Assembly: GCA_033439265.1 (NCBI GenBank)
Contig: JAVTVX010000009.1
Coordinates: 9,141,109-9,205,108 of the forward strand
Direction of reading: 5' to 3'
Length of the DNA stretch: 64,000 nt
Origin: Dillenia suffruticosa
Lineage: Eukaryota > Streptophyta > Magnoliopsida > Dilleniales > Dilleniaceae
In this document: in pieces, positions 1-64,000 of the stretch
How positions within the stretch are numbered: the first letter of the stretch is position 1
Layout: each line of letters starts with the position of its first letter
Position numbers and translations under genes: made by a program
Notes under the pieces: model-generated
The model's input: the letters and a program-made list of their open reading frames with translations, nothing else
Database searches by the model: none
What the model was told of the DNA's origin: nothing

Positions 1-420
1 GTTAAAAAAAGAGTAAAAATCTAAACGGAAAAAAAAATTATGGTCTAAAAATAAAAGGACGATCATCCATAACCTAAAAAAAATAAAATGAAAAAAACTT
101 ATATTTAAAAAAGACGAATGACCCAAGTGAAAAAATTGATAAAAAAAGGAGTAAGAATCTAAATGGACAGATGAGGCAAAAAATGGGGGAAGCTTATATA
201 AAAATAGATGAAGAACGTAAGGGAAAAAAAAAAAGAAATCGAGTCGAAAGATAAAAAGAGTAAGGATCTGAAAAAATATAAAATATTATGGTTTAAAAAT
301 GAAGGAACAGTCATATGTGGTGTAAAAAAAAAAAGAGAAAAACCTATGTTTTAGAAAAATGGAAGAGTTAAGAATAAAGAAATTACGTAAAAAAAAAAAA
401 TCTGAATTAAAAAAAAGAGT
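1..420. repeat. A-rich degenerate tandem repeat
   Basis: This strongly A-rich stretch contains recurring, diverged copies of a block that reads roughly GATAAAAAGAGTAAGAATCT, followed by A-rich filler with TTATGGTCTAAAAAT and an AACAGTCAT/ACGATCAT segment. Copies begin near positions 1, 137 and 250, so the unit is about 110-140 bp with many indels. No coding frame is seen. The array may continue left of the window. Confidence 0.45.
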
Positions 421-1230
421 CCCACAAGATAGGAGGACCATCCAGGGATATCCATTTGACCCCCAAGATTATGTTAGCATTCATTTGTTTTATGATTCTA
501 GCTCAAAAAGTGTCATTAAGCTCAATTTGTACTAATCACCAAGTCCAAGACAGAGAATTACCTGTGTTGATTTTCTTGTTTCTTCCATGACCCACCTTGA
601 AGACATCAGGCGACTATGAGAAGTACACAAAAAAAGTTAAACTATTGTTTAGTAACCTAAACAGTGCGCTAGTGCCCTTCGCTGGCGACCCCGGGAGGGT
701 GATTCAACTTCATACAGGATAATAATAATTTATACATTTAAATTATACTATTTTATTTTTTATTTATAAATTTTAAAATTGTTTTAAATTTTATTTCGTG
801 ATATTATATTAATTAAATTCGTGAATATTAATTAAAGAAATATTAGACTAATTTAAGAAGATTTGGACTGAACAAATAGTTATCAGTATTTTAGACTTAT
901 CTCTCTATTTCGTTATCGGATTAAACTGATTCTTATTGCATTGGAAATTAGATTTCGAGATCTATAAATATTGTGAAAAGTTTAGAAATTAATTCAAGTA
1001 AGAGCATATCTGAAAATTGGATAAAATTTGTTGCATCGCTGAAAGTCAAGTCCCTGTTAAATAAGAAAACTAATTGAAAATATCCGATAAGTGATTTTTG
1101 TGATTAAGATGCTAATCAATTTAGGAGTTTTTTAAATCCAGAAGAAGGAGAAAGTTTCCAAATCTTGAAAAAGTAAGAGATCTTTATTATCATAACAAAA
1201 TCAAGTTTCCAAATTAAAGTGAAAAGTTAA
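421..1230. other. AT-rich intergenic DNA, no gene seen
   Basis: I find no supported coding frame, RNA gene or transposon end here. A short segment of more balanced composition near 460-700 could be old unique sequence, but I cannot assign it. Confidence 0.6.
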
Positions 1231-1588
1231 TGGTGCATTTATTTATGGAAAATATTTTCTAATTTTCCATTTCTATTTTTTTATATTTTCTCTCTCTATA
1301 AAAAAGAATATAAAATTTAAAAAATATATTAAAAAAAATTCTTAATTTTCTATCTCTAAGTTTCTTTAACAATGTTGGAAAAGTTTGGAAAAAGTGGATT
1401 TTAATTATAATGGAAAATATTAGAAAACAATTTTAAAACAATTTTCTATTTCTCTTCATAGAATGGAAAACCGTGTTTTTTAATTTTTATTTTCTAAAAA
1501 TTGAAAAATGGAGAATTTGAATATAATTTCATTTTTTTTAGAAAATGTTTCTAAACAATATTCGTATTTTCCATGACTAAACACATCC
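1231..1588. mobile_element. Tourist-like (PIF/Harbinger) MITE
   Basis: The ends form imperfect terminal inverted repeats. The left end reads TGGTGCATTTATTTATGG and the reverse complement of the right end reads GGATGTGTTTAGTCATGG, followed on both sides by AAAAT. The 3-bp flanks are TAA on the left (1228-1230) and TAA on the right (1589-1591), the target duplication expected for PIF/Harbinger MITEs. The 358-bp interior is AT-rich, foldable and non-coding. The family is inferred from end sequence and target duplication alone; a hAT or Mutator origin is less likely because those make 8-9 bp duplications. Confidence 0.6.
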
Positions 1589-3067
1589 TAAATTTCTTAA
1601 AAGCTCAAAACTCCTTGTTGATTTAAAGTTTTAATCATATAAATAAAATGCGTTCTAGGGTGAAAAAGATCATCTTTCATACATCTTCTCTTCCTTTTCA
1701 TGAACTCTAATAGCCATCATCGAAGGTCGTGATTTCCATATTCTTCTCTTGCAAAAGGGTTGTTTTGTTTTGTTTTGTTTTGTTTTTTTTTTTTTTTTTA
1801 ATTTTCTTGTTTTTTTTATAATATCTAGTTAACTATTTTTGTTTTTAGAACTCGATGGATTTTATTTTAATTAATTAAATGATTTGATTTATTTTTTTCA
1901 CTTGAGTTTTATTAGAATGATTATTGTTTGATGAGATTTTATCATTGATTGTAATGTTTTAAAATATTTAAGCTTACATTTTATATGATTAGAGATTGAT
2001 TGTATACATGATCAATATAATTGTATGATACTAATCCATAATAATAAAATCCACATGAAATAATGATATTAATAGAACATTAATTTCGTGCGTGGGAATT
2101 TAGGAAAAACCTTGATTATAGTTTTTCTATAAAATTTAATACAATTCGATTTAATTAAAATTGAATGACCATTGAGTTTTGATTAGTTGAATTAGAGATT
2201 TCATTGTATGACTATTGGACAAAATTTAATTTTGAAAATCTGTCATTATCAATAATAGTTCATTTGTTAGTAAATTTAAGTGATTTAAAAATATTAGGTT
2301 GTGTAAATAATTAAAAATAAGATGAAGTTAATGTCTTAGGTCTTTTTTTTTTATATATATTTTAATCGATTAATATTTTCATAATCTTGATTTGATTTGT
2401 CCAATTTAAATAACTTAATTAATAATTGATAATACAAAATATTCTCATATGAATGATATTTGATTTCATTACTACACATAACATTCAACTAGGGTATATT
2501 TATCTGAATTTGTAGTGTTAAAATCCCATAACAATATAAATCTCATATTCCCAGCTAGCTCTTAAGAGTCTAGGTTCAGAGTTTTGAGTTACTAGATGGT
2601 GGATCAACAAAGTATAAAGACAATCTTACTCAAGCAAACAACTTGAATATCAAGAATATAGGACTCTTATCACATTGACTATTCATCAATGTTTACTTTT
2701 TTTTTTTTTTTGATTTAAGAAAGCTTAAGCATATCAAATTTCTTGATGTGAGATTTAGACAATCTTCCAATAATGCAAATTCTGATAGACAGGCCCTTCT
2801 CAAAGGCATAGGCCAAAATTGGCATATACCTTGCATAGCTTCTCGTTGGATAAACTTTTAACGAGGTTTTTCTTTATTTTTTTATTATTATTTTTATTTT
2901 TTAATAACTTTATAATATAATTTCATAAAAATTATGACCATTGAATGATTATCTAATTTTTACAAGTTCATAAATATTAATACTCATAAAAATTTTAAAA
3001 AGATAAGCATCAAACAATTGTATAGAAGTAGAATAGGTAAATTTAAAACAGAACTTGATATCTATTC
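1589..3067. other. AT-rich intergenic DNA, no gene seen
   Basis: No gene or recognisable transposon was found. A TTTTG microsatellite lies at about 1761-1783 and runs into a poly-T stretch. Several other homopolymer T tracts are present. Confidence 0.6.
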
Positions 3068-3083
3068 TTTTTTTTTTTTTTTT

Positions 3084-4423
3084 ACAAGTAGAAGCGAGGA
3101 GAAATTAGCCTCAAACATAGGTTGTACTCTAAATATCAAGGCCATGAGGGAGCGATGTTCCTAGTTTTGCTGGGACATCAGCACAAGTATTACCCTCACG
3201 GGGAACATAAAGCACCTTATGATATAGGGTACGATGAATAAGCTGTTGGCGGTCTCGGAGAATATGTGGGCTTGGTTTGGTTGGTTCCACTTCAAAAGAG
3301 AGGACTGATATAAGTTCTGCGAAGTCAACCTCTTGTATCACTGGAAAGTAACGGCCTAGAGCAGAAGGAGAAGTCCCTCTTTGACAGCACAAAGTTCCGC
3401 AGTGAAGGAGTTTGTCACCCCTAAATTCATCGTAAAACTTCTAACCCATAAACCCGATTCATCATACCGGCCACATAGGAGTGGATATTGGAGACTCTAT
3501 CTGTATTTATTTTATAAAATCTCGGGGGAGGAGAGGACATCAGATCCAGGAGCCGTGGTGGATAGGAGGCTGAGATCTACCAATCATCGCAATCCATCCT
3601 TCCAAGGTATAGCTAAATGCAGCTCTCGCTATACCATCCAGAGAGAACTCCATACCCTCAAAAACCAATTTGTAATGACTTTTCCAGATTGCTCATAATG
3701 TGTAGACAAAGAAAACTAACCACAGGCAGCCGATGTGTATGGCATGCCATTGGTAGTTGCGGGTCAGCCACTCCTTTTCAACTCGATTCCCAAATACCAT
3801 ATTAGAAAGGGAGGAAGATCCAGGTATCCGTGACTACACGTAGCAGATCAGTGCACAGTCATGAAAGAGGTGGAGACCTGAGTCTGGACACTCAAGATAG
3901 AGAGGGCATAAGGGATCAGTGGCTATCCCACGTCGACACCGGGTGGTGTTAGTCATCAGCATACCATAAAGTGCCAGCCATACCAAAAACTTTACCTGTT
4001 CCTGTCATTTTAATCTCCACATCCATCCCCATGTTGTAGTCGAAGGGTAACTGAGTTCCTCTAAGCACTGAAAAGTGGTATAGGTTGATCGTACTGAAAA
4101 GATTCTCAAAGAATCACCCGCCTAATTACCAGATCAGACTCAGGATCTGAGGAGATCAACACAGCCCGAGCCTCTTCTACTATAGATTCCATGAGGATAG
4201 AAACAAGTCCAGCAATGTCCTACTGCCAATCCAACGAAATAAATCGATGAACTCTCAGGTTTGCCATAAAATTTGTAAGAGTCCCTGTCATCCTCTAGTA
4301 TAAACCGTATATTTCTGCCTCTACCCACTTGCCAATGTAATCTACCCTTGAGCGATTCTCGAATACATAGAATGCCATGCCACAGTGATGAGCAATTGGA
4401 GGTCGAATTGTACTGAAGAAAAT
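3084..4423 (-). pseudogene. LINE ORF2 3' part: zf-RVT and RNase H domains
   Basis: This is the downstream half of the same LINE. Translation of the minus strand gives SSLWHGILCIRESLKG and WQVGRGRNIRF near 4300-4390, then KFLVWLALYGMLMTN and CPLYLECPDSGLHLFHDC near 3870-3990. These match the zinc-finger-like zf-RVT segment found just before RNase H in plant LINEs. An RNase H-like tail at 3129-3392 includes VPREGNTCADVPAKLG, the usual H/R-E-x-N-x-x-AD segment. Several frames are used, so the domain is decayed. It precedes the poly-A tail, consistent with the true 3' end. Confidence 0.8.
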
Positions 4424-4647
4424 TGTCACGTCCCAATCCTCGGTTCGACCACGTAACAGCCGTCGCGTTGTCTCGGTACACGGACAGAACCCCCCTTATA
4501 CCGGGACTCCGCAAGACTACAAATCAGCACATCAACTCATCCAATACACAAATCTATCATAAATGAGAAAATTATATAACAATACACATGCAAAGGACCC
4601 TGTAACACTGCACAAAAAAAAAAAAAAAAAAAAAAAAAAAGTCAAAA

Positions 4648-4666
4648 TTAGGGCTTAAAGCCCTAA
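4648..4666. repeat. Palindrome near LTR start
   Basis: TTAGGGCTTAAAGCCCTAA is a near-perfect palindrome with 9-bp arms around a single A. It lies between the A-rich start and the CT tract of the solo LTR. The same element recurs at 58834-58852 and, with shorter arms, at 34763-34775 and 42962-42974. Confidence 0.8.
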
Positions 4667-4677
4667 TTCTTTTTAAT

Positions 4678-4681
4678 TCTC

Positions 4682-4717
<36 letters not shown>

Positions 4718-5345
4718 CCTCTTTCCCCCTTCTCTCTTTTTCTTCTCCGCCGCGGCCGCTACTCTCCTCCTCCGCCGCCCACCGCCTCACCTTCCTCCCG
4801 CCACCGCACGCCGCCCACTGCTGCAGCGCCCTCCCGCGAGCAGCTCCTTCCTCCACGCGAGCGCTGCCTCCTAGCGCGCAAGCCCAGCACGCAACAGCTC
4901 GCGATTTCCCGCGAGCCAGCGCGCCACAGCTCGCGATCTCCCGCGAGCCAGCGTCCCGCGAGCCAGCGCGCTACCCCTGCTCGACCCAGCGCGCGACCCA
5001 GCTCGCGACCCAGCGCGAGCTAGCGCACGAGCCAGCGCGCGACCCAGCTCGCGACCCAGTGCGAGCTAGCGCGCGAGACAGCGCGCGACCCAGCTCGCGA
5101 CCCAGCGCGAGCCAGCGCGCGACCCAGCTCGTGACCTAGAGCGAGCCCTAGCCCGTGAGCGGGCCAGCCCACCAGAGGCCCAAGGCCCAGTCCAGCCGCG
5201 GCCCACTGCATCCCGCGAAGCCCGCTGCGGCCAGCAAGCCGGGCTGAGAGCCCGTAAGCCACCAGCGGGCCAGCCCGCTAGCAGCCAGCCCACCGGCCCG
5301 CGAGCCCGTGACGGCCCGCGAGCCCGCGATCGGCTTTCCCCTTCG
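4678..5345 (+). repeat. CT tract followed by GC-rich short tandem repeats in LTR
   Basis: A CT microsatellite (about 4680-4720) leads into a very GC-rich array built from units such as GCGAGCCAGCGCGCGACCCA. It sits in the predicted first exon of the LTR transcript. Long open frames on both strands here are a by-product of composition and are not called as genes. Confidence 0.75.
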
Positions 5346-5461
5346 AGAGCTCACCTGCATCTTCTGTACGGCAGGTAACGACGGTATTGATTGAAGTTCG
5401 ATGGTTTGCTGTTAGAAATTTAGTGGTTTCTAATACATCTGAAGTTTGGGAAATATTACAG

Positions 5462-5519
5462 GTTTTAAACCAACCCGACGGACGAACGACAGCTAGGTCT
5501 GACACCCGAGGAACCCTAG
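5462..5519 (+). other. Predicted 58-bp LTR mini-exon (copy 1)
   Basis: Positions 5462-5519 are bounded by TTACAG on the left and by GTGAGA on the right, and the segment ends AACCCTAG. The upstream donor-like site is GCAG/GTAACG (exon end 5374), leaving an 87-bp gap. The next acceptor-like site is CTCAG at 6610-6614. Equivalent segments of 57-59 bp occur at the same place in all eight long LTRs. Splicing is inferred from borders and constant length, not observed. Confidence 0.6.
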
Positions 5520-8500
5520 GTGAGAGATGAATAAATTTTATTGATAGAATCCCTTATTAGGGTTTTAATCGCTATAAATTTGACGATTTGATTAGGTTTG
5601 TCTTTTGGAGAGTCGTTGAAAAATAGGGAGTGACCACCCTCCCTAGATAGGTGAGTGGGACTCTAATCTCTTGCATAAATAGTAAAACGTATTTTCTGTC
5701 ACATTTTCGATAAAACATGCTTTGGTATGCATTCGTTGACGTGTGATATTAAATTTAAAAATCTGTTTTGTGATTTTTGGAGTGTCTTGAATTATATTTA
5801 CAATGACTATGCATCCATGGTTTGAGATGAATCAATAATTGTGCCATTATTTGAAAATGAATAAATTTCATTTTATACCAATGTATTGATATGCTGTTTT
5901 GAAATGAATTTGATGAGACGTATTGGCACGCAAATTTAAAAATGTTTTTGATGAACTATGTGGGTTGGATGCCTACTAGTTGTGCGATGATGTGATGATA
6001 CTCGTGGGACGTTGTGCCCTGAGACGTTGTGCCCTTGTGATATTATGGGACGTTGTGCCCTTGTGATACTATGATGATTTCGTAGCTACGAAGGGCGTTT
6101 GTAGAGGCACGGGTTGCCCGGATACGCTTCTGCAGGAGGTATCCGCAAACGTTATTTATTCTAAAGGCTATAGGCGCGGCCGGTTGAACCCACGTAGGGG
6201 GAGGACGTGTGTGACGCCACCGTCTAGCACCGGGCGGGGTTCTATACACGTTGATGAGTTGGCCCCAGCGAGCTCATGGCCAACGTCGGGGTAGAGAGCG
6301 TTTCAAAGTCTATGCATAATCAAACCCCCGACGCGCCTGTCCTTGGTCACGGTTGACCTTTGTCAGGACTATTTTTGGCTCGCTCTGACATTACTTGATT
6401 TTAAATGGATGCATACATGCTTGCTATCGTGTGTTTGATTAAATGATTTCAAAATGATAAATATATCATGTTTTGCTGCGAAGTGTAAATTGTTGTTTCG
6501 AATGATATTATTTGACACTCCAATTGTTCACCTATGCTATTTATGCTTGATATTACCCCCCTCACTCACTGAGTATCTTCCCATGATACTCACCCCTCTA
6601 TTTTCTCTCCTCAGACAGGTTGATTGTGATAGAGCGACGTTACAGGCTCTAGAGCGGAGTTGGTATTTTCGACGGTGAGATTTATTTCTAATTCAGTTTT
6701 GACCCTGCGAGGTCTTGACATGGAGGTCCGTAGTTGGCCATGTACTTATTTTGGGATGACTGTATAGTTTAACTCTCATATTTCATTTGCATTGAGGCGA
6801 TTGTACGTATTTGAACGTTACTTGGGAAATGTGATATATATTGTATAAAATTGGGTCCGCTTGGTATAGCGGCTGTTCATGCTCTAGTTGGGCATGACAG
6901 TAGAGGTCTGTGGTTAGGACTGCTAGAAACTTGTAGCTTTGCGTTGTTCTGGATGCTGGCGGTGGTGTTTATTGATTTTGGAGAGGCCAGGATGGCCATT
7001 TATTTAAATTATAGATTGATTTTGATTATACAGATTTAATTGTACACGGGAAACCTCCGATTTATGGGGAGGTTCTGCCCGATTTTCTGTAAAAATACAG
7101 CCGGCATCCTAGGGCAACGGGCGGCTGTTCACGATTCCGGTTTGGGGCGTGACAGACCCATTCGGTACATCCCTGTACACACGAGCATACATCGACACAC
7201 AAATGGGACGGGATTTCCTGTACATGCATGCATGCAAAATTGGCAATCCTAGCCGTTCCAGAATTCTCAGCACAATTAAAACATTTAAAACAAAAAAATT
7301 CCCAAATCAAAATCGCAGGATTTTACTAATACTTGCATGATGAAACGAACTAGTGTCAGTAAAATCCAAATGGTATGAGATGTACAGAACTTCACAAATT
7401 CAAAAGAAAGTATCGAAACTCAGAATTTCAATCTAAATGTCCCAAATGAGAGTTTAAAAGAAAATGAACAAGTTCCGTACAAATCATATAAGGATTCCAT
7501 CAATACTTGCTCTTATGTATGAAACAAATATTAATTTAATCCATACCAAAAGAATTATACAAGTCTTTCATTCCATGGATTTCAAAATCAACCAAAATGA
7601 ACTTGCATCTCTATGTACCTACACAAGTCAGCGGAATAAATTTTCCCAACCTCTTAATTTCTGCCACAGACCTAAACTTCCTCTGAAAAATATTAAAGAG
7701 AGGGGTGAGTATTGGAAAATACTCAGTGAGTGAAATGCAATGATATAATTGTGTGATAAATAAGGGGTGAATGTGGGAGTGTCAAAGTATATCTCAAATA
7801 ACATTTCATATATATCGAAACATTTTTCAATAAATCAGATAATTCGCAAAGTATGCATCCACATCAAGTGTTCTTTCATAAAATCACAAGGGTCCCATCG
7901 AAATTACTTTCGTCTTGCGTTTGGCCGAACCAAGACGGAAGCCCGCCAAAGGGTTTTCCATTTCAGTATTTCAAACACCACCCCCTTCCTTGGCATTGGC
8001 TCGAGCCTCCCCGGGGTGCAATTCGGATAGTCTGACGTGGCAGAGAAGATGCCGCGTATACCTCTCTCGCAATGAAACCCCAACCACGCCACCCCGTCGG
8101 GTCGCTCCGTGGAGGGAATGACTATAGCCATTAACTACTAGCACTATGCATTTCTCAAATATGTCATTTTTCAAGTCATGTGCCATAATTTCTAACAACA
8201 AATCATCAATTTCATGTCATAGCAATTCATAAAGCAATATCAAATCACATATGACACATATGTATTTATAAATAAAATGGATGTATTCATACTTCACAAT
8301 CCAGTCCGGACATCCCACGATCACACAACAATTTATATAAAACATGAAAAATCTTACAAAATCATTTATAAAATAATTTTAAACTCATTTGCTCATTTAT
8401 AACACAACGGACCATCCACTCACTTCTAGGGAGGGTATCCACTCCCTACACCCTATAAATACTGGAGAAATCTCCTTTCAAGCTCCAATGGATTGTCCTA

Positions 8501-8823
8501 AAGCAACAATAACAATTCTCAAGTCATTTCTCCTCCAAATTCAAGGGTTCACAAACTTTCCTAATTTTATTAAAACCCCAATTTCTAACGTTTTCTTGTT
8601 CTTATCCTCATTTTACCAATTTATCATCATTTACTTCACATACTATTTTACATTCCAATTTCCCTTAAATTTTCATTCTCAACAAAATAGGTAATATCAA
8701 TTAATCACAATAAACCTTAATTTTGGGTAACACGTCGATACAAATCATAAATCCTAACACATTCTCTCATCTTAAACAGCCTACATTTGATCTATTATTG
8801 AAGACACATAAAAATTCCCTTAC

Positions 8824-8882
8824 CTAGGGTTTCCCGCATTTCATGAACCTAACTTCCTGCACCATTCATTTCAGTGCAAAAC
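8824..8882 (-). other. Predicted 59-bp LTR mini-exon (copy 2)
   Basis: On the minus strand the segment starts after TTATAG and ends AAACCCTAG before GTAAGG. The upstream donor-like site is ATAG/GTAAGG (exon end 8974), giving a 91-bp gap. The downstream acceptor-like site is TTTTTCAG, with the exon resuming at 7682. Confidence 0.55.
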
Positions 8883-9024
8883 CTATAACGTTTTCAATTT
8901 GAAACAAACGTCAGCAATTAACCTAGCTATTAAGGACACTCTTGAAATATTTACTCAGAACTGTCATCCTTACCTATGCGGTGCTTAGGGTTTTCAAAGG
9001 CTTACTGCTGCTGCTGGCTTGAGA

Positions 9025-9045
9025 CTTCTGCGAAGGTTGCAGAAG
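9025..9045 (-). repeat. Hairpin in predicted LTR exon 1
   Basis: CTTCTGC and GCAGAAG form 7-bp arms around a 7-nt loop. The same hairpin, with one wobble pair, occurs at 25772-25792 and 33368-33388 in the complete element's LTRs. Confidence 0.6.
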
Positions 9046-9219
9046 GGCTCTCGGCAGAGAAAGCAGTGCGCGAACGAGCGAGAGAGAGTGAGACCTCTGC
9101 GAGCTGTCGCGCGCAGAGAGGATGAGTGCTTTATTCACGCGCAGAAGAGAGAAAACAGAGGGGGAAGCGGTTTCGCACGATGGTCGGAGGCGGAGAGAAT
9201 GGCGGAGATTCGAAAGAGA

Positions 9220-9440
9220 ATCGGGAGAAATAGAGATATAGAGATTCAAGAGAGAAATAGAGAGTGAGAGAGAATTGGGAGAGAGAGAATGAGAGAAACA
9301 GAGAGGGAGAGATTGAGGGTGAGAGATGAGAGAGTGACGGGAGAGTGAGAGTGATGGGGGTTAGGGTTTTGCGGGAATGAAATTGGGAAATTGGGAAAGT
9401 GGGGGAAAAGGGAAGAGAGGGGAGAGAGAATAATAAAACA
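9220..9440. repeat. GA/CT-rich low-complexity tract in LTR
   Basis: This GA-rich tract (CT-rich on the LTR's sense strand) corresponds to the pyrimidine-rich start of the LTR transcript. It creates spurious serine/leucine-rich and arginine/glutamate-rich frames. Confidence 0.75.
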
Positions 9441-9513
9441 AAATTTGACTTTTCTTTTATTATTATCATTATTATTATTATTATTATTATTGTTTTCTCG
9501 TTATTACAAAAAT

Positions 9514-11180
9514 CCCTGTGATGGATATTCTTCTTGTGAAGTACCTCAGACCATAGAGCCGAATCCGCGGATAATATCTTCCACCCTAGTTTGGCAAGGA
9601 ATGCTCGGTTAACGTCCCATGATTTTTAGATCGTCAATCCTCCTAAAGCCTTTGGGCAGCACGCTAAGTCCTATTGAATCGCATGGACCCTACAGGCTCC
9701 CTCTGAATTACCGCAGACAAATTGGCAGTTAAGTTTGTCAAATTGATCACAAATCAATTTCGGAAGCCAAACTAACTGCATGACATAGGAAGGAATCGAT
9801 ATTGTAAGTACTTGAATTAGGGTTTCCCTCCTGGCTATATTCTGGGTTTTTGCCTTCCAATCGGAAATTATTTTTTGCACCTTTTCAACCAAGTGTTGAT
9901 ATTGTGTCCCCTTAATTCGACCATGAGATATCGGAATTTCCAATTACATACCCAGATCCTCTGTTAGTTGAAAGTGACACTGAGAAGCCAAACACTTCTT
10001 AAAGGCTAGCGGAGCCTTAGGAGAGACAAATAACTTGGACTTACAGGGATTTAGCACTAACCCACTGTAGTCTAAGAATTCCTGTAGGAAATCCAGAATT
10101 GACGACATCCTACTGGCTTCGCATCCGCGAAAAGCATGAGGTCATTTGCAAAAAAATAAATAAGAAATGGCTAGACCTGATCGAGAAGTACGGATAGAAG
10201 ACTAGTTATCCTCTCTTACTCGGGTCTGAATCATGTAAGACAATTTTTCTACTACTAAAATAAGGAGATAGGGAGACAATGGTTCTCCTTGTCTCATCCC
10301 CTTTCTGGTAGCAAAATAGGGAAGTACTTTCCCATTCCATATCAGCACAGATTGGATACGAGTCACTACAAACATGATCAGGCTAACCAAAATGGAAGGA
10401 AACTGGAAATCCTGAATGATTTGTTTCAAGAAATCCCAGTTAACACTATCGTAGGCCAACTGAAGATCAATTTTGGGGATCATCTCCTGAGTGATGATAA
10501 TATTGTCTAACGAATCTCAACCAGAAAGGAAGCTACTCTGAAAATGGTCTACAACCTTTTGTAGAATTGGGCGAAACCTCTGAACTAACACCATAGTGAG
10601 AACCTTGTATCCTGTGTTCAGCGAATTGATAAACCTAAATTCACTTAAACCTCACGAGCAAAATGATAAGAGGTTGGAGAAATTCAAGTAGAAAAGAACC
10701 ATCTTGGAAAGCCTCCTCAACAAACTGAAATAGCGCAAGGTTCGTGATATCAAAAAATTTTTGATAGAACAACAGTTAAATACCATCGGGCCCGGAACTT
10801 TAAGCCTCTTTATGTAGAAAACCACAGTTTGAATCGCAGACAACTTGATACAATGATTCAACTAAATATGGTCCCCCTACGCAATAGTCTGTTGCCATGT
10901 GTTATACCCATCATACCCACCATTGAGTGAATCTCTATCAAATAACTCCCAAAAATAATAAATAGCATGTTCCTTGAGTTTTTGCCGATCATCACACCAT
11001 TCTCTATTAATCTTCAGTTGGGAAATGTGATTACGGTTCCAACGGATTAGTGTAGACATGGTAGAATCTAGTATTTTGATTCCTTTGACAAAGCCACTTA
11101 ATTCGGGACTTTTGATATCTCTCTATGTGCCAAGAAGCGCGGCACAAATTAGACATATTCCCCTATGAAGAGCTTGTAGC
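9514..11180 (-). pseudogene. LINE ORF2 5' part: linker and reverse transcriptase
   Basis: This is the upstream half of the broken LINE ORF2. Reverse transcriptase motif A appears as KIDLQLAYDSVNW near 10430-10475 and motif B as RKGMRQGEPLSPYLL near 10260-10310, where the family usually has DPLSP. The catalytic motif usually written Y/F-A-D-D reads F-A-N-D near 10140, so a catalytic aspartate is lost. The thumb and connection region follows at 9671-9943 (KAKTQNIARRETLIQ, IPSYVMQ). The linker before motif A is at 10877-11130 (LIRWNRNHISQLK, YYFWELF). Frame breaks and stops occur throughout. It is a dead copy of a reverse transcriptase that normally copies LINE RNA at a nicked target. Confidence 0.85.
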
Positions 11181-11200
11181 TCATTCATTGTTGGAGTTGG

Positions 11201-12300
11201 CCTATGTTTTAGTAAATAGATATGATTATATTATTTTCTCTATTTAGAAATATATTTTATTTAAAAAAAATAACAACTCTACACATTTTCAATATAAAAT
11301 CATATTAGTTGTCAAGTCAGAGGAAAAAGTTTTAAGGTAAAGGGTTGTGAAAAACATTTTTGAGATTTTATAATTTTTCCTAATTGTTTCAAAGAGTATA
11401 AAGAATTGTTTAGGATTTATGAGAGTGTGGAGAACGGATATTTGGATTTAGGTAAGTTTTTAAACAATGCATTCCTATTTATATTAATGTATTCTCATAA
11501 ATAAAAAAAAAAAAACCTTGAATTTCTCGTAAATGGTTTCAGTTCAACTATAAAAATAAAAATAAAAAATAAAAAATAAAAAAATATTGATATTTATTTT
11601 TATAAAAAATATGGTTGATTAATGACGAAATAAATTTAATTGGAAGGTTACTGCATCTTTTTTGTTGGCGGCATCTTTTAATTGATTCAGTAGTGAACAT
11701 TTGAGACCCATTCTGCTGCAGCCTATGAAGACTAAATATTTATTGTCCCGATAAATTTATAAAATAATTAATTAAATTAATTTTTTAAATAAAATGCATA
11801 TATATTTTTATAATTAAATTATAATAACTATAATAGATTCAGTATTAACTAAAATATATATTCTTTTATTTTTACTTTTAAACTAACAATAATAGTTTTT
11901 TAATGTTTTCAATTTTAAATATCATTCTAAATTTATCTTGTTGGGTTATTCCTTAAGTGGCCATGTTGGTTGGAAGTCTAAATTGAACTTGATTTTTAGC
12001 CACGACATAATATGACATGAAATTACGTAATATTTTATAATTTAAAATTATTATTATAAATTTTTTTATTATTTTTTTTATTGTTTTATGTTTGTATTGT
12101 GTCATAGTACGTATCTTATATTCATGTTTGTGACTAAATAAATTAGTAATTTATAATTTTACTAATATCACAAAAACATGACATGTTTGCATTTATAAAT
12201 TAGAATTTATAAATTAGTAATTTAATTATAATTATCACTTTGATGTTCTTCTAAAAGGTTTGTGACTAAATCACACATTCATGCCACTTATTTTTTTAAA

Positions 12301-12331
<31 letters not shown>

Positions 12332-14109
12332 GAAATGACAGAGAAAAAGAAGTTGCACTTACAACAACATTTTTAATTTGAATTACAACTAAACTAAACT
12401 ATTTAAAATATTAAAAAAATTAAACATGGAAAGAAATATAATAATATAAAATCCTATTAATCCATTGTTGTAATAATATGTTAGATTTATATAGAAAGAA
12501 AGGCAATCGAATATTCTTTCACAATATTTTTTTAATAATTAATTTGATATTGATACATAATCTTTTATAATATCTTTATTAAATTCAATATGATATAATT
12601 AAAATTATTTGAATTTGAAAACACTGATATTCCGCAAAGGACTATTGACTTCACCAGGATTACCAAAACTAATAATTGCAATGAAAGAAAAACTCTTATA
12701 AGAGTAGCAACATAAAGGCTTTTATAATATTTTGACAGAGTCTCTGATAAGAGTAGTGATAAAGAAATTATAATAAAATCTAGTTATTACTATTGGAATC
12801 GTCTTGAAAAGTAGTAAATTTAGGTATATATCAAATAATTATCGGATGATCAGACGAGTGATAGAGATCTAAAAAAAAGATTATTGGAACAAAAAACTTT
12901 TATAGGGATTAAAATGATTGTTGCAGAGGTTTGTAGTGATGTGTGAGAGAGTTTTTGAATATCAAATTTTTGACTGTATGATTGTCTCGAAAATTAATAC
13001 CATTTGGTATATACTAAATGGTTACTAAATAATCTAATGAATGATATCAAATTTGGACAAAAGAGCTAAAAAAAATAGAGATGTTTTTATAACCCCATTT
13101 TGGAAAGGGACAAATATGAACATGGAAAACAATATAATAAAATGAAATCATAATAATCCATTGGCTTAATATAGTACTACAATATGTTACGATTATATAG
13201 TAAATTTATTATTATAAATATAAAAATATAAAAATATAAAAAAAATTAAATATTTTTAAAATCAAATCAATTATTGATTTATTATAATATATAATATTTT
13301 AATAATTAAAATGATTTTGATACATAATATTTTCTAACATATAAAATAAGTCAAAAGTTATTTTTCATTTAATTATTAACTTATCAATTTTAAATAAATA
13401 AAATAATATATTATCTCAATTAGTTTTAAATACAAAATTTTTTATTTCTCCAATTTACCATAGACAAATTCCAGTGATTTATCATTCCTTTCGATCACCA
13501 TCGCAAAATTACCATCGATTAGACCACTGTACGGCTTCTGGTCACTTTAAAAAAATTAATTATTTTTCATTGCATTTAACAAATGACTTGAAGCTATTAT
13601 TAAATAACTTTCTAATAGTAAATCCAAACATTTAATCTATTTATTTTAAAATTAATTTATAAATTTAAACTAATTAAAAATTAAAAATTAAAATAAAATA
13701 GTCAAAGAAATGATACTGTAAGTTTTAACATGGTAATGAAGTCTTGGTTTTGTATTATGAATCTGTGATCACATTCGTCAAAACAAGGTTAAAAAGACAA
13801 GGTTTCCTACAATATATTATAAACATTCTCTTTCCTTAGGTTCCCAATTAAAACCAAAAACTCCAACACATCGCAAAGTAAAAGACAAACCATTCTCTTT
13901 TTTGTTCTGATGAAAACATCTATTAGGAATAGCCCAAGGATCAGGTTGAGAAAGAGAGAGATTTCAATTTCACATAATACCATTGTCTAGGCAACTCATT
14001 TTAATGTCTTGACTTGTTATGATTGATTTGATTTCTCTCCACACACATGTATATGCAATCTTCTTTCTATGATTCAAACCAAATATATGTGAATCCATGA
14101 AATAATGTA
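11201..14109. other. AT-rich intergenic DNA, no gene seen
   Basis: This stretch is very AT-rich, with many short A and T runs and an AT microsatellite at about 12300-12332. I find no supported open frame, RNA gene or clear transposon end. A segment at about 12640-13080 has more balanced composition but I could not assign it. Confidence 0.6.
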
Positions 14110-14226
14110 CACTACAAAAAAAAAACGATTTTAGTAACGGAATTTAGCGATCAAATAAATTCATTGCTGTTTTGCAATGAAATTAGGTTTCATCGCTATT
14201 TTGTAATGAAATTAGCGATGAAAGTG
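14110..14226. mobile_element. CACTA-like transposon relic or derived MITE
   Basis: The left end is CACTACAAAAAAAA and the right end is GATGAAAGTG, an imperfect CACTA inverted terminus. GCGAT-type motifs occur in both orientations (TTTAGCGATC, CATCGCTATTT, TTAGCGATGA), like the subterminal repeats of plant CACTA elements. The 3-bp flanks GTA and TAC do not match as a direct duplication, so this may be a fragment. No transposase is present. Confidence 0.45.
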
Positions 14227-14462
14227 TACTCATACAACTGTAATGCAAAAAATTTAACGGGCAATGCTGTGAGGAAATATTTGAGATTTGAAGATAAATT
14301 TTAAGAAAAAAGAAGTGTTGGTGAATAAGGAGCAGCGCCTGGCTGCTGCTGCAGGTATCACTACATAACACATGCACACACGTTGTAGCATACAACTGCA
14401 CTTGCAACCTCATTTTTTTAATAGAAAAAGGATGTAAACCATTATTGCTTTCTTCGCACAAG

Positions 14463-14552
14463 GTTAATTTGGATGAGATTCCGCTGCCCTTTTCTGTTAA
14501 TTATTGGAGCTACTTGGAAAGCATCAATTTCAGCATGGCTGTTCAAGAGAGA
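14463..14552 (+). pseudogene. MMS19-like exon piece 1
   Basis: This piece has exactly 30 open codons, reading VNLDEIPLPFSVNYW at the start and SMAVQER at the end. It is preceded by AG (14461-14462) and followed by GT (14553-14554). It corresponds to the DEIPIPFNDSFW segment of plant MMS19. The following 114-bp gap is a normal-looking short intron. Confidence 0.75.
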
Positions 14553-14666
14553 GTAATTTTCTGCAAAATCCATTTGCTCTAAATTTGCCTGTCATGATAG
14601 TCCTGTTTATTAGTTAAGCCTTTTTCTTGACTTAATTGAAATTATCTTCTCTCTTTTATTTAAAAG

Positions 14667-14911
14667 CTTTTGAATGCGGCAACAATGGCAATGAAGCTTG
14701 CTGTTGCAATTTGTTCTGAGGAGTTTCAGAAGATTATTATACAGAAGCCTTACAGTGTACTTTTAGCAGTATCTTGCTTCCAGCTCAATGAACCTACATC
14801 TCTCACTATTGCTCTACAATCGCATGGATTTCAACCTACTCAAAATGTGGGAATTTTACTTGTAAAGATGAGTGGCTTATTTCGTCATTTGCATCAGTTA
14901 AAAACGCATGA
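14667..14911 (+). pseudogene. MMS19-like exon piece 2
   Basis: It starts after TTTAAAAG in phase with piece 1 and reads LLNAATMAMKLAVAICSEE and IIIQKPYSVL. After about QPTQNV the match continues only in another frame, as FTCKDEWLISSFASVKNA, which shows a frameshift near 14846. That frame ends at TGA 14909-14911. The family continues here with about 150 more residues that are missing. Confidence 0.75.
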
Positions 14912-14956
14912 AAAGGTTAAAATGTCATCATGATTCTTTGAAGTGCTTGTGGCAAA

Positions 14957-15183
14957 ACAAGGACCTCATCTTTTCAACAGTCAGTGATTCAGGATAGTGA
15001 GCAGGATCTGCTTATAAAGTGATCTGCAGCAGATGCATTTCATACTCTTCTAAGTGACTCAGCTGTTTGTTTGAACAGAAAGTATCCTGCTACTGTAAAG
15101 CCACTTTACAAGCAGCGTTTTTTCAATGCCGTAATGCCCATTCTCCTCTCCTTGTTGAAGAATTCTTATTCATCAACCACAAG
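14957..15183 (+). pseudogene. MMS19-like exon piece 3
   Basis: It reads SSFQQSVIQDSEQDLLIK, then an in-frame TGA (15020-15022), then SAADAFHTLLSDSAVCLN, VKPLYKQRFFNAVMPILL and KNSYSSTTR. It ends at a proper donor, ACAAG/GTACAT. The family has no stop at this place. The next 573 bp (15184-15756) behave as an intron and hold no other feature I can name. Confidence 0.8.
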
Positions 15184-15756
15184 GTACATGGATATATAGG
15201 ATTAAGTTGTCTAGTGCTCTGCTTTTCTATGTGTTTTGGCCACTGGATTTGACAAGTAGCATATCAAAATAAGGAACAGAAGATGTGAGTGGAAACCCTT
15301 TGCCTCCGATCCAGTTATTGGCTTTGTGAGAATTGTGAATAAATGAGTTGTTCTCTTGCAAATTTCAAAATTTTTGGTTGAGAATATTGGGATGTGTAAG
15401 GTCCTGCCCATTCTTGCTACCATGGAAGTCCTGTTTTCATGTTACAATTCGAGTTTGATGTCATATTTTGAAGTTGATGTATTGTTGTTAATTACAACAC
15501 TTTCTTTATCATATCAGATGTTAGCTCCTGCTATTTCTCTAGGATTTATGTGCCAGAATGATCTATATTGTGCAACTAATTTGGTTTTTTACATTCCAGT
15601 AAGGCTTACTTTAGGTGTTGCATTTCATCATAACAATTATGGCTTCCTTAGATATTATACTCTATATTTTAGAGCTTTATTCAGTTGGGGTGTTGGATTT
15701 AGATGCTTGTTACTTTGATCAATGTAGTGAGTCCTGTACTTGCAACTTGATTTCAG

Positions 15757-15792
15757 GTTGATGATTTATCGAGCTTTTGGGCATGTTGTATC
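15757..15792 (+). pseudogene. MMS19-like exon piece 4, left part
   Basis: It follows the acceptor TGATTTCAG and completes the split Arg codon from piece 3. It reads LMIYRAFGHVV and is then cut by the copia element. The reading resumes at 22889-22893, the GTATC duplication, as SDTPLVAIMSEA. Confidence 0.85.
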
Positions 15793-16232
15793 TATTGATT
15801 AAATGCCCACACGTGGGCCAAGTTAAAATTTAAAAGTTTAAAATAAAGGGGTAATGGGTATTATCCATTACCCCACTCTCTCCTATTTTTCTCTCCACAT
15901 AACTCCTACGGGAGTTGTAACCCAAAAATGTGATTGGTGATTGTTGAAAGAAGGATTTTTTTTTTTTTAAAGAAAAGAAGAGATCATCACGAGAGGGTTT
16001 TCTCCGATTAATGCAAAAATCATCGGGTTAAAGATTGGAATGTTGTGGTATCGTATTAATAGTTCGTTTTACGTGACTATCATCCAAACTACGAGTTGTT
16101 CCAATTCAAAGTTTACGGTTTCTGAGATTTTCCGTATCACCGATTGAGATATACCGTGAACTTATCTTTTACGATTCTGAAAAATTGTTTACTGTTGTTG
16201 CCGTTGCGTGATTGAGTCACCATTATCTAACA
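15793..16232 (+). repeat. Left LTR of copia element
   Basis: This 440-bp LTR begins TATTGATTAAATGCCC and ends CCATTATCTAACA. It matches the right LTR at about 92% by eye, with small indels. Confidence 0.9.
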
Positions 16233-16246
16233 TTGGTTTCAAAGCA
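16233..16246 (+). other. Primer binding site of copia element
   Basis: TTGGTTTCAAAGCA directly follows the left LTR. It is a variant of TGGTATCAGAGC, the initiator tRNA-Met complement used by most plant copia elements. Confidence 0.65.
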
Positions 16247-16639
16247 TGTTAAATATATTTTTTAAATAATTTTTTGGAATTAAATTTGGTTATAAAAATA
16301 TAGGGTATAAAATTTGGGATTCGGATTACAAATGAATTTCGTGAATCCAATTATACCACTGTGTTACCCAACTCACGTAGAATACGAAAATAATTTTTTT
16401 GTAATTTTCTGAGTATGATAAGGTTAAGAAAATTCCGGTTGAAGCATTCGGCCGTGAATAGTGACCGAACCCTTCAACTCTAGATTTGGCGAGTTTTAGG
16501 TCAAATCAGAACATGAAAATGGTAGATCTGTGTTTGTCTCTACTAAATCTACATTTTGATATATATATTGTATGTTGTTTATACCGGAATGTGAGAATTT
16601 CAGAGACGGGTTGAAAAAACCCAGTAGCAGACATATTCG

Positions 16640-17000
16640 GGCGAAAACGAAGGCCCAACAGCGCGGCGAGTGCACAATACGCGCGCAGAGGTGCGTCTGT
16701 GCAACAGCCGCTGGCGCTGGAACTCACGCGCGCGTAGGCGCATGAGACTGCGAGTCCAGACCAGGTCTGGACCGAATCGGGTCAGGCCCAACCCGCGACC
16801 GGGATCCGGACCGGGTTCCGAGTTCCGACCCACACCCGCGTCCGGATCCGACCCGGTGAAGCGGGCTGCACGTGTGCAGGCGCGTAGCACGTGCGCCCGC
16901 GCGTGAGGCGCGTGGGCTTACACGCACAGGGCACGTGGGCTCACACGCACAGGGCGCGTGCAGGTGCGTGCCGCCTGTGGTGGTGGCGCGTGAACCCTCA
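16640..17000 (+). repeat. GC-rich island in copia leader
   Basis: Within the otherwise AT-rich element, this stretch of the 5' leader is very GC-rich. It has short internal repeats such as ACACGCACAGGGCRCGTG (twice, near 16920-16960) and near-palindromic CCGGATCC/CCGGGTTCC blocks. No supported gene lies here. Confidence 0.6.
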
Positions 17001-17276
17001 TGGCGGTGCGTAGACTGTCCAAAAATTGGATTTTTTCTAATTTTTGGGGGATTTGTGATAAAAAGTGACTATTTGTGGGTCTTTTATGCACCGTATCCCA
17101 ATTCGAATGGTGAGAGGCAATCCCGGATTGTGCTGTATGGTATCCGTTGACTCATACGCTCGTCTTGGGGTCTGTATTCGAGTCATTTTGGTTTTGGTGA
17201 TTTGTAGGGTACATAAAATTGTAAATTTAAGTATCAATTGTCACTAATGTATTTTTTTTTTCTGTGTGATAGAGAC

Positions 17277-18140
17277 ATGGCTGTTACGAAAACTGTCGTT
17301 CTAGATCTCGTTAAGGGAGACAAGCTGAACGGTGACAATTATGATATTTGACACCGGAAGGTTCAGTTTGTCTTTGAGGAATAAGAACTCGGGGAAGTTC
17401 TTAAGAACGAGACAATGGATCCCGGGGAGGGTACCACGGCACAAGCATGAAGGGATCAGGAGGTGTATCGTGCTTGGAAAAAGAAGGATAGCCAAGCAAG
17501 GATGATCCTTCTTAGTTGCATGCACGATGAGCTGATTCCGATTTATGAGCAGTATCCTACTGCACAGTCGATCTGGCATACTCTAAGAGAGCAATATGGC
17601 ACCCCGTCAGCTCCTAAGGTAAGGATGCTGACCTATAAATTCATCACTTATAAGAAGAGGCACGATCATACAATGAAACAGTATTTAATGTACATGTCGA
17701 GTATGATCGCATCTCTAAAAAATATAGGGGAGCCGATGTCTAATGAGTTTCAGGTACTGGGTGTGATCCAGTTCTTGCCTGACTCTTGGGACGTGGTTAA
17801 GACCTATCTCACGCACACTGAGAGTATTCATACTTTTATGGATGTGAGTAGACACTATGAGCTCGAGGAAGAGCGTCAGGAGGTGGTTAGGTCTTCTTCT
17901 GCTCATGCTAATATTGCGGAGTCGAGTAAGGGCTCTCGGGGTTTAAAGTGCAAGTGGCGGAAGCATGAGAAGAAGGCCAAGGGCCAAGACAAGAAGAAGC
18001 AACCTGCCAAGACCGACGACAAAGGATAGAAGCGCAAGAAGAAGGAGCTCGATAAGAGCAAAGTCCAATGCTATGTTTGTGGCAAGTTTGGACATTTCGC
18101 ACGCGAGTGTGGCGAGCGAAAGGTATGTCCTTTTTATTTA
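17277..18140 (+). pseudogene. Copia gag region (fossil)
   Basis: The region starts with a gag-like N terminus (VKGDKLNGDNYD). It continues through a central UBN2/gag block (IWHTLREQYG, LPDSWDVVKTYL, YELEEERQE), a lysine-rich stretch and a CCHC zinc knuckle (CYVCGKFGHFAREC) near 18069-18110. This is the capsid/nucleocapsid part of a Ty1/copia element. It is broken. Confidence 0.85.
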
Positions 18141-18149
18141 CATGGTTTG

Positions 18150-21100
18150 AGTTACGTATCATCTAGTGTGATGCTCATTAACTTTTCTCCTTTGTGGATT
18201 GTAGACTCAGGAGCCACGGACCATGTAGCTCGGGATAGGAGCGCATACGTGGAGTTCCGCCGTTTAAGTCCCCAGAGGAGGAGGCTGTACGTGGGGAATG
18301 GAGCATTCGTAGAAGTGAAAGGGATTTGACACTTGCAAGCTATTGCTACGAAGTGACCAATTCTTATATCTTCATGATGTTTTGTATGCTCCTGAGATTA
18401 GGCGGAATCTAGTATCTGTCCGATATTTAGATTTGTTAGGATATTTAGTGTTGTTGGGAAACTCTAGAGTTTCCATTACTTATGACAGTTATTTAATTTG
18501 TTCCGGTTTGGTCTATGAGGGACTTTATGTACTGGATATGATTTCATCTTATGAGATTTATTCTTCTTTTACTATTGCTTTTGTATCAGATAGTGTAGTG
18601 GATGATGTGAATGTATGACATAGTAGGCTTGGCCACATAGGGCAAGAGAGGATGGTCCGATTAGCTACCAGTGGCTTGTTGGGCCCGCTAACCAAGATCC
18701 AGTTGCCCGTATGTGAGTTTTGTCTTGTGGGCAAAGCCACTAGAAAACCATTTGGGAAAGCAATGAGAGCTGAGACTCCATTACAATTGGTCCATTCCGA
18801 CACTTGCGGACCCATGAATGTGAGAGTCCGAAACGGAGCCACGTATTTTATTACGTTTATAGATGATTACACGCGTTTCGGTTACGTCTACCTGATCTCG
18901 TACAAGTTTGAGGCACTAGAATGCTTTAGGAGGTTTATCAGTGAGGTTGAAAATTAGTTAGACTTGAGGGTAAAAACTCTCAGAACCGATCGGGGGCACG
19001 ATTATCTGTCTGAGCAATTCAAAGAGCTCTGTTCCAATAGAGGTATTACGAGATAGTTAACTATTCCTGCTACTTCTCAGTAGAACGGAGTAGCCGAGAG
19101 AAGGGATAGGACTCTGTTGGAGATGGTGAGATCGATGATAGCACATGCCAACTTACCTATCTCCCATTGGAGGGATGCGTTGTTGACTGTGGCCTATGTC
19201 CTTAATCGCGTTCCGACAAAGTCTGTAGTCAGCACCTCATACGAGTTTTGGACAGGGAGACAGCCTGACCTTAGCCACTTGAGACCATGGGGTTGCGCTG
19301 TGTATGTTCGTGATTTCTCGCACCAGTACGGCAAGTTAGGCCCGCGGGAAAGAAATGTATCTTTATTAGATACTCTGAACAATCCAAAGGATATGTGTTC
19401 CTAGGAGAACATATGGACAGCACTGTCACTGAGATAAGAGTCTCGTAATATCACATTTCTCGAGAGTGATTTCCCTAAAAGAGGAGAAATCGATTGAGAT
19501 CTCACCTTCTACGAGATGGATGAGCCTAGTGGCTCAGCCGAACCCAGTGACGGGACTCAAGAGCCGATTATGGATCTTGGTTTTTGTGGGAGCAATCCAT
19601 TTGAAGGTGTGGGACCTCTCTCTCCTCGAAGGAGTAGTCGGGGACAAGTACCACATCGCCATTTCCTAATTGAGGATGAGATCCTCATTGTGACTCCTAA
19701 GGACGATGAAGAGCCGAGGATTGCACAGGAGGCTCTCGAGGGTTCAGTAAAGGACCAATGGTTACAGGCCATGCACGAGGAAATGGAATCAATGAGAGTC
19801 AACGAAGTCTGAGAGATAGTTGACTTACCTGAGGAAAAAAAGGCCATTCGAAACAAGTGGGTTTTCAAAATTAAAAGAAAGGTCGACGGATCGATTGAGA
19901 GGTACAAGGCCCGTCTGGTAGCCAAGGGTTATACACAGACTAAGGGCATTGACTACGAGGAGACTTTCTCTCCAGTAGTCAAATTTACTTTGATCCGTTT
20001 ACTTTTGGCGATTGTCGCTAGTATGGATCTTGAGTTACACCAGATGGACGTTAAGACCGCTTTTCTTAACGGGAGCCTGGATGAGGAGATCTACATGGAA
20101 CAACCCCCAAGGTTTGTTCTGGTAGGTCAAGAGGATAAAATCTGTCGACTTCGGAAGTCGATTTATGGTCTAAACCAATCATCCAGGCGGTGGTACCTAA
20201 GATTTCATGAGGAGGTAATATCTTACGGTTTTACGATGGTCGAGGAGGATCATTGTGTCTATCTGATTCAATCCGATAACTCTTTTGTGATCCTGTCGTT
20301 GTATGTGGATGACATAATATTGGCTGGGAACAACATTAAGTATTTAATGGCCTTCAAAAAATGGTTGTCATCCAGTTTCGACATGAAAGATATGGGTGAA
20401 GCTGAGTTCATCCTCGGAGTTAAGATCCAGAAGGGATCGCTCGAGAAAGATGTTGGCTCTTTCACAAGAGAGCTACATTAAGAAAATTCTCGAGCGTTTT
20501 GGGATGAACGATTGTAATCCCATAGATACTCCGATCGTCAAAGGTGAAGGCCTGAGCCTGGACATGTGTCCGAAAACTTAGGAAGAAGTAAGGGAAATGA
20601 GTAAAATACCTTACTCCAGTGCCGTGGGAAGTTTAATGTACGCAATGTTGTGTACTAGACCAGACATTTGTTACGCAGCTGGTCTAGTGAGCAGATATCA
20701 GGCAAATCCTGGAAGGGGTCACTGGAGAGTAGTGAAAAGGATTTTCTGATATCTAAAAGGAATTGTAAACTTCTCCTTGAGTTACGGAGGAGGCGATTTA
20801 CGCCAGTGGGCTATTCGGACGCCGACTGGGGAGGTGATTTGGATAAGCGCAAATCGACATCAGGTTTTGCTTTCTTGCTCAATGGTGGGGCCATTTATTG
20901 GAGCAGTAAGAAGCAAACTTGTGTTGCTCTATCTACGATGGAGGCTGAGTTCGTGGCATGCTCAGTTGCAGTTCAGGAGAGTGTTTGGCTCCGGAGACTA
21001 CTAAATGACTTAGGAATTGTAGCGGATAGAGGGAGACCTGTAATGATTTATTGTGATAATCAGGCCGCTATCGCTTACACTTGAGATCCTAAGTTTCATA

Positions 21101-21276
21101 GTAAGACTAAACATATCGACACCAGATACCATTATGTTAGAGACATTATCGAGAAGGGTGAAGTGACCGTCAAGTACATTTCGACACACAGCATGGTGGC
21201 TGACGCCTTCACCAAATCCATCACTAGAGACTCTTTTTTAGGGTATAGAGAGTCATTGAGTTTAAATATCTACTGA
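18150..21276 (+). pseudogene. Copia pol region: PR-INT-RT-RH (fossil)
   Basis: Domains occur in Ty1/copia order. Protease has DSGATDHVA near 18205. The GAG-pre-integrase block has RLGHIGQERM near 18630. Integrase has HSDTCGPM and FIDDYTRF near 18795-18880. Reverse transcriptase has [10 protein letters not shown] near 20045 and the YVDD box near 20300. RNase H has YSDADWGGD near 20815 and MEAEFVA near 20940. The C terminus resembles VADAFTK. The region is broken in several places. Confidence 0.9.
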
Positions 21277-22437
21277 AATTTCTCAGTTTGTACTTAATGA
21301 TGACGTTGATGTTTATTGATTATATATATATATATATGATTATAGTGTATTATTTAGTTACTTTTGTATTATATTTTTCATTTAATGTATTTACTTTTAA
21401 TAATTATATATATGTTCTGTGATGTGATAATAGATATATTGGGCAGGCGAGGTCGACTCTCACACACGAGTGACCACCTCCAGCTCTGAGTGAGCGGGGA
21501 TGAGACGGCTTCTAGCTGTAAAAGGTTTTGAGAGTGGCCTTACTAGAACATAAGTCGCCCTAATACGTGTTCAGGATGAGATCATATGTGATATGACCGA
21601 CATGGAAGTACCCACATCCATGTTGCCTGTGAGTAGCCAGATTTGAGATTTCGGATATCACCTGTAATTTGTGATATTGTCTTTTAGGTACTTTTTCTGA
21701 GATTTCTAGATAAAGTCTTATGTGTGGACTGCGTTCCCATACCTGCACAGTATTAGAGAAATCTGACATATGCCCTTTTGAGAGATAGGGGAGTAACACT
21801 GTGGCACGTGTTTTATACCACGTGTGAAAAGACGATTTGGGATAGTGGGAGCTATATTACTTGAGACAATAACTTAAAATTTATCCCCAAACCCCACTGT
21901 GTGAGACTCGAGATCCATTGTGTGAGATCTCTTGTACCCTTATTACTTTCGGCTGTCTCTTGAGATCATGATTTAGTGTTTGCTACTTTAATCTGTTTAT
22001 CAATGGCCCGGAAGATAAATTGAGGTTTGAGGGACAGGTCTAGGAAAGCAGCTGAATTGAGATCGATAGATTCGAGTTTGCGAAAAGGAAAATCAATTGA
22101 CATTGCATTATTGTGTTGTATTCACCAACCGGTCTTTTATGTTCATCCATGTAAGGATTTGAACATAATAGTGGATACATAGTCGAGTGATATCTGGGGA
22201 TTATTTTCGATGAGGAAAGTAACTCGATGGATATAATTAATCATGGATCTGGGGTACAGCGAGCTTTCTTATGATACTAACGGTAACTACTCGATTATCC
22301 TAACAGGTGTGTCGAGGAGTTTTTGTTGCAGGTGTACTCGTTAGTCGCACGACGTCCAACCCCGTATGAAAACCCTGTAGGGTGATATGGTGGATCGCAT
22401 GAGTTGTGATCTTATGACGGAAATAAAATGCTCTCGT
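21277..22437 (+). other. Copia 3' non-coding region
   Basis: About 1.16 kb lies between the end of pol and the right LTR. It includes a TA microsatellite near 21323-21337. I find no additional gene. A related stretch follows RNase H in the older copia relic (about 60060-60379), so the long tail is a family trait. Confidence 0.6.
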
Positions 22438-22451
22438 GTGCAAGTGGGAGA
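22438..22451 (+). other. Polypurine tract of copia element
   Basis: GTGCAAGTGGGAGA immediately precedes the right LTR. AAGTGGGAGA is the usual form of the plus-strand primer site in plant copia elements. Confidence 0.8.
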
Positions 22452-22888
22452 TATTAATTAAATGCCCACGTGGGACAAGTTAAAATTTAAAAGTTTAAAA
22501 TAAAGGGGTAATGGGTACTTACCCATTACCCTACTCTCCCTTATTTTTCTCTCCACATAACTCTTACGGGAGTTGTAACCCAAAAATGTGATTGGTGATT
22601 GTTGAGAGAAGGAATTTTTTTTTTTAAGAAAAGAAGAGATCATCACGAGAGGGTTTTTTCCGATCAACGCAAAAATCACCGGATTAAGGGTTGGAACGTT
22701 GTGGTATCGTGTTAATAGTTCGTTGTACGTGACTATCATCCCGACTACGAGTTGTTCCAGTATAAAGTTTGCGGTTTCCGAGATTTTTCGTATCACCGAT
22801 TGAGATATACCGTAAACTTATCTTTTACGATTCTGAAAAATTGTTTACTGTTGTTTCCGTTGCGTGATTGAGTCACCATTATCTAACG
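22452..22888 (+). repeat. Right LTR of copia element
   Basis: This 437-bp LTR begins TATTAATTAAATGCCC and ends CCATTATCTAACG, followed by the GTATC duplication. Confidence 0.9.
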
Positions 22889-23129
22889 GTATCTGACACT
22901 CCACTAGTTGCTATCATGAGTGAAGCTATTCTTTGCTAAGATAAAAGTGTTCCAAATATTCAAGATGACAAGAGTCTCGAGGGCAAGACATCTCCATTTT
23001 TTTCCCTTTTCCTGCAGCTCCTTCCCATGCTACTTGAAGGATTATCTATGTTAAGTGAGGATTTCCACAGTAAAGACATTATCTGTAACCTGCTGCTAGT
23101 CTTATCTGGGATATTGACTGAAAAAATTG
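22889..23129 (+). pseudogene. MMS19-like exon piece 4 right part and piece 5
   Basis: After the GTATC duplication the reading continues as SDTPLVAIMSEA to about 22930, where it meets TAA. A pyrimidine-rich acceptor ending CTGCAG follows. The next exon is 23017-23129, reading LLPMLLEGLSMLSEDF and SKDIICNLLLVLSGILTEK, and ends at a clean donor (ATTG/GTAAGA). The first exon's donor is not clear. The match to plant MMS19 is strong. Confidence 0.8.
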
Positions 23130-23763
23130 GTAAGATGTTAGTGACTTGTTGACAAGTCTATCCTTTGTTCACAATCTACTTGATTTTTTCAATTAAATTT
23201 CCCTGTTGTGATAGCCTATGTAGCCACATATGAAGTGGGTATCCATGTACACAACTCTTCAGTTCTGATGTTGGTATCTGAAACTAGGGTTTTCCCTGCT
23301 TCTCAGGGCTTTATTTGGAAGAATAAGACCTTTTGATGGTGCATAAAAGTGGGGAACCAAGGAGTAATTATCATCGTCATGGATGATTGTACTCTTTGAT
23401 AAACAGAGAATTACAAGAAAAAAAATACAACCTGAGAATTTCGCTGCAAGAGGAGAATCTGCTAAATAAAAACATTAAAGAACTCAAGAGGAGGAATGCA
23501 AGACCTATGGTCTCATCCTTCCTCGCAATATTTAGAAATAAACCAAATTTCAGTTAGATTAACACCTACAAACAAACCTACTAACCTTGCTCTTTTCCTT
23601 CACGTGCCCCAACTTCCAAATGAAAAACGACCTTGAGTCTTGTGAAGGTCTCAGCACACTTTGGTGGCTAAAAGCCCCAAAATCAGAAGACTAAAGTTCA
23701 ACATATCTGCCATTTGCATCCTCTTTAAGGAAGCCTAATTTATCTGGCCCAGGAAAGGACTCC
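23130..23763 (+). other. MMS19-like intron, left part
   Basis: This sequence lies between the donor at 23130 and the gypsy insertion. The minus strand at about 23300-23450 looks like the 3' end of some transcript or old retroposon, but I cannot name it. No gene is called. Confidence 0.45.
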
Positions 23764-25549
23764 TGTCACGCCCCGACTCTCGGATCGACCACGCAACAGC
23801 CGCCGCGTTGTCTCGGTACACGGGCAGAACCTCCCCTTATACCGGGACTCCGCAAGGCTACAAATCAGTTCAAAACTCATCCAATACACACTCCATCAAA
23901 AATGGGAAAAATCATATGACAATACACATATAAAGGACCCATCCGGTCCATCCCTGTACACATGAGCATGCATCGACACGCGAATGGGGCGGGGGTTCCT
24001 GTACATGCATACATGCAAAAATTGACAATTCCAGCCATTCCAGAATTCTCAGCATAATTAAAACATTTAAAACAAAGAAGTCCCAAATCATAATCGCAAG
24101 ATTTTACTAACATTCGCATGGAAAAACGAGCTAGCGTCAGTAAAATCCAAGCGGTATGAGATGTACAGAACTTCACAAATCCAAAAGAAAGTATCGAAAT
24201 TCAGGATTTCAATCCAAATGTCCCATATGAGAGTTTAAAAGAAAATAAACAAGTTTCGTACAAACCATGTAAGGATTCCATTAATACTTGCTCTTATATA
24301 TGAAACAAGTATTAATTTAATCCATACCAAAAGAGTTATACAAGTCTTTCATTCCATGGACTTCAAAATCAACCAAAATGAACTTGCATTTCTATGTACC
24401 TACACAAGTCAGCGGAATAAATCCTCCCCAGCTCCAATTTCTGCAGCAGATCTAAATTTCCTCTGAAAAATGTTAAAGGGAGGGGTGAGTATTGGGAAAT
24501 ACTCAGTGAGTGGAGTGCAATGGTATAATTGTGTGATAAATGAAGGGTGAATGTGGGAGTGTCAAGTATATCTCAAATAACATTTCATATATGTCGAAAC
24601 ATTTTTCAATAAATCAGGTAATTCGTAAAGTATGCATCCACATCAAGTATTCTTTCAGAAAATCACAAGGGTCCCATCGAAATTACTTCCGTCTTGCGTT
24701 TGGCCGAACCAAGACGAAAGCCCGCCAAGAGGTTTTCCATTTCAATATTTCAAACACTACCCCCTTCCTTGACATTGGCTCGGACCTCCCCGAGGTGCAA
24801 TCCGGATAGTCCGACGTGGCAGAGCAGAGGCCGCGTATACCTCTCTCGCAATAAAACCCCAACCACGCCACCCCGTCGGATCGCTCCGTGGAGGGAATGA
24901 CTATAGCCATTAACTAACAGCATCATGCATTTATCAAATATGTCATTTCTCAAGTCATGTGCCATAATTTCTAGCAACCAATCATCAATTTCGTGTCATA
25001 GCAATTTATAGAGCAACATCAAATCACATATGGCACATATGCATTTATAAATACAATGGATGCATTCATGCTTCACAATCCAGTCCGGACATCCCACGAT
25101 CACAAAACAATTGATATAAAACATGAAAAATCTTACAAAATCATTTATAAAACAATTTTAAACTCATTTGCTCATTTATAACACAACGGACCATCCACTC
25201 ACCTTTTAGGGAGGGTATCCACTCCCTATGCCCTATCGATACTCAAGAAATCTCCTTTCAAGCTCCAAAAAGGTCAACTTAGACCAATAATCCACAATTT
25301 CAATTCAAATTTCAAGAAAATCTATTCTAATCAGCCAAATAAGTTCTAATTTCATCTAACACGTTTCTTTCGTATTTAATCAACCTAAATTCATGTAGAA
25401 TTTAGACGTAACCCTAGAAATCACATATCAAAATTCGGGAAAATATACTCTTTTCAAATTTCAGACATTTTCAGAATATATACAAATCTCTCATTCTAAA
25501 TTCGGACTAAACTCATTCAAATTTCTAAAGGAACTAGAATTTCTCTTAC

Positions 25550-25607
25550 CTAGGGTTTCGCAGCTTGCAGCTCTAGCGTCCGTGCGTCTACAACTCGGTC
25601 CAGACCA
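25550..25607 (-). other. Predicted 58-bp LTR mini-exon (copy 3)
   Basis: On the minus strand it follows ATTACAG and ends AAACCCTAG before GTAAGAGA. The upstream donor-like site is CGCAG/GTAAGA (exon end 25704), leaving a 96-bp gap. The next acceptor-like site is TTTTTCAG, with the exon resuming at 24462. Confidence 0.62.
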
Positions 25608-25771
25608 CTGTAATGTTTCCAAACCGAAGCACACTTTAGCAATTAGCCCTAATTTCCAAGAGAATCAAAACCCCTAAACTATTGATAAGAGAATCGTTCT
25701 TACCTGCGTAGGGGATGAAATGCAGGTCGCGGCCTAAGGTTCCGAATGTCTCTTGCTACTGCCGGCTTGGG

Positions 25772-25792
25772 CTCCTGCGAGGGCTGCAGAAG
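25772..25792 (-). repeat. Hairpin in predicted LTR exon 1
   Basis: CTTCTGC pairs with GCAGGAG (one G-U wobble) around a 7-nt loop. The related solo LTR has the same hairpin at 9025-9045. Confidence 0.6.
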
Positions 25793-26108
25793 AGCTTTCG
25801 GCAGAGGGAGAGAGCAAAGCGCGAGTGTGCGAGCAAGGAAAGGACAGCGCTACTGTCGCGCGCTCGGGAAAGGGTGAAGAGAACCCATTCGCGCGTGCGC
25901 GGGAGAGGAGAGAAACGGAGAGTGAAACAGAGAGTGAGGATGAGAGAGAGATAAAGAGAGAGAGAAAGAGAGAGTCGGGAGAGGGAGAGAATGAAAGAAA
26001 CAGAGAGGGAGAGATTGGGGGTGAGAGATGAGAGAAAGTGATGGGAGAGAGAATTCGTGAGAGAGAGAGAGAGTAAACCGGGAGAGGGAGAGAATGAGTG
26101 GAAGAATT

Positions 26109-26133
26109 GGGAAAGTGACTTTTTCACTTTCCC
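26109..26133. repeat. Hairpin near LTR start
   Basis: Perfect 10-bp arms GGGAAAGTGA and TCACTTTCCC flank a 5-nt loop. It lies between the A-rich LTR start and the CT tract, the same relative place as the TTAGGGCTT palindrome in the other subfamily. The other LTR copy is at 33707-33731. Confidence 0.8.
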
Positions 26134-26172
26134 GATTTTTTTTTTCTTTTTTTTATCTTTGTCGGTGCCACA

Positions 26173-26188
26173 ACACTTAACCCCCTAA
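26173..26188 (-). other. Polypurine tract of element B
   Basis: On the minus strand, TTTTTAGGGGGTTAAG lies directly before the 3' LTR. Element A has TTTTTAGGGGGTTAGA in the same place. Confidence 0.7.
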
Positions 26189-26222
26189 AAACAAATTTCG
26201 TCCCCGAAATTCCATGATACAA

Positions 26223-29200
26223 TTATACATCAAAGAGCTGCGGTTGTTGCTTCCGCATTAATTCTTCAGTTTCCCAAATCTGTTCTTCAACTTGATTATT
26301 TTTCCATAGCACCTTAACCATAGGAATCTGCTTATTCCTCAATTGCTTGATTTGCCTATCAATGATCTTCACCGGTTGTACCTTGAAACTCAAATTCTCA
26401 TTCAATTCCACTGGAGGTGCTTTCAAAGCATGTGAGGGATCCGGTAAATATTTCTTCAACATGGAAACGTGAAAAACGTCATGGATTCTTTGCAACTCCG
26501 GCGGCAATTCTAGTCGGTATGCCACTTTTCCAATCCTTTCAAGAATTCTGAAGGGACCGATATAATGAGGATTTAGCTTTCCCCGTTTCTGAAAACGGAT
26601 TACGCCCTTCCAAGAAGATATCTTCAAAAACACCATATCTCATTTTTCAAATTCCAAAGGTCTTCTTCTCTTGTCAGCATAGCTCTTTTGTCGATCTTGA
26701 GCCGCCTTCATTCTTTCCCGAATCAGCTTCACTTTTTCTTTAGTGGCATCGATCATTTCTATGCTTTCAATCTTTCTCTCTCCAACTTCATCCCAACACA
26801 AAGGAGTACGACACTTCCTTCCATAAAGGGCTTCATATGGAGGCATCCCTATACTTGCTTGATAACTGTTGTTGTAGGCAAATTCAACCAACGGAAGGTG
26901 TCTATCCCAACTACCTTGAAATTCCATAACACATGCCCTAAGCATGTCCTCCAATGTTTGGATGGTGCGCTCCGATTGTCCATCGGTTTGGGGATGAAAA
27001 GTAGTGCTGAATTTCAACTTAGTCCCTAAGGACTCTTGTAACTTTGATCAGAATCTAGAAGTGAATCGAGGATCACGGTCCGATACAATAGACACCGGTA
27101 CTCCGTGAAGCCTTACGATCTCATCAATGTACAACTTTGCCAATCTTTCTAAGGAATAAGTATTCTGAATCGGCAAGAAGTGAGCCGATTTGGTGAGATG
27201 GTCTACAATCACCCATATGGCATCGTGACGGCTCGGAGTACGTGGCAATCCCACTACGAAATCCATAGTGATATGCTCCCATTTCCATTCGGGAATTGGT
27301 AGTGGTTGAAGTGTCCCTGCCGGTTTCTGATGTTCAGCCTTGATCTGCTGGCATACAAGACACCTCGCCACAAATTCGGCTATCTCTCTTTTCATCCCAG
27401 ACCACCAATATGATTCTTTGATGGTTCGATACATTTTGGTACTCCCTGGATGCATAGCATAGGCCGAGGAATGCGCCTCTTCGAGTATAGCCTTCCGGAG
27501 ATCTTCATTTTTCGGAATGCACATTCGTTTCCCATACAATATAATTCCATCGTCCTGAATCCGGAATTCACCGCCTTCCCCTTTTTGGATTTTCTCAACA
27601 ATGTCCTTCAACTCATCATCTATAGCCTGAAGCTCCCGAATGCGATCCAACAATGTAGGTCTAACCACAAACTTGGCTAATAAAGCACCTTGATCATCCT
27701 TAGCCAACTCAACTCCAAGTGCTCGGAGTCCAACTAAACAAGAGAGGTAAGAACTCCCTTGGGATGCCATAGACGAGGACTTGAGACTTAAAGCATCAGC
27801 TACGACATTCGCCTTCCCGGGGTGGTAGTCAATTACTAAGTCATAATCCTTGATCAGCTCTAACCACCTTCTTTGCCTCTAATTGAGCTCCTTCTGAGTG
27901 AGTAAGTATTTGAGACTCTTGTGATCGGTAAAGACCTTACAAGTAACCCCATATAGATAATGCCGCCAAATTTTTAAAGCAAACACAATGGCAGCTAGCT
28001 CCAAATCATGAGTAGGATAGTTCACTTCGTGCTTCTTTAGTTGGCGAGAAGCGTAAGCAATCACCTTATCACCTTGCATCAGCACGCACCCTAATCCTTG
28101 CTTGCTGGCATCACTGTACACCACATAATCACTACCGCCACTAGTAGGGAGAGCAAGGATAGGAGCGGAGGTCAACCTTTGCTTAAGCTCTTGAAAACTA
28201 TCCTCACACTTTTCACCCCATTCGAACTTGACTCCCTTTCGAGTCAAACTTGTCATCGGAGCTGCTATTTTCGAGAATCCTTCAACGAATCTCCGATAAT
28301 ACCCTGCTAATCCAAGAAAACTTCGCACTTCGGTAACATTTTTAGGCTGCTCCCACTTCAGAATGACTTCCACCTTCTTTGGATCTACAAAAATACCGTC
28401 GCTAGAAACCACATGTCCCAAAAATCCAATCTCTCTTAGCCAAAACTCGCATTTTGAGAACTTGGCATACAACTTTTTTTCCCTAAGAGTTTGCAAAATG
28501 ATTCGGAGATGTTTGGAATGCTCTTCATCACTTTTGGAATACACCAAAATATCGTCGATGAAGACTATAACAAATTTATCAAGATAAGGATGGAACACTC
28601 GATTCATGAGATCCATGAAGGCCGCAGGAGCATTCGTCAATCCAAAGGGCATTACTAGGAATTCGTAGTGTCCATACCGCGTTCTAAATGCGGTCTTGTG
28701 AACATCACCATCCTTGATCTTCAACTGATGATAACCAGATCTTAAGTCGATCTTTGAAAAGACACTTGCACCTTGAAGTTGATCAAACAGATCATCAATT
28801 CTCGGAAGAGGATACTTATTCTTTATCGTTGCCTTGTTGAGCTGTCGGTAGTCAATACATAATCGGAGGGTTCCATCCTTTTTCTTTACAAACAAGACCG
28901 GAGCACCCCAAGGTGAAGTGCTCGGTCGGATAAACCCTTTCTCCAACAACTCTTGGAGCTGAACCTTCAGCTCTTTCAACTCTGCGGGTGCCATTCAATA
29001 CGGGGGAATAGAAATTGGTGCGGTACCGGGAATTAGGTCTATTGTGAAATCGAACTCCCGGTTTGGTGGCAACCCAGGCAACTCTTCCGGAAAAACCTCC
29101 GGAAACTCATTCACCACAGAAATATCGTCCCGACTAGGACTTCTCACAGTGGTATCAATAATGTGTGCCAAATAAGCTTCACATCCCTTATGCACTAGTC

Positions 29201-29599
29201 TCCGTGCTTCAAGAGCTGAATTATATAACTCGGTAACACTCGCCGTTCTCCGGCGAATACAAGCAAGGGATGTCCTGGCCTTCGGAATTCCACTTCCTTA
29301 GTGAAGCAATTCACGGAAGCTCGGTGAAGATACAGCCAATCCATACCTAGAATGACATCAAAATCTTTCATTTCCAACGGAATCAAATCCGCCTCGAGAG
29401 TTACTTTCCCGATTTTTACCTCACAAGACTTATACACTGTTCCCTTGATTAAATGTTCTCCCAAAGGTGTGATAACCAATAATTTCTCAACCAGTGGAAC
29501 TAAAGGCTTATCAGAATGTCTAGCAAATCCCGAACTCACAAAGGAATGATTAGACCCGGTATCTATGAGCACATGTGCATCAACATAAAAAATTTTCAT
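26223..29599 (-). pseudogene. Gypsy pol region of element B: PR-RT-RH-INT-chromodomain (fossil)
   Basis: Protease shows LIDTGSNHSFV near 29550. Reverse transcriptase shows [11 protein letters not shown] near 28735 and FIDDILVYS near 28560. RNase H shows [11 protein letters not shown] near 28100. Integrase shows the HHCC zinc region (ARCLVCQQ) near 27360, [10 protein letters not shown] near 27260, SDRDPRF near 27070 and [11 protein letters not shown] near 26970. The tail resembles a chromodomain (VKVLWKNNQVEEQIWE). Domain order and tail place it with Tekay/Del-type chromoviruses. It is broken in about five places. Confidence 0.92.
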
Positions 29600-29830
29600 T
29601 GTACCTATAATTATAAACCATAAACAAAGTCATATCATCCACATTCTTTAAGCCATGATCACAACTATCAAATTATAATCATAAACCATTTATGTCACAT
29701 TTTCAATTTCAAAACTTAAAATTTAATAGAGATTTACCTGTGACTACATCAGGATTCACTTGGGCCTCTTCATTTGTCATGGCATAGATTCGGGTCTGAG
29801 TTCTAGGTTGAGGGCGTTGTGTGGGGGCAG

Positions 29831-31105
29831 CTACAGTATTACTTCCCTGCCCATCCTCGGTGCATTGCTAGTGGAAGGTGTAGGAGCAATCGTCGAATCT
29901 CTTCTAAAACCACTCGAGGGACCTCTAACTTGTCGGCTTCCTTGCCCTTCTACATTTAACTCCGGACAAGAGTGCCGAATGTGACCCTCCTTCCCACAAT
30001 GGTAGCATCTTTTGGGTTCCACACATGGACCCGGATGACGTCCCTTGCAATTTGGGCAAGTTTCTCCTCTGCCACCCATGGACCCTACTCCCATACCAAC
30101 AGTTCTGCTGGGAGCACTAGGCCTAAAAGTAGATTGTCTTGGAAGAAAGCCAACCGATCCCGAAAAGGATCTACCGCTATAAGAGCCCATGTCTCGACTT
30201 CTTTTAAAATCTTGACTCGAACCGGAGCCACTAGGCCTCTTTCCTTTCCCATGATGCTCTTTGACTTTGTTTCTCTCCATCACCATTTTCTCGGCCCTCA
30301 AGGCCAAGTCTAGAATGTCTTGGAAAGTATGCCCCTTGGTGATGGGCATTTTCTCTCTGATATTCAAATTTAGTCCCGACTCGAACTTTGAACTTAGAGA
30401 CTCCTCGGAGTTCACAAACTCCGGAACATAATTAGCAAGCTCTCTCAGTTCTGTCTTGTACTCAGATACTGTCTTGTTTCCTTGAGCTAATTTGAAAAAA
30501 TCCTCTCTTTTTTGATCCCGATAGAATCGGGTGTCGTATTTCTCCTCGAAGGCCCTAAGAAATTCTGTCCAATTAAGAGGAACAGGAGCCCTTCCCTTCA
30601 CATTCTCCCACCATGTTCTTGCACCTTTATCCAACAGTTTCACCGCCACCCATAATTTCATCTCATCGCTTAATCTCATGTCGGAGACGGTCTCTTGAAC
30701 TCGGCCAATCCATTCCTTGGCCACTGAAGCATCAGAAGTACCCGCGAATGTCTCACATCCTAATTGTCTTGCCTCCTTTATCAACTTAGATAACTTCACA
30801 GTAGGGCGATCGGTTGTTGTGACAACCGGAGGAGGAGGCGCTAGTGGGGTACTAGGAGTAGCAACCGGCACTGAAGGAGTGGTCGGTGGAGGAGCTGAAG
30901 TCGCATGTGGAGCTTGGTACTGCGCTCCGAAGGTGTTCCACCACTCTATTACTTGCTGAAGAGCAGCAATAGGAGGAGCCGAAATCCCGGTAGGAGGAGC
31001 CGGCTGTGTAGGTACGGAAGGAGGAAGAGCATGCGAGGACGACTCATCCTCATGCTCCGGCGGAGGAATCTCATTCACATTTCTCATTCTCTTTCGTGGA
31101 GGCAT
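29831..31105 (-). pseudogene. Gypsy gag of element B (open frame of 424 codons)
   Basis: The frame starts MPPRKRMRNVNEIPPP and has a proline-rich N terminus. The retrotransposon gag core follows (WWENVKGRAPVPLNWTEFL, FFKLAQGNKTVSEY), then a basic Ser/Gly-rich stretch and a CCHC zinc knuckle (CYHCGKEGHIRHSC, about 29967-30008). It would form the virus-like particle capsid and bind element RNA. The predicted start lies a few bases after an acceptor-like TTGTGTAG. The pol region of the same copy is broken, so the element as a whole is treated as a fossil. Confidence 0.9.
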
Positions 31106-31340
31106 AGTGATCTACACAACAAGAAGTTACAATTAAGTCAAACGGTTAAGCGAAGGCTAATATTTAACCCCCTAAAAAGAATGTTTCTAATTTCCTAAGA
31201 AATCCATGGAAGACTTTGTACATTCTCCGAAAACCTTTTTCGAAAACCAAACATTTCAAAGTTTTTACAAAACTCTAGGGACATTTGGAAACATTTGAAA
31301 TTATATCGAAAACCATCAAACTTTTAAAAATCGTGAACCT

Positions 31341-31354
31341 GGCTTTGATACCAA
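31341..31354 (-). other. Primer binding site of element B
   Basis: On the minus strand TTGGTATCAAAGCC lies six bases after the 5' LTR end. It matches the initiator tRNA-Met type site TGGTATCAGAGCC with one difference. Confidence 0.85.
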
Positions 31355-33145
31355 TAAAGCTGTCACGCCCCGATTCTCGGATCGACCACGCAACAGCCGC
31401 CGCGTTGTCTCGGTACACGGGCAGAACCCCCCTTATACCGGGACTTCGCAAGGCTACAAATCAGTTCAAAACTCATCCAATACACACTCCATCAAAAATG
31501 GGAAAAATCATATGACAATACACATATAAAGGACCCATCCGGTCCATCCCTGTACACACGAGCATGCATCGACACGCGAATGGGGCGGGGGTTCCTGTAC
31601 ATGCATACATGCAAAAATTGACAATTCCAGCCATTCTAGAATTCTCAGCATAATTAAAACATTTAAAACAAAGAGGTCCCAAATCATAATCGCAAGATTT
31701 TACTAACATTCGCATGGAAAAACGAGCTAGCGTCAGTAAAATCCAAGCTGTATGAGATGTACAGAACTTCACAAATCCAAAAGAAAGTATCGAAATTCAG
31801 GATTTCAATCCAAATGTCCCATATGAGAGTTTAAAAGAAAATAAATAAGTTTCGTACAAACCATGTAAGGATAACATTAATACTTGCTCTTATATATGAA
31901 ACAAGTATTAATTTAATCCATACCAAAAGAGTTATACAAGTCTTTCATTCCATGGACTTCAAAATCAACCAAAATGAACTTGCATTTCTATGTACCTACA
32001 CAAGTCAGCGGAATAAATCCTCCCCAGCTCCAATTTCTGCAGCAGATCTAAATTTCCTCTGAAAAATGTTAAAGGGAGGGGTGAGTATTGGGAAATACTC
32101 AGTGAGTGGAGTGCAATGGTATAATTGTGTGATAAATGAGGGGTGAATGTGGGAGTGTCAAGTATATCTCAAATAACATTTCATATATGTCGAAACATTT
32201 TTCAATAAATCAGGTAATTCGTAAAGTATGCATCCACATCAAGTATTCTTTCAGAAAATCACAAGGGTCCCATCGAAATTACTTCCGTCTTGCGTTTGGC
32301 CGAACCAAGACGAAAGCCCGCCAAGAGGTTTTCCATTTCAATATTTCAAACACTACCCCCTTCCTTGACATTGGCTCGGACCTCCCCGAGGTGCAATCCG
32401 GATAGTCCGACGTGGCAGAGCAGAGGCCGCGTATACCTCTCTCGCAATAAAACCCCAACCACGCCACCCCGTCGGGTCGCTCCGTGGAGGGAATGACTAT
32501 AGCCATTAACTAACAGCATCATGCATTTATCAAATATGTCATTTCTCAAGTCATGTGCCATAATTTCTAGCAACCAATCATCAATTTCGTGTCATAGCAA
32601 TTTATAGAGCAACATCAAATCACATATGGCACATATGGATTTATAAATACAATGGATGCATTCATGCTTCACAATCCAGTCCGGACATCCCACGATCACA
32701 AAACAATTGATATAAAACATGAAAAATCTTACAAAATCATTTATAAAACAATTTTAAACTCATTTGCTCATTTATAACACAACAGACCATCCACTCACCT
32801 TTTAGGGAGGGTATCCACTCCCTATGCCCTATCGATACTCAAGAAATCTCCTTTCAAGCTCCAAAAAGGTCAACCTAGACCAATAATCCACAATTTCAAT
32901 TCAAATTTCAAGAAAATCTATTCTAATCAGCCAAATAAGTTCTAATTTCATCTAACACGTTTCTTTCGTATTTAATCAACCTAAATTCATGTAGAATTTA
33001 GACGTAACCCTAGAAATCACATATCAAAATTCGGGAAAATGCACTCTTTTCAAATTTCAGACATTTTCAGAATATATACAAATCTCTCATTTTAAATTCG
33101 GACTAAACTCATTCAAATTTCTGAAGGAACTAGAATTTCTCTTAC

Positions 33146-33203
33146 CTAGGGTTTCGCAGCTTGCAACTCTAGCGTCCGTGCGTCTACAACTCGGTCCAGA
33201 CCA
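33146..33203 (-). other. Predicted 58-bp LTR mini-exon (copy 4)
   Basis: It has the same borders as copy 3: ATTACAG before and GTAAGAGA after on the minus strand. The upstream donor-like exon end is 33300. The downstream exon resumes at 32058. Confidence 0.62.
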
Positions 33204-33499
33204 CTGTAATGTTTCCAAACCGAAGCACACTTTAGCAATTAGCCCTAATTTCCAAGAGAATCAAAACCCCTAAACTATTGATAAGAGAATCGTTCTTACC
33301 TGCGTAGGGGATGAAATGTAGGTCGCGGCCTAGGGTTCCGAATGTCTCTTGCTACTGCCGGCTTGGGCTCCTGCGAGGGCTGCAGAAGAGCTTTCGGCAG
33401 AGGGAGAGAGCAAAGCGCGAGTGTGCGAGCAAGGAAAGGACAGCGCTACTGTCGCGCGCTCGGGAAAGGGTGAAGAGAACCCATTCACGCGTGCGCGGG

Positions 33500-33700
33500 A
33501 GAGGAGAGAAACGGAGAGTGAAACAGAGAGTGAGGATGAGAGAGAGATAAAGAGAGAGAGAGAAAGAGAGAGTCGGGAGAGGGAGAGAATGAAAGAAACA
33601 GAGAGGGAGAGATTGGGGGTGAGAGATGAGAGAAAGTGATGGGAGAGAGAATTCGTGAGAGAGAGAGAGAGTAAACCGGGAGAGGGAGAGAATGAGTGGA
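33500..33700. repeat. GA/CT-rich tract in LTR of element B
   Basis: This long GAGAGA-rich tract (CT-rich on the sense strand) sits at the start of the predicted LTR transcript. The other LTR has it at about 25900-26100. Long frames on both strands here are composition artefacts. Confidence 0.75.
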
Positions 33701-33997
33701 AGAATTGGGAAAGTGACTTTTTCACTTTCCCGATTTTTTTTTTTTTTTCTTTTTTTTATCTTTGTCGGTGCCACAACTCCCCCTGATCCTTTTGTCTTGT
33801 TTCTTTCTTAATCGTCCATGATAGTGGTCTGATAGGTAAAACTTTGTTATAAAGCCAGAGGCTCTATATACCCTTGTTTAAATTATTTCGTTGGGTTCCA
33901 GGATGAAAATTTGTCAAAAGAAAATGTTGTTATGGTCTCCTGTAGATGGTTTCTTCATGTTAAAGTTAATATTCTGGAATATTTTGCACCTTTGCCG

Positions 33998-34075
33998 GAC
34001 AAGAAGCTGCTATGGAGAATGTACATACAAATATTAATTGCCTTACTCGGCTCATTTCCTACCCCCATATGATGG
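33998..34075 (+). pseudogene. MMS19-like exon piece 6
   Basis: Read in phase with the exon ending at 23129, it gives GQEAAMENVHTNINCLTRL and ISYPHMM, matching the plant MMS19 segment just before the VRETAIQCLVAM exon. The base pair before it is CG rather than the AG of a normal acceptor. A donor-like GT follows at 34076-34077. No further MMS19 sequence is seen, so the gene's 3' end is lost or lies elsewhere. Confidence 0.75.
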
Positions 34076-34715
34076 GTTATTTGTGGGCCGTGCCTCTCCC
34101 CATTCCTAAAAATATGAACTCAAGATTGTGAACTAAAGAAATCTTTTTAAAAATGTAGATCCATTTAAAAGCAATCAGGAAATCTTTTTACACTAACTAA
34201 AAAAAAGATAAGCATAAGGAAATATTTCAAATATGATTAAAATTCATTACTTCAGCAGTATATGCCTTAAAAGATTGTGAACTCAAGAGGCATGATTATA
34301 AGTTGACAGACACAGCTCAAAATAAAGAATCATTACACTTGCCTCTCTATTGTTCCTCTGAATTCAATCTGATGTGCTTCCGGCTCCTCAACTCCATTCC
34401 TACAGCAAGCTTCACCAGGAAGGGAAAAAATAAACTGTGCATTTCTTCTCTGTATCCAACAGCGGTGTACTATACAAGGAAAAACTACATGTGACACGGT
34501 CCCAGAAGAGTAATGCTATTAGAACCAAAGAAAACAATGCTCAAATTGATAAAATCTGACATGGTGCTCAAATTGATAAATTCGTGACACTATTTCATAA
34601 TCTTAAAAACCGTTCTAGATGATTGTCTATTCATCCATTCTTTTAGAAGTCTGTGTGTCACCAGGCACCTTTTTTTTTTTTTTTGGTTAATGCAACAGTT
34701 ACTTCAGACTAGAAA
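34076..34715. other. Intergenic DNA with a possible minus-strand terminal exon
   Basis: Mostly featureless. On the minus strand, 34333-34400 follows an acceptor-like CTGTAG and reads GVEEPEAHQIEFRGTIERQV before a stop. It could be the last exon of an unrecognised host gene, but it is only 68 bp and unassigned. Confidence 0.25.
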
Positions 34716-34780
34716 TGTAATACCCAATTTAAAAAAAAAAAAAAATAAAAAAATAAAAATTAGGGCTTAAAGCCCAATTT

Positions 34781-35630
34781 TCTCCCCTTTCTCCCTCTCT
34801 CTCTTTCCCCCTCTCTTCTTTCTCTCTCCCTCTCCCTCTCTCCTTTTCTTCTCTCTTCTCCCGATCCCCCGCCGCCGCGCCTCTCTCTTTTGCTGCCATC
34901 CTCCGCCGCGAGCGACCGCCCGAATCAGCCGCACGATCTTCCTCCCACGAGTGCGCCGTGGCCGTCGCTGCTCCAATCCTCTACGAGCGCGCGACTGCAG
35001 CGCGATCTCCAATCCTCAGCAAGCGCGAGCACAGCCGCGCGATCATCTCCGCGTGAGCGCTAGCGCCACCGCGCAGTCTTCCTCGTGAGCGCGCGAGCGC
35101 TGCAGCGCGACCCTCCCTCGCGTGAGCACGCGATCGCTCGAGCACGCCGTAGCACGAGCCCCAGCGCGCCCCAGCGCGTCCCAGCGCGCTCCAGCGCCAA
35201 GCCAGCGCCCGAGCCAGCGCCCGAGTCAGCGCGAGCCCAGCGCGCGAGACCAGTGCGCGAGCCCAACGCGCGAGACCAGCGCGCGAGCCCAGCGCCAGCC
35301 CAGCACCAGCCCAGCGCGAGCAGCCCGCGAGCAGCGCGCGAGCAGCCCGCGAGCAGCGCGCGACACCCAGAGCGCGACCCCAGCGCACCCTTGCGCGCCT
35401 CTGCCCGAGCCCCTGCGCACCTCCAGCACGAGCGCAAGCGCTCCAGCGTGCGACCCACTGCGTGAGTGCTCGATCCAGCTCGCGAGCGCGACCCTAGCCA
35501 CTGCGGCCCAGTCCAGCACACGGCCCAGTCCGGCCCGCGGCCCACCAGGCCCGCAGGCCCACCAGGCCCGCCAGCCCATCAGCCCGCGGCCCACGGCCCG
35601 CGACGGCCCGTGACAGTCCGTGAGCCTCTG
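34781..35630 (+). repeat. CT tract and GC-rich tandem array in LTR of element A
   Basis: A CT-rich tract (34781-34860) is followed by a GC-rich array dominated by AGCGCGCGAGCCC-type units (about 35150-35380) and CCCACCAGGCCCG-type units (about 35530-35600). The right LTR has the same array at about 42980-43800 with a different unit count. Confidence 0.8.
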
Positions 35631-35736
35631 CGAAGGTAAATGACTCTAAGTTTCGATTTTTCGCACTTGGGTTTCGAATCTCTTTAGTAATTGGATTTAA
35701 ATTGTTCGCAATTGTTTCAAATTTGGAAACATTAAG

Positions 35737-35794
35737 GTTTTAGACCAAACCGACGGGCGAACGAAAGCTAAATCTGAGATCCGAAGAATCCTAG
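35737..35794 (+). other. Predicted 58-bp LTR mini-exon (copy 5)
   Basis: It follows ATTAAG and ends GAATCCTAG before GTGAGAGA. The upstream donor-like site is CGAAG/GTAAAT (exon end 35635), a 101-bp gap. The downstream acceptor-like TTTCAG ends at 36853. It contains no ATG. Confidence 0.62.
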
Positions 35795-36794
35795 GTGAGA
35801 GAAATGAAATCTCTTCAACCCTTGAATAAACTTTGTCAAATTAGGTAGCATTAGTTGATTTGTTTATAAATTGAGGAATTTAGGATTCGTACGAATTAAG
35901 AAAAAAAAACGATAAACCCTGAAATAGTCGGAAATTGATAAAAATCGTGATGATTGATTAGGTTGGCTATTTTGGTGACTCGATTGAGGGGCGCCTTGTT
36001 TTACGTATTTTGGTGTTATTGGGGAGTGCGCTACCTTCCCCAAAACTGTGAGTGGGATTTATTTTAATACTTTTGTTTAATATGTAAATCCTGTTTTACA
36101 ACATTTTGATAATGAGCATGATTTGTCGTATGTTGGAAATGTTTTGACCGGTTTTAAAATTGACTTTTGTGAACCGTTGGAGTGTCCAAAAACTGTATTG
36201 AATTATGAAATTATGCATCCATGTGGTTGAAATGTATAATGTGCCATTTTATACTCTATGTTGCATCGGTTTATGAACCTAACTTTGGCACAATTTGATA
36301 TGATATTGATTTGGCCTTGAGGGCTTTGATATGTATTGTTCCGTAGCTACGAAGGACACCGTGAGAGGCGCTTTGGTGGCGTCCGGATATGCCTAGGCCT
36401 GGGGTATCCCACGAGTTGTCGTGATTTGATTATCTACACGGTACTAGCCAGGTTGAACCCGAAACGGGGAGGATTTGGATTTGGATTGGATATCCTCTCC
36501 AAGTCTAGCACCTGGACGAGGTTTGTCGCCAACGCCGGGGTAGAGAGCACTTTAAAGAAATTTGCATATAACACCCCCGGTGCGCCTGTTATAGGTCGCG
36601 GTAGACCTCTGCCAGGACATTTTCGGCTGGCAGTTCTATGATTTTAATGACAGTGCTTTGGATGCATATTTGACTTGAAAATGCGTGAAATGATATATTG
36701 TTGAAATAAAAAGCATGATGATTTGAAATATGATTTATATACTTATGTTTTGACACGCCAGTTTCACACTCCATATTTGACGATTGCATTGACC

Positions 36795-36853
36795 CACTCA
36801 CTCACTGAGTATTCTCTCCCGAGTACTCACCCCTCATTTCCCTTTTGTTTCAG
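36795..36853 (+). promoter_or_regulatory. Conserved hairpin, branch-like motif and acceptor in LTR
   Basis: CACTCACTGAGTATTC pairs through GAGTATTC with GAGTACTC, then ACCCCTCATTTCCC, a pyrimidine tract and TTTCAG. The 8-bp stem, the CTCAC branch-like motif and the Y-tract/CAG recur in this order in the other LTRs. Function as a splice acceptor is inferred. Confidence 0.55.
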
Positions 36854-37488
36854 AGATAGTATTTGACAAGGAGTGTCGCTTTTAGGACGCTCAGTATCTT
36901 TGGGAGATCAGGCCTGGACTTGAGGAGTTATTGTGTATTTCCGCTGCAAAAAAAAAATTTGTATTGGTGATGTATTTGTATTCTGAGGTCTATAGATGAC
37001 CATTTTTATAATTATGGGATGACTGTATAAATATGGACATTTAAATTGTGGAACTCTCATGTCACTGCATGACATTGCATTGAGGCATTTCTTTTTCGTT
37101 GCGTCTGTATTTGGGAATGTGTCATGTCTTAGAATTGTCCTCTAGGATCGCTCGGTGCCTCCTCTAAATCACAGGAGGGGCGACTGGCGGCTGTCCATGC
37201 CTTTGACGGGGGCATGGCAGTAGAGGTCTGTGGTTAGGACTGTGGAGAATTGTTTGTTAGCCTTGCGTTGCCCTGGATTGTGTAGTAGGATGATCTGATT
37301 TGTTGTTGAGGATAATATATGCATTTTGAGGCCGGGATGGCCCCTTTTGGACAGATAACAGGTTTATTTTAATATGGGAGACCTCCGATATATGGGGAGG
37401 TTCTGCCCGATTTTCTGTAAAAATACAGCCGGCATCTAGGGTAACGGGCGGCTGCTCACGATCCCGGGTCGGGGCGTGACAGTTGGAT

Positions 37489-37501
37489 TGGTATCAGAGA
37501 C
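37489..37501 (+). other. Primer binding site of element A
   Basis: TGGTATCAGAGAC lies seven bases after the 5' LTR. It fits the initiator tRNA-Met complement used by many plant gypsy elements. Confidence 0.88.
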
Positions 37502-37784
37502 GACTTGGTTAAGAGCTATGTAGGAAGAGAGTCTTGGAAACATTCCCGAATATATTAGTTTTTAAAGTCCTCAATGCATGAGAGTTTCATACAGTCATGA
37601 AGTCCCAGTGCATGGTCATAGGCATATGAGTTCATCTATTTTAGGGGGTTAGATACGGTTGTATCTAACCTAACTTGTTATATTCTTCTCCTATTGAACT
37701 AAGACTCTCATCCTTTTGTGAAGGTAGCCATGCTATGATTAGTCCAAAATTCTTGGACCGTGCCTATTCTTTTTATGATAATAA

Positions 37785-37801
37785 ACATCTTTCTCTTGCA
37801 G
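37785..37801 (+). promoter_or_regulatory. Acceptor-like site just before gag
   Basis: ACATCTTTCTCTTGCAG ends four bases before an ATG that begins a gag-like N terminus (MPPRR-type). The related element at the right edge has CCTTCTCTTGCAG in the same place (63801-63813), also four bases before ATG. This suggests a spliced gag leader. Confidence 0.5.
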
Positions 37802-37861
37802 AATTATGCCACCTAGACGTGAAGGAGAGGTGCTAGATTCGCATCGCTTGAGGGTCTGTTA

Positions 37862-39265
37862 GTGCCAGATGCACCTCGGGCACCCGAGACCCCACGAGTA
37901 CGAGAGGACTTAGACGAGCCAGAGGATCGTACCTCGACTCGCATGCCACCACCGGCACCTACTCAGCCAGCTGCTCAGGCTGAGACTCCTGTACCCACAC
38001 TCGACGCCTTTAGGCAGGTGTATGAGTGGTACGCTTCGCATGGGGTTCAGATTCCGCCCCCACCACCTCCTACAGCGGCGCCTGCACCTGCAGCAGCGCC
38101 AGTTCCTACAGCACCGTTTCCACCGCCGGTGGCCGGTCCTTCTACTTTGTCCGAGCCGAGTGAGGCCACTTCGACTATTCTTAGAAGGGTACATGAGCTG
38201 ACTCAGTTGGTTAAGGAGGTCCGTCAGCTAGGGTGCACAGATTTTGCAGGGCTTGGTGATGCTGCGGCAGCCAAGCATTGGATCAACCGCACCCGCAGGA
38301 TTCTGACCGATCTGGGGATTGGAGAGGAGCTCTGCCTGAAAGTGGCAGAGCGATTATTAGAGGGAGAGGCCCTCTCATGGTGGGAGACCCTTACTGATGA
38401 GGCAATAGAGCCACTGCGGTGGGACGACTTCCTTCGGGAGTTTGACCGCAGATTTTTCCCACTCTACCAGCAGGACCGGATGAGGTCAGAGTTGGGACGG
38501 CTTACACAGGGGTCCAGATCTGTCTCGGAGTATGAGGCAGACATGCGGAGACTTACCGCATTTGTACCAGATCTGGCCACACCTCAGTATTTGCGCTTCA
38601 AGTTTGAGGACGGTCTTAACCTCAGCATAAGGAGGTATATGACTGTTACTCCACAGTTTACACTGGCCGAGGTGATAGACTCTGCTCACCGCGCGGAGGC
38701 TTTGGTCCGCGCTGAGACTAGGCAGAAAGAGAACAGAGAGCAGAAGAGAAAGAAGGAGAAGTCTCATTTTGCGGAGAATTCCAAGAGGGGCAGGGGATCC
38801 AGTTCGTACAGAGGCGGATTTGGATCTGGATTTCCTGAGCTGGGACGGGGACAGTACTCCCAGGGGTTTAGACAGCCCGCACCGACTCACCCTGCACAGT
38901 TTACTACTCAGCGGCACCCTTATTGCCGCAGGTGCAGTCAATCCCATCCGAGCGGAGTTTGTTCAGTGACGGTCACTTGCTTCCATTGTGGGAAGCCGGG
39001 GCATATTAGGAGTTTTTGCCCTGAGTTAGGACTCGGAGGACAGAGTTCACTGAGCCGCACTAGTACTCCTCGTATGGGACAGCAGGGGCAGCCTGTTCGG
39101 CCAGCAGTTTCTACTCCCAGTGTGACCACTGGGAGTAACACAGTGCAGACTCAGGCACGACAGCAGCCTAGGACTCAGGCCCGGGTTTATGCCATGACGC
39201 AGGAGGACGCCCAGGCGAACCCCGACATCATCATGGGTACTCCTCTTTCTGATCCTGTAGAATAG
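37862..39265 (+). pseudogene. Gypsy gag of element A (fossil)
   Basis: This frame has a proline-rich N terminus (MPPPAPTQPAAQAE, PPPPPPTAAPAP). The gag core includes LSWWETLTDEAIEPLRWDDF, LGRLTQGSRSVSEYEA and FEDGLNLSIRRYM. A basic linker and a CCHC zinc knuckle follow (CFHCGKPGHIRSFC, 38978-39019). It is homologous to the gag at 29831-31105 and to the partial gag at the right edge. Its role would be capsid formation and RNA binding. The element is treated as broken. Confidence 0.88.
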
Positions 39266-39475
39266 GATCTCTATTCGTATTCTCACTTCTTTTGAGGATG
39301 TCAGCATTGTATCAGTCGTATGGGTATTGTATGTTGTGTTCCCTTTTGTCGACATGATACTACTCTGACATTTTTGTACACCGAGATTGTAGAAGCCCTA
39401 GAGGCTCAACTATTTTGATATATATATATACATGTCAAGTTTGAAATTATTCTAAGTCTATGTGCATTTTGTTCA

Positions 39476-42400
39476 ATGATAGGTACTCTACCCATTTTCG
39501 GAATAGATGCTCGTATCCTTATTGACACGGGGTCTAATTATTCGTATGTGAGCGATAAATTCTCCCAACACTCTGACAGACCGCTCTCACCTTTGGACGA
39601 GGAGATATCGGTCATCACTCCTCTGGGTGAGCAGATTGTGCGCGGCACAGTGTATAGAGAATGTGAAATCAAAGTTGGGGATACAGTGCTGAAGGCAGAT
39701 CTAATCCCTCTCGCCATGACTGATTTTGATGCCATCTTGGGGATGGATTGGCTACATATGCATCGGGCTTCGGTTGACTGCTTTAAAAAGCAGGTGGAGT
39801 TTCGAAAACCCGATCAGCCAGTGTTGATTTTTGAGGGCGAGAGGCGGGTTTTACCCCGCTGTGTCATTTCAGTTTTGGAGGCTAGACGCATGATTCGCCG
39901 CGGATGTGTGACTTACCTGGCTCATATCATTGACACCACTGCTCAGGGACCGAGACTGGAGGATGTCCCAGTGGTACAGGACTTTCCTGATATTTTCCCC
40001 GAGGAGCTGCCTGGACTACCACCTGTTCGGGAGTTTGACTTTAAGATCGATTTAGCTCCGGGGACTACCCCTATTTCTATGCCGCCATACAGGATGGCGC
40101 CGGCTGAGCTGAGAGAGCTCAAGGTCCAGCTGCAGGAGTTGCTGGATAAGGGGTTTATCCGTCCTAGCACGTCTCCGTGGGGTGCACGGTGTTGTTTGTG
40201 AAAAAGAAGGACGGCACATTTCGGCTATGTGTAGATTATAGACAGCTGAACAAAGTTACAGTTAAAAATCGGTACCCACTACCACGTATTGATGATCTCT
40301 TTGATCAATTACAGGGTGCCAGAGTATTCTCGAAGATAGATCTCCGGTCGGGTTACCATCAACTGCGGATTAGGGCCGAGGATGTGCCTAAGACGGCTTT
40401 CCGCACCCGATACGGACATTATGAGTTTTTGGTCATGCCGTTTGGGCTGACTAATGCCCCTGCCGCATTTATGGACCTAATGAACCGAATTTTTCATGAT
40501 TATTTGGATCGGTTCGTCATTGTTTTTATTGATGATATCTTAGTCTACTCGCGGAGTGATGATGAGCATGCTCAGCACCTTAGGGTGATTTTGCAGACTC
40601 TTCGTGAGAGACAGCTTTATGCCAAGTTCACTAAGTGTGAATTTTGGTTGCGGCAGATTGGTTTTCTTGGCCATGTAGTTTCTGCGGAAGGTATCTTTGT
40701 TGATCCGCAGAAAGTTGAGGCTATCTTGAGATGGGAGCAGCCACAGACAGTGACTGAGATCAGGAGTTTTCTTGGTCTAGCCGGGTATTACCGTAGGTTT
40801 GTAGAGGGCTTTTCTCAAATTGCGGCTCCGTTATCTAGATTGACGCGAAAAGGTGTAAAGTTTGTATGGGATGATCGTTGTGAGGTGAGCTTTCAGGAGC
40901 TCAAACAACGATTGACGTCCGCTCCGATTCTAGCCCTTCCCACGAGTAGTCGAGAGTATGTGGTGTACAGTGACGCCAGCAGGCAGGGATTGGGCTGTGT
41001 ATTGATGCAGGATGGTAGAGTTATCGCCTATGCTTCGCGACAGCTAAAGAAGCATGAGGTGAATTATCCTACGCACGATTTGGAGTTGGCGGCCATAGTC
41101 TTTGCGCTAAAGATATGGCGCCACTATTTATATGGGGTCACATGCAGAGTGTTTACAGATCACAAAAGTCTAAAGTATCTGTTCACTCAGAGGGAGCTGA
41201 ATTTGAGGCAGCGGAGATGGTTAGAGCTGCTAAAGGATTATGACCTCATTATTGATTATCATCCGGGCAAGGCTAATGTAGTGGCTGATGCCTTGAGTTG
41301 GAAGTCGTCTTCCTCTTCTCAGACTACCGAGAGTACTTATCTCTCGTGTTTATTGGGACTCCGAGCTTTGGGAGTCAGGTTGGCTAGTGATGATCAGGGA
41401 GCTATACTAGCCAGATTTGAGGTTCGGCCGAGTTTGCTCGATCGTATCAGGGAGCTTCAGCAGAGTGACGAAAAGCTCCGAGGTATTTATGAGAAAGCCA
41501 GTAGAGGTGATATTGACGACTTTAGAGTTCGCAAGGATAGACTGTTGGTTTTTCGAGATCGAGTATGTGTACAGGCAGATAGTGATCTCCGCAGGGCTAT
41601 TCTCGAGAAGGCCCATTCATCTGCCTATACTTTACATCCCGGTAGTACTAAAATGTACCGCACCATCAGAGACAGTTATTGGTGGTCTGGTATGAAACGG
41701 GAAATTGCAGAATTCATTGCTCGTTGCCTTGTATGTCAGCAGGTGAAGGCTGAGCACCAGCGTCCAGCTGGCACATTGCAGCCCCTTCCCATTCCTGAGT
41801 GGAAGTGGGAGCATATCACGATGGATTTCGTAGTGGGGTTACCGCGAACTTCGGCACAGCATGATGCTATTTGGGTGATAGTTGACCGACTTACTAAGTC
41901 CGCACATTTCATCCCGATTAGGAGTGATTACTCGCTTGAAAGGTTGGCACGCCTCTATATTGATATGATCGTGAGACTACATGGGGTTCCAGTGTCGATA
42001 GTATCAGATCGAGACCCCAGATTTACATCCCGTTTTTGGCCCAGTCTGCAGGAGGCTTTGGGTACTAGACTGAATTTCAGCACAGCGTATCACCCCCAGA
42101 CAGATGGTCAGTCAGAGAGAACTATTCAGACTTTAGAGGACATGCTTAGGGCATGTGTTATGGATTTCCGGGGGAGTTGGGATCGACATCTTCCGTTGGT
42201 GGAATTCGCCTATAATAATAGCTATCAGGCGAGCATTGGCATGCCACCTTACGAGGCATTGTATGGGAGGAAGTGTCGTACCCCGTTGTGCTGGGATGAG
42301 GTTGGTGAGCGACGACTCACCAATGTTGAGCTGGTAGAGGAGACGAAGGAGAAAGTGAGGATTATCCGTACGCGGATGAAAGCCGCCCAGGATAGACAGA

Positions 42401-42864
42401 AATCCTATGCAGATCGTAGGCGGCGACCTCTAGAGTTTACTGTGGGAGACATGGTATTCTTAAAGATATCTCCCTTGAAGGGAGTCATTCGATTTGGGCA
42501 GCGAGGGAAGTTGAGTCCCAGGTATATTGGGCCCTTCCGTATCCTTGAGAGGGTTGGAAGTGTAGCATATAAATTGGAGCTGCCAGCAGATCTATCGCGT
42601 GTTCACGATGTATTTCATGTCTCAGTACTTAGGAGATATCAGCCAGATCCCTCACACATTTTAGAAGCTCCGCCAGTTGAACTTCGAGAGGACTTGAGTT
42701 TACCTGTTCAGCCTGTGACTATTCTGGATCGACAGGTCAGAAAGCTACGGAGCAAAGAGGTTCCTCTTGTCAAAGTTTTGTGGAGGAGCGACCAGGTCGA
42801 GGAACAAACTTGGGAGCCTGAGGAAGCCATGAGGAAACAGTACTCCCATCTATTTTCTGTATAG
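39476..42864 (+). pseudogene. Gypsy pol region of element A: PR-RT-RH-INT-chromodomain (fossil)
   Basis: Protease has LIDTGSNYSYV near 39520. Reverse transcriptase has [11 protein letters not shown] near 40340 and FIDDILVYS near 40530. RNase H has [11 protein letters not shown] near 40965 and [16 protein letters not shown] near 41070. Integrase has the HHCC region (ARCLVCQQ) near 41720, [10 protein letters not shown] near 41825, SDRDPRF near 42005 and [11 protein letters not shown] near 42105. The last 60 residues look like a chromodomain ([19 protein letters not shown]), which in chromoviruses steers insertion to marked chromatin. Most of pol is one open frame; the copy has about two breaks overall. 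Confidence 0.93.
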
Positions 42865-42897
42865 TTTTCTTTTAGTCTCGAGGACGAGACTTGTTTT

Positions 42898-42912
42898 TAG
42901 GGGGTTAGAAAA
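42898..42912 (+). other. Polypurine tract of element A
   Basis: TAGGGGGTTAGAAAA lies directly before the right LTR, matching the equivalent site of element B. Confidence 0.75.
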
Positions 42913-45658
42913 TGTAATACCCAATTTAAAAAAAAAAAAAAAAAAGGAAAAATAAAAATTAGGGCTTAAAGCCCAATTTTCTCCCCTTTCTCCCTCTCTC
43001 TCTTTCCCCCTCTCTTCTTTCTCTCTCCCTCTCCCTCTCTCCTTTTCTTCTCTCTTCTCCCGATCCCCCGCCGCCGCGCCTCTCTCTTTTGCTGCCATCC
43101 TCCGCCGCGAGCGACCGCCCGAATCAGCCGCACGATCTTCCTCCCACGAGTGCGCCGTGGCCGTCGCTGCTCCAATCCTCTGCGAGCGCGCGACTGCAGC
43201 GCGATCTCTAATCCTCAGTGAGCGCGAGCACAGCCGCGCGATCATCTCCGCGCGAGCGCTAGCGCCACCGCGCAGTCTTCCTCGTGAGCGCGCGAGCGCT
43301 GCAGCGCGACCCTCCCTCGCGTGAGCACGCGATCGCTCGAGCACGCCGTAGCACGAGCCCCAGCACGCCCCAGCGCATCGCAGCGCGCTCCAGCGCCAAG
43401 CCAGCGCCCGAGCCAGCGCCCGAGTCAGCGCGAGCCCAGCGCGCGAGACCAGCGCGCGAGCCCAGTGCCAGCCCAGCACCAGCCCAGCGCGAGCAGCCCG
43501 CGAGCAGCGCGCGAGCAGCGCTCGATCAGCGGACGAGCAGCGCGCGACACCCAGAGCGCGACCCCAGCGCACCCTTGCGCGCCTCTGCCCGAGCCCCTGC
43601 GCACCTCCAGCACGAGCGCAAGCGCTCCAGCGTGCGACCCACTGCGTGAGTGCTCGATCCAGCTCGCGAGCGCGACCCTAGCCACTGCGGCCCAGTCCAG
43701 CACGCGGCCCAGTCCGGCCCGCGGCCCACCAGGCCCACCAGGCCCGCCAGCCCATCAGCCCGCGGCCCACGGCCCGCGACAGCCCGTGACAGTCCGTGAG
43801 CCTCTGCGAAGGTAAATGACTCTAAGTTTCGATTTTTCGCACTTGGGTTTCGAATCTCTTTAGTAATTGGACTTAAATTGTTCGCAATTGTTTCAAATTT
43901 GGAAACATTCAGGTTTTAGACCAAACCGACGGGCGAACGAAAGCTAAATCTGAGATCCGAAGAATCCTAGGTGAGAGAAATGAAATCTCTTCAACCCTTG
44001 AATAAACTTTGTCAAATTAGGTAGCATTAGTTGATTTGTTTATAAATTGAGGAATTTAGGGTTCGTACGAATTAAGAAAAAAAAACGATAAACCCTGAAA
44101 TAGTCGGAAATTGATAAAAATCGTGATGATTGATTAGGTTGGCTTTTTTGGTGACTCGATTGAGGGGCGCCTTGTTTTACGTATTTTGGTGTTATTGGGG
44201 AGTGCGCTACCTTCCCCAAAACTGTGAGTGGGATTTATTTTAATACTTTTGTTTAATATGTAAATCCTGTTTTACAACATTTTGATAATGAGCATGATTT
44301 GTCGTATGTTGGAAATGTTTTGACCGGTTTTAAAATTGACTTTTGTGAACCGTTGGAGTGTCCAAAAACTGTATTGAATTATGAAATTATGCATCCATGT
44401 GGTTGAAATGTATAATGTGCCATTTTATACTCTATGTTGCATCGGTTTATGAACCTAACTTTGGCACAATTTGATATGATATTGATTTGGCCTTGAGGGC
44501 TTTGATATGTATTGTTCCGTAGCTACGAAGGACACCGTGAGAGGCGCTTTGGTGGCGTCCGGATATGCCTAGGCCTGGGGTATCCCACGAGTTGTCGTGA
44601 TTTGATTATCTACACGGTACTAGCCAAGTTGAACCCGAAAGGGGGAGGATTTGGATTTGGATTGGATATCCTCTCCAAGTCTAGCACCTGGACGAGGTTC
44701 GTCGCCAACGCCGGGGTAGAGAGCACTTTAAAGAAATTTGCATATAACACCCCCGGTGCGCCTGTCATAGGTCGCGGTAGACCTTTGCCAGGACATTTTC
44801 GGCTGGCAGCTATATGATTTTAATGACAGTGCTTTGGATGCATATTTGACTTGAAAATGCGTGAAATGATATATTGTTGAAATGAAAAGCATGATGATTT
44901 GAAATATGATTTATATACTTATGTTTTGACACACCAGTTTCACACTCCATATTTAACGATTGCATTGACCCACTCACTCACTGAGTATTCTCTCCTGAGT
45001 ACTCACCCCTCATTTCCCTTTTGTTTCAGAGATAGTATTTGACAAGGAGTGTCGCTTTTAGGACGCTCAGTATTTTTGGGAGATCAGGCCTGGACTTGAG
45101 GAGTTATTGTGTATTTCCGTTGCAAAAAAAAAAATTTGTATTGGTGATGTATTTGTATTCTGAGGTCTATAGATGACCATTTTTATAATTCTGGGATGAC
45201 TGTATAAATATGGACATTTAAATTGTGGAACTCTCATGTCACTGCATGACATTGCATTGAGGCATTTCTTTTTCGTTGCGTCTGTATTTGGGAATGTGTC
45301 ATGTCTTAGAATTGTCCTCTAGGATCGCTCGGTGCCTCCTCTAAATCACAGGAGGGGCGACTGGCGGCTGTCCATGCCTTTGACGGGGGCATGGCAGTAG
45401 AGGTCTGTGGTTAGGACTGTGGAGAATTGTTTGTTAGCCTTGCGTTGCCCTGGATTGTGCAGTAGGATGATCTGATTTGTTGTTGAGGATAATATATGCA
45501 TTTTGAGACCGGGATGGCCCCTTTTGGACAGGTAACAGGTTTATTTTAATATGGGAGACCTCCGATATATGGAGAGGTTCTGCCCGATTTTCTGTAAAAA
45601 TACAGCCGGCATTCAGGGTAACGGGTGGCTGCTCACGATCCCGGGTCGGGGCGTGACA
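42913..45658 (+). repeat. 3' LTR of element A
   Basis: This 2746-bp LTR begins TGTAATACCC and ends CGTGACA, followed by AGAAA. It matches the 5' LTR closely; the GC-rich array is the most variable part. Confidence 0.95.
43913..43970 (+). other. Predicted 58-bp LTR mini-exon (copy 6)
   Basis: It follows CATTCAG and ends GAATCCTAG before GTGAGAGA. The upstream donor-like exon end is 43811 and the downstream exon resumes at 45030. Confidence 0.62.
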
Positions 45659-45663
45659 AGAAA

Positions 45664-46124
45664 GCATCAAAAGATTGATAAATACCATCCAATTAAACTA
45701 GAACAATATGGAACACAGTAAAGGTGGCCAAGTTTCTGTTCACATCATTCTAAGCAATAACATCTACCCTGCAAATTTTTTATGTCTTTGTCTAGATAAA
45801 GATGCTCTCATTACTGTCTAAAAGCACAATGCCAGTTCTGGGGGAAAGTAAGGCAAAGCCTATTGATTTATCTATTTTGATTATCCGATTGTCAGAATAA
45901 AGGTTCCCAAAAATTAATTCAACAACTATTACCAAGTTTGTCTTTAATGAAAAAAAAAATGAAAACATGAGTTACTCTGACGGGGAAAAAAGCACATTCT
46001 ACTGCATGTTTTCAGATACACTACCTCCAGGCTATGGATGGAGACGAGCTTTGAGCAAATTCTCGTGGAATAACCTGCATATAACGGTAGAACTGTGTTC
46101 AACACAAATATTCTAAACATTTTG
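45664..46124. other. Short intergenic stretch with a possible minus-strand mini-exon
   Basis: On the minus strand, 46025-46074 is bordered by ATGCAG and GTAGTG and reads VIPREFAQSSSPSIAW. It may belong to an unrecognised host gene, perhaps the one ending at 34333, because the two were adjacent before element A inserted. I cannot name it. Confidence 0.25.
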
Positions 46125-47165
46125 TTAGAGGCTCGCCTATGAGGGCTTGACCCAACCCAACTCTTTTATTTTGAATTTAAATAAGAGAGACAATGGAAGG
46201 GTAGTTTTCCTGGGAAAACTAACTCTTAAACCACCCTCCCATTTGAATTTCAAATAGGATGATATTTGATTGTGAAAAAGGAAATGCTTGAATGTAGGGA
46301 AAAAAAAAAAATTCCTGTCTTGGATTTGGAGGGTTGGGAAAGGAGGGCATTTGGTGATCACTTTTGCATAGATCATGCCACATTTAAGGTATTCGAATTG
46401 TGAAAATAAAGACTACTCTATTTGTGATAGTTTTTGGACTGATACATCAAATGAAAGGTTAGTGATTCAATCTTGAAGAACTTGGGATATTATTATTGCA
46501 TTTTATGTGTGAAAATGATATAAAGATTAATATATGCCACATTTTGATTATTATTGCATTTTATGAAAGGTTAGTGTTTCCTACTTTGTTTTTTATAATG
46601 GAAAATGATATAAGCATGCATGAAAATGCCATTTTATAAAACAACACAAATGCATGATTTTTTCTTGGATTGTTAATGGTAACTTTTATCATGGTTAACA
46701 AAATGCCCTCATAATTCTATAGCAGCATGCTTATATCATAAAATTTTATAGTAGCATGCATATATCATAAAGATTAATTCCAAAAAATATCATGTTCATA
46801 TGTTTAGTATTTAGAGAGATATTCAAAACCCTATTGAAAAATTAATATATTCATATCTTCTAGGACAATGTTTTTCATTATTTGAATTTCACGTAAAAAA
46901 TGCTTTCCAATCATATGAAGAACGTGAAAAATGGTTAAGAAATGAGAAACATTTGAAATTAGGGTCAAATTTCATAAATTTTCTGAAATTATGAGGAAGA
47001 TGAATAGTAACCGTGAGCCGATCCCAGTTTCGGCTAAGGCGCGTGAATCTCACACCATATGCTATAGATGTCTGATTTGAAAACCAACACCACCATTGTA
47101 TTTGTAGATATTGAAAATGGGGGGAAGCTATGATCTAGCACCTGGAAATTGTTTCGTTCTAGTTA

Positions 47166-48180
47166 TGCTCACCCAATTGTAGTACTTCAACCCTTGGGAA
47201 TTTGGATGGGAGGTTGCCCAAAATGCTAGATGGGCATGAATGATGATGAATATGGGTGGAGTACACCTTGTTGCATGGCAATTATGTCCTATGCATAAGG
47301 GTGGTTCGTTGAGAAGAATAAAGTAAAAGAAAAGAAAACTAACGATCTAGATAGATTCCAATGAACTAGATAGAAGGACTTACATCCTAGATAAAAGGAC
47401 CGAATTACTCACTAGGAGTTTGGAATAATTCTTTGCATGATGCACCAATGTCAATTCATGTAGTGACACGGGTTCACTGCATGGTGCCTCATGCAGTAGA
47501 TCAGGGGCATTGCATGGTGCCTCATGTGCTGGCTTGGTGCTGTTCTGTGCACTGCTGTGTAGTGGCTTGTGCATTGGTGTGCCTTTATCGAGCCATGCCT
47601 CTATCTCCTCGAGTATTGGCCCTATTTCTTCCGGCATTGGTATTCCTGCTCGTGTCTCTTTGCTTGTTGGTTCATTGGTGCATGATTCCTCAGTCTTATG
47701 CTCGTAACCGTGGTGTGCTATGTCATGGTAGTGCGTTGCCTTGTCTTCTCCATGCCATGGCTTGTGCTGGTGCATTACGTCTTGCACCTTGGTGCCTTTT
47801 GGCATGTGTTGCTTAGTGTTTTGTCGTGCTGTGGCATTGCTCCTCTTGGCATTGGCATGTGCTCATGTGCAGGGTGCTCATGTCATGGTGTGTGCTCATG
47901 CGTGGGCCGCCCATGCATTGATGAATCTTTGCATGGTGTCCTTTCAAGTGGTGGCCTCCTTGCTCTTGCAATTGCATGTGCACTTGTCAGCTTAGGCTAC
48001 TTAGTGACAATTACTTGTGGTGTATTGCTTGATGAGGCATGATGGGTCGTGACCCTTGACATGACTTGAGGTGAAACTCTTTCATCCATGCAAGCCTCCA
48101 TCATGTCATCTTGCATGTGCCCTGCGGTTATTTGCTACATGCGACCTAGTGTATTGCACATGGCCTCATGAAGGGTTGCA
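47166..48180 (-). repeat. Left terminal repeat of element D
   Basis: This 1015-bp repeat starts TGCTCACCCAATTGTAG in plus orientation and ends AAGGGTTGCA. It is homologous to 50875-52260 and contains repeated GCATGGTGCCTC-type units. Confidence 0.8.
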
Positions 48181-48472
48181 TCATTCGCCCCCTTGAAGTT
48201 GAACCTTGTCCTTAAGGTTCTTGTGATTGCAACCTTTGTAGTTGAACTTGTCATCCTTCCTTGGGGCTTACCTTCAGTGGTGACTCTTCCATTTGTAAGG
48301 CATCTCTTGTCTTGAATGTTCTCCTTTTTGGATCTTCCTTGAGTCTAGTCTCTACCTTTTGAAATGATTCCTTGAATATTCCCTTTTGCTTGCTAGGAAC
48401 TCCATGTTGGGGTTTTTTTTTGCGTGTTGTTTCTTCCTTTCTTGCTTGTATCCTATGGAGGTTGAACTTCAA

Positions 48473-48838
48473 TCAAGAAAGTACTTCATCTCTTGTTTGT
48501 AAGTCATGATCAACCAACTTATTGATGGCTGAATTACTTGTGTATGAGGGTAGGCTTTGTGGCGGCTCTCCATAAAGGGCTTCGATTGGGGTACCTTGAC
48601 ATGCTTGGCATGATTGGACATGTTGAAGGACATCTCGTGTGATGTCTTTGCAAATGCTCCAAGATTTGTGCATGAGTGGCTGGTGACATGTGAATTGACT
48701 CCTTTTTCTTTGAGTCAGTTCTTCTGAATGGTTGAAAGGTTGTGGATAGTCTGTGCATTGCCGCCTTCTTGGACATGTTCTCCATGTTCCTAAATTCAAG
48801 TCATTGTGAGCTGTGATTGCATCTGCAATTTGATCCAC
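48473..48838 (-). pseudogene. Element D integrase remnant (fossil)
   Basis: The minus strand reads CQACQ followed by EALYGEPPQSLPSYT and LQTRDEVL, the zinc-finger end and C-terminal part of a gypsy integrase (family form YEALYGRPPPSL). Much of pol is not found. Confidence 0.7.
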
Positions 48839-48884
48839 TTATCTTTGTGTACGAACTCCATTTGCATCCTATGGTAGTTTGTGA

Positions 48885-49478
48885 TCACTCATCAAGTGTT
48901 ACGAGCCATTGTACTCCAAGAACTACATCCATACCAAGTAAAGTAAAGGAATGAAAATCGGTGATGAATTCGTATCCTTGGATGTTGATGATGACTTCTT
49001 GGTGTATTACTGAGCATTGTATCCTTTCACCGCTTGTATCCTCTACTTCAAAGGGTGTGACCCTTTGGTTGATGAAGTTGAGTGTTAATCCATTGTCAAC
49101 CAAGATGGTGACCTTTGTTTGCCGATAAGTGCTTTGGTCGGGCCTTGATCCTCCAATTGTGGTTATAGCATAAATGGATATGGGTGAATCTTTGTCACGA
49201 GGTGACTCTTCATTTGTCTTTTCTTCAAGGGGCACTACTTCGGCTAATACCTCTTCATCTTCACTTGGCTCAACCATGAAAAATCTTGGCCTTTTGTCCT
49301 TGTGACCGGGTGTAACTTTTTCACCACATGTGAAGCATAGGCTATTGGATTGCCTTGCTTCCATTTCGGCATAAGTGAATCTTTTGGCTGATATTGGTTC
49401 TTCCTTAATATGAGTAGCTTCAAGGTATGGTTCAAAGGTTTTAACATGAGTCCTTTTAGTTTGTGCCCTTGCGGCCAA
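48885..49478 (-). pseudogene. Element D gag end and protease (fossil)
   Basis: An open minus-strand stretch carries a Cys/His motif (CFTCGEKVTPGHKDK) followed by an acidic linker. A retropepsin-like domain follows, with LVDNGLTLNFI at the active-site position and MDVVLGVQWLVTL at its end. This form (VLGVQWL) belongs to a different gypsy lineage from elements A-C. Confidence 0.75.
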
Positions 49479-49514
49479 AGTAGGGTGTGAATTGTGAAGG
49501 AGTGTGAAGTATGT

Positions 49515-49870
49515 TTGAGCCGTGAAGGATTGTAAGTTGTTAGATAGGAAGATGAGGGGTTGTAAGGGTGTGTATTGGGGTAGGAATGTAATAGGTTGCG
49601 TGATTGAATTGGAGAGTAAAGGGATGTATTTATGGGCAAAGACATGAAGGGGTTTGTACGGGAATAAGGAAATGAAAGGTCAGGTATTTGGGTAAAAGGA
49701 TGGAAGGTTGTATGTTCGACTAGAAGTGTGAATGGTTGCATACTTGGGTAAGGAATTAAATGGTTATATTGTTGGGTAGGAGAATGGAAAGGCGTGTACT
49801 TGGATGAATAAATGAAAGGTGGTACGTTAGGGTAGGGAAAATAAAAGGGTGTAAGGATACGTATAGGTTG
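49515..49870. repeat. Degenerate 28-bp tandem repeat in element D
   Basis: About a dozen units of 26-29 bp follow one another, typified by GTTGGGTAGGAGAATGGAAA followed by GGCGTGTA. Four successive units at 49747-49858 are 28 bp each. Units are adjacent without spacers and vary by several bases. Confidence 0.7.
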
Positions 49871-49964
49871 TGGGGGTGCAAAGTTTAGGGGCTGCCTAAG
49901 TTGCGACACATAAGTTGTGACACTTTGGTATGAGCTATGGCTTGTAGCCTTAGGTATTGTGGTT

Positions 49965-50385
49965 TAAGCCGTGACTTGTGACACTATGGCTTGGATGGTG
50001 GCCTGCAACACTATAGCCTGTGGCTCTATGGATTGGATGGTGGCCTGCGACACTTTGGCCTGTGGTTCTATAGATTGGATAGTGGCCTATGACATTATGG
50101 CTTGTGGCATTATGGCTGGAGCTATGGTTGGTGGCACTAAGACCTGTAGCTCTACGGTCTGGTGCGTTGACATTACATATGGCTCAGTGGCTTGTGCTTC
50201 TACATTGTTTAATGGCATGATGGCACTGCCTGCTGGCTCAGTAGCCTGTGCAATGGCACTACCTGATGGCATGGTGGCCTGTGCGATGGCACTGCCTGAT
50301 GGCATGCTGGCCTATGTGATGGTGTTTTTTGTTGGCATGATGGCTTGTGCGATTGCACTACCTGTTGGCATGATGGCCTGGTGCT
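49965..50385. repeat. 42-bp and 33-bp tandem repeats in element D
   Basis: Roughly four 42-bp units (with GGCCTGTGGTTCTAT and GATTGGATAGTGGCC) pass into about five 33-bp units (GGCATGGTGGCCTGTGCGAT and following bases). On the minus strand the 33-bp unit encodes an 11-residue repeat resembling MPSGSAIAQAT in the gag N-terminal region. Confidence 0.75.
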
Positions 50386-50874
50386 GTTGCTCTATTTTTG
50401 GCACTTGGGGCTGGTGCGATTTCACTATTTTTGGTATACTGACCTGGTGTAGTTGCATGCTATCCTGGGCAGGCTGCCTTGGGCTTGCGGCCCTAAGACT
50501 TGGTCTGGTGTTTGTTACTACATGGGATGCTATGTTGTGATCATGGTAGCATTTTGGACCCCTTTGTTACTGGCAGGAAGTTGCCTTCTACAGCATGCTT
50601 TGAAGAATGCTCTTCTTGGTAGCAAGGTTTTGATCCATATGGTCAAAATAATGATTCATTTGAATAGTGTTTTCTTCAACCTTTCTCTTTATTTCGAGGC
50701 ATGCTTTGAAGGCTTTTGAAGTCCTTTTGGTGCTATTTCAATAGGAAAGGTATGTTGTTTCGGCAAGAAGTTTCCTTCTAATGAAACTTTGAGAGGTTGA
50801 ATTTTGATTTCTCACGAAGAGAAGATGGTATGGATGTCTCTCAATGAAAGCACAAATTTGTTGTAATCCAGTGA

Positions 50875-52260
50875 TGCTCACCCAATTGTAGCATCGAAAA
50901 CATTTCAACCCTTGGGAATTCTGGATGGGAGGTTGCCCAAAATGCTAGATGGGCTTGAATAATGATCAATATGGATGGAGTACACCTTATTCACGGCAAT
51001 TATGTCCTATGCACAAGGGTGGCTAATTGAGAAGAATAAAGAAAAAGAAAAGAAAACCAAGAAATTAAGGAACTAAGGAAAAGAAAGATTGCTCATGGCC
51101 GTTGGCAAATTGCCTTAGTCATGTGCAAAAAAATGAAAGAAAACTAATGATCTAAATAGATTCCAGCAGATTGGATAGAGGGAATTATGACCTGGATAAG
51201 GGGACCGAATTGCTCACTAGAAGTATGAAATTTTACTTAATTCTTTGGATGATTACAATGATAATGGACTACCTTATTTATAGAGAGGGCTGAGAGACCA
51301 AAGGGCTCCTTTATATTATTGACTCTACTAAAAACACTCTTAATAATTACCAATTATTGCACTAATAAAACTCTCAATAATTAGGCAGTTACTTTGCCTT
51401 TTATTATACATATTATGATTTTTGAAAACACTCTGAATTAATTTATTTGGGCAGTTACTATTCTTAGTGACTCTTGGCCTTTCAGTTAACCGGGCATTAC
51501 ATGATGTGTTGCCTGATGCGCTGACTCTTGGAGTCTCATGCAATGGCATTAGTTCACTGCATGGTGCCTCGTGCAGTGGCTCAGGGGCGTTGCAGGGTGC
51601 CTCAAGTGTTGGCTTGGTGCCGTTTCATGTGTTACTGTGCAGTGGCTTGTGCGCTGGTGTGCCTTCATCGAGCCATGCCTCTATCTCCTTGAGCATTGGC
51701 CCTATTTCCTCCGGCATTGGTATTTTTGCTCGTGTCTCTTTGTTTGTTGGTTCATTGGTGTGTGATTCCTCAGCCTTATACTCATGTCTGTAGTGCTATG
51801 GCATAGTACTGCACTGGCTTGTCTCCTCTGTGCCATGGCCCATGCTGGTGCATTATGTCTTGCACCTCTTCATGCATTGGTGCCTTTTGTGTTGCTTGGT
51901 ATCTTGTCATGTTGTGGCATTGCTCCTCTTGGCATTGGCATGTGCTCATATGCAGGTTGCTCATGCCATGGCATGTGCTCATGCGCAGACTGCCCATGCA
52001 TTGATGACTCTTCACATGGTACCCTTTCAAGTGGTGGCCTCATTGCTCATGTAATTGCATGTGCACTTATTGGCTTAGGCTCCTTAATGACAATTGTTTG
52101 AGTATTGCTTAATGAGGCATGAAGGGTCATGACCCTTGGCATGACTTGAGGTGAAACTATTTCATTCGTGCAAGCCTCCATCATGTCGTCTTGCATGCTC
52201 CTCATGATTATTTGCTGCGTGTGACCTAGTGCGTTACACATGGCCTCATGAAGGGTTGCA
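50875..52260 (-). repeat. Right terminal repeat of element D
   Basis: This 1386-bp repeat is homologous to 47166-48180 and ends AAGGGTTGCA. In the element's own orientation it is the 5' repeat. Confidence 0.8.
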
Positions 52261-53560
52261 TAAAAAATGTTGAGAAGGTGGTGCGTGTTTCACACGCGCC
52301 GATACGTGAGAGTGGGCATGCGTAGGCACGTGAAGGCCATGCTCCGGTGCAACCCATGTTCGGCGGTGTGTGAAGGCTCTAATCTGGTGGAAATTTTTGT
52401 GAAAATATTTTTTATTTTTTCTGAAAATTTTTTATAATTTTTAATTTATTTTTCAGAATTGAAAAGCATTTTTTATTGATTTTTAAACTTATAAATTGTT
52501 TAAAATTACAGAAAAATTACTTTCAATCCTAGAAAAATTCTGAAAATTTTTATAAGTTAAAAAGATTATTTTCTTATTATTGACTATCCAAATGATTTTT
52601 TTATATACCCTTTTGATTTTATGTTCATTTATTTGTGTGTTGAAAAAAATTAGTTTTTCAACATAAAATTAATTAAAAATTGATCTTTTTTTTTTGAAAT
52701 TGGTATTTTAAATTTTATATCACATTACGATTGGTATGTGTCTAATCTAATTTTGATTCCCATTTTACAATGTGGTGAGGGTTAGACACACACTTAGCAT
52801 TCTCAAAGAGTGCTAGAGTTTTGAGAACTCTAGAACATTTGGCAATATTAGGTGTAATAATACATAATAGGTCAAATCCTATATATACTTTGCCACATCT
52901 TTTGAAGATTATAAAAGAAAAACGTTTGGAGTTTATCACTTAGGCCATTGGTTTGGAGATACTAATGTAGAGAATAATGTGATTAGAAATTCATTTATTT
53001 GATGACCACAATAATTAAAATATGAAGGGCTAAGAATATGAAAATTAAGATGGAGATATAATTATCATTTAGGATAAACAGTTCTAACCCATGTGCTATA
53101 AAGAGGTTCACTTCTACCAATAGATATTTAGAAGGAAAAATTAATATACTATCTCACATGTATATGTTATGAGGATAGATATTTTTATTTTCTTTATTTC
53201 CTATGAAAGATAACTAATCATGCGCCCTGATCATGTTTTATGTAAACTTGTGAGTTAGAATGCAAAGTTTTTATTTTAAATATGAATTGAGAATGTTTGC
53301 TTATACGTGTGATTTGAACGATTTAAAATAAACGCATACTTAGATGATCATAGGTACATGTGAAAACATATATTCTTATATCACATGATTTAAATATTTT
53401 ATGTATTTAAGTGGAAGATCTTTTTGTTTTAAAGAATTTGAGTAATTTTTAACTAAAATTTATTAAATTTTGTTATTTAAAATTAAATTTGTGATAGTAA
53501 TAAATTAGAACTATAGATGATGATTAGAAATTTAGTAAATTTTCGATTCTTTACCTAATG
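52261..53560 (+). other. Copia relic leader, AT-rich
   Basis: The first 130 bp resemble the GC-rich leader island of the other copia element (GTGCGTG, GGCGGTGTGTGAAGG). The rest is AT-rich with no supported gene. Confidence 0.5.
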
Positions 53561-56406
53561 TTGATTTGTCATAAATGTTAATTTTTGAAGTACAAAATTG
53601 TGCGTATAATATAAATATTAGTACTTGTATCTACCCTTTTAAAATCCAGACCATAGTATCAAATTCTATTATTACGGTTTTGAACAGAGGTGACAAATTG
53701 AATAACGACAATTATAAGATATGTAACCACAAAATATGGTATATGCTGGACGATCAAGATGTCTTGGATGGAATCAACCATGTCATGTAAGACCCTGAAG
53801 TAGGCAATGCTACCCCACAAATAAGAGAACAAGATGCTTACCAGGAGTAGAAAAGCATAGATTCCATTACTCGAGTGATCCTGCTTAGCTCTGTGATTGA
53901 TAACATGATCCCCAAGTATAAGCAATATTCGATTGCTCATGTCATTTGGGCATGTACCTCAAAGAGAAATATAGAGGTACGAGTATGACTCATTTCAGAC
54001 AGTTGACCGTAAAGTTTGATACCTACGAAGTCAGCTGGTCATGTCCTCACTGAAGAAAATAAAAGTTCAAATCTTGATCCGATCCCTTCCAAACAAGTGA
54101 GAGCACTCGAAAGTCAATTTGACTTACAATTATAGTGTGAAAACTTTCTCGAATGCTGCTCGTCCGTTGAATTTGAGGATAAGGGCTTCGTGCTGCAAGA
54201 CCTGCAACTAATGCTTTTGTTGCTAAGTCTAGTTCCAAGAGAGTTTTGGACTCTAAGTAAGAGAGGAATTGGAATAAAACTAAGTAAGGAAAAGAGATTA
54301 GAGACAGATCACAAAAGAACAGCTCCAGATATAAGAATAGACCGAGAGGCATTTGTATATTTTTATCAAAAGTTTTTCAGGTATAAGATAGATAAATATG
54401 GGAAACAATGTAACAGTAAAGGTTAGAGGAGTAGCACTTGTAAACTGCAGTTTCATAATTGCCAAACTCTCATTTTGCATGATATTCTTTACGTATAAAA
54501 AATTCGATGGAATTTAATATGTGTTCTTATTCTTTTGAAGTTTGGCTATTTTTTGAACTTTCAAAGAGAAAGGGTTAATATGTATTTGAGTAACATGTAT
54601 TTTAATTTTCGACAACTTGTAAATGGTTGTATGGTTGATAAATGTTTAGCTATTGTGTTGAATATTGTTTTGTTGGCAAAATGACAAAAGAATCATTTAA
54701 AAATGCTATATGGGCTGAATTTCCATAGTTGTTAATCCATTCAAACATTTGTGATCCAATAAATTTGAAGGGTAAATATAGAATTTCATATTTTATTACG
54801 CTCATAAATGATTTCACATAATTTGACTATTTTTATTTGATTTCTCACAAATTTGAAGCACATGATTGGTTTAGATATTATATAAGCAAGATAGAAAATC
54901 AAATAGATAGGATAATAAAAGTTTTGAGAACAGATAGAAGGTATGAATATCTATTAAATCAATTTAAGAATCTAAATAATGAAAGAAATATAATTTGATA
55001 TTTGACCATTTTTTATACGACTCAGTAAAGTGGCATTGTAGTAAGAAGTAATATGATATTATTGGATATGATAAGATCCATGATAATGTAAGTTAACTTA
55101 CCGATTTTCTTTGGGAGCGATACCTTATTGACTGCAGCCTATATTTTGAAAAGAATGTTTTCAAAATTAGTACCAATGATACCATATGAATTTTGAATTG
55201 GTATAAAGTCGTGTTGTAATCTTAGATCTTGAGGTTTGCTATATATATTCTAAATTTTTTCAATAAATTTGAAAAATTGGATCCTCATCTATGGAAGTAA
55301 AAGTATTTTTATAAGATATTCCAACTACTCTAAAAGTTAAACGTTCATTGGTGAACAAAATGATGACATTGTAGTAGAAATTGAATTACGAAATATCACA
55401 TTTTTGGAAAACTATTTTCCTAGTAGAGGTGATGTGAAGGACATAGAGCCTTTTTGTTTGAATTGGTTAATTCAGAGGATGGGTCTGTCTGTGATGGATC
55501 ACTGCAATCATGAGGAATTGAGTTCGATATTGATTTCAGTATGAGGGTTTTGAATTCTAGTGATTCAACTGAGTTATAAACTCGGAAAAGTGTTAGGAAA
55601 GTTATGCACAAATGTCATTTTGTGAACAAAGAGCACGTATTTATTATTTTTTCAGAATATGAAAAAGAGCCTTAAAAAAAAACATAGATGGGACTCTATT
55701 TGTCCCGTCAAGGATGAATGGAAAAGACAATGAAAGAAGAATTGGAGTCAATGAAATTCAATCATATTTTAGAAATTGATTAAACTTCTCCCAGGACACA
55801 AGATTATTAAGAACAAGTGGGTTCTCAAAATCAAACGTAGGATAGATAAAACTATTGAGCGTTACAAAATTTGACTGTAGTAAAGAGTTTCACTTAATAA
55901 AAAAGTATTGATTATAAAGAAACATTTTCCTGATAGTAAGATTTACTTCTATTTGTCTGTTATTGGTAATAGTGGTTAATTTGGATTTGAAATTACGCTA
56001 GACGAATGTAAAAACTGCCTTCCTTAATGGTGAACCTGAGGGAAAAGTTTATATAGTACAACCAAAGGGTTTTATTATTAAAGGTCAGGAAGATAGAATA
56101 TATAAATTAAATAGATCATTTAATGACCTTAAACAGTTTTTAAAACAATGATATTTGAGATTTCACATAATTGTGATCTCTTATAATTCGTCACGATAAA
56201 TAAAAACAATTTTGTATATGTTGAGAAGTCCGATAATAAGTTAGTAATTCTATCCCTATATGTCGAAAACATATTCTTAGTCGTAAATGATAAAAAAATA
56301 TACTCTACAAATCTTGAAATGGTTATCTTCCAATTTTGAGATGAAAGATATAGGTGAGATAGATTAGAAAATAAAATCCATAGAGATCATTCCAAAACAT
56401 TATTAG
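53561..56406 (+). pseudogene. Copia relic gag, integrase and reverse transcriptase (fossil)
   Basis: Gag begins near 53640 (LNRGDKLNNDNYKI). Integrase-like sequence is at about 54760-55190 (FITLINDFT, FEAHDWFRYYISKIENQ). Reverse transcriptase runs from about 55730 to the insertion at 56407. All align with the copia element at 15793-22888. It is heavily decayed with many breaks. Confidence 0.75.
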
Positions 56407-58299
56407 TGTCATGTCCCGAACCGGGGGCGTGAGTAGCCGCCTGTTACCCTGAATGTCGACTGTATTTTTACAGAAAATCGGGCAGAACCTCTCCATATTT
56501 CGGAGGTCTCCCAAGTACAATTTGACCTATATAATTCACAACCATCCTGTCAATCAAATAAAAGGGTCATCCCGGCCTCAAGACAATGAACCAAACCACA
56601 GCAGACAACCAGGACAACGCAAGACTTTTTAATTTCTAACAGTTCTAACCACAGACCTCTACTGTCATGCCCAACTAGAGTATGAGCAGCCGCCACACCG
56701 AGAGGGCCTAAAGTTTATAAAATGTACAACAATTTCCCAAGTAAAAATTTTTAAATGGTTACAGGTGCTTCAATGCAAGTAAATATGGGAGTTTCCCAAA
56801 CAATATCCATAATTTATACTGTCATCCCATATAAATGTACACGGCCAATTACAGACCTCAATATCATGATCTCGCAGGGTCGAAATAAAATAAGAATTTC
56901 AAATTTTTATTTGAATTAAATTTCACTGTCATGAATACCGAATCCACCAATATGCTATGCAAACCTCTAGAGTCTGTAACGTCACTCTATCACAATAATC
57001 CTATCTAAGGAAGGTAAGAAGAGGGGTGAGTATCAGGAAAGATATCCAGTGAGTGAGGGAATTAATATCAATCATAAATAGTATGAGTGAACCATTTGAG
57101 TGTCAAACAATATTATTCATATCAATAATTTACATTTCATAGTAAAATATGATATGTTTAGCAATTTGAAATCATTTAATCAATCACGCGATATCAAGCA
57201 TATATGTATCTATTCAAAATCAAGTATTATTAGAGCAAGCAAAAAATGATCCTGGTAGAGATCAACCATGACCAAGAACAGGCGCATCTGGGGTTTTATT
57301 ATGCATAAAGTTCAAAAGTCGCTCTCTACCCCGATGTTAGCCATGAGTTCGCTGGAGCTAGCTCATCATCATGCATAGACCCCGCCCGGTGCTAGACGAT
57401 GGCATCACACACGTCCTCCCCCTTACGTGGGTTCAACCGGCTGCGCTTATAGCCATTAGACATATGATATTTGCGGATACCTCTTGCAGAAGCGTATCCG
57501 GGCAATCTAATGCCTCTACAAATACCCTTCGTAGTTACGAAATTTATCAAAGAATATCATCTCATCACAAGTGGGCACTCGGCCTATACAGATCATCTCA
57601 TCACAAATGGGCACCCGACCCATACAGATTATCAAAACATTTTAAATCCATGTACCAATACAATTATCAAATCATTTCAAATCCATGCCAATACGATGGT
57701 AGAATAGAAAACATATCTGGTTCTCAAATAATGGCACAATATCATATCATTTCAAACCATGTATGCATAGTCATCGGAAATATAAATGTACGACACTCAA
57801 AATGTCACAAAACAAGTTTTGAAATTTAATATAATACGTCAAGTCCATGCATATCGAAAACATGTTTTATGGAAAATACGGCAGAAACAAGTTTTACTAT
57901 TTTATGCAAGAGATTAGAATTCCACTCATCTTTCTAGGGAGGGTGGTCACTCTCTATTTTCAAAATAAATCCAATTTGACTTCTCGAGTCTCCAAAAATA
58001 TTTCCCTAATCCAACCATCGCAATTTAATATCAAACAAAAGCCTAATAAGGGATTTTCAATTTTTTCTTTCCAATTTAATACAACCCTAAATCTACACAA
58101 TCTCCTTTCTAGATTCCCGTTTCATCAATTTCGAATCATTTGGCTTACAAATGATCAAATTTCTAATATTTCTCATCTTTCCTAATTTTTCTCGAATTAA
58201 ACATATTTCATAATATATATGAATATAGCTTATGTTTCTAAATTCAACATAAATTTGACAAAATCAATTCAAATGTTGAAGTGATTGCATTTCTCTCAC

Positions 58300-58357
58300 T
58301 TAGAGTACATAAGATCTTAGACCTAAATTTCGTTTGCCCGTCGAATTGGTCTAAAAC
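58300..58357 (-). other. Predicted 58-bp LTR mini-exon (copy 7)
   Basis: On the minus strand it follows CACTACAG and begins GTTTTAGACC, ending before GTGAGAGA. The downstream acceptor-like CCTTAG places the next exon at 57004. The first donor is not clear in this copy. Confidence 0.5.
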
Positions 58358-58439
58358 CTGTAGTGAAGAAGTCGTGACCTAGGGTTCGGGGGTCGGTTAA
58401 TGACTGCTGTTTGGGCTTCAACTGGGGTTGCAGCAAGGG

Positions 58440-58850
58440 GGACCGCGTGCAGGAAAGCTCTCGAAGGAGAGAACAGATCGCAAGCTCGTGGGCTCGTGGG
58501 CTGTCGCGAGCTTGCGGGCTGTCGCCAGCTCGCGGGCCGTCGCGAGCTCGCGGGCGGTAGCGGGCTCATGGGCTGGTGGGCTTGTGGGCTGGGGCGCTCA
58601 CGGGCTGAGGCGCGCGCTCATGAGCTGGACTGCAGTCGCATGCTCGCGGAAGGTCGCGTGCTATGGTGTACTCGCGCTGCGGCGCGCTCGAGCGGGGAAG
58701 ATCGCATTGCGGCGCGCTTGCGGGAAGGCTGTACTTGCGGAAGGGAGGAGTACCAGAGAGAGAGCGGCGGAGGGAGGCAGAGCTTAAGAGAGAGAGAGTG
58801 ACAATGAGAGGGAGAAAGGGAGAGAGAGAGAGATTAGGGCTTGAAGCCCT
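58440..58850. repeat. GC-rich array, CT tract and palindrome in solo LTR
   Basis: GCGAGCTCGCGGGC-type short tandem units (about 58480-58640), a GA-rich tract (58740-58830) and the palindrome at 58834-58852 reproduce, in reverse, the order seen in the other LTRs of this subfamily. Confidence 0.7.
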
Positions 58851-58973
58851 AATCCAATTTGGGGGGGGAAAACGCAGCGGTTTGGGCAAAACGTTGTGTT
58901 TTCATCCTTTTTTTTTTAAGGTTTCAATTTTTAACAAAATAGGGTATAACTCAAATCGGTAATACGGATACTT

Positions 58974-59005
<32 letters not shown>

Positions 59006-59139
59006 AAATTTTGATTTAAAACCCCAAAATCAAAAATCAAAATAAATAAAAATTTCTCTATATATATAACTGAGAAATATTTTTATTTAATTCCTGAACA
59101 GAAATACAATAGTATAGATACCGTAGTGTTAGTGTTACA

Positions 59140-59960
59140 ATTAGAATTAACTCAAGAGTTTTACATTATAAAAGCTCTAGAATGATATAAAGTTGAAAAT
59201 TACAAACGTATTAATATTCCAGTGGCTAAAGCCGATAATTCAAGTGATAACATATGCCCCAAAACTCCTAATAAATAGATGAGATGTCCAGAGTACCATA
59301 TTCTAGCGCAGTTGGGAGTTTGAAGTACACTATGATATGTACTTATTTCGACATTTGTCATGCTATGTGTTTGGTTAACAGGTATCAATTCAATCCAAGG
59401 AAAAGTGATTTGTTTGCTATGAAAAGAATATAGGGAATCTGAAATGAATTACAAATTATTTCATTTGTTATCAAGAAAATGATCTAGTATTGAGAAGATA
59501 CTTAGATGTTGATTGGGAAGGTAATTTAGATAAAAGAAATTTTACCTCTGGTTATATTTTTTTGCTTAATAATAGCACCATGTCATAGAGTAGTAAAAAA
59601 ACAAAACTATGTATCTCTTTCTATAATGGAAGCAAAATTTGTGAACTGTACTTTTGTAGTTCAAGAAAAAGTTTGGTTGAGTAGATTTTTACAATATTTG
59701 AGAGTAGTTAGCAATTCAGTAGGAGTTGTGACTTTTTATTATAACAATCAGTTAATTATTATTTATGTTAGAGACTCCAAATACAATAGCAAAATCAAAT
59801 ATACAAATACAAAATTCAATTTTGTCAAAAACATGATTGAAAAGAGAGAAATGACAATGAAATATATGCTTACATTTTTCGATAGTGGCTGGTCCTTTTA
59901 CCGAACCAGTATTTGAAAATATGTTTGCAAAACATATTGGATTACTTGGATTGCATAGAT
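59140..59960 (+). pseudogene. Copia relic reverse transcriptase end and RNase H (fossil)
   Basis: The pol of the copia relic resumes after the solo LTR. RNase H-like sequence includes DVDWEGNLDKRN near 59505 and MEAKFVNCTFVVQEKVWLSR near 59630, aligning with MEAEFVACSVAVQESVWLRR of the other copia element. It is broken. Confidence 0.75.
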
Positions 59961-60379
59961 CGTGATAATATTTGTGACTGTGATTATGATTGTAATTATA
60001 TTTAAAACATATATAATATAATACTTATATTTATTAATATTTGAATTTTGTTTTTGTATCTAAAATTCTTGTGTCTACGATTGAAAGTATATAAGATAAG
60101 TTTTTGAGATTGACTCTCTCATATGAACAATTGCCTCTAATGTCTGTTAGACATGTAGAGATGAGACAGTATTACTTTGTGGTATATTAACATACAAGTT
60201 GCCTTATTAGAGTACTAAGATTAGATTACTAATTGCGTATATTAAATATATGGTAATCGAAATAGATTCCCCACAATCCATTAAATTTGTTTAATAGTCT
60301 GTTGTGAGTTTTTCTTGATATTGTGAGAGTTTGAGGACTTGTAAGACGGAAACTTAGATCAAGTGTTGTATACACTTGG
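59961..60379 (+). other. Copia relic 3' tail
   Basis: This non-coding tail resembles the region after pol in the copia element at 15793-22888 (for example TTGACTCTCTCATATGA against the CGACTCTCACACACGA block). It is cut by the gypsy element starting at 60380. Confidence 0.5.
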
Positions 60380-60688
60380 TGTAACACCGCCACCACGGTA
60401 TCTATAATTTAATTATATAGAGAGAAATTTATTTATTTAAATTTATTTTTGATTTTGGAGGTATTTAAATTAAATTTTGGTATATTTTAATTTGCTGAAT
60501 CCGCGAATCAAAATAAACACCATTTTTACAAAAAATTTAAATTTTAGTGAAGTGTGGGTGTGAACACACACACACAATATATATATATATATAATAAAAA
60601 AAAGAAGAGAGAGAGGAGATGTTGCGTTTTGGAGTGAAACGCAGCACCTCCCCCTTTTTTTCCCAATATGGGTTGGAAACCCTAAATT

Positions 60689-60722
<34 letters not shown>

Positions 60723-61363
60723 TTTCCTCTCTCTCTCTCCCTAACCCTTCACCTTCACGTGGCTGTTCTTCCTCCGCCGCGATTGGTCGCTTGCCCCGCT
60801 ACCTCTTTCCACCGTGAGCAACCACTACCACCTTCTTCTTCTCACTTTACCTCACTCACGGTCTCTCTCTCACTGTTTCTCTCTCTCTCCGCTGCTTACT
60901 CTCTCTATCTCCCGTGATCTCCCTCCCTCTCGATCGCACTCTGCCTCGAGCTTCTACCGAGATCCACTACCACCACGAGCGCACCCAGCCATTGTAGCTC
61001 CTCCCTCCTGCGAGTGCGCTGCAGCACGATCCTCCTTGCACGAGTGCGAGCGCGCCACAGCGCGCGCTCGGGAGCGCACCTGCGTACGAGCGTGCGGCTG
61101 CGCACGAGCGCGCTCTAGCCCACTAGCGCGTAACCCGTGAGCTCGCGACTGCAGTCCAGCTTGCGAGCGCATGTGCCAGCCCGCGAGTCGTGAGCCCACC
61201 AGCCATGACAGCCCACGAGCCCGCGAAACCTATTGTGGCCGCGAAGCCCACTGCGGCCCGCAGCCTGCAAGTCTCTGCGTAGGTAACTGATTCAGGGTTT
61301 TGATTTTGTTCTAAATGTTTATGACCTAACAAATAAATCTTGTCTTGATAGGGATTATTATAG

Positions 61364-61420
61364 ATTTTGGAGTGATCGAGAAGACATTCGAACGAAAATC
61401 TGCGCTCCGAGAAAACCTAG
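61364..61420 (+). other. Predicted 57-bp LTR mini-exon (copy 8)
   Basis: It follows TTATAG and ends AAAACCTAG before GTGAAA. The upstream donor-like site is CGTAG/GTAACT (exon end 61282), an 81-bp gap. The downstream TTTCAG ends at 62854. Confidence 0.58.
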
Positions 61421-61489
61421 GTGAAAAAAATTTCTTACCCATTCGATTTAATTGAATAAATATAAGGGTTAAGTTGAGAAATGAGGAGA

Positions 61490-61715
61490 AACAGTTGGTG
61501 TGCATGCGGTGCGCGCCCTGGGTACTGTGCAAGGGCGCTGCGCGCCCTGCACACAGGGCTTATACATGGGCTCTGCGCGCCCTGCACATGGGGCCTGCAC
61601 ATGGGCTCTCCGCGCCCTGCACATAGACCCTGCACATAGACCCTGCACATGGGCACTGCGCGCCCTGCACATGGGCACTGCGTGCCCTGCACATGGGCAC
61701 TGCACACTGCACAGA
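61490..61715. repeat. Tandem repeat of about 22 bp in LTR of element C
   Basis: Units like GCGCCCTGCACATGGGCACT recur about nine times with small variation. Frames on both strands here are artefacts. The array lies in the predicted second intron, unlike the GC arrays of the other LTRs, which lie in exon 1. Confidence 0.8.
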
Positions 61716-63140
61716 GGAGCACTGGGCTGTGGCACTGCTGGCCCGAGCGAGAGATTGGATTGGTGTGAACCCTGTGCGAGATTGGTTAAGAACCAACACT
61801 TGAGTCTTGTAGACATATTGTATGCATGAACAAAATATGAGAAATTAGGGTAGGGTTCTAAAGGATTCGAACTACTTGATTTGCATACGTGTATTAGAAA
61901 TGATAGCCTATTTCCTATAATTGTGTAGGTTTGAAACTTGTTGATTTTTATATATATATACATTCATAGGTATTGGGTGCCTTGAGTTAGGGGAACACTT
62001 TTTTTCGCTACGTGATACTATTGGGGAGTGCGCTACCCTCCCCCATACTGTGAGTGAGATTTATTTCAATACTTTTGTTTAATATGTAAACCCTATTTTA
62101 TAATATTTTTGATAAATGAGCATGATCTGTCGTGTGTTTGAAATGTTTCAATTAGTTTTGGAACTGACTTTTTGTGAACCGTTGGAGTGTCAAAAAATTT
62201 GGTTGAATTATGAAATTATGCATCCATGTGGTTGAAATGTATAATGTGCCATTTTACACTATATATTGCATTTGGTTTGTGAACCTGATTATGACACATT
62301 CTTGATATGATATTGATTTTGGCCTTAAGAGCTTTGGTATATATTATTCCGTAGCTACGAAGGATACTGTGAAAGGCACTTAGGTGGCCTCCGGATATTT
62401 CTAGGCCGAGGGTATCCCATGAGTTGTCGTGATTTTATTAACAACACGGTACGAGCCAGATTGAACCCGAAAAGGGAGAGGATTTGGATACTCTCTCTAA
62501 ATCTAGCACCTGGACGAGGTACGTCGCCAACACAGGGGTAGAGAGCACTTTAAATAAATTTGTATATAACAACCCCGGTGAACCTGTCATAGGTCGAGAT
62601 AGACCTCTGCCAGAACACTTTCTGCTGGCAGCTCTATGATTTTAATGACAGTGCTTTGGATGCATATTTGACTTGCTAATGCGTGCAAATGATATATTGT
62701 TGAAATGAAATGTATGATGATTTAAAATATAATTTGTATACTTACGTTTTGATACTCTAGTTTCATAATTCTTATTAGACAATTGTATTAACCCACTCAC
62801 TCATTGAGTATTCTTTCCCTGAGTACTCACCCCTCATTTCCCTTCTTGTTTCAGAGATAGTATTTGACAAGAAGCGTTGCTTTTAGGACGTTTAGTATAA
62901 TTGGGGGATCTGGTCTAGACTTGAGTAGTTATTATATATTTTCGCTACAATTTCGTGAGTTAAAAATTGTATTGATGATATATATGTATTTTGAGGTCTA
63001 TAGATGACTATTGTATAATTCTGAGATGACTGTACAAATATGGATATTTAAATTGTGGAACTCTCATGTCATTGCATAACACTACATTGAGACAATTTCT
63101 ATTCATTGTGTATGTTACTTGGGAATGTGTCATATCTTAG

Positions 63141-63396
63141 AAGTGTATTTTAAGACCGCTCGGTGCACCTCTAAATCACAAGAGGGGTGACTGGCAGCTA
63201 TTCATGCCTTTGACGGGAGCATGACAGTAGAGATCTGTAGTTAGGATTGTAAAAATTCGTTTTGTTAAAAGTGTGTTTTAGGACCGCTCGGTACACCTCT
63301 AAATCACAGGAGGGGCGATTGGCAGCTGTTCATGCCTTTGATGGGGGCATGACAGTAGAGATCTGTGGTTAGAACTGTGAAAATTCGTTTTGTTAG
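63141..63396 (+). repeat. 128-bp tandem duplication in LTR of element C
   Basis: Two copies, 63141-63268 and 63269-63396, start AAGTGTATTTTAAGACCGCTC and AAGTGTGTTTTAGGACCGCTC. Related LTRs have a single copy. The copies differ at about ten positions, so the duplication is not recent. Confidence 0.85.
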
Positions 63397-63611
63397 CCTT
63401 GCGTTGTCCTAGATTGTGTGGTATGGATGTGTTGGTTTGATATTGAGATTGGATTTATGTATTGTGAGGCCGGGTTGGCTCTATTGTATAGATAGCAGGT
63501 TGATTGTTATATGGGAAACCTCCGATATACGGGGAGGTCCTGTTCGATTTTCTATAAAAATATAGCTGGCATTCAGGATAATGGACGGTTGCTCAGGATC
63601 CCGGTTCGAGA

Positions 63612-63790
63612 TGTGACTATTCCAAATTTCTTGAACCATGTCTATTCTTTGTGAGGGTAGTCAAGATGTGACTAGTCCAAATTTCTTGAACCAGTCCAAA
63701 TTTCTTGAACCATGCCTATTCTTTGTGAGGGTAGTCAAGATGTGACTAGTCCAAATTTCTTGAACCATGCCTATTCTTTGAACAATACCT
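63612..63790 (+). repeat. Short tandem repeats in leader of element C
   Basis: GTCCAAATTTCTTGAACC occurs three to four times, and GATGTGACTAGTCC twice, between the LTR end and gag. The single-copy version is AGTCCAAAATTCTTGGACC in element A near 37740. Confidence 0.8.
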
Positions 63791-63816
63791 AATAAGGATC
63801 CTTCTCTTGCAGAAGT

Positions 63817-64000
63817 ATGACGACCCGACGGAGCACTCATTTTGCCCCACCAGAGGAATTAGACGAGCCGGAGGATCGTTCCTCGACACGCGTGCCACCA
63901 CCGGTACCTACTCAGCCAGCTGCTCAAGCTAAGACTCCCGTGCCTACACTCAACGCCTTTCTGTAGGTACACGAGTGGTACGCTTCGCATGAGTCCAGAT
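63817..64000 (+). pseudogene. Gypsy gag of element C, N-terminal part
   Basis: An ATG four bases after a CTTGCAG acceptor-like site begins a frame matching element A gag (DEPEDRSSTRVPPP, PTQPAAQAKTPVPTLNAF). It is cut by the window edge. It is treated as part of a retroelement fossil. Confidence 0.8.

Follow-up and report, generated by a model that had tools for sequence, protein, structure and literature searches.

A probable cis-spliced leader within the long terminal repeats of gypsy retrotransposons in Dillenia suffruticosa

Introduction

Transcripts of LTR retrotransposons are needed both as message and as genome, and we know of no explanation so far for long LTRs that carry very long, ATG-rich leaders. 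The stretch of Dillenia suffruticosa DNA analyzed here (64,000 nucleotides, hereafter the window; positions 9141109-9205108 of contig C9 in a genome of 596 Mb) holds eight long gypsy LTRs, and at the same place in each of them lies a short segment bordered by AG and GT. Is this segment an exon of a leader that is spliced inside the LTR, and if so, which RNA would be translated and which would be copied back into DNA? Here the LTRs of the window are sorted into groups A-F and compared with further copies in the genome. We consider it probable that a high-copy gypsy element, itself a probable chromovirus, carries a cis-spliced multi-exon 5' leader within its LTR.

Element A and its predicted leader

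Element A occupies positions 34716-45658 of the window on the plus strand, as do all its features given below, and is flanked by the 5-bp target-site duplication AGAAA (34711-34715 and 45659-45663). Its 5' LTR (34716..37481) is 2766 bp long with TG...CA ends and its 3' LTR (42913-45658) 2746 bp. The primer-binding region (37482..37510, TTGGTATCAGAGAC) resembles the primer-binding site (PBS) for plant initiator tRNA-Met. Between the LTRs, gag, RT, RNase H and integrase follow in gypsy order. The gag ORF as listed (37862..39265) starts from GTG, encodes Retrotrans_gag and a zinc knuckle, and its frame differs from that of an ATG at 37806. The pol ORF part (40177..42864) encodes RT, RNase H, integrase and a weak chromodomain, the latter being a Pfam Chromo match at residues 847-891, behind the integrase domains, with an E-value of 1.4e-4 and 22.2 bits vs. 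the curated cut-off of 25.1. The family is probably a chromovirus (Ty3/gypsy with a chromodomain), and judging from LTR length and PBS we presume that it belongs to the Tekay/Del clade.

The leader predicted for this element would begin in an A/T-rich putative core promoter and start region (34740..34800) with the motif TTAGGGCTTAAAGCCC, where a CT tract begins. Predicted exon 1 (34784..35635, its 5' end being uncertain) is free of ATG in this copy; it is followed by intron 1 (35636..35736, 101 bp, GTAAATG...CATTAAG) and by exon 2, the mini-exon (35737..35794, 58 bp, likewise with zero ATG). Two acceptors come into question for the donor GTGAGAG behind exon 2. The long form of intron 2 (35795..37801), for which the pairing of sites is predicted, would run from this donor in the LTR to a gag-side acceptor (CTTTCTCTTGCAG) and covers the remaining LTR and the primer-binding site; the gag exon would then start at 37802..37808 with AATT and the ATG at 37806. 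The alternative short form (35795..36853) ends within the LTR at an acceptor with branch-like TACTCAC, a pyrimidine tract and TTTCAG, and a hairpin GAGTAT...TACTC (36806..36829) lies directly 5' of the tract of this acceptor. The GC content is 0.72 in exon 1, 0.31 in intron 1, 0.47 in exon 2 and 0.39 in the in-LTR intron 2, a profile that suggests an intron-like composition of the parts in question.

The mini-exon in the eight window LTRs

The initial annotation had listed a mini-exon of 57-59 bp in eight LTRs, and all eight bear inspection: each segment has the length given, with AG directly before it and GT directly after it on the strand of the element. In group A it lies in both LTRs of element A (35737..35794 and, in the 3' LTR, 43913..43970), in group B at 61364..61420 and in group E at 5462..5519, all on the plus strand. 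The other four are on the minus strand, two of them in group C (25550..25607, and 33146..33203 within the 5' LTR, 31360-33777, of the C element), one in group D (8824..8882, holding four ATGs) and one in group F (58300..58357). A donor-like GT 81-101 bp upstream, as had been noted for seven of the eight LTRs, was found again in those seven, group F being the one without; in its AG|GTAA context this donor 1 lies 101 bp away in the two A copies, 81 bp in B, 96 bp in the two C copies, 91 bp in D and 87 bp in E. The length of intron 1 thus ranges from 81 to 101 bp across the groups and that of exon 2 is constant at 57-59 bp. Also the pyrimidine tract downstream is present in 8/8 LTRs at 1.06-1.4 kb, ending in TTTCAG, in CTCAG (E) or in CTTAG (F).

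The name spliced leader, under which the segment had first been described, is a misnomer, as it implies trans-splicing whereas the leader exon is encoded in cis. Spliced-leader trans-splicing was considered and rejected: exon 1, exon 2 and the donor are all encoded in cis by the LTRs.

Conservation of the splice borders

Outside the window, 60 copies were read, namely 20 of the 38 A, 20 of the 39 B, 12 of the 38 C and 8 of the 39 D places among the matches listed. In per-family alignments of these copies the four border dinucleotides were kept in 80/80 cases in A, 73/80 in B (two of the seven misses being unaligned stretches), 47/48 in C and 32/32 in D. The remaining GT and AG dinucleotides of the same stretches were kept at frequencies of 0.955 and 0.953 in A, 0.752 and 0.768 in B, 0.886 and 0.900 in C, and 0.779 and 0.793 in D. 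Aligning genomic LTRs and comparing the borders with their surroundings was the check that the initial annotation had proposed, and with these 60 copies it came out in favor of the borders, which are kept above other GT and AG; the copies are related, so that the counts are not independent trials and are descriptive, with no formal probability attached.

Between the groups the picture is sharper in the borders than in what they enclose. An alignment of one copy each from five groups gave a mean identity of 0.77 both where exon 2 ends and at donor 2, and of 0.87 for the three bases of acceptor 1. The values drop to 0.35 midway through intron 1, to 0.49 over the remainder of exon 2 and to 0.21-0.31 over intron 2. 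At donor 1 this alignment scores only 0.43 because gaps displace group E. When 48 LTR cores were aligned globally with MAFFT, the introns and a few of the borders came out misaligned, and shorter and per-family alignments were used instead. The claim that the borders hold between subfamilies despite divergence is thereby borne out, since they are mostly fixed between LTR groups whose introns barely align, and intron 1 in particular retains the GT-AG ends of a spliceosomal intron while its interior diverges.

LTRs that lack intron 1

Splicing of intron 1 from an RNA that afterwards serves as template for reverse transcription should leave intron-1-less LTRs in the genome. The A-type exon 1|exon 2 junction (18 bases) had 151 genome matches at up to two mismatches, 54 of them exact, vs. 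18 for the reversed control. Of the 54 exact loci 30 were read, and in 29 exon 1 runs directly into an exon 2 of 57-58 bp within an LTR (three of the 29 were judged by eye, as the automatic length rule failed there); in the remaining one, L080, the sequence departs from the LTR past the junction, for which reason it was left out of the tree counts. Among the 100 matches listed there are 25 same-strand pairs of junctions 5-11 kb apart, where 0.05 would be expected at random, and no opposite-strand pairs. Such pairs are best read as the two LTRs of one element, both without intron 1, which is what should result from copying the transcribed leader into each of them. The intron-less copies have retained the sites further downstream for the most part: the GT of donor 2 is present in 25/29 and replaced by AT in 4/29, and the AG of the in-LTR acceptor is retained in 8 and lost in 2 of the 10 scorable copies.

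A second case comes from group D. Its junction (22 bases) had one exact genome match and three others with three mismatches, and only the exact one was counted, given the 12 matches of the reversed control at up to three mismatches. The exact match, locus L099, is a D-like LTR in which exon 1 is joined exactly to a 59-bp exon 2 with donor 2 present, and which is approximately 76-80% identical to eight D copies across exon 2 plus 600 bp. Exact presence and absence of intron 1 at the splice borders is therefore seen in two divergent groups, A-type and D-type. Loss of intron 1 was not convincing in the genome matches of group B (115, control 9), where the best, a pattern match at C37:1472159, had two mismatches and the others three, those among the 100 listed being mostly the unspliced acceptor, nor in the nine genome matches of group C, all with two mismatches (control 3).

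Precise loss of intron 1 is the footprint to be expected of LTR RNA that was spliced and then reverse transcribed, and we regard it as very probable that intron 1 is spliced and that RNA lacking it is able to serve as genome. Judged by eye, the ends of intron 1 are alike in groups A-D, which suggests that it is ancestral. Intron 1 is at odds with the proposal that the genome is unspliced RNA, since intron-less LTR pairs one element apart imply reverse transcription of an RNA from which it had been removed.

The partner of the second donor

What donor 2 is joined to is less evident. The in-LTR acceptor (36852-36853 in A), with its branch-like TACTCAC and pyrimidine tract, is found in all groups A-F of the window and was retained in 57 of the 60 sampled genomic copies. 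The hairpin beside it, likewise present in groups A-F of the window, has at least seven pairs in 20/20 A copies, 14/14 B (of 20), 11/11 C (of 12) and 7/8 D copies in which the motif was found, and is weaker in group F. These features speak for an in-LTR splice, and it could be that splicing is solely of this kind, yielding a short exon 1-exon 2-exon 3 RNA that ends beyond the in-LTR acceptor, with gag made from another RNA. We hold this to be unlikely. Groups A-D have a second acceptor just before the gag ATG. It stands 4 nt away from the ATG in A and B and 6 nt in C and D, and is seen in the window for A, B, and C. In the C element the stretch 31103..31123 on the minus strand holds it (CTTGTTGTGTAG, then ATCACT) together with the ATG at 31105, which opens a gag ORF of 424 codons; in group B, on the plus strand, GATCCTTCTCTTGCAG is followed by AAGT and an ATG at 63817 with 49 codons open. 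The ATG at 37806 in element A opens only 18 codons, and in all five other A copies read no stop follows the gag-side ATG within the 65-67 codons covered. Of 14 additional C and D copies, eight have no stop in the part that was read and six do.

The gag-side AG was kept in 18 of 19 scorable further copies (4/5 A, 9/9 C and 5/5 D, one D having a weak AAAG), scorable being those with a recognized PBS and gag start; five B copies and one D copy had a PBS without a recognized start. At locus L066 a different leader precedes gag, yet a pyrimidine tract and TAG (TTTTTCCCTTATAG) stand at the same distance.

Retro-copies of an in-LTR second splice would be a further argument for splicing confined to the LTR, and the genome pattern search for the exon 2|exon 3 junction returned none with fewer than two mismatches; there were 1000 matches at two to three mismatches (control 3), and the unspliced acceptor accounts for 99 of the 100 listed. 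An exact exon 2|gag junction was not found either among the 718 genome-wide matches to the gag-acceptor pattern (control 1), the listing of which favors good matches, so that loss of intron 2 was met with in neither junction search. Copies of the exon 2|gag junction are not to be expected if the PBS is lost, and their lack speaks neither for nor against such a splice.

The placement of ATGs bears on the same choice. Counted from the CT tract up to the ATG of gag, the A leader holds 52 ATGs in 3,022 nt when unspliced and, when spliced (exon 1, exon 2 and 4 nt), none in 914 nt; in C there are 65 upstream ATGs unspliced vs. one spliced. With splicing confined to the LTR, gag would follow dozens of upstream ATGs, whereas the predicted splice from the mini-exon to the gag acceptor removes approximately 2 kb including the primer-binding site. 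The scarcity of ATGs in exon 1 was considered as proof of selection and rejected, as it is largely a matter of composition: compared with dinucleotide shuffles it falls below 0.05 in 9/21 A rows, 1/18 B rows and no C, D or E rows, and ATGs are present in exon 1 of 5/21 A rows and 18/18 B rows. The argument would accordingly be one about where ATGs are placed in A and C and not one of proven selection.

It appears likely that donor 2 is joined to the gag acceptor, giving a translation-only RNA without primer-binding site. The in-LTR acceptor is probably not, or not the only, partner of donor 2; together with its hairpin it may be the splice site of a short LTR RNA or an end-processing signal. 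Of the original idea that the transcript is spliced twice within the LTR, the first splice is upheld by the fixed borders and by the exact loss of intron 1 in two divergent groups. The second one is probably not, or not only, a step within the LTR, in view of the gag-side acceptor and of the missing near-exact exon 2|exon 3 junction.

Alternatives to splicing of intron 1

The missing stretch of approximately 100 bp could in principle be a DNA deletion between AGGT repeats, its likeness to an intron being accidental. AGGT is found at both borders in A and D, which makes a deletion by microhomology conceivable, and the losses in the A/E-like groups may be one event spread by recombination, a single clade on the E-like side being weakly rejected (p-AU 0.038). 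However, the nearby sequence allows 264 distinct deletions of 60-140 bp in A and 336 in D that have a microhomology of 4 bp or more, and yet it is the intron-exact one that is seen in two groups. In addition, one clade of all intron-less copies was rejected for the exon-2/intron-2 side (p-AU 3e-35; 29 of 40 rows intron-less, 11 other) as well as for the exon-1 side (p-AU 8e-15; 10 of 28 rows intron-less, 18 other, with long branches present), a rejection that recombination or regain could mimic. The trees need at least 3-4 changes for the loss of intron 1 in the A/E-like groups; a single early loss followed by regain is possible there, regain in A being conceivable because a young intron-containing A clade nests among intron-less copies. 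Taken as a whole, we consider accidental deletion very unlikely and the removal of intron 1 by splicing the preferred reading.

Even less credit can be given to the conserved block being a promoter or DNA-binding element, telo-box-like (AACCCTAG) and with no splicing role. AACCCTAG/TCCTAG resembles plant promoter motifs, but conservation tracks the splice consensus and reaches separate sites, one ~100 bp further upstream and others 1-2 kb downstream; what lies between two of these sites is lost exactly. Passive carriage of the 5' exon-intron region of a captured host gene, to which the gene-like succession of a promoter-like stretch, a GC-rich exon, a small intron and a leader exon might point, is just as improbable, the mini-exon being in all six LTR groups of the window and hence probably old.

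A model for message and genome

In the model that we favor, transcription would begin near the 5' end of the LTR, and exon 1 would be joined to the 57-59-nt exon 2 by excision of the 81-101-nt GT-AG intron, as the precise intron losses indicate. In part of the transcripts the donor of exon 2 would then be joined to the acceptor 4-6 nt ahead of the gag ATG, so that what is left of the LTR is deleted together with the primer-binding site and with most or all of the upstream ATGs; the resulting RNA would serve as messenger for translation but could not be reverse transcribed. Transcripts with intron 2 still in place keep the primer-binding site and may serve as genome, whether intron 1 is removed or not, and the in-LTR acceptor would be an alternative 3' site or the site for a short LTR transcript. 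Our confidence in the model is slightly reduced by the few codons that the gag-side ATG of element A opens.

We lean, by a small margin, towards a wider reading in which the LTR acts as a small intron-containing gene: a leader spliced in two steps would choose between a messenger without PBS and a genome with it, and replication through intron-1-less RNA would rewrite the LTR itself, so that dozens to more than 100 genomic copies would preserve a trace of splicing. Border conservation and the footprints of intron loss make leader splicing directly testable in transcript data. If the model is true, annotation may take LTR introns for plain regulatory sequence, and presence or absence of the LTR intron could mark lineages and recombination.

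Comparison with known systems

Retroviral splice donors in the R/U5 leader, such as those of HTLV/BLV and the major donor of HIV, are located in or beside the LTR, and the unspliced RNA is the genome. These viruses splice past gag to env or regulatory genes, whereas splicing in the elements described here would deliver gag itself. Among plant elements, CRR is a member of the chromoviruses.

Spliced transcripts are known from other plant gypsy elements, as splicing of CRR removes rt and gives two ORFs and that of Bagy2 yields env RNA; in contrast to the LTR introns proposed here, the text consulted does not place either splice in the LTR (PMC3735527). Partial splicing is likewise a feature of Ogre, a plant gypsy element of the Tat lineage, where the intron lies between gag-pro and RT, unlike the introns upstream of gag described here (PMC6317226, PMC12786077). 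In EVADE, alternative splicing to shGAG sets the ratio of protein to genome, as it would in our model, but cuts out part of the coding region (PMC12786077). A review of December 2025 regards plant LTR elements as generally without introns, with Ogre and EVADE among the exceptions (PMC12786077). The barley copia element BARE1 has a 104-nt intron, U-rich between GC-rich exons, and its splicing parts the RNA for translation from that for replication, as proposed here; however, that intron is inside the gag ORF and not in the LTR, and DNA copies of the spliced RNA were not amplifiable, whereas intron-less copies have spread in the present case (PMC3735527).

In the portion of the LORE1 work at hand a leader intron goes unmentioned, and in the corresponding portion of a sunflower study Tekay elements are absent from the expressed set, which makes it uninformative on Tekay. 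In the open-access papers searched, no description was found, for any LTR retrotransposon, of an LTR as an intron-containing gene that is rewritten through reverse transcription of spliced RNA, and for introns in LTRs or upstream of gag nothing closer than Diaspora came to light.

Diaspora, an Athila-type gypsy element of soybean, is the nearest precedent: five donors were predicted in its LTR and two acceptors flanking the gag start (PMC1142308). Its authors raised leader splicing in 2005 without evidence, as a prediction the relevance of which was 'not known' (PMC1142308). The elements described here share with Diaspora the long LTR, the long leader, the donor sites in the LTR and the acceptors by the gag start; they differ in belonging to another lineage and in offering both conservation between groups and intron-less copies (PMC1142308).

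Sequence features of the predicted intron 2

Directly 5' of the predicted in-LTR acceptor tract lies a hairpin, GAGTAT(C)..(G)ATACTC, whose loop measures 4-9 nt; it occurs at 36806-36829 in element A (34716-45658, plus strand; a gypsy element, probable chromovirus) and at equivalent positions in the other LTR groups. At least seven pairs are formed in 52 of the 53 copies of groups A-D in which the motif was found, and the hairpin is weaker in group F. Its 3' arm holds a branch-like CTCAC. At the other end of the predicted intron, donor 2 reads AT instead of GT in four genomic copies lacking intron 1 (L072, L077, L078 and L087), which may represent either lineages that have stopped splicing intron 2 or decayed copies.

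Gag start, possible leader exchange and probable nested insertions

Downstream of the predicted gag acceptor of element A, the ATG at 37806 opens a frame of 18 codons that ends in a stop, and a different frame carries the gag ORF listed from 37862; the gag start of this copy therefore looks broken. In L066, a D-like element elsewhere in the genome, the leader 5' of the gag start differs from that of the remaining D copies. The acceptor and gag start nevertheless keep the spacing of the D copies, and this looks like a leader exchange between families. Three additional repeat sets in the window (7155-8488 with 23936-25268 and 31532-32864, 91% identical; 15793-16231 with 22452-22887, 92%; 47472-48181 with 51552-52261, 84%) consist in part of LTR pieces from groups D and C and suggest nested insertions.

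Predicted exon 1 and the putative promoter side

At 35100-35600 the predicted exon 1 is composed of short GCGCGAGCC-type repeats, CpG-rich and differing in length from copy to copy. The CT tract is immediately preceded by a palindrome-like ATTAGGGCTTAAAGCCCTAAT in groups A (34716-34800), E and F (about -830 and -500, respectively, from the mini-exon). This motif is similar to the telo-box/site II promoter motifs of plants.
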